DNA from: Ianthella basta
Taxonomy: Eukaryota > Porifera > Demospongiae > Verongiida > Ianthellidae
Length of the DNA stretch: 64,000 nucleotides
Direction of reading: 5' to 3'
NCBI GenBank assembly: GCA_964019415.1
Contig: OZ025874.1
Location: 2,184,512-2,248,511, forward strand
In this document: in pieces, positions 1 to 64,000 of the stretch
How positions within the stretch are numbered: position 1 is the first letter of the stretch
How the letters are laid out: every line of letters starts with the position of its first letter
Notes under the pieces: model-generated
Database searches by the model: none
What the model saw: only the letters and a program-made list of their open reading frames with translations
What the model was told of the DNA's origin: nothing
Program-made: the position numbers and the translations under genes

Positions 1-1440
1 TCTAAGTCTTGCTTGGATGGCCAGGGAATGATCATTGGTTGACCAATCAACAAGGCCAACCCCCTCCCCCCCCCCACGCGCCTTGTTAGCATAAGCCTGG
101 TACTGTATCATTTTCCAGTCATAAACTGCTATGACGTATATTGATGTGTGACACTCCATTACTGTGGCCACGAGGTCACAATTCTCATCGCGCTCTGGAA
201 GGCACAGTCAATTACAACATGCATGCATGGTTGATGCTCTTACCACTAGTACAACCTCAAACAAAATATGATTAGGCTCCCCTTAAGGAAATACAGCTGC
301 GGGTGTTGTGCCATTACTGACACACAGCCCGCACTGGCCCCAAATAGCACATATTCTGTGACCACCATTAAACACCCTTTTGGGTTCTATGAGTTACATG
401 CGTTTGCATATCACCTTCCACATCTGAATGAAGGGCAGGAGGTATCGGATCCTCTTGTTTCTTGAGCCTCAAAGCCTGGAGAAATTGGGGGATAACAGCC
501 GGCGTTGTAGCCATCTTAACCAGAAGGGGATTCCAGGGCACTGAATAATTTCCATCCCAATTTCATTGCAACCTCGTAGAACCGCCCACCCATTGATAGG
601 GGGCGTCACCGTTGCAGCAGACCAATGTGTCATTAATGATCTGCAGCTCTAAGCACCCTTCCCTCTGCACATCCCCTATCATGGGAATCGCATGTGAGCC
701 GTGGAGGGAGGACAACTACTGGCAGGTAAAGCTTGCCTGAAGGATGCTCTGCACTGGTGAGGTACCTGCAGTGCATTCTGCTGCTCCCAAATGTCACCTA
801 AGAAGGGAAGGGAGACAGGATAAATCTCAACCTGGTCATATCTCCACCTCACTCATCCATCTTCCTTACTCAACAGAGCAATATTCCCAACATTTCAAGT
901 ACCATGTTCACGGTAGTGTAGACGGGGATATAGAAGTGGCTCCATTTTCACTTTACTACTAATTTCAGAATGGTTGCCCAAATAACAACTAGTAAATCAC
1001 AAACAAAAGGTACATGGCAAACGACATCATTGTTCAGCTTCATAAAATGTGATGTCTACTGTGTCATTTTAGTCACATGTGCCACTCAGGACAAGCACAC
1101 TAGACGGCACTCTACGACGCCACACTATCTGCCATATACCATTCACAATCTACCATTTGTCATTAGGACAACCTTTCTGAAATAGACTGTAAGTCACAGA
1201 GAGTATGCTTACATGAAATTGTTTATGCAACACCAAAACGGCTGCCTCACACAGTGGTACGGTAAACACCATTTTTCTAGGGTAACAGCAGCAACAACGT
1301 CAGCAGTAGCTCTAACTCATCCTTCAGCTCAGTTCAGCATTAGTTGTCAGAATCCTCTGATAGGGGTTTCCTGAATCACTCGGAAATCACCTTTCCTAAG
1401 TCCCTGAAGTACTGCACCAACACAGCCCATGCCCCTACAT
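1..1440. repeat. Segmental duplication block, copy 1
   Basis: This stretch is strongly similar along its length to 22,436-23,765, with small indels, so it belongs to a duplicated unit. Both copies keep a 65-codon plus-strand reading frame (268-465 and 22,677-22,874) with few residue changes, but it resembles nothing I recognise. On the minus strand, 82-161 could be a small exon (acceptor before 161, non-canonical GC donor at 80-81) reading ...YDWKMIQYQAYANK. The second copy has a stop there, so it is at best a dead piece of the minus-strand CARD gene. No confident gene. Confidence 0.6.
961..1190. mobile_element. MITE with TTTCAGAATG-type inverted ends, copy 1
   Basis: The left end contains TTTCAGAATGGTTG and the right end CAACCTTTCTGAAATAGACTGTA, an imperfect terminal inverted repeat around a non-coding core. 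Related copies lie at 23,325-23,545 and 39,729-39,913. The third has the cleanest ends (TACAGTTGATTTCAGAATG ... CATTCTGAAATCATCTGTA), suggesting a TA target as in Tc1/mariner-type MITEs. Superfamily is an inference. Confidence 0.55.
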
Positions 1441-1466
1441 TAATGCTACAATTATACATGTACTGC

Positions 1467-1606
<140 letters not shown>

Positions 1607-1607
1607 A

Positions 1608-1673
1608 CATACAGAATTGCTCGCTCCACTTCAAAATGTTCTGGAGCTGTTCAGCATACAACTCTGCAGGGAA
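1608..1673 (-). CDS. Small conserved exon of the minus-strand CARD gene
   Basis: On the minus strand a good acceptor (tcttccctgcag) precedes a short reading frame LYAEQLQNILKWSEQFCMC, an amphipathic-helix-like peptide, and the (CA)n tract follows at once. Equivalent exons occur at 25,853-25,913, 27,441-27,497 and 57,968-58,025 with only a few substitutions. Survival of frame and acceptor in four copies supports a real exon of the gene whose first exon lies at 2,133-2,535. The exact donor is uncertain (a GT within TGTATGTGCA). Confidence 0.45.
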
Positions 1674-2132
1674 GATGGCAGATGGGCAGTGGCAGTGTAA
1701 GCATGCAGTCAATATGAAGCATTCAACACACCTAAAGGCAACACAGAGCAGGGAGTGTCCAAAAGTGAGTCAACATAGTTATTCTCCACGATACATGATG
1801 AAACTGGGCTTGTGGATTCATGAGTGTAAACTGAGCAGTCCCTATATGCCAATGCGTCAAATTTTGGTGCATATTGTCATCCCTCCCAACCTTTATTGTA
1901 CATTATAACCCTACACTATTTTAAGGGAGAGGGGGGGCTATAGCGCATGTAAACACCATTGGGGTTTGGATTCATGATGTACACCACAGAGTCTCCTCTA
2001 CGGCTATCTCGTGACTACCACTACTAAAGCTGTCAAGAATCCAGATTTCATAGACAGTGGACTCAATTTAAAAGGTACGTGGATAGATGGAGCACTGTAG
2101 CTACATACATGCATGTAAAGAACATTAGCTAC

Positions 2133-2535
2133 CATGTAAATCCGATACAATTGGGTGAAGGAGTTGGAATTCTCCCAGAATGCTGAGAAAATCTTGGAAT
2201 CCTTGCACACCAGTGACAGTGATGGCGTTCTTAACACTCTGCAGTATGCGTGAGTTTTTCGCTTCCTTGACCTCCTGGAAGTCCCTCACTGCTTCCAGGT
2301 CGTTATCGCCAAGTAGATGCTTTTGATGAAGCTTTAACGCCACTGACAAACTATCCATTCCACTACAAAGCATTCCAGTCCTTTCTATGACGGCGTTCCT
2401 GGCAGTTAGGCTATAAAGATCTTTGACGAAAGAGGGCTGTTTTTGTGTGTACCCAACAACATCGGGAATGGGTGGGATATGAGCCATTAACAGACATAAA
2501 CGACTCAACCACTGTTGAGGCTGTAGCTGTCCCAT
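2133..2535 (-). CDS. CARD-like first exon of the divergent minus-strand gene (unit A)
   Basis: This minus-strand exon starts at ATG 2,535 and reads about 134 codons to a donor after CATG (gtagct). Residues from about 60 onward look like a six-helix death-fold domain of CARD type: CSGMDSLSVALKLHQ, then DNDLEAVRDFQEVKEAKN, then GVQGFQDFLSILGEF and LHPIVSDL, matching the spacing of helices 1 to 6 in CARDs. That is pattern recognition, not a profile match. It is the only intact copy. The unit B copy (26,434-26,831) has an early stop and a frameshift, and fragments lie at 37.4, 41.1 and 49.8 kb. Downstream exons of this copy would lie to the left, mostly outside the window. Likely role: a CARD-containing adaptor or sensor. 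Confidence 0.55.
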
Positions 2536-2688
2536 TGATTTATGCGCCCTGCGTTCCGACCTTAATACATGACAATGTAACGGCCATTTCTTGCAGAAGA
2601 TGACGCAATCTCAACTTGCGGGGACAGTGTAAGGGAAAGTCCGCTATCAGATCACTACAGTAGCAAGGTGACCCTGAACGGAGACGAA
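2536..2688. promoter_or_regulatory. Bidirectional promoter between head-to-head CARD genes (unit A)
   Basis: Only 153 bp separate the minus-strand ATG (2,535) from the plus-strand ATG (2,689). A TGACGCAATC motif at 2,601-2,610, a composite CRE half-site plus C/EBP half-site of the kind bound by bZIP factors, recurs at the same place in unit B (26,949-26,958) and as TGACTCAATC in unit C (41,240-41,249). No TATA box was seen. Shared regulation is an inference from spacing and conservation. Confidence 0.45.
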
Positions 2689-5600
2689 ATGACTTCTGGT
2701 AAACAATTGTCCCTTTCACACGCTCAGATCGTCTTTATATATTATACCAACGACCACGTATAGCTACTTAAAGGTTGAACTAGAGAAGTCGAGGAGTAAT
2801 AGCTAAATTGGGTCCCATGGCCATCGGGAGTCTTGTGCCTATACGCGGGCTCCTATTTATAGAAACGAGCTAGGCTGAAAAAGTAATTTTGCCTCCGACA
2901 GGATTCGGCTATGTTTGCTGTTGAGGTTGATTCCAATAGCTACATAGATTTAACCCTAATTGGACATCTGTAGCTCAGATATGTGTGGTAATGTTTGTAG
3001 TGGGAGAAGGGCAACAAATGCTGTAGTCTCTTGTAACTGATTCCTCTTTTTGTGCATTCTTCAGATAATTCAGTGGAGGCAATTTTACAAGATGTTAAAG
3101 ATGACTTTTTGACCAAGGTGAATGCCAAAGAGTGTGCGCCAAAGTTAAGACGTCAAGGGGTAATACCAGAGAAGATTGAGACTAAAATTAATCGATCAGA
3201 AGATGCGCAAACAGCACGGGAGATACTTTATGACCACTTACAGAAGGAGGGCACATTTCAGCAGATTGAGACTCTGGCCGAGGTGCTAGCGGATGTTGAT
3301 AGAGGATTTGGCAGAACAAAGGAAGTTGGCCGACTGTTGCAAATGCGAATCCGAGGTCCTGATGTACACGAAAGAAGGTCACCTTCATCTGAAGCTAACT
3401 CGCCATCATCTTTAAGCTCAGCCTCCTCATGCTTGTCCTCAAAGTTACGAACTCTTTTTATTTCTTTTGCTGTTTCTGTGGTGGCCATTCCATGTGCTGC
3501 TGTGGTAGTCAATGGGCCACCCATCTGCCTTCCCCCATGGCCTTTCACTTACATCTGGCAGGATCAGATGTGCTGGGAAGGCATGCCTTGGACCTGGGGT
3601 ACCAGTATGGAAGAAAGTGGACTCTCCACAGCCACTCCATGTACGCAGAGTGATAGGCATACATAGACTATATTTGGGATCAATGGGTAGATACATACTG
3701 TTGGTAAGGGCATGTATGAAAGAAGGATCACTGGATTTACCAGCCTATTACACCAGTATTGGTGTCACCATTGGCTAGTTGTAGCTATGCTTTTTGCCCA
3801 TAGTGACACATTATACATAGCACAAAGTGCCATTCTCAAATTCATCGCATTAAATTGTAGGAGAATCTTTACAGCTATAACTGATAGTGGGAAATATTGG
3901 CAGGCATGTAATTTGGCTGATTTGCTAAGAAGTCTAGGCTTTTGGCAGGTTTAAATTTAGCGGATTCTGCATCCTAAATATTGATGACGTCACAGTATAT
4001 GGCAATGATGGAGCACCGTTGGGTCTGGTTTCATATCATTGTAGTAGTGTACCTATAGTTCTCTCTGCAGGCGTTGCTCTCTCATTGGTGTGCATGTAGC
4101 TGATGTAAGTGATGTGAGTCACACTATGCTGCCTACTGTATAGTGGGAAATGACATTGGCAGGATTATAATTTGGCCGATTTGCTATGAAAGGCTTTTGG
4201 CAGGGTTTGGCAGATTCGACATCCTAATCACCAATAACATCACAGAAAATGGCGACGATGGAGCACCATTGGGTGTGGTTTAATGTCATTTCATCAGCGT
4301 ACCTTCATATCTTATATCTCTCTCTCTTCAGATGGTATAGCTGATGTAGGTACCATGAGTTGCACTGTCCTTCTGTCAGGCTTTAATTAGTATCCTTATC
4401 CAGCACAAGAGCTCACTCTCTCAATGCACATGTTCGCTCACCTGCTCTGTCTCCATCTTGAGAAAGGACCGCACTAAAGCACAGCTACTTTACTGTGTAG
4501 ACACTGAAGTCCATATCAAATGCAAAAATTACGTACACATTGACTGCCTCACAACTGAGCCACCTACACTGTTAAAAATGTGGTGTGATCAGTCACACTG
4601 ATACTTTAGTGTGATGTTCACAGTAACACCTGTATCAAGAGACTTCGAAGTATTTCATAACCAAGTTAAAAATGACAAGAGTTTATGTGGAATCCTATAC
4701 AAGGGGAAGTTCTATGCAAGCTGTCTAAGTACATAAATGGCTACCCAGGATACAGCTTAGCCTGATGGTATGTTGTGAACAGTGGGAGGACCTCCTCAAA
4801 CTAAGTATGCTATTTGTGCAGTTTAATTGTACCGTTAGGGACTGTGCGCTGCAGGGGATGCCGTATTCCCCAGTGAAGTTCAATTTACTGGGGCAGCAGA
4901 TGCCCAATGTTTGCAGGAATGCTGTCACCCACAAACTATCCTGCCAGGCGCATGTGGTATGCTGTGCGCTACATATACAGTGAAACCTCAGAAATATGAC
5001 CACTATCCGGACCATCCAAAGTGGTCTTAATTTCGAGGTGGTCTTAATTCTGCAATCAAAAATACATGTGTACATGAATTTGGGACTAAACCAAAGCGGT
5101 CTTATTTCTAAGGTGGTCATTTTATAGAGGTGGTCGTTTAGTGGGGTTTCACTGTACACGAATCCTCAAAGTAGTGTACCATATCTGTAGTGAAATGTAC
5201 CATGAAGCTTTACCCATAGTAGTATGTTGTGTACTGCATGGTTGGAGTGAACATCACACTGCAAAAGGGTGTGCTCATAGTAGCACCAGTTCACCAATTT
5301 TGGGTGCAATCAGCACTCCCTATTTTTAACAGTGTACGCATCATACTTCGATACATGAGTGGAAGTAGTGATGAGGAATTAAATTTGGTGGTTTCTGAAA
5401 TTTGCTAAAACTACCAAATTTAAAACCCTGTCAATATTTTCCGCTATATACATATACAGTGAAACCTCAGAAATAAGACCACTATCCGGACCATGCAAAG
5501 TGGTCTTATTTTCGAGGTGGTCTTGATTCTGCAATCAAAAATACACATGTACATGAATTTGGGACTAAACCAAAGCGGTCTTATTTCCAAGGTGGTCGTT

Positions 5601-8600
5601 TTATAGAGGTGGTCGTTTAGCGGGGTTCCACTGTTTAATTATTTCTTACATGGCTATACATGTATAATTATTTCATATTTTGTTTGTGTTGAATTAATAG
5701 ATGAATCATTGATTACAAGTTCTGTGGCTATCACTACCGATCGCCCACAGCCAAAGTCGCCTGACAGTGGAGTGGACACTGAAGGTTTGTCTTGTGTGTT
5801 CACCAAATTGTTGTTGTGAGGTGATGTAATGGGTAAGAACTAAGAAAGAAGTCTTTGCTCAAGAGTATGAGAGAAGCTTTAGAGCTGAAATTACTAATTC
5901 TTTGCATCAGGATTTTTCACTGTGAAACCAGCTTACCTGAATCACTTTCCAAACTCAGCTTCAGAGTCCGCTACTGATGTCCGAAATTGTTAGCAAAGAA
6001 TTTATTTACAAGTGACCGCCAATGGTGTCATTATGCAAGAGCCGAACCATTACAACTGAACTGGGCTGGTTGTGCTGTTGATAATTTCCTTGTGCTCACA
6101 ATTGGCAGCTAGCTAACTAATTGAAACTTAAATGCACAGCAGTGTGCTAGCTACCTGCAATGAATGGATTGCCTTTTACTTTGGCCTGCAGCTACTGCGC
6201 GGTACCTTTTCCACAAATTTAGAACTCCTCGCAGATGCCATTTTTCACTGCATGAGTAGTCTGGCGCGCTAGCCCCAACTTCCTGCCCCCGATTGCGCAA
6301 TCGGGGCAGGAAGTTGGGGCTAGCGCACCAGACTACTGCATGAGCTATTGTACAACTAGAGTAATGTGGTAGAGGCTCATGCTACGTTGTCTAGCAGGTT
6401 TATGAGGCGTTGATGAGCATTCACGTAGCTAAAAAGGAAAGTTCAAGTAAAACGTTTCGACCACGAGGGTCTTCATCAGTTTTGTATTCCTGTTTATGAG
6501 GCGTTGATGAGCATTCACATAGCTAAAAAGGAAAGTTCAAGTAAAACGTTTCGACCACGAGGGTCTTCATCAGTTACAAAACTGATGAAGACCCTCGTGG
6601 TCGAAACGTTTTACTTGAACTTTCCTTTTTAGCTATGTGAATGCTCATCAACGCCTCATAAACAACTAGAGTACTCATAGAGTACACACCCCGCGCTATC
6701 TAGCCTTATAGAAGCAAAAGTGTGAACAAGAAGATAGGAATGAAAGCATTAAGTGTACATAATGTAGCTATGACATGCTAGCTATGAAACACACGGACAC
6801 TGGGTTCATACGTTATACATAGTTAATACAGTGCAAGTAACAATAGAATGCTGTGGCCTATGTGTAGCTACCGGTATTTGGGCTCCGCCAATTTACATTC
6901 CTGGCAAAAATGGTGGCCCAACAGAAAGCACCACTTAGTTGGCAAATGCTGCAAACACCAATGGTATTGAATCGATTTGAAGGAGCTGGAGCCAGTTTTC
7001 CACCAGTGGCAACCCCTAAGTGGCGCTTACAAGCAGCGCAGGTGCCTTGATGTTGAGATATGCCGAAATGTGTGTCGAGGACGACTACAACATAACCACA
7101 GAACCGATCACTTTACCCCTTGCACAATTGCGCGGGGTAATAATGTTATGAGCTTCTGTAGTTATTTATAGTAGTATGTTAGGGACATCGCTTGGGGAAA
7201 CACCCTTCTCGTGATTTGCTGACCAGATTACTTATGTATATGTTACGCGCATACCTCCAACCTGCGCAAACCTCTATGCCCATATTTGTCCACTCGGCTG
7301 TCAGTCGAAGGAGAGAGAGATATTGGAGAGACAGATTGAGGGCGGCATGGGGGAAGGTGAGGAGTTTACCTGCCTATGACTGAGCCTACGAGTCTTCAGT
7401 CACAGTTGTTGTGAAGTAGCTTGCTTGCTAGCTTCGTTTGACTAACAAAAGATTGCAATTTAGAGCGAGTGGTTTCGAAAGGCAAGGAAAGTGGACAATT
7501 GCCCGCGCTGTGACTCAGCTATAAAGGTTATAAATTTTGCTAGAGTTCCTCGAAAAGCTCTGGATTTGAAGAGTACTAATTTTATCGATTCAAAGAAACC
7601 AAGTTTTTGTGTAGAAGCAGTTTTCGCCTGTCACAAAAACATTTGTGGCTACTCTTTTTGGCGATTACTGCAGTACTCTCTCCATTAGCTAACTTTAGCA
7701 CCTTTTAATATTAGTAGGTGCGCTGTGACAACTTACACTATACTAAATAAATGTCTGTTACAGACCTTCAGGTAGGTATGGGCACAGATTCATTCTTCTA
7801 TTAATTCAACCCATTAGCTTATCCTATCATTGAATGTGTTAGTCAGCTGTATTATCTTGTGACTAGTTTAATAGGCTGTAGTGTACTTTCTACCACTCCA
7901 CAGATAACTCAGCAGGCTCTGAAGCAGGTAAAATACTGCAGAAATTCAGAGAGAAAATTTTGAGTGATGTGAATGCCAAAAGGTTTGCTCCAAATTTGAG
8001 ACGTCAAGGGATCATAGCAGAGGTGACTGAGACTGACATTGATCGAGCAAAAGACTCAGAAACGGCAAATGAAATACTTTATGACCACTTACACAAGGAT
8101 TGTACGAGTGATCAGATTTTGTTGCTGTCTAGAGTACTGATGGACGTTGATGCTGGCTTTGGCAATACAAGGCAGCTTGGCAAGCTACTGAGCACAAGTT
8201 TCCACGGCCAGGGTCCTCCAGATGCTGGTGGGTAATCACTTGAATGTGGTATAGTCATTTAGCAGGTGCTTTGCATGTGTGCCTTCTCCCAGTAATGATA
8301 TTCATACCTAATGTAAGAATATTAACCTATTTCCATGCCTATACATGACACGTTGCGATGTTGTATATTAACCCTATAGGCTCGAACTTTAAACTTCGCG
8401 CCATGCACTCAGTACGTGGAGTTAAAATGACGTTGCACCAAGACTAAATGACCTGAGCCACATGCGCGCACTTGGTGGCGTTGTCACTGCCAGAAAGATG
8501 AAGATGATGTGAGGATAGTTCGACGCTGTCTCCGAGAATACTGAGGGCTCCTCGTTTGCCAGTTCAAAAACGTGTGCAAGTGCGTATGGACGAAGAACAC

Positions 8601-9599
8601 AAAATGGAGTAAGACAATGAGAACGGCGAGTTTCTGCATGCTGTAAAGCTTAGAGATTACTTATTTTCCCTCTACCATGTTCCATAGATTAGTACACAAT
8701 GTGACGTTGGTATTAGGGAGAACGCGAGCAAATATGTGCAAACTTTAACGGTTGTCTGCAGGCGTTGGGCGCTACAAGGACACAGGAAAAGGCAAGCCAG
8801 GTAAGGTTCAACCACTGCTGTAGGTCCTCTGAGAAAGGCAGTCCACTTGAAGATTTGTAGCAAAAGAAAAGAGCTCTTAAACTGTCACAGTGCCAAATTC
8901 TATGACGAGTAAACTCGTCATTCGTGCTTATGTGTTTACAAATTTATGACAAGTAAACTCATCATTTCACCTAAAGGGTTAAATATTGTTAACTGTATGT
9001 ATACTTATGTAATTAGTTCACACTCTTATTTCTTATGCATTTTTGACATCGTGCATATAGGCCTATTTTAGCTACAAATATGGGCAATACCGCAATCACT
9101 GAAATTTTTGTAACCATCATATCATGGTTTAATTTCGGCCACCGACAAATGTTACACCCCATGACCACAAAAGTATATACTTGTATATATAATCTAAGGA
9201 TGGCAGAATACAGATTTAGATTATAATAAAATTATAGTGGGCACAGTTGCGGCTATCTCAATGTAAAGCCAGCATCACTGGGAAAAAAATGAAATTTCCT
9301 GAAATATGTAACTACAGGAAATGTACAGGAAATGTATGAATGGCATTTCCTGTACATTTTGGTGACCAGGAAATGTCAAATTTCAGGTACATTTCCTTTT
9401 AAGTACAGGAAATTTATGAGTTACATTTCATGTACATTTCAGCAACCAGGAAATGTACAAATTTAAGATACATTTCCTGGAACAACATTGTACATGAAAT
9501 TTGAATTGCATTTCCTGTACCTTTCAGTGACTGCTCAATTTTAAATTTCATTCAATTCAATGTAAACTGATCATGATCCTGTCTCAGGCCATGTGTGTA

Positions 9600-9664
<65 letters not shown>

Positions 9665-12600
9665 CTGTCAGTGGGGCTTTGTTTGTGTTTGTCCTTGTGT
9701 GTTAACTGTGTGTTGAGGATAATGCTCTCTGTTTGTGTGACTGTACGGTTTCAGTGTTAGTCAGAGTACACTGCACTGAAGAGCCTCAAACAAGGCGAAA
9801 CAGCAACATGCTGTCTGCAGTTCTCTGCATTTGTGCCTGATGGATTGTGCAGTTGTTGAACAACTGGTACTGAGCACTGCTAATGTAGCTAAGAGTCGCC
9901 ACACTATTATTATACTCAGCATAATTATAAGACTTGCAAGAAGTGCTGCAGCTGCACTGCATGTCCAATTAATAACAATGATCGTCATTGCCCGGGGAAT
10001 TGGCTTTGGGGGGGGAGCGTTAGCTATCACTGTGACATGCGCTTGTCTATTTCCTTGTCTACATCAGTGTGCCCTCAACTGCCTTATAATTGTGAACTTT
10101 GTCTGCTTTAGAGTGTCATTGCTGTCTTACTTCACACACGCACGCACGCACACACACTTGCACATGTCTAGCCAGGTACAAAAGGAAGTACATGTACATG
10201 TGCACAGCCCTTTAGACGTATCCAAACCAACCGGGAGCGGTCCTCTATTTCCGTGGTAGAGCTTGTCCCCTTAGACTTCTGCCTTTCCAAGGCAAGCTAT
10301 ATCATCCAATACACGACGAAGAAACACGCGGAAAAGCAAAGATGAAATCGATCCCGACTTCGAGAATCCGTAAGCCGTAGTGGCGGCAGCCATGTTTTAT
10401 TTTGTCACGCGCTATCATGTGGTCAATCGGCCAATGGAATCAGTAGCTACACAATTTCAAATGCGTTTTGCGATGTGGGCGTACACTGAAGGGCTGCCTC
10501 TCTCCGCTGCTGGTTGTTGAAAAGGACACTATAAGTAAGTTGTAGCTTCTTTTCGCACGCTGTAATCCTACTACGCATGCCAGTGAAATCGACCACTTAT
10601 TGTGTCCCTATCCTCAGCAAATATCCTCAAATTGTGTCTCATGCAAGTATAGCTAGCTAGCTACACGGCTTGTATGTCTCTCTGTTCCTTCTTACGCGAC
10701 ACATTTTGTAGCAGAGACTACGGTACATACGTGCCTGAGTAGCTTTGTCCTGTACATAAGTAAATGTGACATTTCATTGGTCCACCATTTGTACTGTACG
10801 GTCTGCATGCAGTGTCTTGTGCCTGAAGCTTGTGGCAATAAGGAGAGACAGCTAGATTGTCCTCCTGCTGCACTGTACACCACATTGTGAGGCAGATGAA
10901 CTTGCTGTCTGGATCAGCCAAGTCAACAGGTATGCAGGTGCATGTGTCTGTCAGTCAGGAAGTGTTCCCCACTTTTGTGTTCGATTCCAAGCGTGTACAT
11001 GCAGTTTTTACATATGTAAGTTTCCATTATGTCTGCAGGTCACTGGAGGTGGCTGATGTACACTACACCACAAGTGCATCCCGTACTCCAAATGTCACCT
11101 CACTGTTTCTAATGTTGAAGGTGGGCAAAGCTGCAACCTATAGATCAGCGTCAGCTGAGTAAGCACTGCTGTGCATATCTCTACATGTCTCTCTTCCTTG
11201 CCCATGCAGGAGGACAGTGCATGGACCCATGCATTAATCATATGGGACTATTGTATGACATTGTATGGCTATGCAACTGTGGATGGATGATGACCTTAAT
11301 ATCATGAATTGCTATGAAAAAGATGGAATTCAACAAGTAAGACTACAATGTAATTAAAGCTTATATCCCATATATAGATGCCATGCATGCAAGATATATC
11401 AGACAAATGCTGTGTTTTGGATAAAGTTATGTTCAACAACAACATATGCCTCTAAATCCAGAAAATTCCTTTCTGCAATCTGCAGGAATGCAACTTTTCC
11501 ATTGATAAGGATTTGGAATCAATGCCAGCATCTTCTGACATGATCGCACATGGCAGACGTCTATAATGGTGAAGAGTGAGCGAAGACGTGTGCCCTCTTC
11601 CTTGGCACTCGCCTCGGGTCAAGACCATGCTGGACTCAATTGACTGCAGAATTCAGCAGGGCAAGGGTGCTCTAGCACAAGAAGAGGGTTGCATTGGGAG
11701 AGCCTTCTAGCCAGCTGAATTCCACTTCTCAGCCACCATGGACAATCATTTAGTGAAACTTATAAGCTGAACTGAGTGCCTGGTACATTTACTTTAGTTC
11801 AGTTTTTCTTTACGGTAGTTTTTGGTACATTTTCTTTAGTTTTGTTTTACTTTATGGTAGTTTTTTGACTAGTATGCACTTTGATTGCATAATTATGTAT
11901 GTTCAAAAGCGAATAATTGCAGTAAATTAAACTAAACGTTTTATGGCATGTCAGTGCAGCATGAAATGTACAGGATACATGGCATTTCCTGCATAACCAT
12001 GAAATGTACCCAACACATGGAATTTTGGTGAGTACAGGAAATTGTATCTGAAACGAGCCCTGTCCTGTATACAGGAAATGTCACCGAAATTTGTACATTT
12101 CCTGAGAACCGTCATGTACAGGAAATGTGGGGTTTCCTATACATTTCGGGTACCAGGAAATTCCATCTATTTTCCAGTGCATGCAGTTGGGAAGTAGCTG
12201 TACGAGAAATACGTACTTGTCTGTGAACATGAGCCATGAAATACTCTAGCCATGCAGGTATACTGTTGCTAGAGATTTCCCTCAGAAGCACAATTCACAG
12301 TAAAGTGATTGGAAGAGCAATAACCTCTGTCAAACTACCTATATAGTGCTGATAATACCTGCACTTTCAATTCGAACTATGCTGTGTATAAGCATGGACT
12401 GAGTTTCTTGTTCACTACTGTAATGGCCTGTGTAGGTATACAGCAAATGCTATAGTGACCCCTGTGGGTCTAGCTGGAAGCCCATGCATCTTTCCACTGT
12501 ATGTACCTCAGTAGAACCATCTTTTGCAGTTCCCATGAACAGCAGTCCAATTTAGATGCAGAATATCAGTATTCTGGTGGGCATTGTCATGTAATATGAC

Positions 12601-15600
12601 TAACTGAATGCCCGCCCTTCGGGTGGATTTCCAGTCTACAGTCAGTAAATTAGGCGTTTGAACAATCAAAAGCGTCCATTTAATTGGGAGCATTCCGTAG
12701 ACTTGTTCCGAAAAACTCCATACGTACAGAATTTACATATGTCAATCTACATCATCTAAAGGAATATCAGAATAGCGAACAGAAGGAATAACGAACCCAC
12801 AGGTTAGGTTGGAATACTGCTGAGCCGACTGCTGCCTCTTCCAGACTGTCCATGTAGAGGTCAGCAATAGTGGGTGAGAGTGGTGAGCCTACTGCTGTGC
12901 CATCTACCTGCTCATAAAAGAAATCTTCAAACTGAAAGTAAGAGGATCATAAGCACAGTTCGACAAGTTCCACCAGCTGTGGTGCTGGGATGCTAGTTCT
13001 CTCGGTAAGGGATTGGTCACTGGTGAGTCTCTCCTCTGTAACTCTGAGTGCCTCCTCAATAGGCACCTGAGTAAAGAGGTTCTTCACATCAAAACTCCCC
13101 ATGTGGTGCTGAGGTGTTTGTCCGTACTCCTCGAATCTTATCCACAAATTCTGCTGCGTTCTTCACTGTGTATCCATCTTGGCCTGTCAGTGGGGTAAGG
13201 ATACATGCCAGTTCCTTTGCAATTCCATAGCACAGGGTAGCCTCGTACCCAGTCCCTATTTCCATTCTGACTTCCACTTGGGAGGGAAATAGGGCCTGGT
13301 AACATTAGTGGACCAAGCCGTTGACATCCATGACGTCACAATCCACGTGACTTTGGACCAATTGGGAAGTAATATTGTGACACATCTCTTAAACTGTGCC
13401 ACAGACGAGGCTTTGGAAGGCAATTACGTACAGCTGTAGATTAGCACTAAGGTCCCACCTTGATTTGGCAACAAGGAGAAGTTGTGTGTACCTTCTTTGG
13501 TGGGAAAGATGTCTTCGTAAGATCCTACGAATTTGGGTCGACTTCCAGAGTCAACTGTTTGTGTTGGGCTACCTCAATAACAGCCATCAAGCTACACAGA
13601 AGATGTCCAAGTTGCCGATGCCCTTCTTGCAAGCAAACTCGGAGATATCGTCGTTCTTTGCAGCAAGGCCGGACAGATATGCCAACCATTTGATGATTTT
13701 GCGCCTGCGACTAGCAACTGTGAAGAGTGCTTTCCGTTTTTGCCATCTACAATCTTTTAGCGGCTCTCGGCAAACAAGGTGAGCTGATTCCCTCCAGGAT
13801 TCAATTATTCTAGCTACGTACTGCTAGTGTTTAAGTCACGTGCATGATTCTGCAATCTGATTGGTACCCCCCAAAATCGTGGGGCGGAAGTCAATGGCTT
13901 GGACCCCCCAATGTTGCCAGGCCTTATTTCCCTCCCGAGCGGTAGTCGGAATGGAAATAGGGATTGGGTACAAGGCTAAGCACGGGGAACCCACAGCTGA
14001 CACAATGGGTCGCATTGGTACATGATCCTTGTGGATCTTAGGTAGGCCGTACTTAATCTTTATTTTCTTGGTTGTATTTTATGTAACTTTATTTATTACA
14101 CTAAGTCACAGTAAGATTTGCAATTTTTTACCTTAAATAGACCACCAACCCTAGGCCAACTTCAGCTCAAATTCAATTACTTAAATAATTTCTCCCAGGC
14201 GTGCCATTTTCTTCAGTCAATTCTGTTGATTTCCTGCCATTTTACTTCCTTTTAGTGTATTGGGCGTAGGAAGTAGTTTCAATAAGGGGGGGGGGGGGGC
14301 TGTAGTGGTACGATAAAGGTTTGCGAGCGGAGGGGGCAAATTTTTTTCTATTGTGCAACACCTGCCCCTTGCACAATACAGAATGGAGCAGGATTGTGGT
14401 GCGGGACGTGCACTAGGGGCTGCACTGGCTAGATAAGCGAGACTATATTGCCGGGCATTCTACAACTTCAGACTTCAGTACAACCAAGAGACATCTAACC
14501 TACAGAAGGCACTTACCTACCTGGCGAACGCGCCATAGAACTGTGGGTAAATTATCCTACTGCTCCCCATCGTTCATGAGCTACAGCTGACGGAGAAGAA
14601 TAAGAATAATAAGAATAAGACTAAACACGAAAAGAGGCGACAATACTTTCTGCAGGAGGGCGCACTGGTGCTTGAAAGTAAGGTTAGCTCTGTAAACTGT
14701 ACAGCCTCCCATCCTTGCAAGCGGTTTCTTTTGTCAGTTCTTGCTTCTGTTCAGGAGCAGCGCTACTTTTTGTTCATGTTACAGCATAAAATAACCACCG
14801 TCATTCCTACATAGACAACACTACCATGCTGTCTGATAGTACTGAATGAAAAGGTTTTTGAGCAATTCATGCAACATAGATGTCATATAACAAATCAGGA
14901 AATTTTGACCCGTGGGTCTTTGTCAGCTGAACAACTGTTGTTCAGCTTGAACAAGAGTTGCTCAGCTGACAAAGACCCACGGGTCGAAATTTCCTGATTT
15001 GTTATATGACATCTACGTTGCGTGAATTGCTTAAAACCCGTTTCGTTCACGTATGATGCAACAATGAGCCTCTACAATAATATCATAAATAATACTGTAT
15101 GTATCACATCAAGTTCAAGTGTTGCAACATTAATTTGCCGCACTCCAGATGTCACCCAGTTATCATGGTATTCAATTCAATTCAATTCAATAACCAAAAT
15201 GGATACATCTCCAATACTGGAGGTCATCCCTATACTTATACACTGATATGTTAGCATGGCAAGTAGTTAGTTATACGATATAGAAGCTATTTAAAATTAT
15301 CTGTCCATCTTGAGCGTGGTCTTCCTCTTGGTCTCTTCCCCTCCATCTCTCCAACAAAAACTTTCTTTGTTAACCTCTCATTGCTCATTTCTTCCAGTCT
15401 AACCCTCCACTTCTCCTGCCTTCTCTTCACTGCATCCAAAACACTTTCTTGTCTCAACTTCTCCCTAATTTCTACATTTCTCATCCGATCCAACCTAGTC
15501 ACACCTTCGATCTGCCTCAACACCTTCATCTGGGTGGCCTGCACTTTCAGTTGCTGCTGCTTAGATAGAGTCCACGTCTCACAACCGTACAATAATGTTG

Positions 15601-18600
15601 GCATCACTGTGGCATTCACTACTTTCAGCTTAGTGCTCATGCTCAATTCCTTCCTTCTCAATACTACATCATTCAACCCTATGATCACCTGTGTTGCACC
15701 CCCAATCCTTGCCTCTACTTCCTTCTCCATTCTCCCATCACTACTAATCATCACACCCAAGTACTTCATTACATCTACCTGTTCTATTACCTCTTCATCA
15801 ATTTTGACTTCACATTCCTCTCTCTTCCTTGCAATCCTCATCACTTTAGTCTTTCTCCAATTCACCCTCAGCTCCCACCTGCTCAGCACATCACTCATCA
15901 CCTGTAAATTGTGCTGTAGCCCTTCCACTGATTCTGCCATTACCACCATGTCATCCGCAAAAAGGAGTAGCCCTACATCACCAGTTGACAACTTCACCTC
16001 CCTCAGAAACTGCCTTCTTGCCTCCCTCGTCACACTGTCGATAAACACATTAAAGAGCCATGGTGAGAGAGTGCAGCCCTGCCTCACACCTCTATGCACC
16101 TCAAACAACTCTGATTCCATTTCCCCAACTTTCACCTTGGCCCTTCCGTTGACATACAGTGCCTGAATTGCCCTTAACAGCCTTCCTTTCACCCCATAAG
16201 CATATAGCACTTTCCACAACTTTTCCCTGCTTACATTGTCGTATGCCTTTTCCAGATCCACAAAAGCCATGTATGTTTTCTTATCTTTCTCGATGGTTTT
16301 CTCCACAATTTGCTTGACTGCAAAAATTTGGTCATTGCACCCCCTGCCAGTTCTGAAACCTCCTTGCTCGTCCATCACTTTGTCAACTGTTGCCATCTTC
16401 ACCCGCTCATTCAATACCCTCGCAAACACCTTACCAACAGTACTCATTAGACTAATTCCTCTGTAGTTTGCACACTCTAGTCTGCTTCCTTTCTTGTGGA
16501 CTGGTACTACCACTGCATTCTTCCAGTCTCCAGGGGCTACCCCCACTCTCCACACCAAATTGAATACATCTGCCATCCACTCTATCACCACTTCACCCCC
16601 TGCTTTTAACATCTCAGGCAGAATCCCACAAATACCAGGTGCCTTTCTCATCTTAAGCCTCTTCACCCCATTTCTCACTTCCTCCCTCATTATTCCCATA
16701 TCATCCTCCTGCATTGCCTCACTACACTGTGTGTCTGAGAGGGGCTCTCCCACTTCATGGAATAACTCTTCAAAGTGCTCTTTCCACCTGCCAATGACTT
16801 CACCCCCCTCTGACAATACTTGACCATTCTTACCATTAATGCGAGTCATACTCTCCTTTGTCATCCTGTTTCCATTCACCCTAGCCCAAAAACGTGGCTG
16901 ATTGCCTTTTGCATCCTTCTCCAACTCCTTCCCAAACTGCACCCACTCATCATTTTTAGCCTTTCTGACTAATTTCCTTGCCTCTAGCTTTGCCTCATTG
17001 TACCTTTGCCTAGCTTCTACATTGCCAGTGTCCAGCAGCCGCTTATACAGCACTTTCTTCTTTTGCACTGCACTCTTCACCTCCTCATTCCACCATCTTG
17101 TTTTCTTTACCTGTCCACTTCTCCACCTCATTGTCCCACACACCTTCGTTGCCGCCCCCACTATACCTTCTTTCAACTCCTTCCATGCCAATTCAACATC
17201 CTTTCCTAATGCACACCCACCAGCTCTAGCTTCCTCATACAGTTCAGCAATTACTGCCTGGTATTCTCTTCTCACCCTATCATCCTTCAAATTGCGAATT
17301 TTAATCTTCTGTCTCCCCCTCACTTGACTACTGTTCTTCACTCTCCTAGCCTTCAGCTTTATCTTCATCACCACTAGGCAATGGTCACTTCCTATTTCTG
17401 CCCCCCTCACTGCCTTGACATCCATTACCTGCTTCCTAGCCTCCTTTCCCACCAAGAAGTAGTCAATAAGGGACCTGAGCCCTCTGCCTCTACATTCCCA
17501 AGTGTACTTATGGATTCTTTTGTGTGGGAACCATGTGTTAGAAATCCACAGATTGTACTCATTACAAAACTGCAGCAGTCTCCTCCCATTCTCATTGCAC
17601 ACTTCCTCACCATACCTACGAAGGACTTCACCCCAGATACTTGTATCATCACCCACTCTAGCATTCATGTCTCCCATCACAACCAATAAGTCACCACTCA
17701 CCATTCTTCCAACAGTCTCTTGCAGCCTCAAGAAAAACTCATCCTTGCTAGCATCGCTACAGTCCTTGGTGGGCGCGTATACTTGCACCACAGACACCCA
17801 CACGCCCTCTATCTTCAACCGTATCATCACAATTCGTTCGTCTACACACCTCCATTCCTTCAAAAACCGACCGAATCTTTCTGACAGCAAAATCGCCACA
17901 CCTGCTTTCGCTCTACCTGTCTGCACGCCCGAATACACGCACGTAGTATCCCCAATCATCCTCATACCGTTTCCTCTCACTTTCGCTTCACTGACACCCA
18001 ACACCTCCAGCCGATACTTCTTCATTTCAGCGACCAGCTCCTGTTCCCTTCCGTTCAACGTTCTTACATTCCAACACCCGAATCTACTTATATCACTCAC
18101 TAAATCACTATCATAGTTCTTAGCGCTCATCTTTCACCGTCCTTAGTTTGCTGGCAGGCTGTCTATGACCATCACCCAGCGCAGCTGCCTTCCGCCATTT
18201 TTTATCATGGTAACAAGCATATATAATGGTGACTACAGTATTATTATATTTATGATACTTTTTATGGTGCTTTATTCTGCTCCATATCAATGCAGATGTG
18301 GAAGTGGTGAAAACAGACATGAATCTTACAGAAGAAGAACTACATGCCCTTCAGACTGTTGGTAATGACAATATTGTGTGGCAAATGGTTGGTGTGACCG
18401 GAGTGGGAAAGAGCTTGTTAGGGAACTTCTTACGTGGAATCGATGAATTCATGGTTAGAGGTCCAGGTGTTGCCGGCTCTGTGACTGATACAGTTCAAGT
18501 AGGCTGCTCTGTCCTGAATGGCCAGCGATTGTGCATCGTGGATACTCCTGGCTGCTTTGATACTCGGCGTGGGAGAATGCAGAATGAAGAGGCTGAGAAC

Positions 18601-19620
18601 CTGGCAAATGATGCAGCCCATTTGGCTGTGGATCTCAGCAAAACTATTCTGATGGCTCGGCATGGCATTCACGCTTTCTTGGTGGTAGTTCGAGCTGACG
18701 TAACAGAATTGGTCAGCACCACAATGCTGTTGGACCTGCTTGGCATTATTGGTGACTATTGGAACCACACCATTGTGGTGTTCACCCATGGAAAGAGGTT
18801 TGATGAAACAAGTGAGGATAAGAAACACACTGCACTGGAGGTAACACTAAACAGTCCCACCAACTGCCCTGAAGACTGGAAGACTCTCATTGAGAAGGCT
18901 GGTAATCGGTATGTGATTGTTGAGTCAAAGGAGTGGCGAGATGACAAAGAATACCACAAGAGAAAGGTGGAAGAATTTATAAAGAACTCTTCTGCCATCG
19001 TTTCTTCTCATGGCCCATATAATGACGCATTGCTTTCTTTGGTCCGGGTTCACATTGAGAATGCCAAGCTTGAACTACGCCATGATTTCAGTAACGTGGA
19101 CAGTCCCGAGGCACAGGTTGCGGCACTGCAGATTGCATTTCCAAACATCAAAAGCTCGCTTCACAAGATTATTAGCATGAAGCTGGCTGGAGGGGTTGAT
19201 GTTGAAGCAAAGGAAGAAGAATTGTTGAAAGCTCGCAGGCGAAATGACCAGTTGCATCAGCAGGTCCTGAAGGAGCAAGCAGAAAAGCGCAAGGCTAAGG
19301 AAGCAGAAGACAGAGCAAGGGAGGAACAAAGAGTGGCCGAGGAACAAGCAAGAGTGGAACGTGAGGCAGCAGAGAAGGCTAGAAGGGAATTGGAAGAGTA
19401 CCTAAAGAAGCCTACATTTGCGGAAAGGGTTGTAGAGACACGTATTACCCGTGAAGGATTCCATAAGTGGCAGTATAAGTACACTGCTGAGGCTGTAGAT
19501 GTGGCTACAGGGATAAAGGCTGAGGCTAAGAATTACAAGTCCAAAGATGGTGCCAAGGATCATGCAAGAACCAATCTCAAGGCCATTCTACTGGAAAGAG
19601 GCATCATCCGCAAAGATTGA
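2689..19620 (+). CDS. CARD-TM-stalk-AIG1 GTPase-dsRBD-like protein, long form (unit A)
   Basis: Spliced model: exon 1 at 2,689-2,698 (MTS + G), exon 2 at 3,065-3,640, exon 3 at 5,701-5,784, last exon 18,296-19,620; all introns are phase 1 and the sum is 665 codons. Exon 2 encodes a CARD-like domain (SVEAILQDVKDDF ... VLADVDRGFGRTKEVGRLL), a hydrophobic segment near FISFAVSVVAIPCAAVVV and a Trp-rich stretch (PPWPF, MCWEGMPWTW). Exon 3 is a 28-residue Ser/Thr/Pro stalk. The last exon holds the GTPase: P-loop GVTGVGKS, G3 DTPGCFD, a charged coiled coil, then the dsRBD-like end. In unit B the CARD and TM parts are separate exons; here they are fused. Whether exon 3 truly joins the distant GTPase exon across the 7.3-kb alternative exon and transposon-filled introns is unproven. 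Confidence 0.55.
4978..5154. mobile_element. TA-flanked MITE, copy 1
   Basis: The ends CAGTGAAACC and GGGGTTTCACTG are inverted repeats flanked by TA on both sides (4,976-4,977 and 5,155-5,156), as expected for Tc1/mariner-type MITEs. Internal text repeats the phrases GTGGTCTTA and GAGGTGGTC in both directions. The copy at 5,457-5,633 is nearly identical. No coding capacity. Confidence 0.8.
5457..5633. mobile_element. TA-flanked MITE, copy 2
   Basis: Same 177-bp element as at 4,978-5,154, in the same orientation about 300 bp away, with ends CAGTGAAACC and GGGGTTCCACTG. The near identity suggests recent insertion or local duplication. Confidence 0.8.
6255..6340. repeat. Long near-perfect hairpin palindrome
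   Basis: Two arms of about 40 bp (GTAGTCTGGCGCGCTAGCCC ... and its complement) meet at GATTGCGCAATC with essentially no loop and about one mismatch. It could extrude as a cruciform. Probably a miniature foldback element; no protein coding. Confidence 0.85.
6399..6663. repeat. Three copies of an about 85-bp motif, one direct and one inverted
   Basis: The motif runs from TTTATGAGGCGTTGATGAGC to CTTCATCAGTT at 6,399-6,477 and 6,493-6,575, then follows at once in inverted orientation at 6,579-6,662. Read in the latter direction it holds CTGATGA, a GACC/GGTC stem and GAAAC, the order seen in a hammerhead ribozyme core and in pseudo-LTRs of Penelope-like elements. A cleavage-site stem could not be found. 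Confidence 0.8.
7347..19620 (+). CDS. CARD-AIG1 GTPase-coiled coil-dsRBD-like protein, short form (unit A)
   Basis: Alternative start: exon 1 at 7,347-7,356 (MGE + G, donor gtgagg), exon 2 at 7,904-8,227, then the shared last exon 18,296-19,620; the total is 553 codons with phase-1 introns. Exon 2 is a second CARD-like domain (ILQKFREKILSDVNAK, ETDIDRAKDSETANEILYDH, VLMDVDAGFGNTRQLGKLL). The GTPase has P-loop GVTGVGKS, SVT switch region, DTPGCFD, and THGK in the G4 position, typical of AIG1/GIMAP GTPases. A coiled coil (KARRRNDQLHQQ ... ARRELEEYL) leads to a final 70 residues with TGIKAEAKNYKSKDGAKDHA, which resembles the second half of a dsRNA-binding domain. This form has no membrane segment, so it would be cytosolic. 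Unit C has the same type of first exon (MEE + G). The intron of about 10 kb is filled with transposons. Confidence 0.6.
8228..9275. other. Intron sequence without recognised features
   Basis: AT-rich single-copy sequence after the second CARD exon. No exon with good splice sites, no inverted repeat ends and no tandem repeat longer than a few units were seen. Confidence 0.5.
9276..12179. mobile_element. Non-autonomous CACTA-like (EnSpm/CMC) DNA transposon
   Basis: The ends are CACTGGGAAAAAAATG (left) and the inverse of CACTGGAAAATAGATG (right), flanked by a CAT target duplication (9,273-9,275 and 12,180-12,182). CACT-type ends with 3-bp duplications are the hallmark of CACTA elements. Both subterminal regions (9,285-9,530 and 11,955-12,165) are packed with GGAAATGTAC-type motifs in both orientations, also typical. 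The 2.9-kb body holds a (GT)n tract at 9,601-9,662 and only short frames, none resembling a transposase. Confidence 0.7.
9601..9662. repeat. (GT)n microsatellite
   Basis: About 60 bp of GT with one early interruption, inside the CACTA-like element. Confidence 0.95.
12180..12789. other. Spacer with no confident gene
   Basis: A 61-codon minus-strand frame at 12,508-12,693 contains LHDNAHQNT, faintly like the catalytic-Asp region of mariner transposases (LHDNA.P.T), but nothing around it supports a transposase. Otherwise featureless. Confidence 0.4.
12790..14065 (-). pseudogene. Penelope-like element reverse transcriptase fragment, split by a MITE
   Basis: Read on the minus strand, 14,062-13,979 gives KIKYGLPKIHKDHVPMRPIV, the hallmark YGLPKIHK motif of Penelope-like RTs. 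After the MITE, 13,237-12,790 continues with IAKELACILTPLTG, VKNAAEFVDKI, SFDVKNLFTQVPIEEAL (RT motif A), then YFQFEDFFYEQVDG and AVGSPLSPTIADLYM. The frame shifts several times and both protein ends are missing (no YADD region, no GIY-YIG domain), so it is dead. The TIR-flanked insertion at 13,240-13,976 cuts it between the GSP and AKEL regions. Confidence 0.8.
13240..13976. mobile_element. TA-flanked TIR element inserted in the Penelope-like RT
   Basis: Long inverted ends start GCCTCGTACCCAGTCCC on the left and end GGGATTGGGTACAAGGC on the right. They continue inward for about 85 bp (CCATTCTGACT, GGGAGGGAAATA.GGCCTGG). A TA duplication flanks it (13,238-13,239 and 13,977-13,978). The core has no recognisable transposase. 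Removal rejoins the flanking RT homology, which proves insertion. Confidence 0.82.
14066..15159. other. Spacer with G-run and hairpin
   Basis: Contains a G-rich run at 14,286-14,300 and a long palindrome at 14,861-15,031 (annotated separately). No exon was identified. Confidence 0.5.
14861..15031. repeat. Long inverted repeat with a hammerhead-like core phrase
   Basis: Arms of about 70 bp (AGCAATTCATGCAACATAGA ... TTTGTCAGCTGA and its complement) flank a short spacer that itself repeats GTTCAGCT. One arm reads GCTGACAAAGACCC.CGGGTCGAAA, the same layout as the CTGATGAAGACCC...GGTCGAAAC motif at 6.4-6.66 kb, so the two palindromes are probably related. Confidence 0.8.
15170..18201 (-). mobile_element. 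RTE-like non-LTR retrotransposon, copy A
   Basis: A full-length element on the minus strand: 5' leader of about 70 bp (starting AAAAATGGCGG), one 947-codon ORF, 3' UTR of about 115 bp and a (TTGAA/GAATT)n tail. Perfect 10-bp target duplications TTATCATGGT lie at 15,160-15,169 and 18,202-18,211. A single ORF, short UTRs and a short tandem-repeat tail are typical of the RTE clade. It inserted in the intron just upstream of the unit A GTPase exon, antisense to that gene. Confidence 0.92.
15287..18130 (-). CDS. RTE-like endonuclease/reverse transcriptase, copy A
   Basis: The ORF of 947 aa begins with an apurinic-type endonuclease domain (residues about 1-260): FGCWNVRTLNG, GVSEAKVRGNG, VMGDMNARVGDD, SLIDYFLVG and GSDHCLV, which supply the catalytic Asn, Glu, Asp and His. 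The RT domain (about 480-770) shows PVHKKGSRLECANYRGIS, GFRTGRGCNDQIFAVKQ, AFVDLEKAYDNV, GVRQGCTLSPWLFN and FADDMVVMAE, with the catalytic DD intact. The C-terminal region contains MKYLGVMIS, LLYGCETW and ends RGRPRSRWTDNFK. There are no stops or frameshifts. Together with copy B it differs at about 2 percent of residues, so it was probably recently mobile. Confidence 0.93.
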   Translation of the reverse strand: MSAKNYDSDLVSDISRFGCWNVRTLNGREQELVAEMKKYRLEVLGVSEAKVRGNGMRMIGDTTCVYSGVQTGRAKAGVAILLSERFGRFLKEWRCVDERIVMIRLKIEGVWVSVVQVYAPTKDCSDASKDEFFLRLQETVGRMVSGDLLVVMGDMNARVGDDTSIWGEVLRRYGEEVCNENGRRLLQFCNEYNLWISNTWFPHKRIHKYTWECRGRGLRSLIDYFLVGKEARKQVMDVKAVRGAEIGSDHCLVVMKIKLKARRVKNSSQVRGRQKIKIRNLKDDRVRREYQAVIAELYEEARAGGCALGKDVELAWKELKEGIVGAATKVCGTMRWRSGQVKKTRWWNEEVKSAVQKKKVLYKRLLDTGNVEARQRYNEAKLEARKLVRKAKNDEWVQFGKELEKDAKGNQPRFWARVNGNRMTKESMTRINGKNGQVLSEGGEVIGRWKEHFEELFHEVGEPLSDTQCSEAMQEDDMGIMREEVRNGVKRLKMRKAPGICGILPEMLKAGGEVVIEWMADVFNLVWRVGVAPGDWKNAVVVPVHKKGSRLECANYRGISLMSTVGKVFARVLNERVKMATVDKVMDEQGGFRTGRGCNDQIFAVKQIVEKTIEKDKKTYMAFVDLEKAYDNVSREKLWKVLYAYGVKGRLLRAIQALYVNGRAKVKVGEMESELFEVHRGVRQGCTLSPWLFNVFIDSVTREARRQFLREVKLSTGDVGLLLFADDMVVMAESVEGLQHNLQVMSDVLSRWELRVNWRKTKVMRIARKREECEVKIDEEVIEQVDVMKYLGVMISSDGRMEKEVEARIGGATQVIIGLNDVVLRRKELSMSTKLKVVNATVMPTLLYGCETWTLSKQQQLKVQATQMKVLRQIEGVTRLDRMRNVEIREKLRQESVLDAVKRRQEKWRVRLEEMSNERLTKKVFVGEMEGKRPRGRPRSRWTDNFK

Positions 19621-20034
19621 GTGATCTTCTGCAATTAACTTTCATCTGCAATTAACCTGCAATCATGGGTGATTGTAATGCAGCTAATTACATGGTTGTA
19701 TGGTTTAACTTGTCTAGCTGTAATAATTATGCTTTGCACATTTGCTGTACATTGGTAAGCAAATTTAGCTCTTTGTAATTATATCAATTAGTGCAGAATT
19801 ACAATGGTATTGTACGTACATCAATGGCCAGAATATATGCAATTGGGCATGCATGCATTGATGAACTCTATTGATTATAGTATATACATTAGGTGCATGC
19901 AAATTAATGCATGTGACGTCTGCATCATATATGTATTAGTTATACCACGGTGCTGAGGTGTATATGGATTTTAGATGCACGAGACCCGAGGGCGCGAAGC
20001 GCCCGAGGGCGAGTGCGTCTAAAATCTATGGATA
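19621..20034. other. 3' flank of the unit A GTPase gene
   Basis: Presumed 3' UTR and spacer, AT-rich. A hairpin at about 19,970-20,030 has arms GATTTTAGATGCACGAGACC / complement around GGGCGCGAAGCGCCC. No gene. Confidence 0.5.
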
Positions 20035-20767
20035 ATGGAATGGATGGATGGATGGATGGATGGATGGATAAAGAAAATGTCTGCCTGCTGTAACGATTTT
20101 GGTTGGCAAGATGTGGGAGTGGAGCAGGTTAAAGATATGTCAGAGAATGAGTTGAAGAGAATGTTGGAGAGTGTGGCGTGGAGGAGAGTAAGAAAAGAAT
20201 GGAGTCAGGAATTAGAGAACAAACCAAAGCTGTCGATGCTGAAGAAGATTGTGGAGTATGAAGAAGAATCTAGTTGTGCAAATGTGAAGATGAAAAGTGA
20301 GAGGAGGGTCTTGATCAAGCTGAGGGGAGGTACTGCACCGTTTCAAATGGAGACGGGCAGATGGCATGGATTGAAGAGGGAGGAAAGAGTATGCAAAGAG
20401 TGCGACAGTGGAGAGGTGGAAGATGTGGTCCATTGGCTGATCAGGTGCCCAGCCTGGATTGTACATCGTGAGGCACTTTTGAAACAATGTCATGATCATT
20501 CCCCCAATTCTGATGAAGATACCACAGCAAGACTCCTGTGCCTGGCTTGCCACAACCACAAGATAGCAGCAGATATCCACACCATGTGGAAGGCGCGTTT
20601 TGGCACATAGGCCAGAATGAATTCCCTATACCCTGCAGGCCCTTAACTGATTTGTATATTGTATATGTGAAGGACATCATCTAAACAGTTTTATGTAAAT
20701 GTTGGTATATATAGTGCTGCTTTGGGCCAGCCTGGGCCCTAGTGCTGTATGGCATGATGCACTCAAA

Positions 20768-20798
<31 letters not shown>

Positions 20799-20800
20799 AT
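20035..20800 (+). pseudogene. LINE 3'-end fragment with Zn-knuckle C-terminus
   Basis: A 191-codon frame opens in a (GGAT)n run and contains RVLIKLRGGTAPFQMETGRW followed by CKECDSGEVEDVVHWLIRC, the CCHC-type finger common at the C-terminus of non-LTR retrotransposon proteins. After the stop at 20,608-20,610 a short 3' UTR ends in (ATTG)n at 20,770-20,798, like a LINE tail. Endonuclease and RT domains are absent, so this is a 5'-truncated copy. Confidence 0.7.
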
Positions 20801-21545
20801 ATACTCCGCCTAAGCGCGTCTAGGCTCTTATTCGAAAGGCGGGCTTCTTCCAGGACGACAGCTCTGAAGAGCGGCTGCCAAGTTTTGTTGAATTCGCAAG
20901 TGCTATGAAGTTTTTGCCTTACGTTAAGCCACTGGAGCAACACTCTAAGGGGCCAGTTAAGTGACTGAGGCTTCTGCGACGTTCTCGGCCTTCGAGGGTT
21001 CTTTGCGCTCGCTACTCGACTTTCTGTTCTCCTTGAAACAGTGCGTTCCCACTGCTGCTGTGATTTTGAGTGCCCTTGCGTACGAATTAGTGCGCGAGCT
21101 TGCTCTTTCTCGTTTGTGCACTGTGCGGGTCGCGTACATGGTTTATCTAGCTCGGCTACGGAGCGCTGTACGTTGTTGGCTTGCGTGCATTGATTGCAGC
21201 ATGATGGAGGGAAGTATTCTCCTTTTCAATGCTTTGCGGGCCCTCCCAAAGCCACGCAAAGTTGAAGCTGACTGCAGGTTGCTGCATTTGTACGTATGTG
21301 CTTTGGTGTGATTTGACACCTTCGTTGTTATCAATAACAACTTCCATATTTGGGCAGTGATATCAGGATTTAATCGCCCCTGTGCAGTATATAGCTTCTT
21401 ATTGCAGTTATACCCCAAAAACGGCTTCTTATTGCAGTTATATCCCGGCGGTTGCCCCGGCAACGGAGTATATATAATAATTATAGTATAGATATATAGT
21501 TGTATCTATAGAAATAAAATATGTATTTATTCCTTGACAAAAATT
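20801..21545. other. Spacer, no recognised feature
   Basis: Moderately GC-rich sequence with a 116-codon plus-strand frame (20,961-21,311) whose composition looks random (hydrophobic, no motif). The junction between array units A and B probably lies here. Confidence 0.4.
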
Positions 21546-21650
21546 AATGATTATGCTCCAGTCTGGTCTCTGTGTTCACCTGTGTGAGTTTGGTTTGGAG
21601 CTGAGGTGCCTTCTGGTGACAATACCTGTAGGTCTTTGAAGCATCCCAGT
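21546..21650 (-). pseudogene. Coiled-coil exon fragment of the minus-strand CARD gene (unit B)
   Basis: On the minus strand the frame reads SKTYRYCHQKAPQLQTKLT and then QVNTETRLEHNH before a stop. The first part matches the start of the coiled-coil exon at 48,893-49,505 (ALKT.RYC.QKAPQLQTELTQ), but the homology ends abruptly after VNTE, so the exon is truncated. Confidence 0.6.
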
Positions 21651-21800
21651 AGCAGTAGAAAGGGAGGAGTCAATGACAGGGCAGTATGAAGTGGAAGATG
21701 GAGCAACTGAAGGCAAGGCTGTGTTTTGTACAAGCAAACTGAACCTTCTCATACGTACATACATCACAATGTCACAAACACGCACCGCACACATAGTGAG

Positions 21801-21808
21801 TGCACACA

Positions 21809-21895
<87 letters not shown>

Positions 21896-21957
21896 CACCA
21901 CACACACTACAAGTACACACACACCATGCACATACCACACACACACACACAACACAC
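21801..21957. repeat. (CA)n microsatellite
   Basis: About 155 bp of CA with several single-base interruptions. Confidence 0.95.
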
Positions 21958-22047
21958 TCTTCAGCCACCGTCAGCACCCTGAAAGCCATTAATACACTTC
22001 ATGTCACAGGTATGCACTATGTACATTCCTCCCTACACACCAGACAC

Positions 22048-22066
22048 ACGCACAAGCACACACACA

Positions 22067-22131
<65 letters not shown>

Positions 22132-22153
22132 CACACACACACACACACACACT
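22048..22153. repeat. (CA)n microsatellite
   Basis: About 105 bp of CA, just downstream (minus-strand sense) of the exon at 22,179-22,377. In that sense it reads (TG)n. Confidence 0.95.
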
Positions 22154-22178
22154 ATCCTCCACAGCCTTACCATCTTAC

Positions 22179-22377
22179 TTCTTCACCCTCTGCAGTTCCT
22201 GCTCTGCCTGGTGATGTTGGTCGGCCACCATTGCTCGAATAGTGCTCACAGGCACTGCCTTGGTCAGCAGAGAGATAAACTCACTCTCCACACTGCCAGC
22301 ACCATTGGGCACTCCAGCTGTGGAACATTCAGCTCCCTCTACATCACTCACAGTGCCATTCCCCTCAGTCCTTGGTG
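22179..22377 (-). CDS. Exon of the minus-strand CARD/coiled-coil gene (unit B)
   Basis: The minus strand has a clear acceptor (cttttgcatacag) and donor (GAAGAA|gtaaga) around a 199-nt open exon. It reads RTEGNGTVSDVEGAE, then VESEFISLLTKAVPVSTIR and AMVADQHHQAEQELQRVKK, the last part helical and coiled-coil-like. Its start is compatible with a phase-1 intron like the other exons of this family. Since the unit B CARD exon is broken, the exon is probably part of a decaying gene, although it is itself open. Function unknown. Confidence 0.5.
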
Positions 22378-22435
22378 CTGTATGCAAAAGGCAGAACACA
22401 TAACTTGAACAGACCACCAATCAACAGACCAGGTT

Positions 22436-23765
22436 AAAGTGATTCATCAACAAGGCCAATACCCCCCCCCCCCCCTCTCCCTCACGCACCTTGTTAGCAT
22501 AAGCCTGGTACTGTATCATTTTCTAGTCATAAACTACTCTATATAGATGTGGCAGTGACACTCCATTAGCTATTGGCTGTGGCCACAAGGTCACAATTCT
22601 CACCACGCTCTGGATGGCACAGTCAATGCATGCATATGGTTGATGCCCTTCCCACTAGTACAACCTCAACCAATATATGATTAGGCTCCCCTTGAGGAAA
22701 TGTGGCTGCGGTTGTTGTGCCAATACTGACACACAGCCCGCACCGGCCCCAAATAGCACTTATTCTGTGACCACTATTCAACACTCTTTTGGGTTTTATG
22801 AGTTACATGCGTTTGCGTATCACCTTCTACATCTGAATGAAGGGCAGGAGGTATCGGATCCACTTATTTCTTGAGCCTCAAAGCCTGGAGAAATTAACCT
22901 TAACCACAAGGGGATTCCCGGGCACTGAATAATTTCCATCCCAATTTCATTGCAACCTCGCAGAACTGCCCACCAAATGCTAGGGGGTGTCACCGCTGCA
23001 GCAGACCGATGTGTCACTGGTGATCTCCAGTTCTAAGCACCCTCCCCTTGCACATCCCCTATCATGGGAATCACATGTGAGTCGTGGAGGGGGGACAACT
23101 GCTGGCAGGTAGAGCTTGGCTGATGGATACTCTGCACTGGTGAGGTACCCTGCAGTGCATTCTGCTTCTGCCAAAATTCACTAGAAGGGAAGGGAGACAG
23201 GATAACTTAACAGGACAATCTAGTTCATCTATTTTCATTACTCAATGGAGCAATATTCCCAACATTTCAAGTACCATGTGCAAGGTAGTGTAGACGGGGA
23301 CGTGGAAAGTGGCATATTACTACAGTTGATTTCAGAATGGTTGCCCAAATAACAACTAGTAAATCACAAACAAAAGGTACATGGCAAACCTTAACGGAGT
23401 GACAAGATTGTGTAAAATGTGATGTCTACTGGGTCATTTTAGTCACATGTGCCACTCAGACTGCACTCTACGATGCCACACTATCTGTCATATACCATTC
23501 ACAATCTACCATTAGCCATTAGGACAACCTTTCTGAAATAGACTGTAAGTCACAGAGAATATGCTTACATGAAAATGTTTATGCAACACCGAAATGGCTG
23601 CCTCACACAGTGGTACGGTAAACACCATCTTTCTAGAGTAACAGCAGCAGCAAGGTCAGCAGTCGCTCTAACTCATCCTTTAGCACAGCTCAGCATTAGT
23701 TGTCAGAGATTCCTCTGATAGGGGTTTCCTGAATCGGTCAGAAATCCCCTTTCCTAGAAAAATAC
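22436..23765. repeat. Segmental duplication block, copy 2
   Basis: Paralogous to 1-1,440, including the C-run near 22,460, the 65-codon frame at 22,677-22,874 and a MITE at 23,325-23,545. The block ends near TCTAGAAAAATACTGCACAG, just before the large TG tract. Confidence 0.6.
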
Positions 23766-23776
23766 TGCACAGCGCG

Positions 23777-24291
<515 letters not shown>

Positions 24292-24305
24292 GCACACTGC
24301 CTTAC

Positions 24306-24392
24306 CAGGTGAGCTAATTCGCCTTCTCTTGGCCTGTGAACTAGTTGGACCAGACCCACTGGAAGGAGGGCAGTGGGTTGGGATCTGAGGAA
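24306..24392 (-). CDS. Small exon with KRRR nuclear-localisation-like motif (unit B)
   Basis: An 87-nt minus-strand exon has a good acceptor (ctgtttctcttgtag) and donor (CACCTG|gtaagg), both phase 1. It reads PQIPTHCPPSSGSGPTSSQ then AKRRRISSP. The basic AKRRRIS cluster after a Ser/Pro linker could be a nuclear localisation signal. Splice phase and position fit the minus-strand CARD gene. Its donor is followed at once by the head-to-head microsatellite. Confidence 0.5.
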
Positions 24393-25270
24393 CTACAAGA
24401 GAAACAGAGAACAATCCAATGCTTCACCAACTACACTCTACTACACACATGCACCCTGTTACAGTCATGTCATGGCTTCTAGTCCCACTTCAGTAACTCC
24501 TGGTGTCACCCACCACTGCACTTGATCATGTGAATACAGTACAGGTACAGTGGATGTGTACATTCCTCTCATTGTACATTGACGTCATCACACACACACA
24601 AAAGTGCAATGTTCCAATATTGTGCTCACATGATCAATGCAGAGTGCTAATGGGAATTCGGACAAGAAACTAAAAACAACTGCATAATATAGTAAGTGAC
24701 CAGTGTCAAAGTGTTTATGTGTGCAGTACTAATTCCTTCACTGTTCTGTAATAGTTACTTCAACAGTGGTCCATTGGATAAAGTGCCTATCAACTTGTTA
24801 AAGTATTGCTAATACTCCAGAAACTAAACAACAATGAACTAACAGTGAAGCAGCCTATAGCCATTCCTGGTGTGGAAGAGGACTGCTTAGTCTAAGAACA
24901 AATTACTGCAAGGACACTTTGGAGCAGAACAACACCACACAAATGTGCCCATTTAGTTGAGTGCACAGTTCTAATTAAAATGGTACAAACGGGAGACTCT
25001 GCATTTGGGGGGAATCCCTGTGATATGCCATATTAATTAAGTGGGCAGTGGGTAAGCTAACCTGTCTGAGTGGGCGGGGTTCCCCCTCCCCCTCCCCCTC
25101 CAGATAATAGCTGGTATGCTGTTCTTTTACAATAGCCTGTGAGAGAAAGCAAAGAAGGCATACTCTACAAGGACGCATACATCCACACATCACACCATCT
25201 GGCTATATGAATGCACATTCATCAGTTCTGCAGCAGCTTACAATAATGTACACTCACCAAAGAAACTTAC
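24393..25270. other. Intron sequence, no recognised feature
   Basis: Between two minus-strand exon candidates. A C-rich run near 25,080-25,100 and scattered single-copy sequence; no exon or element ends seen. Confidence 0.45.
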
Positions 25271-25541
25271 TTTGTCACGCAGCGTCTGTCCAAATTCCCT
25301 CATTCTAGCATACCCTTTGGCACTGGTCATGATTGAGCATAATTTCTTTAGGCTGGACAGTGTTGCCTGTTGCAGCAGGTGCATAAAGAGAATATCATTG
25401 GCTGTTTTGTGGATTTAGCCTCGTGGATGCTAGTCTCCTGCTCCTCTGATGATGTCATCATGGTAGGCTTCACTAGCAATGTGCTTTGCATCAACATTTG
25501 ACAAAACTGGGGTCTTATAATATTCAGCAGTGACACTACAC
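25271..25541 (-). pseudogene. Second CARD-like exon on the minus strand, frame-broken
   Basis: Bounded on the minus strand by acceptor ttctttctcag and donor GACAAA|gtaagt. One frame gives VLSNVDAKHIASEAYHDDII and, later, KTANDILFMHLLQQATL and AKGYARMREFGQTL. A second frame supplies the middle, QETSIHEAKSTK. Placed in order, these match the plus-strand CARD exons (ILSDVNAK..A..LRRQGII; ETDIDRAKDSE; TANEILYDHL; GFGNTRQLGKLL). The two frames alternate and TAG/TAA stops lie in the main one, so this is a dead paralogue. It shows the two head-to-head genes share the same domain family. Confidence 0.6.
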
Positions 25542-25768
25542 CTGAGAAAGAAACCAAACAGAACCTCCCTCTTAGCTAGCCCATTCACTGTCACAAGCAG
25601 TAACCACAGTAGTAGCTAACTACACAGGGTGGAAAGAGATCTAGCTAGCTATGTATTACGGCTTGGCCTCACAGGAAATACAGCTATAGCAGTAGAAAAC
25701 TGACATCACGTCTAATCATGCATATGTGTGCAATCACAAGAAACGGTATTAAAACACACTATGCAATT

Positions 25769-25770
<2 letters not shown>

Positions 25771-25848
<78 letters not shown>
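25771..25848. repeat. (GT)n microsatellite
   Basis: Pure GT tract, (CA)n in the sense of the minus-strand exon at 25,853-25,913. Confidence 0.96.
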
Positions 25849-25852
25849 ATAG

Positions 25853-25913
25853 TTGCACATACAGAATTGCTCATTCCACTTCAGAATGCACTGGTGCTGT
25901 TTGGCATACAACT
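25853..25913 (-). pseudogene. Paralogue of the small LYAEQLQ-type exon (unit B)
   Basis: Reads LYAKQHQCILKWNEQFCMC after acceptor tcttccctgcag; same position and same adjacent CA tract as at 1,608-1,673. Called pseudogene because the first exon of this unit is broken. Confidence 0.4.
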
Positions 25914-26433
25914 CTGCAGGGAAGATGGCAGATGGTCAGTGGCAGTGTAAGCACGCAGTCAATATGAAGCAGATGCTTTCAACAAACAAAGGACAACACA
26001 AAACAGTGAGTGTCACAAGGTGAATCGAAATAGTTATTCTCCATGACACATGATGAAACTGGACTTGTGGTTTTATGACAGTGTACACTGAGCAGTCCCT
26101 ATATGCCAATGCGTCTAAAAATGTTAACTGACAGAGAAAAACAGCTGGGTGCATTTTGTCATGCCATCAACCCTTTATTGTACATAATAACCCTACACTG
26201 TTTTAAGGGGTAGGGGTAGGGGGAGGGGGGCTATAGTGCATGTAAACACCATTGGGGTTGGAGGATCTATTATGTACACCACAGAGTCTCCTCTACGGCC
26301 ATCTCGTGACTACCACTACTACTAAAGCTGTCAAGAATCCAGATTTTCTTAGAGAGTGGACTCACAGTTTTAAACGTACGTGGATAGATGGAGTGCTGTA
26401 GCTACATACATGCATACAAAGAACATTAGCTAC

Positions 26434-26831
26434 CTTGTTAATCAGTGACAATTGGGTGAAGACGTTGGAATTCCCCCAGAATGCTGAGAAAATCTTGGAA
26501 TCCTTGCACACCAGCGACAGTGATGGCGTTCTTAACACTCTGTAGTATGCGTGAGTTCTTGGCTTCCTTGACCTCCTGGAAGTCCCTCACTGCTCAAGGT
26601 CGTTATCACTAAGGAGATGCTTTTGATGAAGCTTTAACGCCACTGACAAGCTATCCATTCCACTACACAGCTTTCCAGTCCTTTCTCTAATGGATTCCTT
26701 GGCAGCTAGGCTATAAGGGTCTTTGACGAAGGAGGGCCGTTGTGTATACCCAACATCGGGAATGGGTTGGCTCCGAGCCATTAACAGACTCACAAGCGAC
26801 TCGACCACTGCTAAGGCTGTAGCTGTCCCAT
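26434..26831 (-). pseudogene. CARD-like first exon, broken copy (unit B)
   Basis: Homologous along its length to 2,133-2,535. The frame from the matching ATG (26,831) hits a TAG after six codons. Another frame reads FVKDPYSLAAKESIRERTG and CSGMDSLSVALKLHQKHLL, and then a 1-bp deletion near 26,594 shifts it before RDFQEVKEAKN and GVQGFQDFLSILGEF. The donor (ACAAG|gtagct) is kept. Not functional as a CARD. Confidence 0.75.
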
Positions 26832-27044
26832 TGATTTATGCGTCCTCCGGCCAAATTACTAGTCACTACCTACACCCATACACGAAATAGAAGACACGTT
26901 CGATCTTTCTTGGGCATTGACGGCCACTTCCCATAGAAGATTATATGATGACGCAATCGAAACTTGCGGGAATAGTGAAGGGGAAGTCCGTTATCATCGC
27001 TGGCCGACAACTAGATTAACAAGGTGACCCTGTACGGAGACGAA
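26832..27044. promoter_or_regulatory. Bidirectional promoter region (unit B)
   Basis: 213 bp between the relic minus-strand ATG and plus-strand ATG 27,045. It keeps the TGACGCAATC motif (26,949-26,958) and the block AACTTGCGGG seen in unit A, although the minus-strand gene is dead, so it may still drive the plus gene. Confidence 0.45.
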
Positions 27045-27342
27045 ATGACTTCTGGTGAGCAATTGTCCCGTCTCGCGCGCTCAGACTATTTTTATATTCA
27101 CCATCGACCACGTATAAGGGTTGAACTAGAGAAGTAGAGGAGTAATAAATTGGGTCACATGGCCATTGGGAGCGTTGTGCCAATACGCGGGCTCCTATTT
27201 ATAGAAACGAGCTAAGACTGGAATAGTGATTTTGCCTCCGAAATGATTCGGCTATGTTTGCTGTTGATGTTGATTGAGACCGGAAGTTTCCAATAGCTAC
27301 ATAAATTTAATCCTAATTAGACGGAAAAATACTGCACAGTGT

Positions 27343-27434
<92 letters not shown>

Positions 27435-30400
27435 GGTTGCACATACAGAATTGCTCGTTCCACTTCAGAATGCACTGGTGCTGTTCAGCATACAACTCTG
27501 CAGGGAAGATGGCAGCCTTCGGGAGCGTTGTGCCAATACCATAGACCCTACAAGGGTCAATGGCAATACGCAGGTTCCTATTTATAAAAACGAGCTAAGG
27601 CTGAAATAGTGATTTTGCCTCCGAAATGATTCGGCTATGAGACCGGAAGTTTCCAATAGCTACATAGATTTAACCCTATTTAGACTTCTGTAGCTCAGCT
27701 ATGTGTGGTAATGTTTGTAGTGGGAGGAGCACAACAAATGTTGTTATAGTCTCTTGTAACTGATTCCTCTTTTTGTTGGTAAGGATGTTGGTAAGATAGG
27801 CACATATCATCATTGTTACAAAAGAAACGATTGAGAACAGTTGCTAGCGGCCATTTTCCGAAATTATCCGCCCAGGGCGTTCCAGGCCGAGACATGAAAC
27901 CATAATTAGAAAGTCATGTTCCACAACTTCTGGAGATTGCTAGGCAAGTCTGGAGCAGAAGGTTCGCCATTACAATATTAGTTAGCGCTTCGCGTTGACA
28001 GTTACCATTTTCAAAAAAATTATTTCATTCGGTTGTATGGTCTCTCTCTTTCTCTCTCTGGCCGACTAGAGCAAGGCCGACTAGCAATCTTCTATGGCAT
28101 GGGCATGCCATAGAAGATCTGTGCTCATGCGGAGATATAACATAGCATCTGGTAAGTTATTGTCCTGTCTTACGCACCCAGACCATCTTTATCGGCGGCC
28201 AAGCATAAATATAGTTGAATAAGCCAGATGTTCAGTGGTCACTGGTAGCTAACTAATTTGTCACATTCCTGAGCAGTATGCGCTCCTAGTCACACAACAA
28301 GTCACATGCCCCATAGTCATTGAAGTGGACAGCTCGTTTCCAAACATTCTGCACTCCGAAATGACTCAATCAGCGCTACTGTTGAGAATGTTTGAGGCCG
28401 TAGTTTTGTACGTAGATTCGACATCTGTAGCTCAGCTAACTAGCTATGTGTGATATTATTTGTAATGGGAGGAGGGCAACAAATGTCCTTGTAACCTCTT
28501 GTAACTGATTCCTTTATTGTGCATACTATATGTCTACAGATAATTCAGTGGAGGCAATTCTACAAGAATTCAGAGCTGCTGTTTTGAAGGATGTGAATGC
28601 CAAAGTGTGTGCTCCAGAGTTGAGACGTGAAGAGGTAATAGCAGAGGGCACAAAGACTGACATTGCTCAAGCAAGATCTGTGAAAGAGGCAAATGGAATA
28701 CTTAATGACTACCTACGTGAGAATTGCACGTTGGATCAGATAGTGATGCTGTCCAAAGTACTGATGGATGTTGATAATGCCTATAGAAGAACAAGGACAC
28801 TTGGTCAGCGATTGCATGCAAGAACTCAGGGCCTCGGAGGTGGTGGCACACATCAGCAAGAAAGCCAAAATAGATCACAAATCCACCAATCACTGCCCGA
28901 GAATGAAACAAGCGCAGGTGAGGATTCCTTCATGCATGAGGCAATAAAGTATCTGTAGCATCATGTCCCGTGCATGCAATACAATAGTATTAGCACCTTG
29001 CATATGGACAGGTGTTAACATTGTTGCATAGGGCACCCCATGTAAAGTACGTGTAAGTGTGTTTGTGTGCATGATGAAACCATGTATTGGTGATCAGTAG
29101 AAGATTCTATAATTAGAGAAGTTCCCTATCCTTAAGATATGCAAGCTTCTATAACTGTTACTTTGTACTCTGTTACTCCAGGTAATAGCAACAGAAGAGC
29201 ATCTCTGATCTCAGATTCCCCACCCCCATCAACTCTACGACCTGCACGTGTTCTGCTTGTTTTTGCTGTGCTCATTCCATGTGCTGCTGTGGTAGTCAAG
29301 GGACTACCCATCTGTCTACCCCCATGGCCTTTCACTAACATCTGGCAGCGTCAGATGTGCTGGGAAGGCATGCCTTGGCCCTGGGATACCAGTATGGAAG
29401 AAAGTGAACTCTCCACAGCCACTCCAGGTACGTGCATGTTTGCAGCCAGTACCAGTGTATATTGATAGGCATACATATATAGACCATGTGTGGGATGACT
29501 TAAATACATAATGTTGTCAAGAGGCATGCATCATAATGAAAGGCATATTGCTGGATTTACCATCCTATTACACCAGGGTTTGTGTCACAGTTGGTCAGTT
29601 GTAGCTACATACATGTTTTTCCCATAATGAAACATCATACATAGCGCAAATGCCCCCTCTTCTCAAATGCATCACATTTACTTGTAGAAGAATCCTTAGA
29701 GCTATATGTACTGTACAGTGGGATATATTAGCAGGCATGAAATTTGGCTGATTTGCTATAAAAGCTAGGCTTTTGGCAAGTTAAAATTTGGCAGATTCTG
29801 CATCCTAAGTACCGGTGATGTCATTGAATATGGAACTGTTCACTCTGGTTTCATCTCATGTTAGCAGTGTACTTTAATTCATATCTTAGTTCTCTCTTTA
29901 GGCATCACTCTCATTGGTGGTGTAGCTGATGTATGTGCTGTGAGTCGCACTGTGCACAGTGTCAATTATGTAAGAGCCAAACCATTTCAGCTGAACTGGG
30001 CTGGTTGTGCCATATTGGTTGCAGGGACCAAACTGATTTAAGTAAACTAATGAATGTACAAGTGTGAATGTTAACCCTAACTGGTCTTGGACCACTTCAA
30101 ATCAGGTTAATGTTAGCACACATTGTGAACACCCCCTATATAGTCTCGTGCACCAGACCTTCTGTGGAAGGGTCTGGTATTATTGCGTACATTAACTTCA
30201 AATTGTGTCTGTAGGACAAGATCCTGTCCTGGCCAATCAGATTTGCTGATTGCTATTATGACATCAGCCTAAATTTAAAGACATGGCATTGGCTCGCTCG
30301 AAGGATATCATTGGACGTACTGCGACTTTACTCCAGTACACTGCAACAGCAGAGCAAGCCATACAAGCAAAACAGAGTGAACTCGTGCACTCCATACTTC

Positions 30401-32364
30401 ACTCCCCACAGTGCCACCCTACCTAAACATTGTGCAAGAGTTAACCACAATTACATGATAATAGTATTCCTGTGGTACAAGTCAGCTTACACAATGTTAC
30501 CACACCCTTTCACAGGGGGGTCTAGCACGTGAGAATTATAGCCATTGCATATATATTTTTTGTGTACAGATGAGTCATTGAGTACAAGTTCTGTGGTTAA
30601 CGTTACCGACCACCCACAGCCAATGTTGCTTGACAGTGGATTGGACACTGAAGGTTTGCTTTGCATGTTCTCCTAAGTGTTGTGGATATAATGAAGAGTA
30701 TAACAGGTCTTTGCTTGGGCTTTGAAGCTCTATAAAGTGAAAAATTTCTTCTTTGTATACTTGTGGCTATTATATTGCTTGTGTACGTAGATACACCATT
30801 GAGTACAAGCTCTGCGGCTACCACTGCCAATCACCCACAGCCAACGTTGACTAGCACTGTAGTGGACACTGAAGGTTTGTATGTCTTGCTTGCTTGTTCA
30901 CCTAGCTATTTGTGCACTGGTAGATTGATGTTATCAATTCTTGCTTCCATCTTGTAACATGGATGATATGAGCCAATCATGGACCTTTGTTAGCACTCTG
31001 TTCATCTGCTCCTGGATATACATACAGATGTACAGATGGAGAAACCAGATGTGAAGCTTACAACAGAAGAGCTGCATTCCCTTCAGACCATTACTGAAGA
31101 TGATCTTGTGTGGATAGAGATTGGCGTGACTGGAGTAGGGAAGAGCATGTTAGGGAACTTTCTCCTTGGAAAGCATGTGTTTGAGGTCGGAGGTGCCCTT
31201 GTTTCTGTGACTGATAAAGCTCAAGTGAACTGCTCTGTGCTGGACGGACATCGCATGTGCATCGTGGATACTCCAGGCTTTGGCGACACTCATCGCATGG
31301 GAACACAGAACACTGAAGCGGAGAACCTGGCCAATGATGCAGCCCATTTGGTTGTGGAGCTCAGCAAGACCATGCTGATGGCAAGGCATGGTGTTCATGC
31401 TTTCTTTGTGGTTGTTCGAGCTGACAGCAGAGAATTGTTTAGCACCACAAAGCTGTTGGACCTGCTAGATATTCTAGGCAACTATTGGGACCACACCATT
31501 CTAGTGTTGACCCATGGAAAGGGGTTTGACAAGACAAGTGAGGATAAGCAATATGAGAAATTCGAGGCAATGTTAAACAGCCCCGGCTGCCCTGAAATGT
31601 GGAAGACTCTTGTTGAGAAAGTTAACAAGCGATACGTGATTGTAGAGCCTGAGGATTGGAAAGATGACAGAGCATATTATGCAAGAAAGGTTAAGGAGCT
31701 TAAAGAGCACTCCTCTGCCATTGCAGCTGCTCATGGTCCATACAACGACACGTTACATTCCTTGCTAAAAGAATACATTGAGACTGCCAAACTTGAGTTG
31801 CGCAATGAGTTTGAAGATATGGACAGCCCAGAGGCCCAGGTTGCTGCTCTGCAGGTTGCCTTTCAGAATGTCACGGCCATGCTGTACAAGCTCATTCGCA
31901 TTAAACTTGCAGGGGGAGTTGACACTGAGCTGTTACAAGCGATGGCTAAAACAAAAGAAGAAGAACTATCAGAAGTTCGCAGGCAAAGAGACCAGTTACA
32001 TCAGCAGTTCTTGAAAGAGCAGGAAGAAAAGCGCAAGGCTCAGGAAGCAGAAAATAGAGCAAGGGAAGCACAAAGAGTGGCCGAGGAACAAGCAAGGGTA
32101 GCACGTGAGGCAGAAGAAAAGGCTAGAAGGGAATTGGAGGAGTACCTAAAGAAGCCTACATTTGCGGAAAGGGTTGTAGAGGCACGCATTACCCGTGAAG
32201 GATTCTATAAGTGGAGGTATGTGTACATTGCTGAGGCTGAAGATGTGGCTACAGGGATAACAGCTAACGCTAAGAATTACAAGTCCAAAGATGGTGCCAA
32301 GGAACATGCAAGAATTAATCTCAAGGCTATTCTACTGGAGAAAGGCATCATCAGCAAAGATTGA
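27045..32364 (+). CDS. CARD-TM-stalk-AIG1 GTPase-coiled coil-dsRBD-like protein (unit B, complete)
   Basis: Six exons with phase-1 junctions: 27,045-27,054; 28,540-28,917; 29,182-29,427; 30,570-30,653; 30,791-30,874; 31,028-32,364. They sum to 713 codons (712 aa). Order: MTS; CARD-like domain (AILQEFRAAVLKDVNAK ... VLMDVDNAYRRTRTLGQRL); a hydrophobic segment (VLLVFAVLIPCAAVVV) with a Trp-rich PPWPF...MCWEGMPWPW stretch; two 28-residue stalk exons (TSS..., HPQP, VDTEG); GTPase with P-loop GVTGVGKS near residue 300, SVT, DTPGFGD and THGK; a coiled coil; and a C-terminal dsRBD-like module (TGITANAKNYKSKDGAKEHA). AIG1/GIMAP GTPases act on membranes in immune cells and plant defence, and CARDs recruit signalling partners. 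A membrane-tethered defence sensor is an inference. The start rests on ATGACTTCTG|gt being conserved in unit A. Confidence 0.72.
27055..28539. other. First intron of the unit B gene with local duplications
   Basis: Holds a (GT)n tract at 27,341-27,436, a stray minus-strand copy of the LYAEQ-type exon (27,441-27,497), and partial direct repeats of flanking sequence (27,160-27,310 vs 27,525-27,700; the pre-CARD acceptor region at 27,670-27,775 vs 28,415-28,539). A second exon-1-like site at 28,141-28,150 has ATA in place of ATG. A short palindrome TCTTCTATGGCATG / complement sits at 28,088-28,117. Confidence 0.6.
27341..27436. repeat. (GT)n microsatellite
   Basis: About 95 bp of GT, adjacent to the stray LYAEQ-type minus-strand exon. 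Confidence 0.95.
30136..30540. mobile_element. TIR element in the TM-stalk intron (unit B)
   Basis: The left end TAGTCTCGTGCACCAGACC and right end GGGGTCTAGCACGTGAGA are imperfect inverted repeats, and inner CTGTGGAAGGGT/ACCCTTTCACAG also pair. The orthologous insertion at about 52,055-52,450 (unit D) has better ends (TAGTCTCACACGCCAG ... TGCGAGACCAG). The element therefore entered before the unit duplication. No coding potential. Confidence 0.55.
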
Positions 32365-34130
32365 GTGATCTTGTTATTCCACTAGATATGCTTTGTGCAT
32401 TGCTGCACTATAAGCAGGGCCGTCGGAGGTAGTACGGCCGGTACGGCCATGGCAGTACCACTTTTTGAACAGCTAGCAGTTTTTTTTTTAATTTTTAAAA
32501 GCAGTGTTTTTAGCTACTAAACCAGATAGCCCCTACCCTACCTTAACTAACCGTTGAGGAAACAAAGAAGCAATGATCTTAGGTTGTTAGCAGATGCAAT
32601 GAAACAGGAGATATCAAGTAGGGTCCAATACTTCACGATTTGCAAGCACGCTCCTTTCTTTCGCCATGTTTTGTTACGTAATCGATTCAAAACGTAATAA
32701 AGATGGAGGCCAGCAGCGCGTACGTAGGCAATCGACCCACATCACCTGGCGCTACGAAGCATGGCTTGTAGCACCACACGTCAGCGAATCGCTATACCCT
32801 TAACGGTGATGTAATAATTCAAAATGCTCTCATCGTCGAAGCAAGTGGACCTAAGAAACGCCGACAATAGGTGACAAGCCTCATCAGCCTCGCGCAGGTT
32901 TTTAGTACCCTAAGCGTCAATTCGGTGTGAAGGAGATTGTTTCTCGAACTTTCCAAGAGAGCTGGTATACCAGGTGAGGATTTTGCATAAAACCTAGCAA
33001 CTTTGAAATGCTAGCTAGCTACCGGTAAATCAAAGACTAGCTATTGTATCTAAAATTTAGCTATATATACGTATGTGTAGCCTATGCATGGGCACGTATC
33101 TGGCTTCATACAATGCTGAACGTTTAGTAAACATGATTTAGCTGATTTTTGCTGTATATCACTGATATCATTGTGAAATCTATGTAACCGTCTTAAAACG
33201 ACTTACTGACTGATCAAGAGTGCATGCTGGGCTAGCAAAGGCATCACTATTCTTGAGGCACAGATCCCTAGCAAACATTATCTGTATGATAATGAAAAGT
33301 GGCTAAACAAGTATTTCGAGTTAAAAAAACTCGTGGGGCGCCAGGGCGCCCCTGAACCTCGAACTACTTGCTAGCAATTTTCCCATGCACGCTCAGTAAA
33401 TCAGATAGTTGGGGGTACAGTATTGTTGTTGGCCTGAAAGATACATCAAGACACACTAGACCGTTGGGTTTGCAAGAGTTTCAAGTCTCCAGAACAGCCA
33501 GTCATATCCAGTGAAAGCACCCCTACCAAACTGTCAAATGTTTGCCTACTGCTTTTTGATCTATATGACATTCTGAATGAGCAATTGTTACTTTGTGCCT
33601 GGAGGAGGAGTGTGCTGGCTGAAAGGCTACCCTATGATGACTCTATAAGCGAATCATGGCTATAAGTATGTGTCATGATTCGCTGGTCTCCCATTATTGG
33701 CCTACGGGTCACTAGACTTCTGTTGTATTTAGGGCTGTACCTCGCAGGAAAACAGTTAGGTAAGCTTCCTACTACAATACTATTACTTAAACATGTTCTA
33801 GAAACACTTTTCGTTCCTTGGGTACACGGCGAAATCTAAAGAAAGATGATTTTGAGCCTAGCAAAGAGAAAGCGTCGAGCGCGCGGCCATTTTACAATGT
33901 CCTTCAGTGATAATTGGAGCTGTATCGCTCAGAAGAGACGTTCCTTAGGCTTTTTATTAGTATCACTCTATTAACACATGTTTATGACCACATTTCGTTC
34001 GATTCAAACACGGCGAAACGTCATTAGAGAGGATTTAAAGCTTTGTAAAGAACGACTTGAGCGCCGCCATTTGCAATGACAGAAATATATATCAATATCT
34101 ATCTTATTATAATGGAGCTAGGCTGATTTT

Positions 34131-34394
34131 TTGTCCGCACTAATCTCCGGAACCGTGCGGAGGGTTCGCAGAAAACTCGGTCCTAATGATAAAGCGCTAT
34201 CCGGAGGGTGTCTTCGGCTGGGTTTCCCTGCGAAAGCTTGCGAAATGAAGGTTTTGCGCCGACTCGCCATACGTTACTATAGGACACCATATTTGTTTTA
34301 CGGAGGAAAGCGAAGTAGATTACGGAATTTGCGGCTAATTCCTTTGTTACACAACTCCTCCTGGGGAGATGGTGCGACGGCTTCTTTGCTATAG
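34131..34394 (+). other. Unassigned frame inside the large TIR element
   Basis: An 87-codon frame, Arg/Leu-rich, with no recognised motif. Probably chance within GC-richer element DNA. The neighbouring 34,700-34,815 is an imperfect tandem repeat of about 22 bp (CAGGAGTCAGCTCAAGGG-like, about five copies). Confidence 0.25.
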
Positions 34395-35045
34395 TTTTAT
34401 CACAAGTAGAAGGTTGTGAGTGATATAAGCTATATAGCGGAAAGTGCGGTCTTACGCGAGTGAAAGCGGCTCGATGGCGAAAAGATGGGCACAAGTTATT
34501 GGGGGTTAGGCTTGCGCAATGATCTCATGACGTCATCATAATACGTTTCTTCTAAACAAAGCAATTTGCAACCGTTGCAGTGCGCATTATGCCGAACATT
34601 AAGGGCAACACCGGACTAACCAAGAGGTCAAGACATTCAGGGAGCTCTTAGGAACCGACGACAACTGTCAGAACTCCAAGACCATCACTCAATCTTCACT
34701 CACAGGAGTCAGCACCAGGGGAAAAGCAGGAGCCAGCTCAAGGGGAGTCAGCTCAAAGGACCAACCAGGAGTCAACTCAAGAGAACAACCAGGAATCAGC
34801 TCAAAGGGGCCATCATAAGTCAGTTTAATTTGGAGGGCAATACAAGACGCTTGACCTTGCAGAAGGTGATTTGTGGTAGAAGAGGAGCCAGCTGCATGCA
34901 ACTCTATAGCTAACTGCAACTGCAGCATCTATAACCATCACTCAGTAGCCAGTTTTGGAAGTGCTTTGGAAGCACCTGGACATTGGAAGCACCTGCGTTG
35001 GGCACCAGAGCAGAGGAGGGCGCCAAAGGCGCCCTTCTCTGCTAG

Positions 35046-37207
<2,162 letters not shown>

Positions 37208-37399
37208 CTATACACATGTGTATTTAGCTATGGTGTTTGAACCGAATACACTAGCTGCCTAGCCATCTATGCTTGATGAATGGATAGTATTCCATAACGT
37301 ATGCCCTAGTAGTACACTGGCTATACGTTCCTCAGTGGTACTAATGGTACAGATGAACCACTAAGGGCTGCCAAATTTTCAAGGAGCAAATCATGCCAT

Positions 37400-37472
37400 A
37401 TATACTTTTGATGAAGCTTTAACGCCACTGAAAAACTATCCATTCCACTGCACAGCTTTCCAGCCCTTTCCG
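37400..37472 (-). pseudogene. CARD-exon fragment inside the TIR element
   Basis: The minus strand reads ERAGKLCSGMDSFSVALKLH plus QK, matching the start of the CARD-like core in the 2,133-2,535 exon (ERTGMLCSGMDSLSVALKLH). No other part of the exon is present, so it is a captured or transferred fragment. Confidence 0.7.
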
Positions 37473-37475
37473 CTA

Positions 37476-38072
37476 GTCTATATATATAAAGAGGTAATGA
37501 GCAGAACGGTTGTCCGCGAAGTGCTCCCGCGAGCAACGGCGCATGGACACCAAACTTTCCCAGATTACGGACGCCATACCCGGTCTCGATCTAAGGGGGG
37601 CGACGTGCGCGAAGAAGCCCCTGCCGAGGAGCGCGCGGCGAAAAACCTTCAAACTAACGTCCGCCATATTGGAGTTACGGAGAAAGTATACGGTTTTCCG
37701 CGCACGCTCCTATGCTGCCAATACAAAAGAAGAACCCCAACGTTGTTCGCGAACTCCTCCCGCGAACGTTGACGAAAAGCGCCCAAACGTTCCCAGCTGT
37801 CGCACGCTGTACCTCACATCAATATAAGGTGGTAGATGTGCTAAAATAAGTTGCTGCCGAGGAGCGCGCGGCGATAACCCAGGATGAACCGACCGTCGGC
37901 CATCTTGAATCTTGGAAGAAAGTATGCCGTATCCTAGGCGTTCGCGCAGGTGCGAGGATTACACCCAAGCTAGCGCGATGCCGAAGCTGAGAAAAAGGAA
38001 AGGGGGGTTGTCTTAGGCACAGAAACCATCAGCTTCTTACAGCTATCCGTTGTTTGTCTACGGTGATCTTCC
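37476..38072. repeat. Long direct repeat, right copy
   Basis: Counterpart of 35,046-35,640. Followed by a second direct-repeat pair of about 125 bp at 38,088-38,215 and 38,612-38,733 (GGTCAGTCACACT, CATCACCAGGCCAGCCTG, GAGCATGCATGACCAGCCAG). Confidence 0.85.
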
Positions 38073-39102
38073 ATGTAAATTGCATGCACACATGGTTGGT
38101 CAGTCACACTAACATCACCAGGCCAGCCTGTACTATCCTTTGCCAGAGCATGCATGACCAGCCAGTGCATTACTAGCTGGGGCCTGAGTAGCAATAGCAT
38201 TACCAGCCTGTGTCCGACCAGCTGGCATATGCTGAGCACACGGAGAGACCTGCCCTTATGTACCTGGCGGGAAGACCAGGAATGTTGTTTATAGAGAAGT
38301 ACTATAGCTAAAGGGTGTGTAAAAATGTTTCCTCCAAAAACAAGGGCAGATGTAAGGATGGTGCAGTGCGTACCTGCAAGGTATGGCAAAACCACCTGGC
38401 GGAAAAACCGTAGTAACAAGGAGGAGGGCCGGTCCATGCAAAGAGGGGGGGGGGGGGCAGTTGGTCCATGCAACAAGGAGCAGGGCCGGACCATACAAAA
38501 CCCAGGTCATTAACATGTGCTGACTTTGAATATGTTTTCACCATTCCTACATCTGCCAACATTTTGCTGCATTCCTTCGTACATTATATAGCTTTATAAT
38601 GCAGAAAGTCTGCATGGACATGGTAGGTCAGTCACACTGACATCACCAGGCCAGCCTGGACTATCCTTTGCCAGAGCATGCATGACCAGCCAGTGCATTA
38701 CTAGCTGGGGCCTGAGTAGCAATGGCATGCTGCCCGAAGACCTGCCCGAAGACCTGCCCGAAGGGCAGGTCTGTCCGCTAGTATATATATATATATATAT
38801 ATATATAGAACATGAAGCCATACGAATACCTAAAAGTGAAAACAATATAGGGGCGCCTTAGGCGCCCCCCAAAATTTTAACGCTCGCTTTGCTCGCGACA
38901 TTTTGTATCCTTCACCCAATGGCCTTACCACTCCTTGCCTCCGACGGCCCTGATAAGCTATACATAACTCACCCTAAAGATGATTACCCGTAGCTAGTTG
39001 ATCAATTATTGCAAATCATCAGTAGTATGTTGTTCAGATAATATATTTGGGGCGAGCGAAGCGAAGCCCCTCTCATCTGGATGGTGCGAAAACCGGAAGT
39101 TT

Positions 39103-39270
39103 GGTACGTCGCGGTTGCGCAATAGTTTTTGGTACGTCACGGTTGCGCAATAGTTTTTGGTACGTCGCGGTTGCGCAATAGTTTTTGGTACGTCGCGTTT
39201 GTGCAATAGTTTTTGGTATGTCGCGGTTGCGCAATAGTTTTTGGTACGTTGCGGTTGCGCAATACTTTAC
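39103..39270. repeat. 28-bp tandem repeat, six copies
   Basis: Unit GGTACGTCGCGGTTGCGCAA followed by TAGTTTTT, six copies with few substitutions. Each carries the palindrome TTGCGCAA. Minus-strand frames read it as a repeating peptide, an artefact. Confidence 0.95.
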
Positions 39271-39728
39271 CTTATATGGAACGTTCGCTGCATTGCGCAA
39301 TAGTTTACAATCTTTGGTACTTAAGTAAGGTCTCTTACGCTTGCTTGCTACAGCTGCCTCTGTGACGGGCTACTTTTGACTCCTGCGTAATTGCTATTAC
39401 GCAGTCTCTGGTTGGTAGTTGTTAAGGTATCTCAAGCTTGCTTGCTACAGCGGGCTCTGTGAGGGTACTTTTGTCTCTTGCGCTGGTGCAATTACGCAGT
39501 CTCTGGTGCCGGCTTTTAGTGTACTCTTCTGCTGGACAGGTGACTGTCATGACAGTCACCTGCAAGATAGTGAATGTGAACTGGCCGGTTTGCCATACAA
39601 GGACTATATGGGCCAGGTGGGAAGTGTGCTGTTGCTTTGATAGTTAAGTTCTCTTACTCTTGCTGTCTATATTATGGAATTGGGCAATATTTAGCACACC
39701 GCAGCTGCCAGTTCCTGGCTGTTCAGAT

Positions 39729-39913
39729 GTACAGTTGATTTCAGAATGACTGGCCAACATGGCAAATGGCAAATGACGTGATGTCACAGCAAATAGCAAT
39801 ACTGAACAATAGGCGTGACGTAATAGCAAGCAGCAAAACTACTAGTGACATCACGCCATTTAGCCGTTCTGCTAGTTGCCATTTTGGCCAACCATTCTGA
39901 AATCATCTGTAGT
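39729..39913. mobile_element. MITE with TTTCAGAATG-type inverted ends, copy 3
   Basis: Ends ACAGTTGATTTCAGAATG and CATTCTGAAATCATCTGT are nearly perfect inverse complements, extended inward by TGGCCAACATGGCAA / complement. Shares ends with the copies at 961-1,190 and 23,325-23,545. Confidence 0.75.
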
Positions 39914-40567
39914 CTCCGTCATACCCAGACCCCACCCATCTGCCCGCCGGCAATATTATTATGACAGCATGCACTACAACTAATTTCTAACTAAATCCTG
40001 ATTGCAATTGTACGCACGTGTGCATGTATGCTCTTGATAATAAAAAAATAAAACCATTGAGGACAAAAACAAAATAAACTTCCCGCTCGCCCCCACAATG
40101 CCTTGCATTCGTCTAGTATACTTGATTCGGGAAGTTATGAATCTGTACATATATATATGTGCATGCATGTGGCCGTGGCTCAGTGCATTATTGCAAGCTA
40201 TATTATTTTACATGCATGCTGATCATAGGTTGTGTATGATTGAAAATATTAGGAAGACATACTCATAATTAATTGTAAGCAACCGTGAATGTAGAGCATA
40301 CAATTCATTACTTTCCTAATTAACATCGGATGACCATTATAGTATATAGTTGCATGGCCTGTGGGGGAGGGCCTGGGGTGCATATGGGTAGTGCTCACAA
40401 TATATTATGTGTAGGGATGGAGAGGTTATGTAGCGTATGCTGTGCATGCACATGATACATACAGCAGAACCATGCATGCATGATACTAGTTCCAGTGCAG
40501 AACACAAAGTGGCATAATTATACTTGTCTGCACGTGTGTGTGCATGTGTGCATGCATGTGTGCGTGC

Positions 40568-40569
<2 letters not shown>

Positions 40570-40653
<84 letters not shown>
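40570..40653. repeat. (GT)n microsatellite
   Basis: About 80 bp of GT with one TT interruption. Confidence 0.95.
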
Positions 40654-40654
<1 letters not shown>

Positions 40655-41030
40655 ATGTGGATGTGCATGAAGCCATCCCCAGGGAGGCTTGCACACTAGC
40701 AGACCTTGTTTCCACATGCACGTGGACATGTGTCTTCGTGTAGACAGCCAGCACCCTCAACTTTTTCCGCATTTTGTCTTCCTATCATTCTATTCATCCC
40801 TGACAGTTGCAGAGCACACACCACAGGGCCAAAGCCATTGCAAGCACAGTAATGGCTGTAGCTATTCCTTCATGACTACACTGCAGTGCAATTTAGTTGG
40901 AAGATATAGACGGCTCTTTTCTGGCCTTTGGGATACCAGTTTTGTGTGACATAATTATAGACCACCCCAGAGGTTTGGCAAAATGGCAAAGTATGTCACG
41001 TGAGAAGTAATAAGGAGCTTTAATATAGCT

Positions 41031-41342
41031 AGGTACCCAACAACATCAGGATGGATGGGATCTGAGCCAATAATTATAGACTATCAAATGACTCCACCAC
41101 GTACTGCTGAAGCTGTAGCTGCCCCATTGACTTACATGTACCCTGGAAAGATTACTGCTCACTTTGCATACCCATTCATGAAACTGTGAGTCATCGGGCA
41201 ATTAATGTGGCAGCCATTTCCCAAATGCGTGTATGAAAATGACTCAATCAAAATTGCGGGACAGTATTAAAAGGGGAAGGGGGTTGTCCCATGTAATCTC
41301 ATTCCTTTAATTGTGTGTGCATATACTACCACTACACAGATG
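41031..41342. promoter_or_regulatory. Relic head-to-head promoter region (unit C)
   Basis: 41,031-41,130 matches the 5' end of the minus-strand CARD exon (ACCCAACAACATC, CCCATTGA at the ATG), but the rest of that exon is gone. The facing promoter block keeps TGACTCAATC (41,240-41,249) and TTGCGGG. Confidence 0.5.
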
Positions 41343-41620
41343 ACTCATGATTAGTGGGTACACTTCTACTAGAATTCAGAGATGACATTTTGAACAACGT
41401 TAATTAATGCCAAAGTGTGTGTTCCAGAGTTGAGACGTCAAGAGATGATGACAGCAGAGGGCACAGAGATTGACATTGCTCAAGCAAAAGGTGCGAAAAG
41501 AGCAGATGGAATACTTTATGACTACCTACGTGAGAATTGCACATTGGATCAGATAGTGATGCTGTCTAAAGTACTGATGGATGTTGATAAGGGCTGCTTC
41601 GGAAGAACAAGGAACATCAT
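41343..41620 (+). pseudogene. First CARD-like exon of unit C, broken
   Basis: Homologous to the unit B CARD exon: the frame from 41,415 reads LRRQEMMTAEGTEIDIAQAK, YDYLRENCTLDQIVMLSKVL and MDVDKGCFGRTRN. Its first 70 bp carry indels: a TGA near the start, and GTTAATTAATGCC where GTGAATGCC is expected, a 4-bp TTAA duplication. No donor is obvious. The RTE-like copy B inserted about 160 bp downstream. Confidence 0.75.
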
Positions 41621-41781
41621 GAACCATATGCATGCAGTAATGGTGTTAGCATTAGCTAGTATGCATATATATGGAAGGTGTTTTGGGTACCCGGCCTGTG
41701 TCAGAAATTCAAGTATTCAAATTCCCCATGTAATTAATGCATATAATGCATAATTTCTATAATTATATTTAATTACTTACT

Positions 41782-44700
41782 AAAAATGGCGGAAGGCAGC
41801 TGCGCTGGGTGATGGTCATAGACAGCCTGCCAGCAAACTAAGGACGGTGAAAGATGAGCGCTAAGAACTATGATAGTGATTTAGTGAGTGATATAAGTAG
41901 ATTCGGGTGTTGGAATGTAAGAACGTTGAACGGAAGGGAGCAGGAGCTGGTCGCTGAAATGAAGAACTATCGGCTGGAGGTGTTGGGTGTCAGTGAAGCG
42001 AAAGTGAGAGGAAACGGTATGAGGATGATTGGGGATACTACGTGCGTGTATTCGGGCGTGCAGACAGGTAGAGCGAAAGCGGGTGTGGCGATTTTGCTGT
42101 CAGAAAGATTCGGTCGGTTTTTGAAGGAATGGAGGTGTGTAGACGAACGAATTGTGACGATACGGTTGAAGATAGAGGGCGTGTGGGTGTCTGTGGTGCA
42201 AGTATACGCGCCCACCGAGGACTGTAGCGATGCTAGCAAGGATGAGTTTTTCTTGAGGCTGCAAGAGACTGTTGGAAGAGTGGTGAGTGGTGACTTATTG
42301 GTTGTGATGGGAGATATGAATGCTAGAGTGGGTGATGATACAAGTATCTGGGGTGAAGTCCTTGGTAGGTATGGTGAGGAAGTGTGCAATGAGAATGGGA
42401 GGAGACTGCTGCAGTTTTGTAATGAGTACAATCTGTGGATTTCTAACACATGGTTCCCACACAAAAGAATCCATAAGTACACTTGGGAATGTAGAGGCAG
42501 AGGGCTCAGGTCCCTTATTGACTACTTCTTGGTGGGAAAGGAGGCTAGGAAGCAGGTAATGGATGTCAAGGCAGTGAGGGGGGCAGAAATAGGAAGTGAC
42601 CATTACCTAGTGTTGATGAAGATAAAGCTGAAGGCTAGGAGAGTGAAGAACAGTAGTCAAGTGAGGGGGAGACAGAAGATTAAAATTCGCAATTTGAAGG
42701 ATGATAGGGTGAGAAGAGAATACCAGGCAGTGATTGCTGAATTGTATGAGGAAGCTAGAGCTGGTGGGTGTGCATCAGGAAAGGATGTTGAATTGGCATG
42801 GAAGGAGTTGAAAGAAGGTATAGTGGGGGCGGCAACGAAGGTGTGTGGGACAATGAGGTGGAGAAGTGGACAGGTAAAGAGAACAAGATGGTGGAATGAG
42901 GAGGTGAAGAGTGCAGTGCAAAAGAAGAAAGTGCTGTATAAGCGGCTGCTGGACACTGGCAATGTAGAAGCTAGGCAAAGGTACAATGAGGCAAAGCTAG
43001 AGGCAAGGAAATTAGTCAGAAAGGCTAAAAATGATGAGTGGGTGCAGTTTGGGAAGGAATTGGAGAAGGATGCAAAAGGCAATCAGCCACGTTTTTGGGC
43101 TAGGGTGAATGGAAACAGGATGACAAAGGAGAGTATGACTCGCATTAATGGTAAGAATGGTCAAGTATTGTCAGAGGGGGGTGAAGTCATTGGCAGGTGG
43201 AAAGAGCACTTTGAAGAGTTATTCCATGAAGTGGGAGAGCCCCTCTCAGACACACAGTGTAGTGAGGCAATGCAGGAGGATGATATGGGAATAATGAAGG
43301 AGGAAGTGAGGAATGGGGCGAAGAGGCTTAAGATGAGAAAGGCACCTGGTATTTGTGGGATTCTGCCTGAGATGTTAAAAGCAGGGGGTGAAGTGGTGAT
43401 AGAGTGGATGGCAGATGTATTCAATTTGGTGTGGAGAGTGGGGGTAGCCCCTGGAGACTGGAAGAATGCAGTGGTAGTACCAGTCCACAAGAAAGGAAGC
43501 AGACTAGAGTGTGCAAACTACAGAGGAATTAGTCTAATGAGTATTGTTGGTAAGGTGTTTGCGAGGGTATTGAATGAGCGGGTGAAGATGGCAACAGTTG
43601 ACAAAGTGATGGATGAGCAAGGAGGTTTCAGAACTGGCAGGGGGTGCAATGACCAAATTTTTGCTGTCAAGCAAATTGTGGAGAAAACCATCGAGAAAGA
43701 TAAGAAAACATACATGGCTTTTGTGGATCTGGAAAAGGCATACGACAATGTAAGCAGGGAAAAGTTGTGGAAAGTGCTATATGCTTATGGGGTGAAAGGA
43801 AGGCTGTTAAGGGCAATTCAGGCACTGTATGTCAACGGAAGGGCCAAGGTGAAAGTTGGGGAAATGGAATCAGAGTTGTTTGAGGTGCATAGAGGTGTGA
43901 GGCAGGGTTGCACTCTCTCACCATGGCTCTTTAATGTGTTTATCGACAGTGTGATGAGGGAGGCAAGAAGGCAGTTTCTGAGGGAGGTGAAGTTGTCAAC
44001 TGGTGATGTAGGGCTACTCCTTTTTGCGGATGACATGGTGGTAATGGCAGAATCAGTGGAAGGGCTACAGCACAATTTACAGGTGATGAGTGATGTGCTG
44101 AGCAGGTGGGAGCTGAGGGTGAATTGGAGAAAGACTAAAGTGATGAGGATTGCAAGGAAGAGAGAGGAATGTGAAGTCAAAATTGATGAAGAGGTAATAG
44201 AACAGGTAGATGTAATGAAGTATTTGGGTGTGATGATTAGTGGTGATGGGAGAATGGAGAAGGAAGTAGAGGCAAGGATTGGGGGTGCAACACGGGTGAT
44301 CGGAGAGTTGAATGATGTAGTACTGAGAAGGAAGGAATTGAGCAGGAGCACTAAGCTGAAAGTAGTGAATGCCACAGTGATGCCAACATTACTGTACGAT
44401 TGTGAGACGTGGACTCTATCTAAGCAGCAGCAACTGAAAGTGCAGGCCACCCAGATGAAGGTGTTAAGGCGGATCGAAGGTGTGACTAGGTTGGATCGGA
44501 TGAGAAATGTAGACATTAGGGAGAAGTTGAGACAAGAAAGTGTTTTGGATGCAGTGAAGAGAAGGCAGGAGAAGTGGAGGGTTAGACTGGAAGAAATGAG
44601 CAATGAGAGGTTAACAAAGAAAGTTTTTGTTGGAGAGATGGAGGGGAAGAGACCAAGAGGAAGACCACGCTCAAGATGGACAGATAATTTTAAATAGCTT

Positions 44701-44820
44701 CTATATCGTATAACTAACTACTTGCCATGCTAACATATCAGTGTATAAGTATAGGGATGACCTCCAGTATTGGAGATGTATCCATTTTGGTTATTGAATT
44801 GAATTGAATTGAAATTGAAT
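41782..44820 (+). mobile_element. RTE-like non-LTR retrotransposon, copy B
   Basis: Full-length element with the same 5' leader (AAAAATGGCGG...), ORF, 3' UTR and (GAATT)n tail as copy A. Target duplications are not clean; TATTTAAT occurs near both sides. It separates the dead CARD exon from the functional-looking unit C gene. Confidence 0.9.
41854..44697 (+). CDS. RTE-like endonuclease/reverse transcriptase, copy B
   Basis: 947 aa, open throughout, about 20 residue differences from copy A (for example SDHY for SDHC, LLYDCETW for LLYGCETW, IGELND for IIGLND). Endonuclease motifs VSEAKVRG, MGDMNARVGDD and GSDH, and RT motifs AFVDLEKAYDNV, GVRQGCTLSP and FADDMVVMAE, are intact. Similar length and identical domain order indicate both copies derive from a recently active source. 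Confidence 0.93.
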   Translation: MSAKNYDSDLVSDISRFGCWNVRTLNGREQELVAEMKNYRLEVLGVSEAKVRGNGMRMIGDTTCVYSGVQTGRAKAGVAILLSERFGRFLKEWRCVDERIVTIRLKIEGVWVSVVQVYAPTEDCSDASKDEFFLRLQETVGRVVSGDLLVVMGDMNARVGDDTSIWGEVLGRYGEEVCNENGRRLLQFCNEYNLWISNTWFPHKRIHKYTWECRGRGLRSLIDYFLVGKEARKQVMDVKAVRGAEIGSDHYLVLMKIKLKARRVKNSSQVRGRQKIKIRNLKDDRVRREYQAVIAELYEEARAGGCASGKDVELAWKELKEGIVGAATKVCGTMRWRSGQVKRTRWWNEEVKSAVQKKKVLYKRLLDTGNVEARQRYNEAKLEARKLVRKAKNDEWVQFGKELEKDAKGNQPRFWARVNGNRMTKESMTRINGKNGQVLSEGGEVIGRWKEHFEELFHEVGEPLSDTQCSEAMQEDDMGIMKEEVRNGAKRLKMRKAPGICGILPEMLKAGGEVVIEWMADVFNLVWRVGVAPGDWKNAVVVPVHKKGSRLECANYRGISLMSIVGKVFARVLNERVKMATVDKVMDEQGGFRTGRGCNDQIFAVKQIVEKTIEKDKKTYMAFVDLEKAYDNVSREKLWKVLYAYGVKGRLLRAIQALYVNGRAKVKVGEMESELFEVHRGVRQGCTLSPWLFNVFIDSVMREARRQFLREVKLSTGDVGLLLFADDMVVMAESVEGLQHNLQVMSDVLSRWELRVNWRKTKVMRIARKREECEVKIDEEVIEQVDVMKYLGVMISGDGRMEKEVEARIGGATRVIGELNDVVLRRKELSRSTKLKVVNATVMPTLLYDCETWTLSKQQQLKVQATQMKVLRRIEGVTRLDRMRNVDIREKLRQESVLDAVKRRQEKWRVRLEEMSNERLTKKVFVGEMEGKRPRGRPRSRWTDNFK

Positions 44821-45768
44821 ATTTAATACCTGGGTCAGAAAAATATTTTATATTATATAGGTCACCCCTTTCACATCAATGTGTATAATAGTTAGGTGGG
44901 GTCTGGGGGTTGGGTAGTGCTAGTTTTTATTTATATGTATGGGATGGTGGCCGTTGTTTGGAGCTATGCTAAGCAACACACCACTGTGCTACTCCTGCAC
45001 ACACAGAGCACAAAGCAGCATATGATGCTGTCCATGAGGAAGGACCTAGGTCCTGTGCACAACACGAAGCTCACCTATAGCTACTACATATAAGTGTGCC
45101 TTTGCGTAAGCAGTGCCACGCCCTACGTAACACCATTTCCATGTTTCATTTCTTATTCTTTCTTAATTTATGCATATTATTATTAAAGTGACCGACAGCA
45201 GTAGCTGCTCAGCCAAAACAGAGGCTTATTGGACACAAGGAAAGTAGCTAGCTAGCTAGCTATAGTATTAGAGAATATTTATAGATCTACTCTGACAGCC
45301 ATAGCACACACATCATAGAGCCAAAGCAGTAGTGCAGCAATATTGCACCTTTAACCCTGGCTGTATGCCTTTTTAGTTTAGAAGGTAGTGCAGTTTAGTT
45401 GGAAGACAGTCCATGATCTTTGCATGGGGTCAGCCCGAGCACCACATTTTGCACTCTGTAATCAGAACTTCATGCACAGCAGCTGGTTATATACCTACAT
45501 TGAACGGATGCACTTTTATCTTGCGTGCAGCTATGCATGCGTGGTATCTGTTCACACAATGCAGATTCCTCAATCGCAGCAGCCATTTCTTCTGTGCCAT
45601 GCGTCATCTGTTAGCTTTTTATAGTATCTCTGTGAGGGACATCGCAAGGGGAAATACCGCGTCACTATAATAAGCTGATTAGGAGCATCGCATATTATAC
45701 AGTATACTTATCATAAGCATATGCCAGTCGAGGGAGAGAGGCAGCTAGCTAGAGAGAGAGCGCGCGAC
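44821..45768. other. Spacer and 5' region of the unit C gene
   Basis: No exon. 45,630-45,768 matches 7,183-7,346 in unit A (GAGGGACATCGC, GTCGA.GGAGAGAG), consistent with promoter/leader of the MEE/MGE first exon. A run of TAGC repeats lies near 45,247-45,262. Confidence 0.5.
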
Positions 45769-47093
45769 ATGGAGGAGGGTGAGGAATTCAACTGTCTTTG
45801 AGCCTCTTGAAGTTGCAGTCAAGTAGCTATAGGCCTAGGTTGACTTTATTGTTGTATTCTCCTGTGACTAATTCAACCTCATATATACTGCCACTCCACA
45901 GATATCTCAGTGGATGAAATTCTACAGGAGTTCAAAGACGATTTTTTAAAGAATTTGAATGCCAAACACTGTGCATCAGAGTTGAGACGTCAAAATGTAA
46001 TAGCAGAGAGCACTGAGACGGACATTGCTCAAGCAAAAGATGCGAAATTGGCACGTGGAATACTTTATGACCACTTAAATGAGAATTACACACTAGATCA
46101 GATTGTGGTGCTGTCCAGAGTACTGAGGGATGTTGACAGAGGCTTTGGCAGAACAAAGGAAATTGGCAAACGATTGCATGCAAGAATCCATAGGCTTGAT
46201 GGTGGTGCTACTGATAGATCACAGCTAAACCCACCGCTGTCCCAGAGCAAGGCAAACACAGGTATATAAAATGCAGGTGTAAATTTAAGACAATAATTGA
46301 TAAGCTACACATGCATGCATGGCTATAGGAATTAGCTATAGAATGATGGGAAAGAGAAAACAGCAGCCAACATGCAGGATAAGAATCAAACCAGCGACCT
46401 CTAGATCTATCCTTCAGCAAGCTAGGCCATGGATGGCCATGCATATGCAGCAGCCATACGCATCAATCTATTCCCTTGGGTTTATTAAGCAATGGCGAGC
46501 ATGGGCATGCTCCATCCAGATCTCGAGCCTTTATTGTGGAAGTCCCATCCGGCCTGGCCCACATTGCGGATGATCAGTGCGCATTTCCTTGCTTAAGCTA
46601 TAACAACCACAACCACATGAGTACTTAGCGCATAAGAAGGGAATGGTTGCTCCATGGCTCAGCTGCATGGTTAAAAGTTAGCTTTACATGGAGATCAGAC
46701 CAGTTGACCACTGCCTTTCTCTTCCCCTCTTGATTGCCTCAAGCACAGACCATTTCTTTAAGCTTGCATGGCCCAGTCTGCATGCATGTTCTGCTCTATT
46801 CTCCTACAAATAATTCTATAGAGGCAGTAGAGAAGACCAAAAGGGAAGAGAAGGAGCACCCTATTAGGAAGCCTACATTTGCAGAAAGAGTTGTAGAGAC
46901 AGATATATCAAGTGGAAACTTCCACAGGTGGAAGTGGGTGTACACCGGTAAGGCCACTGATGTGGCTACAGGGATAACGGCTAAGGCTGGTAATTACAAG
47001 TCCAAAGATGGTGCTGAGAAATGTGCAAAAATTAATCTCAAGGCCATTCTACAGGAAAGAGGCATTATCCATAATGAAACTGATCACGAGTGA
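45769..47093 (+). CDS. Compact CARD plus dsRBD-like protein (unit C)
   Basis: Three exons: 45,769-45,778 (MEE + G, donor gtgagg), 45,902-46,261, and 46,822-47,093. They have phase-1 introns, sum to 214 codons and predict 213 aa. Exon 2 is a CARD-like domain (EILQEFKDDFLKNLNAK, ETDIAQAKDAKLARGILYDH, VLRDVDRGFGRTKEIGKRL). Exon 3 gives EAVEKTKREEKEHPIRKPTF and then the dsRBD-like module (FHRWKWVYTGKATDVATGIT, NYKSKDGAEKCAKINLKAIL). The GTPase and coiled coil present in units A and B are absent, and no GTPase exon remains between exons 2 and 3. This could be a short adaptor linking the C-terminal ligand to CARD signalling, or a remnant of a deleted gene. The intact frame and matching phases favour a gene. 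A SINE-like sequence lies in intron 2. Confidence 0.68.
46310..46450 (-). mobile_element. tRNA-derived SINE-like sequence
   Basis: On the minus strand, CCTAGCTTGCTGAAGGATAG resembles a Pol III A box region. GGTCGCTGGTTTGATTC about 15 bp further resembles a B box (GGTTCGANTC). The GATCTAGAGGT phrase also occurs, as GATCTGGAGGT, in the elements at 53.6-54.3 kb. No clear tail or duplication. Confidence 0.45.
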
Positions 47094-47591
47094 TTGTATT
47101 CTGACACAGTACTAAAAGCATGGGTTGTAGGCATTTAGAGCGCATTTACATGATTAATTACATTACATTACATTATTCACATGATTAATTGTAATGATTA
47201 ATTGTAATGTAGTAGTTTATATGCTAATTTTAATTGACACAATTATATGCATTAATTACAACATATTAAGCAAACACTACCTGGCTGTTCTTATGCCATT
47301 TGCTGATTTAATTGATCATGTATGTACGTATGTGTAATAATGACTTAATCCCCCTGTGGCTTCAAGCTCCTATATGGGCTTCATCATATACTGAGTTTTG
47401 CAATTATCAGCCTCACACCTTAATTTGCATTGATCGATGCACATATTGTAGGCATGAATGCGTGTCATTAATGGTATATACCCCTGTGCAGCTCAGTCGG
47501 GGTCACTATCCTATTAATATATCATCCCTGGGGACAACACCCATGCACCCACCCTTTCTTGCCACATGCATGAGAGGCAGAAACAAATTAA
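47094..47591. other. 3' flank of the unit C gene
   Basis: AT-rich, with repeated ATTAATTG/ACATTACATTAC phrases near 47,155-47,215. No gene. Confidence 0.45.
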
Positions 47592-47970
47592 TCAATAAAT
47601 TAAAACCCCATGCAATCCCAAAAGACAAAAATTGCACATAAATGTGGCAAAACAGTGAAAACATAGGGACAGCAGCAGCAAACAAAGAACACCACAATGA
47701 CATTGCAGTGCCATTGTCTCAATGACAAGGTGATCACTGGCATCACTATCGTCAGAGTCCTCGTCATCCCGTAATGGCACTCCCATGTAGCCGTCCTCAA
47801 GATCATCAAGGTCGTCTAGGTCCTCCAAATCATCTTCCATCTCATCCACATCAGGCTGCTCAGCAGGAGTGCGTTTCACTGTCTCTTTTGGAAATGATGA
47901 CACCACCTTCTGTTTGGGTGATTTGTGGGTATGGACGGGAGAGATGGAGTCCTTTTGTGGCTGCGGGCAT
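47592..47970 (-). CDS. Acidic exon with hydrophobic C-terminus (minus strand)
   Basis: On the minus strand the frame runs from about 47,970 through PQPQKDSISPVHTHKSPKQK, ETVKRTPAEQPDVDEMEDD, LEDLDDLDDLED and DDEDSDDSDASDHL. It then continues MALQCHCGVLCLLLLSLC FHCFATF to a stop at 47,592. The acidic Asp/Glu block followed by a Cys/Leu-rich hydrophobic tail could be a C-terminal exon of the minus-strand CARD/coiled-coil gene, whose coiled-coil exon lies just upstream at 48,893-49,505. An acceptor was not pinned down. Function unknown. Confidence 0.4.
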
Positions 47971-48097
47971 TGTGTACAGGTGACTTGATTATGCTCCCAG
48001 TGTCAATGCTGACTGAGCGCCATGGTGAGAGCAGCAATCTGGGCCCTTCCTTTTTCAACGCATGTGGGTTATGGCAGCTTTGTTTACACAAGCTTGG

Positions 48098-48892
48098 ACC
48101 GTGCGGTTTCAGCGCATTCTTCTACGTTACCCTAGTTACGCATGTGACACCGCGTGATGTGCGCGTGCCAGGGCTGCCTCAATTGATTACGTCACGCCAT
48201 CGTCTAGGAATGTCACATCTGGTACAAGACGTAGAGGCGAAACGACAAGTTAGATACCGGAGCAGGTAAGCAGGAGTCCATTTCTTGTATATATGGAAAA
48301 CGAAGTAGGCCACGCGCGGCGCAAGACATCACGGTAAGTTGAGTATCCCACGGTCGCCATTTCTGTGACGTATGTTACGCGTACCCACTGAGACAGGAAG
48401 TCACGAGAGCGTCATGTGACTCTAGCTGTTGGAGGAGGCAAAATGGGTTTCTTCAGTAAATCGCCATGTGGGACCTCAGAACAGCCGAATGTTTCACAAC
48501 GAAGGTAGAGGTGTGATGGTAAAAATGTTTTCTAACTTTTCCATGTGTCCGCTTTTGATACCAGTTTTCTATCGCGAGTTATTATGTGCGAAAGCTTCGA
48601 CCGCGAAGAAGGAAAGTGGTTTTCCCAACATAACTCTCCAATGGATTCGTTTTTCAACTGCGGACACATGGAAAAGTTAGATCGTGTGACTGCGTACTGT
48701 TCTATGCCCTCTAATCCGCTCTCAGTCTCTCCACCGACTCCCACACAGCGATTGAGTGCGTTTTTAGATGTACTGTCCTCGGCCGCGATTCTCTGTCTAG
48801 GAAACTGTCACTGAAATAATTGTTATACAAACGTGAAGTACTATAATGCAGCTACAGTTTCATGTATAGCTTAGCTTGTTCTGGTCTTAACT
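48098..48892. other. GC-rich stretch with nested inverted repeats
   Basis: No gene. CTAACTTTTCCATGTGTCCGC-type arms at 48,531-48,551 and 48,659-48,679 are inverse complements. Phrases at 48,058-48,090 (CGCATGTGGGTTATGGCA) recur inverted at 48,958-48,984, suggesting a larger foldback of about 900 bp. Confidence 0.5.
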
Positions 48893-49505
48893 CTAGGAGA
48901 AAGAAGGGAGAATACGAAGGTCAAAAATCGGCCGCGCGAAGCCACATTGTTTACATAGGTGCCATAACCCACATGCGAAAGGAGACTGTTGAGGTGTCAA
49001 GGTGACACCTCCTCTGGGGGGACTCGAGGTTGACAATTCACCGCTTGCAATCGAAGGGCTAATAGGGATGTCCTCCAATGGGGGAGCAAGGTTGCTGTCC
49101 TCCTCTTCCTCAGCTACAGTTCCGTCTTGTGGGCTGTGGGTGTGGTCAGAAGAGGGGGTGTGGTCAGCGGGCGGTGATGGAGGGAGCTCCTCATCACCAT
49201 CAGATAGCTCTTCCTGTATTGCATCATCATCTTCCTCTTCCAAATCTGTTGGTTTCTGCTGATCATACACCAGTGGTATTATAGCAAGAGCTTCCTTGCA
49301 GAACTTTGCTCTCTTCCTCGTGTCCTCATACTTGGCACCCAGTCTGTCCCTCTTCCTCCGCAGACGCTCTTCCTTGTTACAAGTGTCCCTGACTTCTTCC
49401 CTCAAACTCTCCAGTTCTTTATTGCATTTTGCGATCTCTGTGTTCACCTGTGTGAGTTCGGTTTAGAGCTGAGGTGCGTTCTGGCAACAATACCTGCAGG
49501 TCTTT
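48893..49505 (-). CDS. Coiled-coil and acidic exon of the minus-strand CARD gene (unit D)
   Basis: Read from an acceptor (cctccctttctactgctaccaag) the minus strand gives ALKTCRYCCQNAPQL, an in-frame stop (TAA near 49,465), then TELTQVNTEIAKCNKELESL, EEVRDTCNKEERLRRKRDRL and KYEDTRKRAKFCKEAL, a strong coiled coil. Next come IIPLVYDQQKPTDLEEEDDD, a Pro/Ser/Thr acidic linker and GGVTLTPQQSPFACGLWHLC to a stop at 48,893. Fragments of the same exon occur at 21,546 and 56,945-57,440. The stop before the coiled coil means this copy can be translated only from the internal ATG at 49,447 or by another splice form. Probably decaying. Confidence 0.55.
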
Positions 49506-49751
49506 AGAGCACTTGGTAGCAGTAGAAAGGGAGGAGTCAATGACAGAGCAGTATGAAGTGGAAGATGGAGCAAGGCAGTGTTTCATACAAGGGGGAATCT
49601 AAAGTAGTTAGCTAGGCGCACACAGTGCCCCTGATATATGGCTACCACGCCTCTTTCTGGTTTAAAAACTACCCAAAATCCTAGTACATAAGACTAGCAA
49701 AAGGGGGGTTTCTTTGCACCCCTGGATCCCCCTCTAGATCCGCCACTGAGC

Positions 49752-49879
49752 TAGGCTACAAGGATCTTTGACGAAGGAGGGCTGTTGTGTGTACCCGACA
49801 ACATTAGGAATGGGTGGGCTCCGAGCCATAAACAGACTCACAAATGATTCAACCACTGCTAGGGCTGTAGCTGTCTCAT
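49752..49879 (-). pseudogene. CARD-exon 5' fragment (unit D)
   Basis: The minus strand carries SFVSLFMARSPPIPNVVGYT and QQPSFVKDPCSLA, matching the 5' part of 2,133-2,535. It ends abruptly at TGGCGGATCTAGAGGGG, an element end, so the CARD core is lost. Confidence 0.65.
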
Positions 49880-50035
49880 TGATTTATGCGTCCTCCGGCC
49901 AAATTATCAGTCACGAGGGGTCCGACACGACTCACTCAAGCGTACGAAATTTCGAAATCCACCGGATTTCAAATGGATTTCTGGATTTCTGGATTTCACG
50001 AGGATTTCACGTGGATTTCTGGATTTCTGGATTAG

Positions 50036-50376
50036 CATGGGCGGATTTAGGGGGGGTCCAGGGGGTCATGTGACCCCCCCCTTAGCCTAGACCCTAAGAT
50101 TTTTTCAAAGCAGAAAATGGCAGTAAGCAGTATTTATGGCATAGAAAGGGCTATGAATCAACTATGACACAATCATTTTTACCATAAACCTGCCCGATGT
50201 GATTGTACAGTAGTCCAATATGCCAAAATTGGCTTTTACTTCAATGCCACCCGCTGGCGGCCATTTTTATGACGTCACAAGCGTTTTTTATTGCAATAAA
50301 GATGGCCGCTTAGATGTGGGAAATTTGAAAAATTACTTTGTGACCCCCCCTTTACAAAGTCCTGGATCCGCCCCTG
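50036..50376. mobile_element. MITE with CA(G/T)GGGCGGAT ends
   Basis: The ends CATGGGCGGATTTAGG (left) and the inverse of CAGGGGCGGATCCAGG (right) continue inward as GGGGGGTCAC/GTGACCCCCC. ATTAG duplications flank it (50,031-50,035 and 50,377-50,381). The 5-bp duplication and CAGGG-type ends resemble those of the 6.5-kb element at 32,415-38,952. Confidence 0.75.
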
Positions 50377-50757
50377 ATTAGTGACCTGTTTCTGAGCAGT
50401 ATAAGCCATTATAGGCCAATTCGGACCGATTTTAGCAATGAGGCGTCTGTGATAGCTTGCGTGCGGCGCCTTAACTTGTCTAGTCACCAAAACTACGTAG
50501 CCCAGACTCTCGCTGGCAGCCTCAGCCGTCACACTATTGTTGTAGGTTGTGGTTAGTAGTTTACATAACACCTAATACTGCTATGAGGTGTGAACCACGA
50601 ACATAATGGCCGTACTCGTTCTTTTGAAAACGGAAGCGCTGAGGACTTAAAGACTTTATTGCTTGCTGACGCAGGCCCGTACGCAGCTGGGAGATTGGAG
50701 GGTTCTTCTGCTCTCAAAGTGGAAATTATGGTTATCAGCTCAGTTTAATGAGTAATG

Positions 50758-51191
50758 GGATCAACTGTCTTTAACGGACACGACTATATTATGGCATAAT
50801 GACGTCACCGGAAGCATTCTGTGACAACCCCGACATCTTTGGGCTAGCTTCGGTTGCCTCTTCAACAACTTAGCTTTGGGCACACTCTATAACAAACACA
50901 AAACATAACCCTAACCCTAACTTTACAGATGGCCCGAAGCTAAGTTGTTATAGCGTGCGCCCAAAGCTAAGTTGTTATAGCGTGCGCCCAAGGCTAAGTT
51001 GTTATAGCGTACGCCCAAGGCTAAGTTGTTATAGCGGGCGCCCAAAGCTAAGTTGTTATAGAGTGTGCCTAAAGCTAAGTTCTTGAAGAGGCAACCGAAG
51101 CTGGCCCAAAGATGTCGGGGGTTGTCACAGAATGCTTCCGGTGACGTCATTATACCATAATATCGTCGTGTCCGTTAAAGTCAGTTGATCC
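50758..51191. mobile_element. Foldback element with internal 27-bp tandem repeat
   Basis: Arms of about 130 bp start GGATCAACTGTCTTTAACGG and end in the complement, with phrases ATGACGTCA.CGGAAGCATTC and AGCTTCGGTTGCCTCTTC in both arms. The centre holds five copies of AGCTAAGTTGTTATAGCGTG plus CGCCCA, and a telomere-like AACCCTAACCCTAAC at 50,909-50,923. It lies directly before the unit D transmembrane exon and has removed that gene's CARD exon region. Confidence 0.85.
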
Positions 51192-52054
51192 AAGTTATTA
51201 ACTCTTATACTTTCTTTTGCTGTTCCTATGATGGTCCTTCCATGTGCTGCTGTGGTAGTCAAGGGACTACCCATCTGTCTACCCCCATGGCCTTTCACTA
51301 ACATCTGGCAGCAACGGGTGTGCTGGGAAGGTATGCCTTGGACTTGGGGTACCGGTATGGAAGAATGTGGACTCTCCACAGCCACTCCAGGTACACAGAG
51401 TGATAGGCATCAATATAGACTATATTTGGGATCAATGAGTAGATACATACTGTTGGCAAGAGCATGACAGAAGGATCGCTGGATTTACCAGCCTATTACA
51501 CCAACATTGGTGTTGTAGCTATGTTTTTGCCAATAGTGACACATTATACATATAGCACAAAAGTGCCCTACTTCTCAAATTTATTGCATTAAATTGTAGA
51601 AGAATCTTTAGAGCTATAGCTGTATAGAGTGGGAATTATTGGCAGGCATGAAATTTGGCTGATTTGCTAAGAGGTCTAGGCTTTGGCAGGATTAAATGTA
51701 GCGGATTCTGCATCCTATATAATTACTAATGACATTCCACAATATGGCAATGATGGAGCACCATTGGCTCTGTGCGAAATGGGGCGTTTTCCAAACTTTG
51801 CTTCAAAAGTCTTTACTGATATCCAAAGTTGTGAGCAAAGGAATTTCTTTACTATTCAAGTGACCGCCAAGGTGTCAATTATACAAGAACCGAACCATTG
51901 CAACTGAACTGGGCTGGTTGTGCCGCATTGGTTGCATGGACCAAACTGATTAAAGTAAACAAATGAATTTACAAGTGTGAATGTTAACCCTAACTGGCTT
52001 TGGACCACTTCAAATCATGTAGGTTAATGCTTGCACACATTGTGAACACCCCCC

Positions 52055-52450
52055 TATATAGTCTCACACGCCAGTCCCCCTGCGGAAGGGTCTGGTATTA
52101 TTGCATACATCAACTTGTGTCTAGGACAAGATCCTGTCCTGGCCAATCAGATTTGCTGATTGCCATATGACATCAGCCTAAATCTTGAGACATGCTGTTG
52201 GCTTGTTTGAAGGAAATGGTTGGATTTACTGCTACTTTACTCGAGCACACTCTAAGAACAGAGCAAGAATGAGTCTTACAAGCAAACAAAGTAAATTCAC
52301 TCATCGCACTGCCTCCCTACGGGCAACATTGTGCAAGAGTTAACCACAATTACACAATAATTATATCCCTGTGGTACAGGTCAGCTTACACATTACTACC
52401 AAACCCTTCCACAGGGGGTGTAGCATGCGAGACCAGCCCTCTATATAGCT
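52055..52450. mobile_element. TIR element in the TM-stalk intron (unit D)
   Basis: Counterpart of 30,136-30,540 at the same intron position. The left TATATAGTCTCACACGCCAG and right GCATGCGAGACCAGCCCTCT plus ATATAG ends are imperfect inverse complements. Confidence 0.55.
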
Positions 52451-53619
52451 ATTGCATTTTTCTGTATATAGATGAGTCATTGAGTACAAGTTCTGTGGTT
52501 GTCACTACCGAGCACCCACAGCCAACATTACCTAGCAGTGGAGTGGACACTGAAGGTTTGTTTTGCGTGTTCTTCTACTTTAAGTGTTGGGGATATAATG
52601 AGGAGTATCGATATATTCAGTAACGTGTCTTTGCTAGGGCTTCAAAGCTCTAGAGTTAAAATTTCTTCTTCTTATAATTGTGGCTATAATAATATGTATA
52701 TTGCATATTTGCTTGTGTACATAGATACACCATTAAGTACGAGTTTTGCGGCTACTACTGCCAATCACCCACAGCCAACGTTGCTTAGCACTGGAGTGAA
52801 CACTGAAGGTTTGTCTTGCTTGTTCACCTATAGCTATTTGTGCACTGGTATAAGGATTCATGCTACATATCAGTTCTTGCTTCCATCGTGTATTATGAAT
52901 AATATGAAGTATTCGTGGACCTATGTTAGCACCTGTTCATTGTACTCCTGATTACATACAGATGAACAGGTGGAGAAACCAGACTTGAATCTTACAACAA
53001 AAGAGCTCCAATCCCTTCAGACCATTAGTAAAGATGATCTAGTGTGGGTAGAGATTGGCGTGACTGGAGCTGGGAAAAGTGCATTAGGGAACTTTCTTCT
53101 CAGACAGGAAGTGTTTAAAGTAGGGCAACCCCTACATTCTGAGACTTATAAGGCTCAGTTGGGCTGCTCTGAGGTGGACGGACAGCGCTTGTGCATTGTG
53201 GATACTCCAGGGTTTGGTGACACACGTATCATGGGAAAGACAAACGAAGAAGCAGAGAACCTGGCCAATGCTGCAGCCAATTTGACTGTGGAACTCAGCA
53301 AGACAATGCTGATGGCAAGGCATGGTGTTCATACTTTCTTTGTGGTCGTTTCAGCCAGTGACAAACAATTGACTGGCATCAAAGAGCTGCTGGACCTGCT
53401 TAACATTCTAGGCAACATTTGGGATCATACCATGCTGGTGTTCACCCGTGGAATGGAGTTTCATGAAACAAGTGAAGACAAGCAATATGAAATATGTGAG
53501 GCTATGTTAAACAACCATGAGTGCCCTGAAATATGGAAGACTCTCATTGAGAAGGTTAATTAAGAAGCGATATGTGATTGTAGAATCAAAGTATTGGAAA
53601 GATGACAGACAATATCATG

Positions 53620-54308
53620 AAAGACAACGTTCGGAACTACACATGGTAAGGAAAGAGGGGGGAATGGAAAAACGGCAGTGAACCGGACCAGCACCGGCAA
53701 CCTCCAGATCTTTAGCCGACCCTTTAGCAGCCGGGTCACTGATCACCGCCAACAGCCACTGATCCATTCCCTCCTTATATGCCAATGTGGGCGGGCAAAG
53801 GAGGCTCTGGATAGAGCCCGCCCACATTGGCATATAAGGAGGGAATGGATCAGTGGCTGTTGGCGGTGACCAGTGACCCGGCTGCTAAAGGGTCGGCTAA
53901 AGATCTGGAGGTTGCCGGTGCTGGTCCGGTTCACTGCCGTTTTTCCATTCCCCCCTCTTTCCTTACCATGTGTAGTTCCGAACGTTGTCTTTCATTAGCG
54001 TCACCATGGTACATAGACCATCTTAATCAACATTTCCGATAAGTCACTGATTAGTCAGTGCCCGGTGTGGGAGTTTCAAAGGAGGCTCTGGATAGAGCCC
54101 GCCCACATTGGCATATAAGGAGGGAATGGATCAGTGGCTGTTGGCGGTGACCAGTGACCCGGCTGCTAAAGGGTCGGCTAAAGATCTGGAGGTTGCCGGT
54201 GCTGGTCCGGTTCACTGCCGTTTTTTCATTCCCCCCTCTTTCCTTACCATGTGTAGTTCCGAACGTTGTCTTTCATTAGCATCACCATGGTACATAGACC
54301 ATCTTAAT
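53620..54308. mobile_element. SINE-like insertion, rearranged, inside the GTPase exon
   Basis: Three copies of one sequence: a truncated one inverted (53,621-53,800), one direct (about 53,803-54,040) and one direct (about 54,080-54,308). A 14-bp duplication CAGACAATATCATG flanks them (53,606-53,619 and 54,309-54,322), as for LINE-mobilised insertions. The sequence has GATCTGGAGGTTGCCGG and GGTCCGGTTCACTGCC, resembling a degenerate tRNA-type B-box region. Another copy lies at 55,315-55,640. Confidence 0.7.
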
Positions 54309-54645
54309 CAGACAATATCATGCGAGAAAGGTTAAAGAATTTAAAGAGCATTCCTCTGCCATTGTGGCTGCTCATGGCCCATACAAAGATACACTGCATT
54401 CTGTGGTCCGAGAATATATTGAGACTGCCAAGCTTGAGTTGCACCATGAATTCAATGATATGGACTCCCCAGAGGCTGAGATTGCTGCACTGCAGGTTGC
54501 CTTTCAGAACATCAAAGCTATGTTACACAAACTCATTAGAATTAAACGTGCTGGTGGAATTGACACTGAGCAGTTACAAGAGATTGCTAAAGCAAAGGAA
54601 CAAGAACTGTCAAAAGTTCGCAATCAAAGGGATGAGTTATATCAG

Positions 54646-54897
54646 CAGTTCTTGAAAGAGCAGGAAGAAAAGCGCAAGGCTCAAGAGCAGTTCTTGAAAG
54701 AGCAGGAAGAAAAGCGCAAGGCCCAGGAGCAGTTTCAGAAAGAGCAGGAAGAAAAGCGCAAGGCTCAGGAACAGTTCTTGAAAGAGCAGGAAGAAAAGCG
54801 CAAGGCTCAGGAACAGTTCTTGAAAGAGCAGGAAGAAAAGCGCAAGGCTCAGGAACTGTTCTTGAAAGAGCAGGAAGAAAAGCGCAAGGCTCAGGAA
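54646..54897 (+). repeat. 42-bp in-frame tandem repeat, six copies
   Basis: Encodes six copies of QFLKEQEEKRKAQE (14 residues, two heptads) in the coiled coil. Units A and B have a single copy (VLKEQAEKRKAKE, FLKEQEEKRKAQE), so the expansion is specific to unit D. Confidence 0.95.
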
Positions 54898-55113
54898 GCA
54901 GAAGACAGAGCAAGAGAGGCACAAAGGGAGGCCGAGAAACACGCACGTGAGACAGAAAAAGAGTACGGAGAGAAGCCTACATTGGAAAGGGTTGTAGATG
55001 AACTTATTCAATTGGGATTGGAATTGCGATTGGGACTTGTACTTGGATTTGGATTTGGGTTGGTAATTGCATTTTGCATGACAATACTTTTACTCAAAAG
55101 GTTACTTTACTAG

Positions 55114-56944
55114 GCACCCAGCACAGTATATATAAGAAAGAAGAAAACAGTGATACATACATATACATGCATGAACTTAATTAACTAAATTGGGATGTAT
55201 ATATATTATTGCATGTTACTTGAAATCATTAACTATATGGTATATATACTCTGCTGATCGGAGCTGTAGATGTGGCTATTATGGGGATAAGGGGTTAAGA
55301 CTAAGAATATTATCGAGCCAAAGATGGTCTATGTACCATGGTGACATCAATGAAAGACAACGTTCAGAACTGCACATGGTAAGGAAAGATAGAGGGGGAG
55401 GGGGAAAATGGCAGTGAACCAGACCAGCACTGGCAATTGACCTCCAGATCTTTAGCCGACCCTTTAGCAGCCGGGTCACTGGTCACTGCCAACAGCCACT
55501 TATCCATTCCCTCGTTATATACCAATGTGGGTGGGCTCTATCCAGAGCCTACTTTAAAACTTCCATGCCGGGTACCGACTGATCAGTGACATTATTGGAA
55601 ATGCTCAATTTCCGATGTCACAGAACATTGTCTTCAAACCAAAGGTGGTACCAAGGAACATGCAAGAACCAATCTCATGCAAGGCCATTCATGGAATGGC
55701 ATCATCTGCAATTAAAGATTGAGTGATCTTAAGCATCATGCAACTGGTAAGTCTGTGTATGCACTTTAAGCTGTAAGTAACCTCCCCTAAAGATGATTAC
55801 CCAAGTTGAGTGATTATTGCGAATAAGCTACAATAATCGCATGTATGGTGACATCATTTTTGTTTTATCTATTTTAATAGTATTATGTTGTACAAGCTTG
55901 TATGTGTATATACTACGTTCATGCTGTAGATTGTGTAAATAGGTGGATCGACTAAGAGGATTATAATTATACAAATTCAAAGATACATGTATTTATATAC
56001 ATAAATTGAATGGTCGTGAATGTATAATTATGTAGAGCATAATTATGTGTGTGTGTGCATGTGTGTGTGCACGTGTATGTGCAAACATGTGTGTGTCTGT
56101 ATGTGGTTTGTGTATGCGTGTGTGAAGCCATCCCTAGGGAGGACTTGCACACTATAAGTATATAAGAGCAGACCTTGCTTCCGCATGGAAGTGTGCCTTC
56201 ATGTAAACAGCCAGCCCCTTCGACTTTGTCCACATTTCGTTTTATCATAATTTATCCCTGACAGCTGTAGCATGCATGCACACCACAGGGCCAAAGAGTT
56301 GACTGCAAGCACAAAATCATTGCATCTGATCTATTTAGCTTGCAAGGCTGTAGCTGTTCCTTTATTTATGATTACAAAGCACGACACTTTTCTGACCTCT
56401 GGGAGTCAACCTTAATACCATTTCTACATGCATGGCATAATTAGAGACCACTCCATGCAGAGGATTGGGAAGATGACAATTGCAAAGTATGATGTGAGAA
56501 CTAGAAATATTGAGGAGCTTAGCTAGCTATAATGTACCCATGCAACAACATCAGGAATGGGGAGGCGCTCAAGCCAATAAATAGACTAATGAATGATCGA
56601 CTCACCATTTTTAACACGCACTCTGGCTAAACTACTGGTCGCCTTCTACACCCATACACAAAACAGAGAGTCATCGGGCAATTAGCTACAGCTAATGTGG
56701 CAGCCATTTTCCCAAATGTGTAGAAAAGTGTAATAAAGTATTACGTATACGTAAATGTTGTGTGACAACCGTCAGTATATAGCATGCATGCAAAACATGA
56801 ACTTAGTGCACACGTGAGTGAAATGAAGTAAAGCAATTGTAATCAAATACATGCAGCATGTTGCCATGGCTACATATCATCCATTCCACTGGGCATGTAG
56901 TCGTGGTCAAACTCCTCCCCGCTATTCCTTGCCTTCTGCCCCTA
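55114..56944. other. Unit D 3' flank and unit E relic
   Basis: Contains a further copy of the SINE-like sequence (55,315-55,640). From 55,640 it holds a relic of the usual GTPase gene 3' flank (CAAGGAACATGCAAGAACCAATCTC, a piece of the dsRBD-like exon out of context at about 55,650-55,680). An imperfect TG stretch lies at 56,048-56,130. 56,118-56,560 parallels 40,660-41,050, and relic promoter sequence of the next unit extends to about 56,720. No intact gene. Confidence 0.55.
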
Positions 56945-57440
56945 CAGTGTCATTGGGAGGGACTCGAGGTTGGAACTTCACAGCTTGCAATTAATCGAAG
57001 GGCTGATAGGGATGTCCTCCAGTGGGGGAGCAGGGTTACTGTCTTCCTCGTCCTCATGCTACAATTCCATCTTGTGGGCATTGAGTGTGGTCAGAAGAGG
57101 GGGTGTGGTCAGCGGGAGGTGATGGAGGTGATGGAGGTGATTGCATCATCGTCTTCCTCTTCCAAACCTGTTGGTTTCTTCTGATCATACACCAGTGGTA
57201 TTATGGCAAGAGCTTCCTTGCAGAACTTTGCTCTCTTCCTTGTGTCTTCATACTTGGCACCCAGTCTGTCCCTCTTCCTTCGCAGATACTCTTCCTTGTT
57301 ACAAGTATCCCTGACTTCTTCCCTCTAACAGTTCTTTATTGCGTTTTGCGATCTCTGCGTTCACCTGTGTGAGTTCGGTTTGGAGCTGAGGTGCCTTCTG
57401 GCGACAATACCTGTAGGTCTTTAGAGCACCTGGTAGCAGT
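56945..57440 (-). pseudogene. Coiled-coil exon relic of the minus-strand CARD gene (unit E)
   Basis: Strong nucleotide similarity to 48,990-49,500. The minus strand opens well (ALKTYRYCRQKAPQLQTELT, QVNAEIAKRNKEL), but a deletion near 57,327 shifts the frame before the EEVRDTCNKEE region. The acidic linker is also shortened. Confidence 0.75.
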
Positions 57441-57600
57441 AGAAAGAGAGGAGTCAATGACAGAGCAGTATTAAAGTGAAAGATGGAGCAACTGATGAAG
57501 GCAGTGTTTCATACAAGAAAACTGAACCTTCTTTTACGTACATACATCACATTGTCACAAACACACATGCTGCGAGTTTTGTCACACCACACACACTGCA

Positions 57601-57730
<130 letters not shown>

Positions 57731-57890
57731 CTGTGAGTACACACGCACAACACACAACACACTCTTCAGCCACCATCAGGTCCAGGTCATCAAATACTTC
57801 ATGTCACAGAGATGTACTATGTACATTCCTTCCTGCACAACTTCCAACACAACCCATGCCCCCACATTATTGCTATATACATGTACTGCA

Positions 57891-57892
<2 letters not shown>

Positions 57893-57968
<76 letters not shown>
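57893..57968. repeat. (TG)n microsatellite
   Basis: About 75 bp of TG, again directly next to an LYAEQ-type minus-strand exon (57,968-58,025). With the CA tract at 57,601-57,730 it forms an inverted pair. Confidence 0.95.
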
Positions 57969-58025
57969 ACATACAGGATTGCTTGTTCCACTTCAGAATG
58001 CTCTGGAGCTGTTCGGCATACAAAT
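57968..58025 (-). pseudogene. Paralogue of the small LYAEQLQ-type exon (unit E)
   Basis: Reads LYAEQLQSILKWNKQSCMC on the minus strand after a TGCAG acceptor; the upstream CCATCTTCCC part of the acceptor is deleted. Homology to the array ends near 58,250. Confidence 0.4.
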
Positions 58026-58636
58026 CTGCAGTCAGTGGCAGTGTAAGCATGCAGTCAATATGAAGCATTCAACACACCTAAGGGCAACACAGAGCAGTGA
58101 GTGTCTCATGGTAAATCGGCAGTTATTCTCCATGATACATGATGAAACTGGACTTGTGGATATATATCAGTGTAAACTCAGCAGTCCCTATAATAATGCC
58201 AATGTGTCAAATTTTCACTGATAGAGAAATACAGCTGGGTAGCTACATATTGCATGTGTGGCACGATATGCTCCAGAGAGTTAGCGTGGTACCGTGTGTT
58301 AAAGAGTACCTCGGTACCACGGTACCACGCATACTTCGCACAATACAGAAGTTGCATCATAGTATTATGCACACAGAGTATACATTGCAGTACATACATT
58401 TAATACATAACAGACTGGTACCTTCAGTATTAATTGCACTGTATTTCATCTGTCCTGCAGATCACGCTGCATCCTTTCTGAGGATCATACTGCTAACAGT
58501 TTTATATTTGCACGAAGATTTTGCACTTGTACTGTTTGATTGTTACTGTTTGTCTGTTGCTAAGAAACAGTGATTGCTACTAAGAAACATAGGTGATATT
58601 TGCACGCGTATCAGTTAGGTCCTGTAGAAGTTCAAC

Positions 58637-61600
58637 ATGGCAGGGAAAGCGAAAAAGGCCAAGATCGACTTCAGTCTCAGCAATATCCTAGCTGAGGCTG
58701 AGGAACTCTCCTCAGCTTGCGCACAGTTTCACAAGGCCGCTAACCTGCTCACAGCAGCCTCACAAGCCCTGAAGAAGTTGCCGCCCTCCTCGCAACTGGA
58801 CATCCTCAGCCGTATGGACAGTGTACACGTCTCTTTGTATCTTGTGAACGTTCTCACTCTAGATGGCGAGGACATTCTGCGAATGGCCAGTGACCTTGTC
58901 CCTGCAGAGTTCGTCGGCGAGCGCTATGCAATTATTAGCCGTATCGTCTTGGAGCATTGCGATCTGCCCGAGATTAGTGAAGGGGACTGCCTAGTGGCCC
59001 ATCAGGCAATGAACCAGAAGCTTGGACGCTACATGACCACGGTGTGAGGCTCTGCCGATGCTAACTACCAGTCAACATTCAAACGGCTGGAAATGGTAAT
59101 ATACCATGTAACTAACAGTGAACCTTGACCCCTTACATTGCGTCATTTAACGTCACTCAGATACACACCTGAATCTTGTAGCTATTTTAGTTTGGACTGT
59201 GTGATCAAGCTCACACACTTGCTTGTTTGCCCCAATACAGAGTACTGGATTGTCACATAAACACATACTTTCCCCACCAACAAGCTTAAGTGCCTGCCTT
59301 GAGCCTGAATGTACAAAGTTTGGGTTGCAAGACCAGCTCTCCATTCAACACAAGCCAGTGCCTGTGGTTCACTATAGCCTAGGAGGCATTCAGAACTGCA
59401 CCAAGCTTTCTCTTCACTGTGGCGCATGCAAGACTGTTTACAATTACGACAAGTTCGGTAACAAGTTGGGTAGAGGAGAGCGGTACTACGACCAGCAGTG
59501 GAAGGCTCAGATGTGGCATACATGGACCGTCAGCTTCAACAGCTCTTTCTGTCACTGTGGTAAGTAGGTACATGGTAGACCATGTGAAGTGGAATTTTCT
59601 AAGTCAGATTGCTACCACACCCTATCAAAGATCCAGTGGATTTCATGCTCATGCATTTCATAACACCATAATGTGTATTGCAACCAGCTTGCATGGGATA
59701 CCATATAGAAGCCTAACTATACGTAATATGGTATCATTAGAACTGGTTGCCATTGTAATCAATTTAAATAGCTACACTATCACATAGCTGTTGGCAGCTA
59801 CCATGGCAACATGGCAACAGTTTCTAACTATCACTTGTCACATCTAAAGTGGGTGTGGTCTAATGAAATACTATATACAGCTAGGAATTGTATATGTATC
59901 AATATAAAATTATGTTTTTGCATTTTTATTTTCTATAGGAAGTCTGTCAAGGAAGGTGATATCAGATGCATTTTTCAATGCTGAGGTGGAGAAGGACATC
60001 AGAGAGAATGCACTGATTGATTCATGGCGATTCACTGCAAACAGTGACTGTGAGCTGTACATGAGGAGTTGCGAGGAGAGAAGAGTTACTGAACTGTATT
60101 TACATGGGCAATGCTCAGAATCTGGGTTGGAAAGAGGTGCGTATGGGAAGCACACAGTGTATATATGCATGTATAGGGACATATAACCTCGTAGTGCATG
60201 CATGCAATTGTTGAACTCCTTGAAGTTGCATTCATATTTGAATATTGAATGTAGGTTGTGGCGATTTGTGGGTGGTGGCTGGAAACTGGAAGCTGGCCTT
60301 TGTTCACTGCATGTTTGCAATGGAATGTACTGTCGACAAACTCAAGGTTTCCTGCCCTAATGTTTGCCCGGAAGAGCCTAAGGGCGTTATGGCTTTCTGC
60401 GAGGAGCACTGTCAAGTGGCAGAAGAAAGAGGAATTCCAACCAAGCTGAAAGACTTTCTCAAGTTTTGTGGATTGAGGGGTGAGATTAGGAGATCAGAGG
60501 TGGGCCAGGATCAGTACAGGTTGCCTGACTTAAGGCTATAGGTGTTGATACAAGTCTTCTTTCAGCTGCAAAGTGATAATTCCAATGAATCTTGCTATAT
60601 ACTGCATGGATGTGAATTAATCCTATGAAGACAATAATAGGTGGATGAATATATATAATATATAAACTGCTTCCTATAGTCTGGGTTTGAACTATGTATA
60701 TATATATATGCAAGCTTTATAGCTTGAACATTCAGAGTCTTGTCTCTATAATGCTATACAGATAATGTAGCAGCTATAGAAGATCCATCCTCTCATGTGT
60801 CACCCTCAGAAGACAAGATGGTGAATGACAAGTTGAGGGCGGGTGCAGTGGAAGTCAGTGTGCCATCTTCTGCTCATTCCCAAGGTAGGAGCCCCTATAT
60901 GATTATATAAGCTTACATTATTAAGTCAAGTATGCATGGTTGCATGAGGACCAGTTTTAGTAGACTAAGTACTATAAAAGGATGTGACGCATTTTACAGA
61001 AAACAAGTAACTATATAGAGACACATGACTGTATAAGGAATTGACACTCTGTCCTGAATTGATTGATTGATTGATTGATTGTCTTATTTCACCTGGGGAA
61101 GCCATTAGCTCACAAGAGCTATTATAAACGGCACCCAGAACACACAAGTGATACAGCAAGTAGATGAAAATGTGGTACAGATGAGTATGAGGTCTAAGGT
61201 GTAATAAAGTATAATTATAATATATGTTATAATATATATTGTTTTGTTACAGTTGATTATAATGGACTATGCTTAACAAGGTGTTACATGTCTTCAATTA
61301 TAATACTAATACAACCATTAGTAAGATGATTGTGGTAAAACTAAAATAATGTGAAACAATGTATGGATCATTGTATGTCAGTAATTAGCTATACTGTGTG
61401 CGTAGACAGATAGTTCTTAGCTGCTACTTTAAAATTAGAGCTGGACTTGAGTGATCTGATTGAATCTGGTAAGGTATTCCATAGAGTGATAGCAGTAGCA
61501 ACTGTAGATTTATGCACGTAGTTGGTTTTACCAGCTGGTACATAGAGTCGGGTGTGGCTACCTCTAGTATGATGGCTGTGAACAGAGTTAGTACGTGTGA

Positions 61601-63234
61601 ACAGGTCTCCTAGGTAGGATGGTAAAAGTCCGTTAACTGCCTTATGGGTCATTGTTAGAATGTGCAATTTGCGTCTGTTGGACAATGATTCCCATCCCAG
61701 CTCTGACTTCATTGCAGTGGCAGAGTCCGATCGTTTCCTGTGGAGAATAATTCTTGCAGCATAGTTCTGTAATCTTTCAAGTTTGGTGCAGCATTTGACA
61801 GTGCAACCATTCCATATTACATCAGCATAGTCAAAACAAGGGAGAATGTACGATGAATAAAACTGGATCAGCACACATTTAGGTAAAAACCAGGAGAGAT
61901 GTCTGAGTAAATTAATCTTCTTAGAAACTTTAAGCACAATACTAAAGTTTCTAAGAAGATTGTACAATTGAACAATGTATGGACTCCATAGAAACTGATG
62001 CTGAAAAGGAAGGTGACACAGCATGCATCACTCAGGATTATACACATGCCAAAAAACTATATACTATAATTTTATAATTATAACTATATAAATCTTTCTG
62101 TGTACACATTTTCAACAATCCCCATTCTGTTCACTCTTTTTTACAAAGGTACTGCTGGACTTCTCAGAGATCATCCCAGCATTGCTGATGGTGATGAGGA
62201 TGAGGCACTAATGACAGTATGCAACAAGGACACTGGGGACAAATGCCGCCTTCGCATGTGGAGCAGAGGACACTTTTTTATAGTGAGGTCATGTGGTCAC
62301 ATTGACACATGGAAGCCTTTGTACAAGTGAGTATATATATGCTTAGTGAATGCATAGTGGTCCATTTGGCATACCATGTATAAAGCACAAACACATGCAT
62401 GCACACAATATCTCATGTATATACAGTACGCCAATGAAATGTGCAACTGTTAAGAATTTCTGCAATACAATAGGTTTACAATCTCTGCCTGTATGTCATT
62501 TTAGGTCTGAGTCACCTAGCCAAGTCTTTCTCATTGTCCTGACTTGGTTGGATGAGATCCTGAAAAACAAACCGGTTGAGGAATGGGAAAAGGTGAGGCC
62601 CCTTATTTACATTAGCACTATGCATTCCCTGCATGCAGAATGTCTATATTCCAAATAATTTATTACTTTTTCTCCAAACTCTACAACTAACAATCATTAA
62701 CTATATTGCATGGTAGCTATATTTTATTTCCTGTTCTTTTGCGTTGTTTCATTGTACCTTGCGTTGTTCTCCTGGGTACCTTTACAGTAGCCTCTAGCCA
62801 TTGGTTTCCCGGATTAAGAAAAGATTTCCTATCCTATCCTAAAGGTGATCCTGGCATATGACAACATGTGCCATTTGGATGGGCTCCGTGTTGCCACAAA
62901 GGCACTACCACTGCCTCCTCCGTTCTCTGAGATGTGGTTGAAGATTACGAAGATTATTGACTCTCTTCACATTCGAAATCATAAAGACCCCAGATGCATT
63001 GCAAGATATGATCCCAAAGTTGTCAAGGAGAGAAGGCCAAAGCTGAATACAATGGCAGCTGAACAGACGTTTGTGTGGGCGTCAAGATTCAAGAAGATAA
63101 TTTGCAGCATGGGTAAGACCCACCATTTATTCTTCCTTCACCGCATGGTGAAGGAAAGAAATCGGTATAGCGAACAGTGCAGAAAGACGGGAAGGGAGCC
63201 TCTGCTACCAAAGGCCTCGGGTCATTCGCTCTGA
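58637..63234 (+). CDS. KDZ transposase-type protein with Cys-rich clusters, complete
   Basis: Eight exons: 58,637-59,041; 59,241-59,559; 59,939-60,136; 60,255-60,479; 60,762-60,884; 62,149-62,326; 62,505-62,592; 62,845-63,234. Splice sites and phases agree, giving 642 codons (641 aa). The N-terminus is helical. Cys/His clusters follow: CLEPECTKF, LHCGACKTVYNY and FCHCG, then GCGDLWVVAGNWKLAFVHCM and CPNVCPEEPKGVMAFCEEHC. These resemble the CxC5/CxC6-type clusters of Kyakuja-Dileera-Zisupton (KDZ) proteins. The C-terminal part has DTWKPLYKSESPSQVF, LAYDNMCHLDGLRVA, MAAEQTFVWASRFKKI and HHLFFLHRMVKERNRY, the conserved KDZ transposase region. The VAGN motif has Ala where many relatives have Asp. 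No inverted repeats were seen at the ends, so this may be a host-resident or domesticated copy. A LINE tail sits in intron 5. Confidence 0.75.
61050..62030 (-). mobile_element. CR1/L2-like LINE 3' fragment in a KDZ intron
   Basis: A minus-strand frame (62,024-61,389, 211 codons) matches the C-terminal part of non-LTR RTs: SSYILPCFDYADVIWNGC, LERLQNYAARIIL, HKAVNGLLPSYLGDLF, and ITLWNTLPDSIRSL near the end. A (CAAT)n tail lies at about 61,055-61,080. The endonuclease and catalytic RT core are missing (5' truncation). Antisense to the host gene. Confidence 0.85.
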
Positions 63235-63618
63235 CTTTCATATCTGACCGGTATCCCTTTTAACTCCTGAATTATTGTTCACTCTTATATATTGTACAAT
63301 GCATTTACAGTACAAGTTTATTATGTCTTCATTCATTGACTGCATTTGCACATGGACAATATGCATATGACTGTAAAGGAAAAAAAAACAGTGCACATAA
63401 GTGGCTAGGACACCCAGCATTCAGGATAAAATTATCGCCTTTGTATTAACAATCACACATGCATGCAGACGTGGGGTGCGCCTAGGGTAAGGTGCCAACC
63501 TTACATCAACAACATAGTATAGTGGCGGCCGGCACCCCGTAGCTGTATATAACAGAGCATTAAGGTAGCTATTTAGTTTGAGAGGCCCGTAAGCAATTCA
63601 TTCTGATTCAGATCCAGA
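63235..63618. other. Intergenic spacer
   Basis: Separates the KDZ gene from the next plus-strand gene. An AAAAAAAA-containing stretch near 63,380 and no repeats; may hold the terminator and promoter, but no motif is clear. Confidence 0.45.
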
Positions 63619-64000
63619 ATGCCCCTTGTCATCAAGGACAACTGTCTCTACCGGAAGGTAGGGCAATCTGTGACCCAAGTGTCCAACTTCGTAGTTGAAA
63701 TACTTCGCTACGTGAAGGCCGATGAAGATTCCGGCTTCATCTGCGAGGTCACTTCCCACAGCGGACGATCCCTTGGGTACGCCCTGCACTGTATAGTTAC
63801 GTAGTTACAGATGCAAGTTATGCTGCGCATGTACGTAGTAGCTAATTATACCCTAGCTAAATATAGTGTTAGGTAGCACTGCACCACTATAGCCACACAC
63901 CATCTGATCTGCTAACAATCCTTTAACCACGCAGAAAAGCTTTTTTCACTGTGATGGACGTGCGTAACGGCAAATGGCTGGATCGGATCTGGCAGTCACT
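63619..64000 (+). CDS. Unrecognised gene, first two exons, cut by the window edge
   Basis: Exon 1 (63,619-63,776) starts MPLVIKDNCLYRKVGQSVTQ and continues through NFVVEILRYVKADEDSGFIC, EVTSHSGRSLG. The donor is GG|gtacgc. Exon 2 starts at 63,935 (acceptor tttaaccacgcag) and joins in phase to give LGKAFFTVMDVRNGKWLDRI. It resembles a small beta-rich N-terminal module. I do not recognise the family, and the protein continues beyond the window. Confidence 0.6.

Follow-up and report, generated by a model that had tools for sequence, protein, structure and literature searches.

A candidate CARD-AIG1 immune switch with an unnamed end domain, in a tandemly duplicated gene family of the sponge Ianthella basta

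Do the exons between positions 27045 and 32364 of this 64,000-nucleotide stretch of Ianthella basta DNA (the window; C7:2184512-2248511 in a genome of 209 Mb and 96 contigs) encode one protein, and would that protein sense double-stranded RNA (dsRNA)? The original prediction joined six exons into a gene for a CARD-like domain, a hydrophobic segment, stalk exons, an AIG1 GTPase, a charged helical linker and a dsRBD-like end, and suggested dsRNA as a possible ligand. When the exons were re-derived, the start, end, exon number, phase and 713-codon length of this gene, here called gene B, all agreed. In the predicted splice form, the six exons on the + strand give 713 codons including the stop, or 712 residues; all five introns are GT-AG, and every exon junction in the window sequence is in phase 1. 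The reading that we favor, at a probability of roughly 0.55, is that the gene B family is a tandemly duplicated CARD-AIG1 signaling switch of the innate-immune type; gene B itself is a candidate uncharacterized immune switch and not a proven RNA sensor. Its features are as follows.

27045..27054, +, exon 1: ATGACTTCTG, 10 bases with the start codon; GT donor
28142..28151, +, second exon 1 copy, probably dead: ATAGCATCTG and a GT donor, with ATA instead of a start codon
28540..28917, +, exon 2: N-terminal CARD (about residues 4-103) and Gln/Ser-rich linker
29182..29427, +, exon 3: hydrophobic segment VLLVFAVLIPCAAVVVKGL at residues 153-171, then a conserved stretch rich in Cys, Trp and Pro
30570..30653, +, exon 4: 28-residue stalk repeat, Ser/Thr-rich
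30791..30874, +, exon 5: second stalk repeat, 28 residues
31028..32364, +, exon 6: AIG1 GTPase (approximately residues 299-516), a charged helix that is coiled-coil-like, and the end module
32152..32361, +, C-terminal module (KPTF...ISKD): beta-beta-beta-alpha, with a predicted dsRBD/release-factor-GGQ-like fold (AF2 pLDDT 88)

The pieces of this gene recur elsewhere. Across the window and the fetched loci, exon 1 (ATGACTTCTG) with a GTRA donor was found at six further places (paralogue A, L018, L022, L011, L014 and L020), and L009 carries a variant of it. The copy at 28142-28151, which in L018 and L010 has a start codon and reads ATGGCATCTG, is probably a lost alternative first exon of gene B. 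At the acceptor of exon 6, a phase-1 AG stands at the matching position in all nine copies examined, gene B included. In paralogue A, a single ORF without interruption (window 3037-3666) covers both the N-terminal domain and the transmembrane (TM) segment, and a regular-expression census of 123 returned homologous proteins found CARD and TM fused in a single ORF in 7; because such ORFs exist, the joining of exons 2 and 3 does not rely on splice prediction alone. At the level of sequence, the six-exon observation is confirmed and is more than chance.

Exon 6 encodes the most readily classified domain, with a Pfam AIG1 score of 67.6 bits against a cutoff of 27 (E = 1.2e-18), as had been predicted. 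A profile search of the PDB with this GTPase returned GIMAP4 at E = 6.7e-15, and GIMAP4, 5 and 7 are its nearest solved structures. Gene B has the G1 P-loop GVTGVGKS and the G3 motif DTPG; of the 13 copies read, 12 keep the former and all 13 the latter. The positions aligned with the G4/G5 guanine-specificity motifs of GIMAP4 differ, for which a shifted placement is possible.

The predicted model of the exon 2 domain is a six-helix bundle with a kinked first helix, by which it classifies as a CARD, a member of the death-fold superfamily. Profile comparison with CARDs by hhalign under default settings gave a probability of 66 to 67 and a score of 29 that none of 150 shuffles reached, lending support to the predicted CARD-like domain; with the -glob option the probability was weaker, at 35. 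Among the methods tried, fold comparison and hhalign were the only ones to find the CARD: just 1 of 45 members of the domain family reached Pfam CARD (E = 0.047), a PDB profile search returned no CARD and one match at chance level, and single-sequence Pfam and PDB searches with the domain yielded nothing useful. By eye, the genomic matches listed for this domain and for Pfam CARD had no place in common. At three places on G000:C3, a Pfam CARD match and an AIG1 match lie about 0.7 kb from each other on one strand (about 1317410-1318817, 1333617-1335018 and 1351670-1353091), perhaps a second CARD-AIG1 family.

The other predicted parts, namely the hydrophobic/Trp-rich segment, the stalk exons and the helical charged linker, are present. 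Residues 153 to 171 (VLLVFAVLIPCAAVVVKGL) average 2.6 on the Kyte-Doolittle scale over 19 residues and precede the conserved Cys/Trp/Pro-rich stretch; eight paralogous copies of this exon were compared, and further and partial copies exist. The stalk of gene B consists of two 28-residue Ser/Thr-rich repeats, a number that varies among paralogues. A single membrane span would put the CARD and the GTPase on opposite sides, a topology problem that a hairpin, or isoforms lacking exon 3, would solve. Since exons 2 to 5 (378, 246, 84 and 84 bases) are all multiples of three and symmetric (phase 1-1), each could be skipped with the frame kept.

The C-terminal end module was harder to place. Its AF2 model (pLDDT 88) is beta-beta-beta-alpha with no separate helix 1, and fold comparison of this predicted model matched it to dsRBD-like and release-factor-GGQ-like folds. 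The dsRBD-like part of the original prediction thus held for the modeled fold but not for membership in the dsRBD family: a Pfam scan of 20 copies returned no dsrm and no other match, single-sequence Pfam and PDB searches gave nothing useful, and the hhalign score against 14 of the 19 dsRBD matches in the genome did not rise above noise (it was reached by 5 shuffles out of 150 and, with a deeper end-module profile, by 10 out of 120). In sequence, the module leans toward release factor GGQ (RF-1) domains rather than dsRBD; the -glob values, weaker than those under default settings, were 1.1 for the release factor and 0.2 for dsRBD, with other pairs at 0.04 to 1.1. It is a tentative possibility, and a minority one, that the module descends from such a GGQ domain, with the GGQ motif (present in 0 of 87 end modules) lost, and that it now binds protein or RNA. 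TRADD-N, an RRM-like domain considered after PMC8195603, of which part was available, was absent among the fold matches listed, which excludes nothing. End modules were counted by reading tails, since the regular-expression census of the 123 proteins misses most of them. Read in this way, GTPase and end module occur together in 28 of P0001-P0031, the exceptions being P0014, P0021 and P0024 (P0025 is incomplete). P0014 and P0024 end in a polybasic run and FLGIF, which may be alternative tails in the family. At L029 (2157-3984), inspection by eye shows an ORF whose repeated motifs look helical and which ends in a hydrophobic stretch, then an end-module exon, then kinase-like exons; the module may therefore occur with other partners.

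Gene B lies in an array. A protein search of the genome with the last 70 residues found 18 places: 2 are on C6, and the other 16, without exception + strand, fall within 2.04-2.46 Mb of C7. Genome-wide there are at least 119 AIG1 matches, 15 of them in the same C7 stretch; the N-terminal domain has at least 150 matches, as many as were scored among 559 candidates. Our coverage of the array comprised the window and L001-L028, with L001 and L003-L005 as the parts covered of 2.298-2.468 Mb. There, every module match is on the + strand. In several runs the modules follow the order N-terminal domain, TM, stalk, GTPase and end module; others stand alone or are incomplete, such as a TM exon by itself in L026 and, in L012, a TM exon that lies 1.3 kb ahead of an N-terminal domain that is broken. 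The paralogues within the window are as follows.

2689..19620, +, paralogue A: exon 1 about 2689; CARD and TM in a single ORF, 3037-3666; stalk 5700-5783; GTPase and end module about 18296-19620
45901..47090, +, paralogue C, a short form that consists solely of a CARD exon and an end-module exon, with no GTPase or TM match between them; several candidate acceptors
51204..55113, +, paralogue D: TM, a pair of stalk exons, and a GTPase exon split into three frame-shifted pieces, with an insertion among them

The insert in the GTPase exon of paralogue D (about 53560-54300) carries ORFs on both strands that resemble each other. In place of the end module of other copies, this paralogue has a hydrophobic tail, LGLVLGFGFGLVIAFCMTILLL.

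An array of this kind could be mostly decaying, with gene B an intact-looking but unexpressed copy. Several copies are indeed broken (a frame change and a stop in the CARDs of L009 and L011, the split GTPase of paralogue D, a stop in L004, a lost P-loop in L001 and, at 8667 in L018, a shortened end module), and the alternative first exon of gene B has no ATG. However, gene B is open over 712 codons, its GTPase gives dN/dS values of 0.23 to 0.56 against nine paralogues, and relatives at 45 to 48% identity (P0026-P0031) retain the end module; we consider decay unlikely. By the Nei-Gojobori method, with medians taken over nonindependent pairs, dN/dS was 0.29 for GTPase exons (45 pairs, none above 1), 0.68 for the CARD (36 pairs, 1 above 1), 0.54 for the TM exon (36 pairs, 2 above 1) and 0.56 for the end module (66 pairs, 4 above 1). 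Judged by these ratios, the GTPase exons are under purifying selection. Gene B looks like a real member of a tandemly duplicated gene family of the innate-immune type.

That gene B is a membrane-tethered dsRNA sensor, with the end module sensing RNA as a dsRBD and the CARD signaling as in RIG-I-like receptors, is improbable. RIG-I-like receptors and MAVS signal through CARDs. CARD signaling and possibly a membrane platform would be common to them and gene B, but gene B is without a helicase, and its domain order and its GTPase differ. dsRBDs contact RNA through a GPxH-type loop and a KKxAK motif. Of these, GP and KK.AK were each found in 0 of 87 end-module sequences, and a partial [ST]K..AK in 47; with no dsrm match either, the dsRNA sensing originally proposed found no support. 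Least probable of all is that the parts are two or more separate genes in a row (CARD-TM and GTPase-end module): CARD and GTPase never share an entry among the relatives returned (31 and 46), but such a split is also expected from a database in which each exon is called as a gene. In several paralogues the order, the strand, the phase-1 junctions and the intervening stalk exons recur, and CARD and end module are fused in single ORFs.

Those fusions suggest how the proposed CARD-AIG1 switch may be built. A CARD and an end module with no GTPase match between them were found in paralogue C, in L019 and at the C6 locus L030, and the two are joined directly within the single ORFs P0038, P0041, P0105 and P0109. 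Because of these GTPase-free two-domain forms and the symmetry of exons 2 to 5, the CARD and end module are probably the core, a minimal signaling unit, to which the GTPase and membrane segment are a regulated add-on. In such a switch, the end module would bind a trigger or partner, whether protein or nucleic acid. GIMAP- and septin-type GTPases oligomerize on nucleotide binding. Likewise, nucleotide binding would cause the AIG1 domain to oligomerize, possibly together with the coiled coil, and the clustering would gather the CARDs for CARD-CARD assembly with the many other CARD proteins of the genome. Since exons 2 to 5 are symmetric, splicing or exon loss could produce membrane-bound or soluble and GTPase-bearing or GTPase-free versions, and versions of these kinds are present in the genome as separate genes. 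A bolder version is a long shot: an undescribed class of immune receptors in animals, in which a danger signal linked to ribosomes or RNA is recognized by a GGQ-derived domain (or by a stripped dsRBD) and relayed via the AIG1 switch to the CARD, at the membrane or in soluble form depending on the exons kept.

The claim that no described protein has this full order stood for the order as a whole: in the open-access papers searched, none was found that describes the CARD-TM-stalk-AIG1-end-module combination, mentions a dsRBD together with GIMAP or mentions a GGQ domain together with a dsRBD fold. It did not extend to the pairing of CARD and AIG1, which the available parts of PMC7053062 and PMC12373286 already describe. 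The former reports an expanded AIG/GIMAP family in the snail Biomphalaria with DD-CARD, AIG1 and coiled coil, of which 12 genes have predicted transmembrane segments, and states that, to present knowledge, the sponge Amphimedon has no AIGs. In gene B, as in the snail AIGs, the CARD lies on the N-terminal side of AIG1 and the coiled coil; unlike gene B, they have no stalk repeats and no C-terminal dsRBD/release-factor-like module described in those parts. Lancelet GIMAPs, a lineage-specific expansion, share the N-terminal CARD joined to AIG1 but end in HINT where gene B has its end module, with no TM or stalk described in the portion available; H. panicea homologues figure in the AIG1 comparison there (PMC12373286). 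Death-like plus TRADD-N proteins are expanded in bivalves and a sponge, the bivalve ones with TM and sometimes an AIG GTPase, and have in common with the gene B family a death fold, a small alpha/beta domain, a variable C terminus and expansion in marine animals; according to the part available, their pairing is TRADD-N (RRM-like) with a death fold that is often DED, whereas that of gene B is a CARD with a beta-beta-beta-alpha module (PMC8195603). The accessible text of two further papers records AIG1 proteins in glass sponges (PMC10282587) and CARD- and DEATH-domain genes among the responders to microbial patterns in two sponges (PMC6208332). The family thus presents a known CARD-AIG1 coupling in a new full order, with an unnamed end domain, and adds to the case that this coupling arises repeatedly in animals. 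Having the same kind of CARD with the end domain, with or without the GTPase, lets one ask about the sensing part and the switching part separately. Such genes are probably undercounted, because the end module has no Pfam match and the CARDs mostly escape Pfam.

Further duplications were seen in and around the array. L003 and L006 (C7:2356623-2360252 and 2179107-2182736) are 98.5% identical over 3,630 bases. With an offset of about 177.5 kb, they may stem from a recent segmental duplication, or else from duplication in the assembly; N-terminal domain matches at 2365066 and 2187575 have similar scores. Within the window, two 948-amino-acid ORFs (15287-18133, -, and 41851-44697, +), which we take to be reverse-transcriptase-like, are identical at 928 of 949 positions, stop included, and are probably young retrotransposon copies; the first sits between the stalk and GTPase exons of paralogue A. 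A long tandem-repeat stretch at 35384-37207 is open in several frames on both strands.
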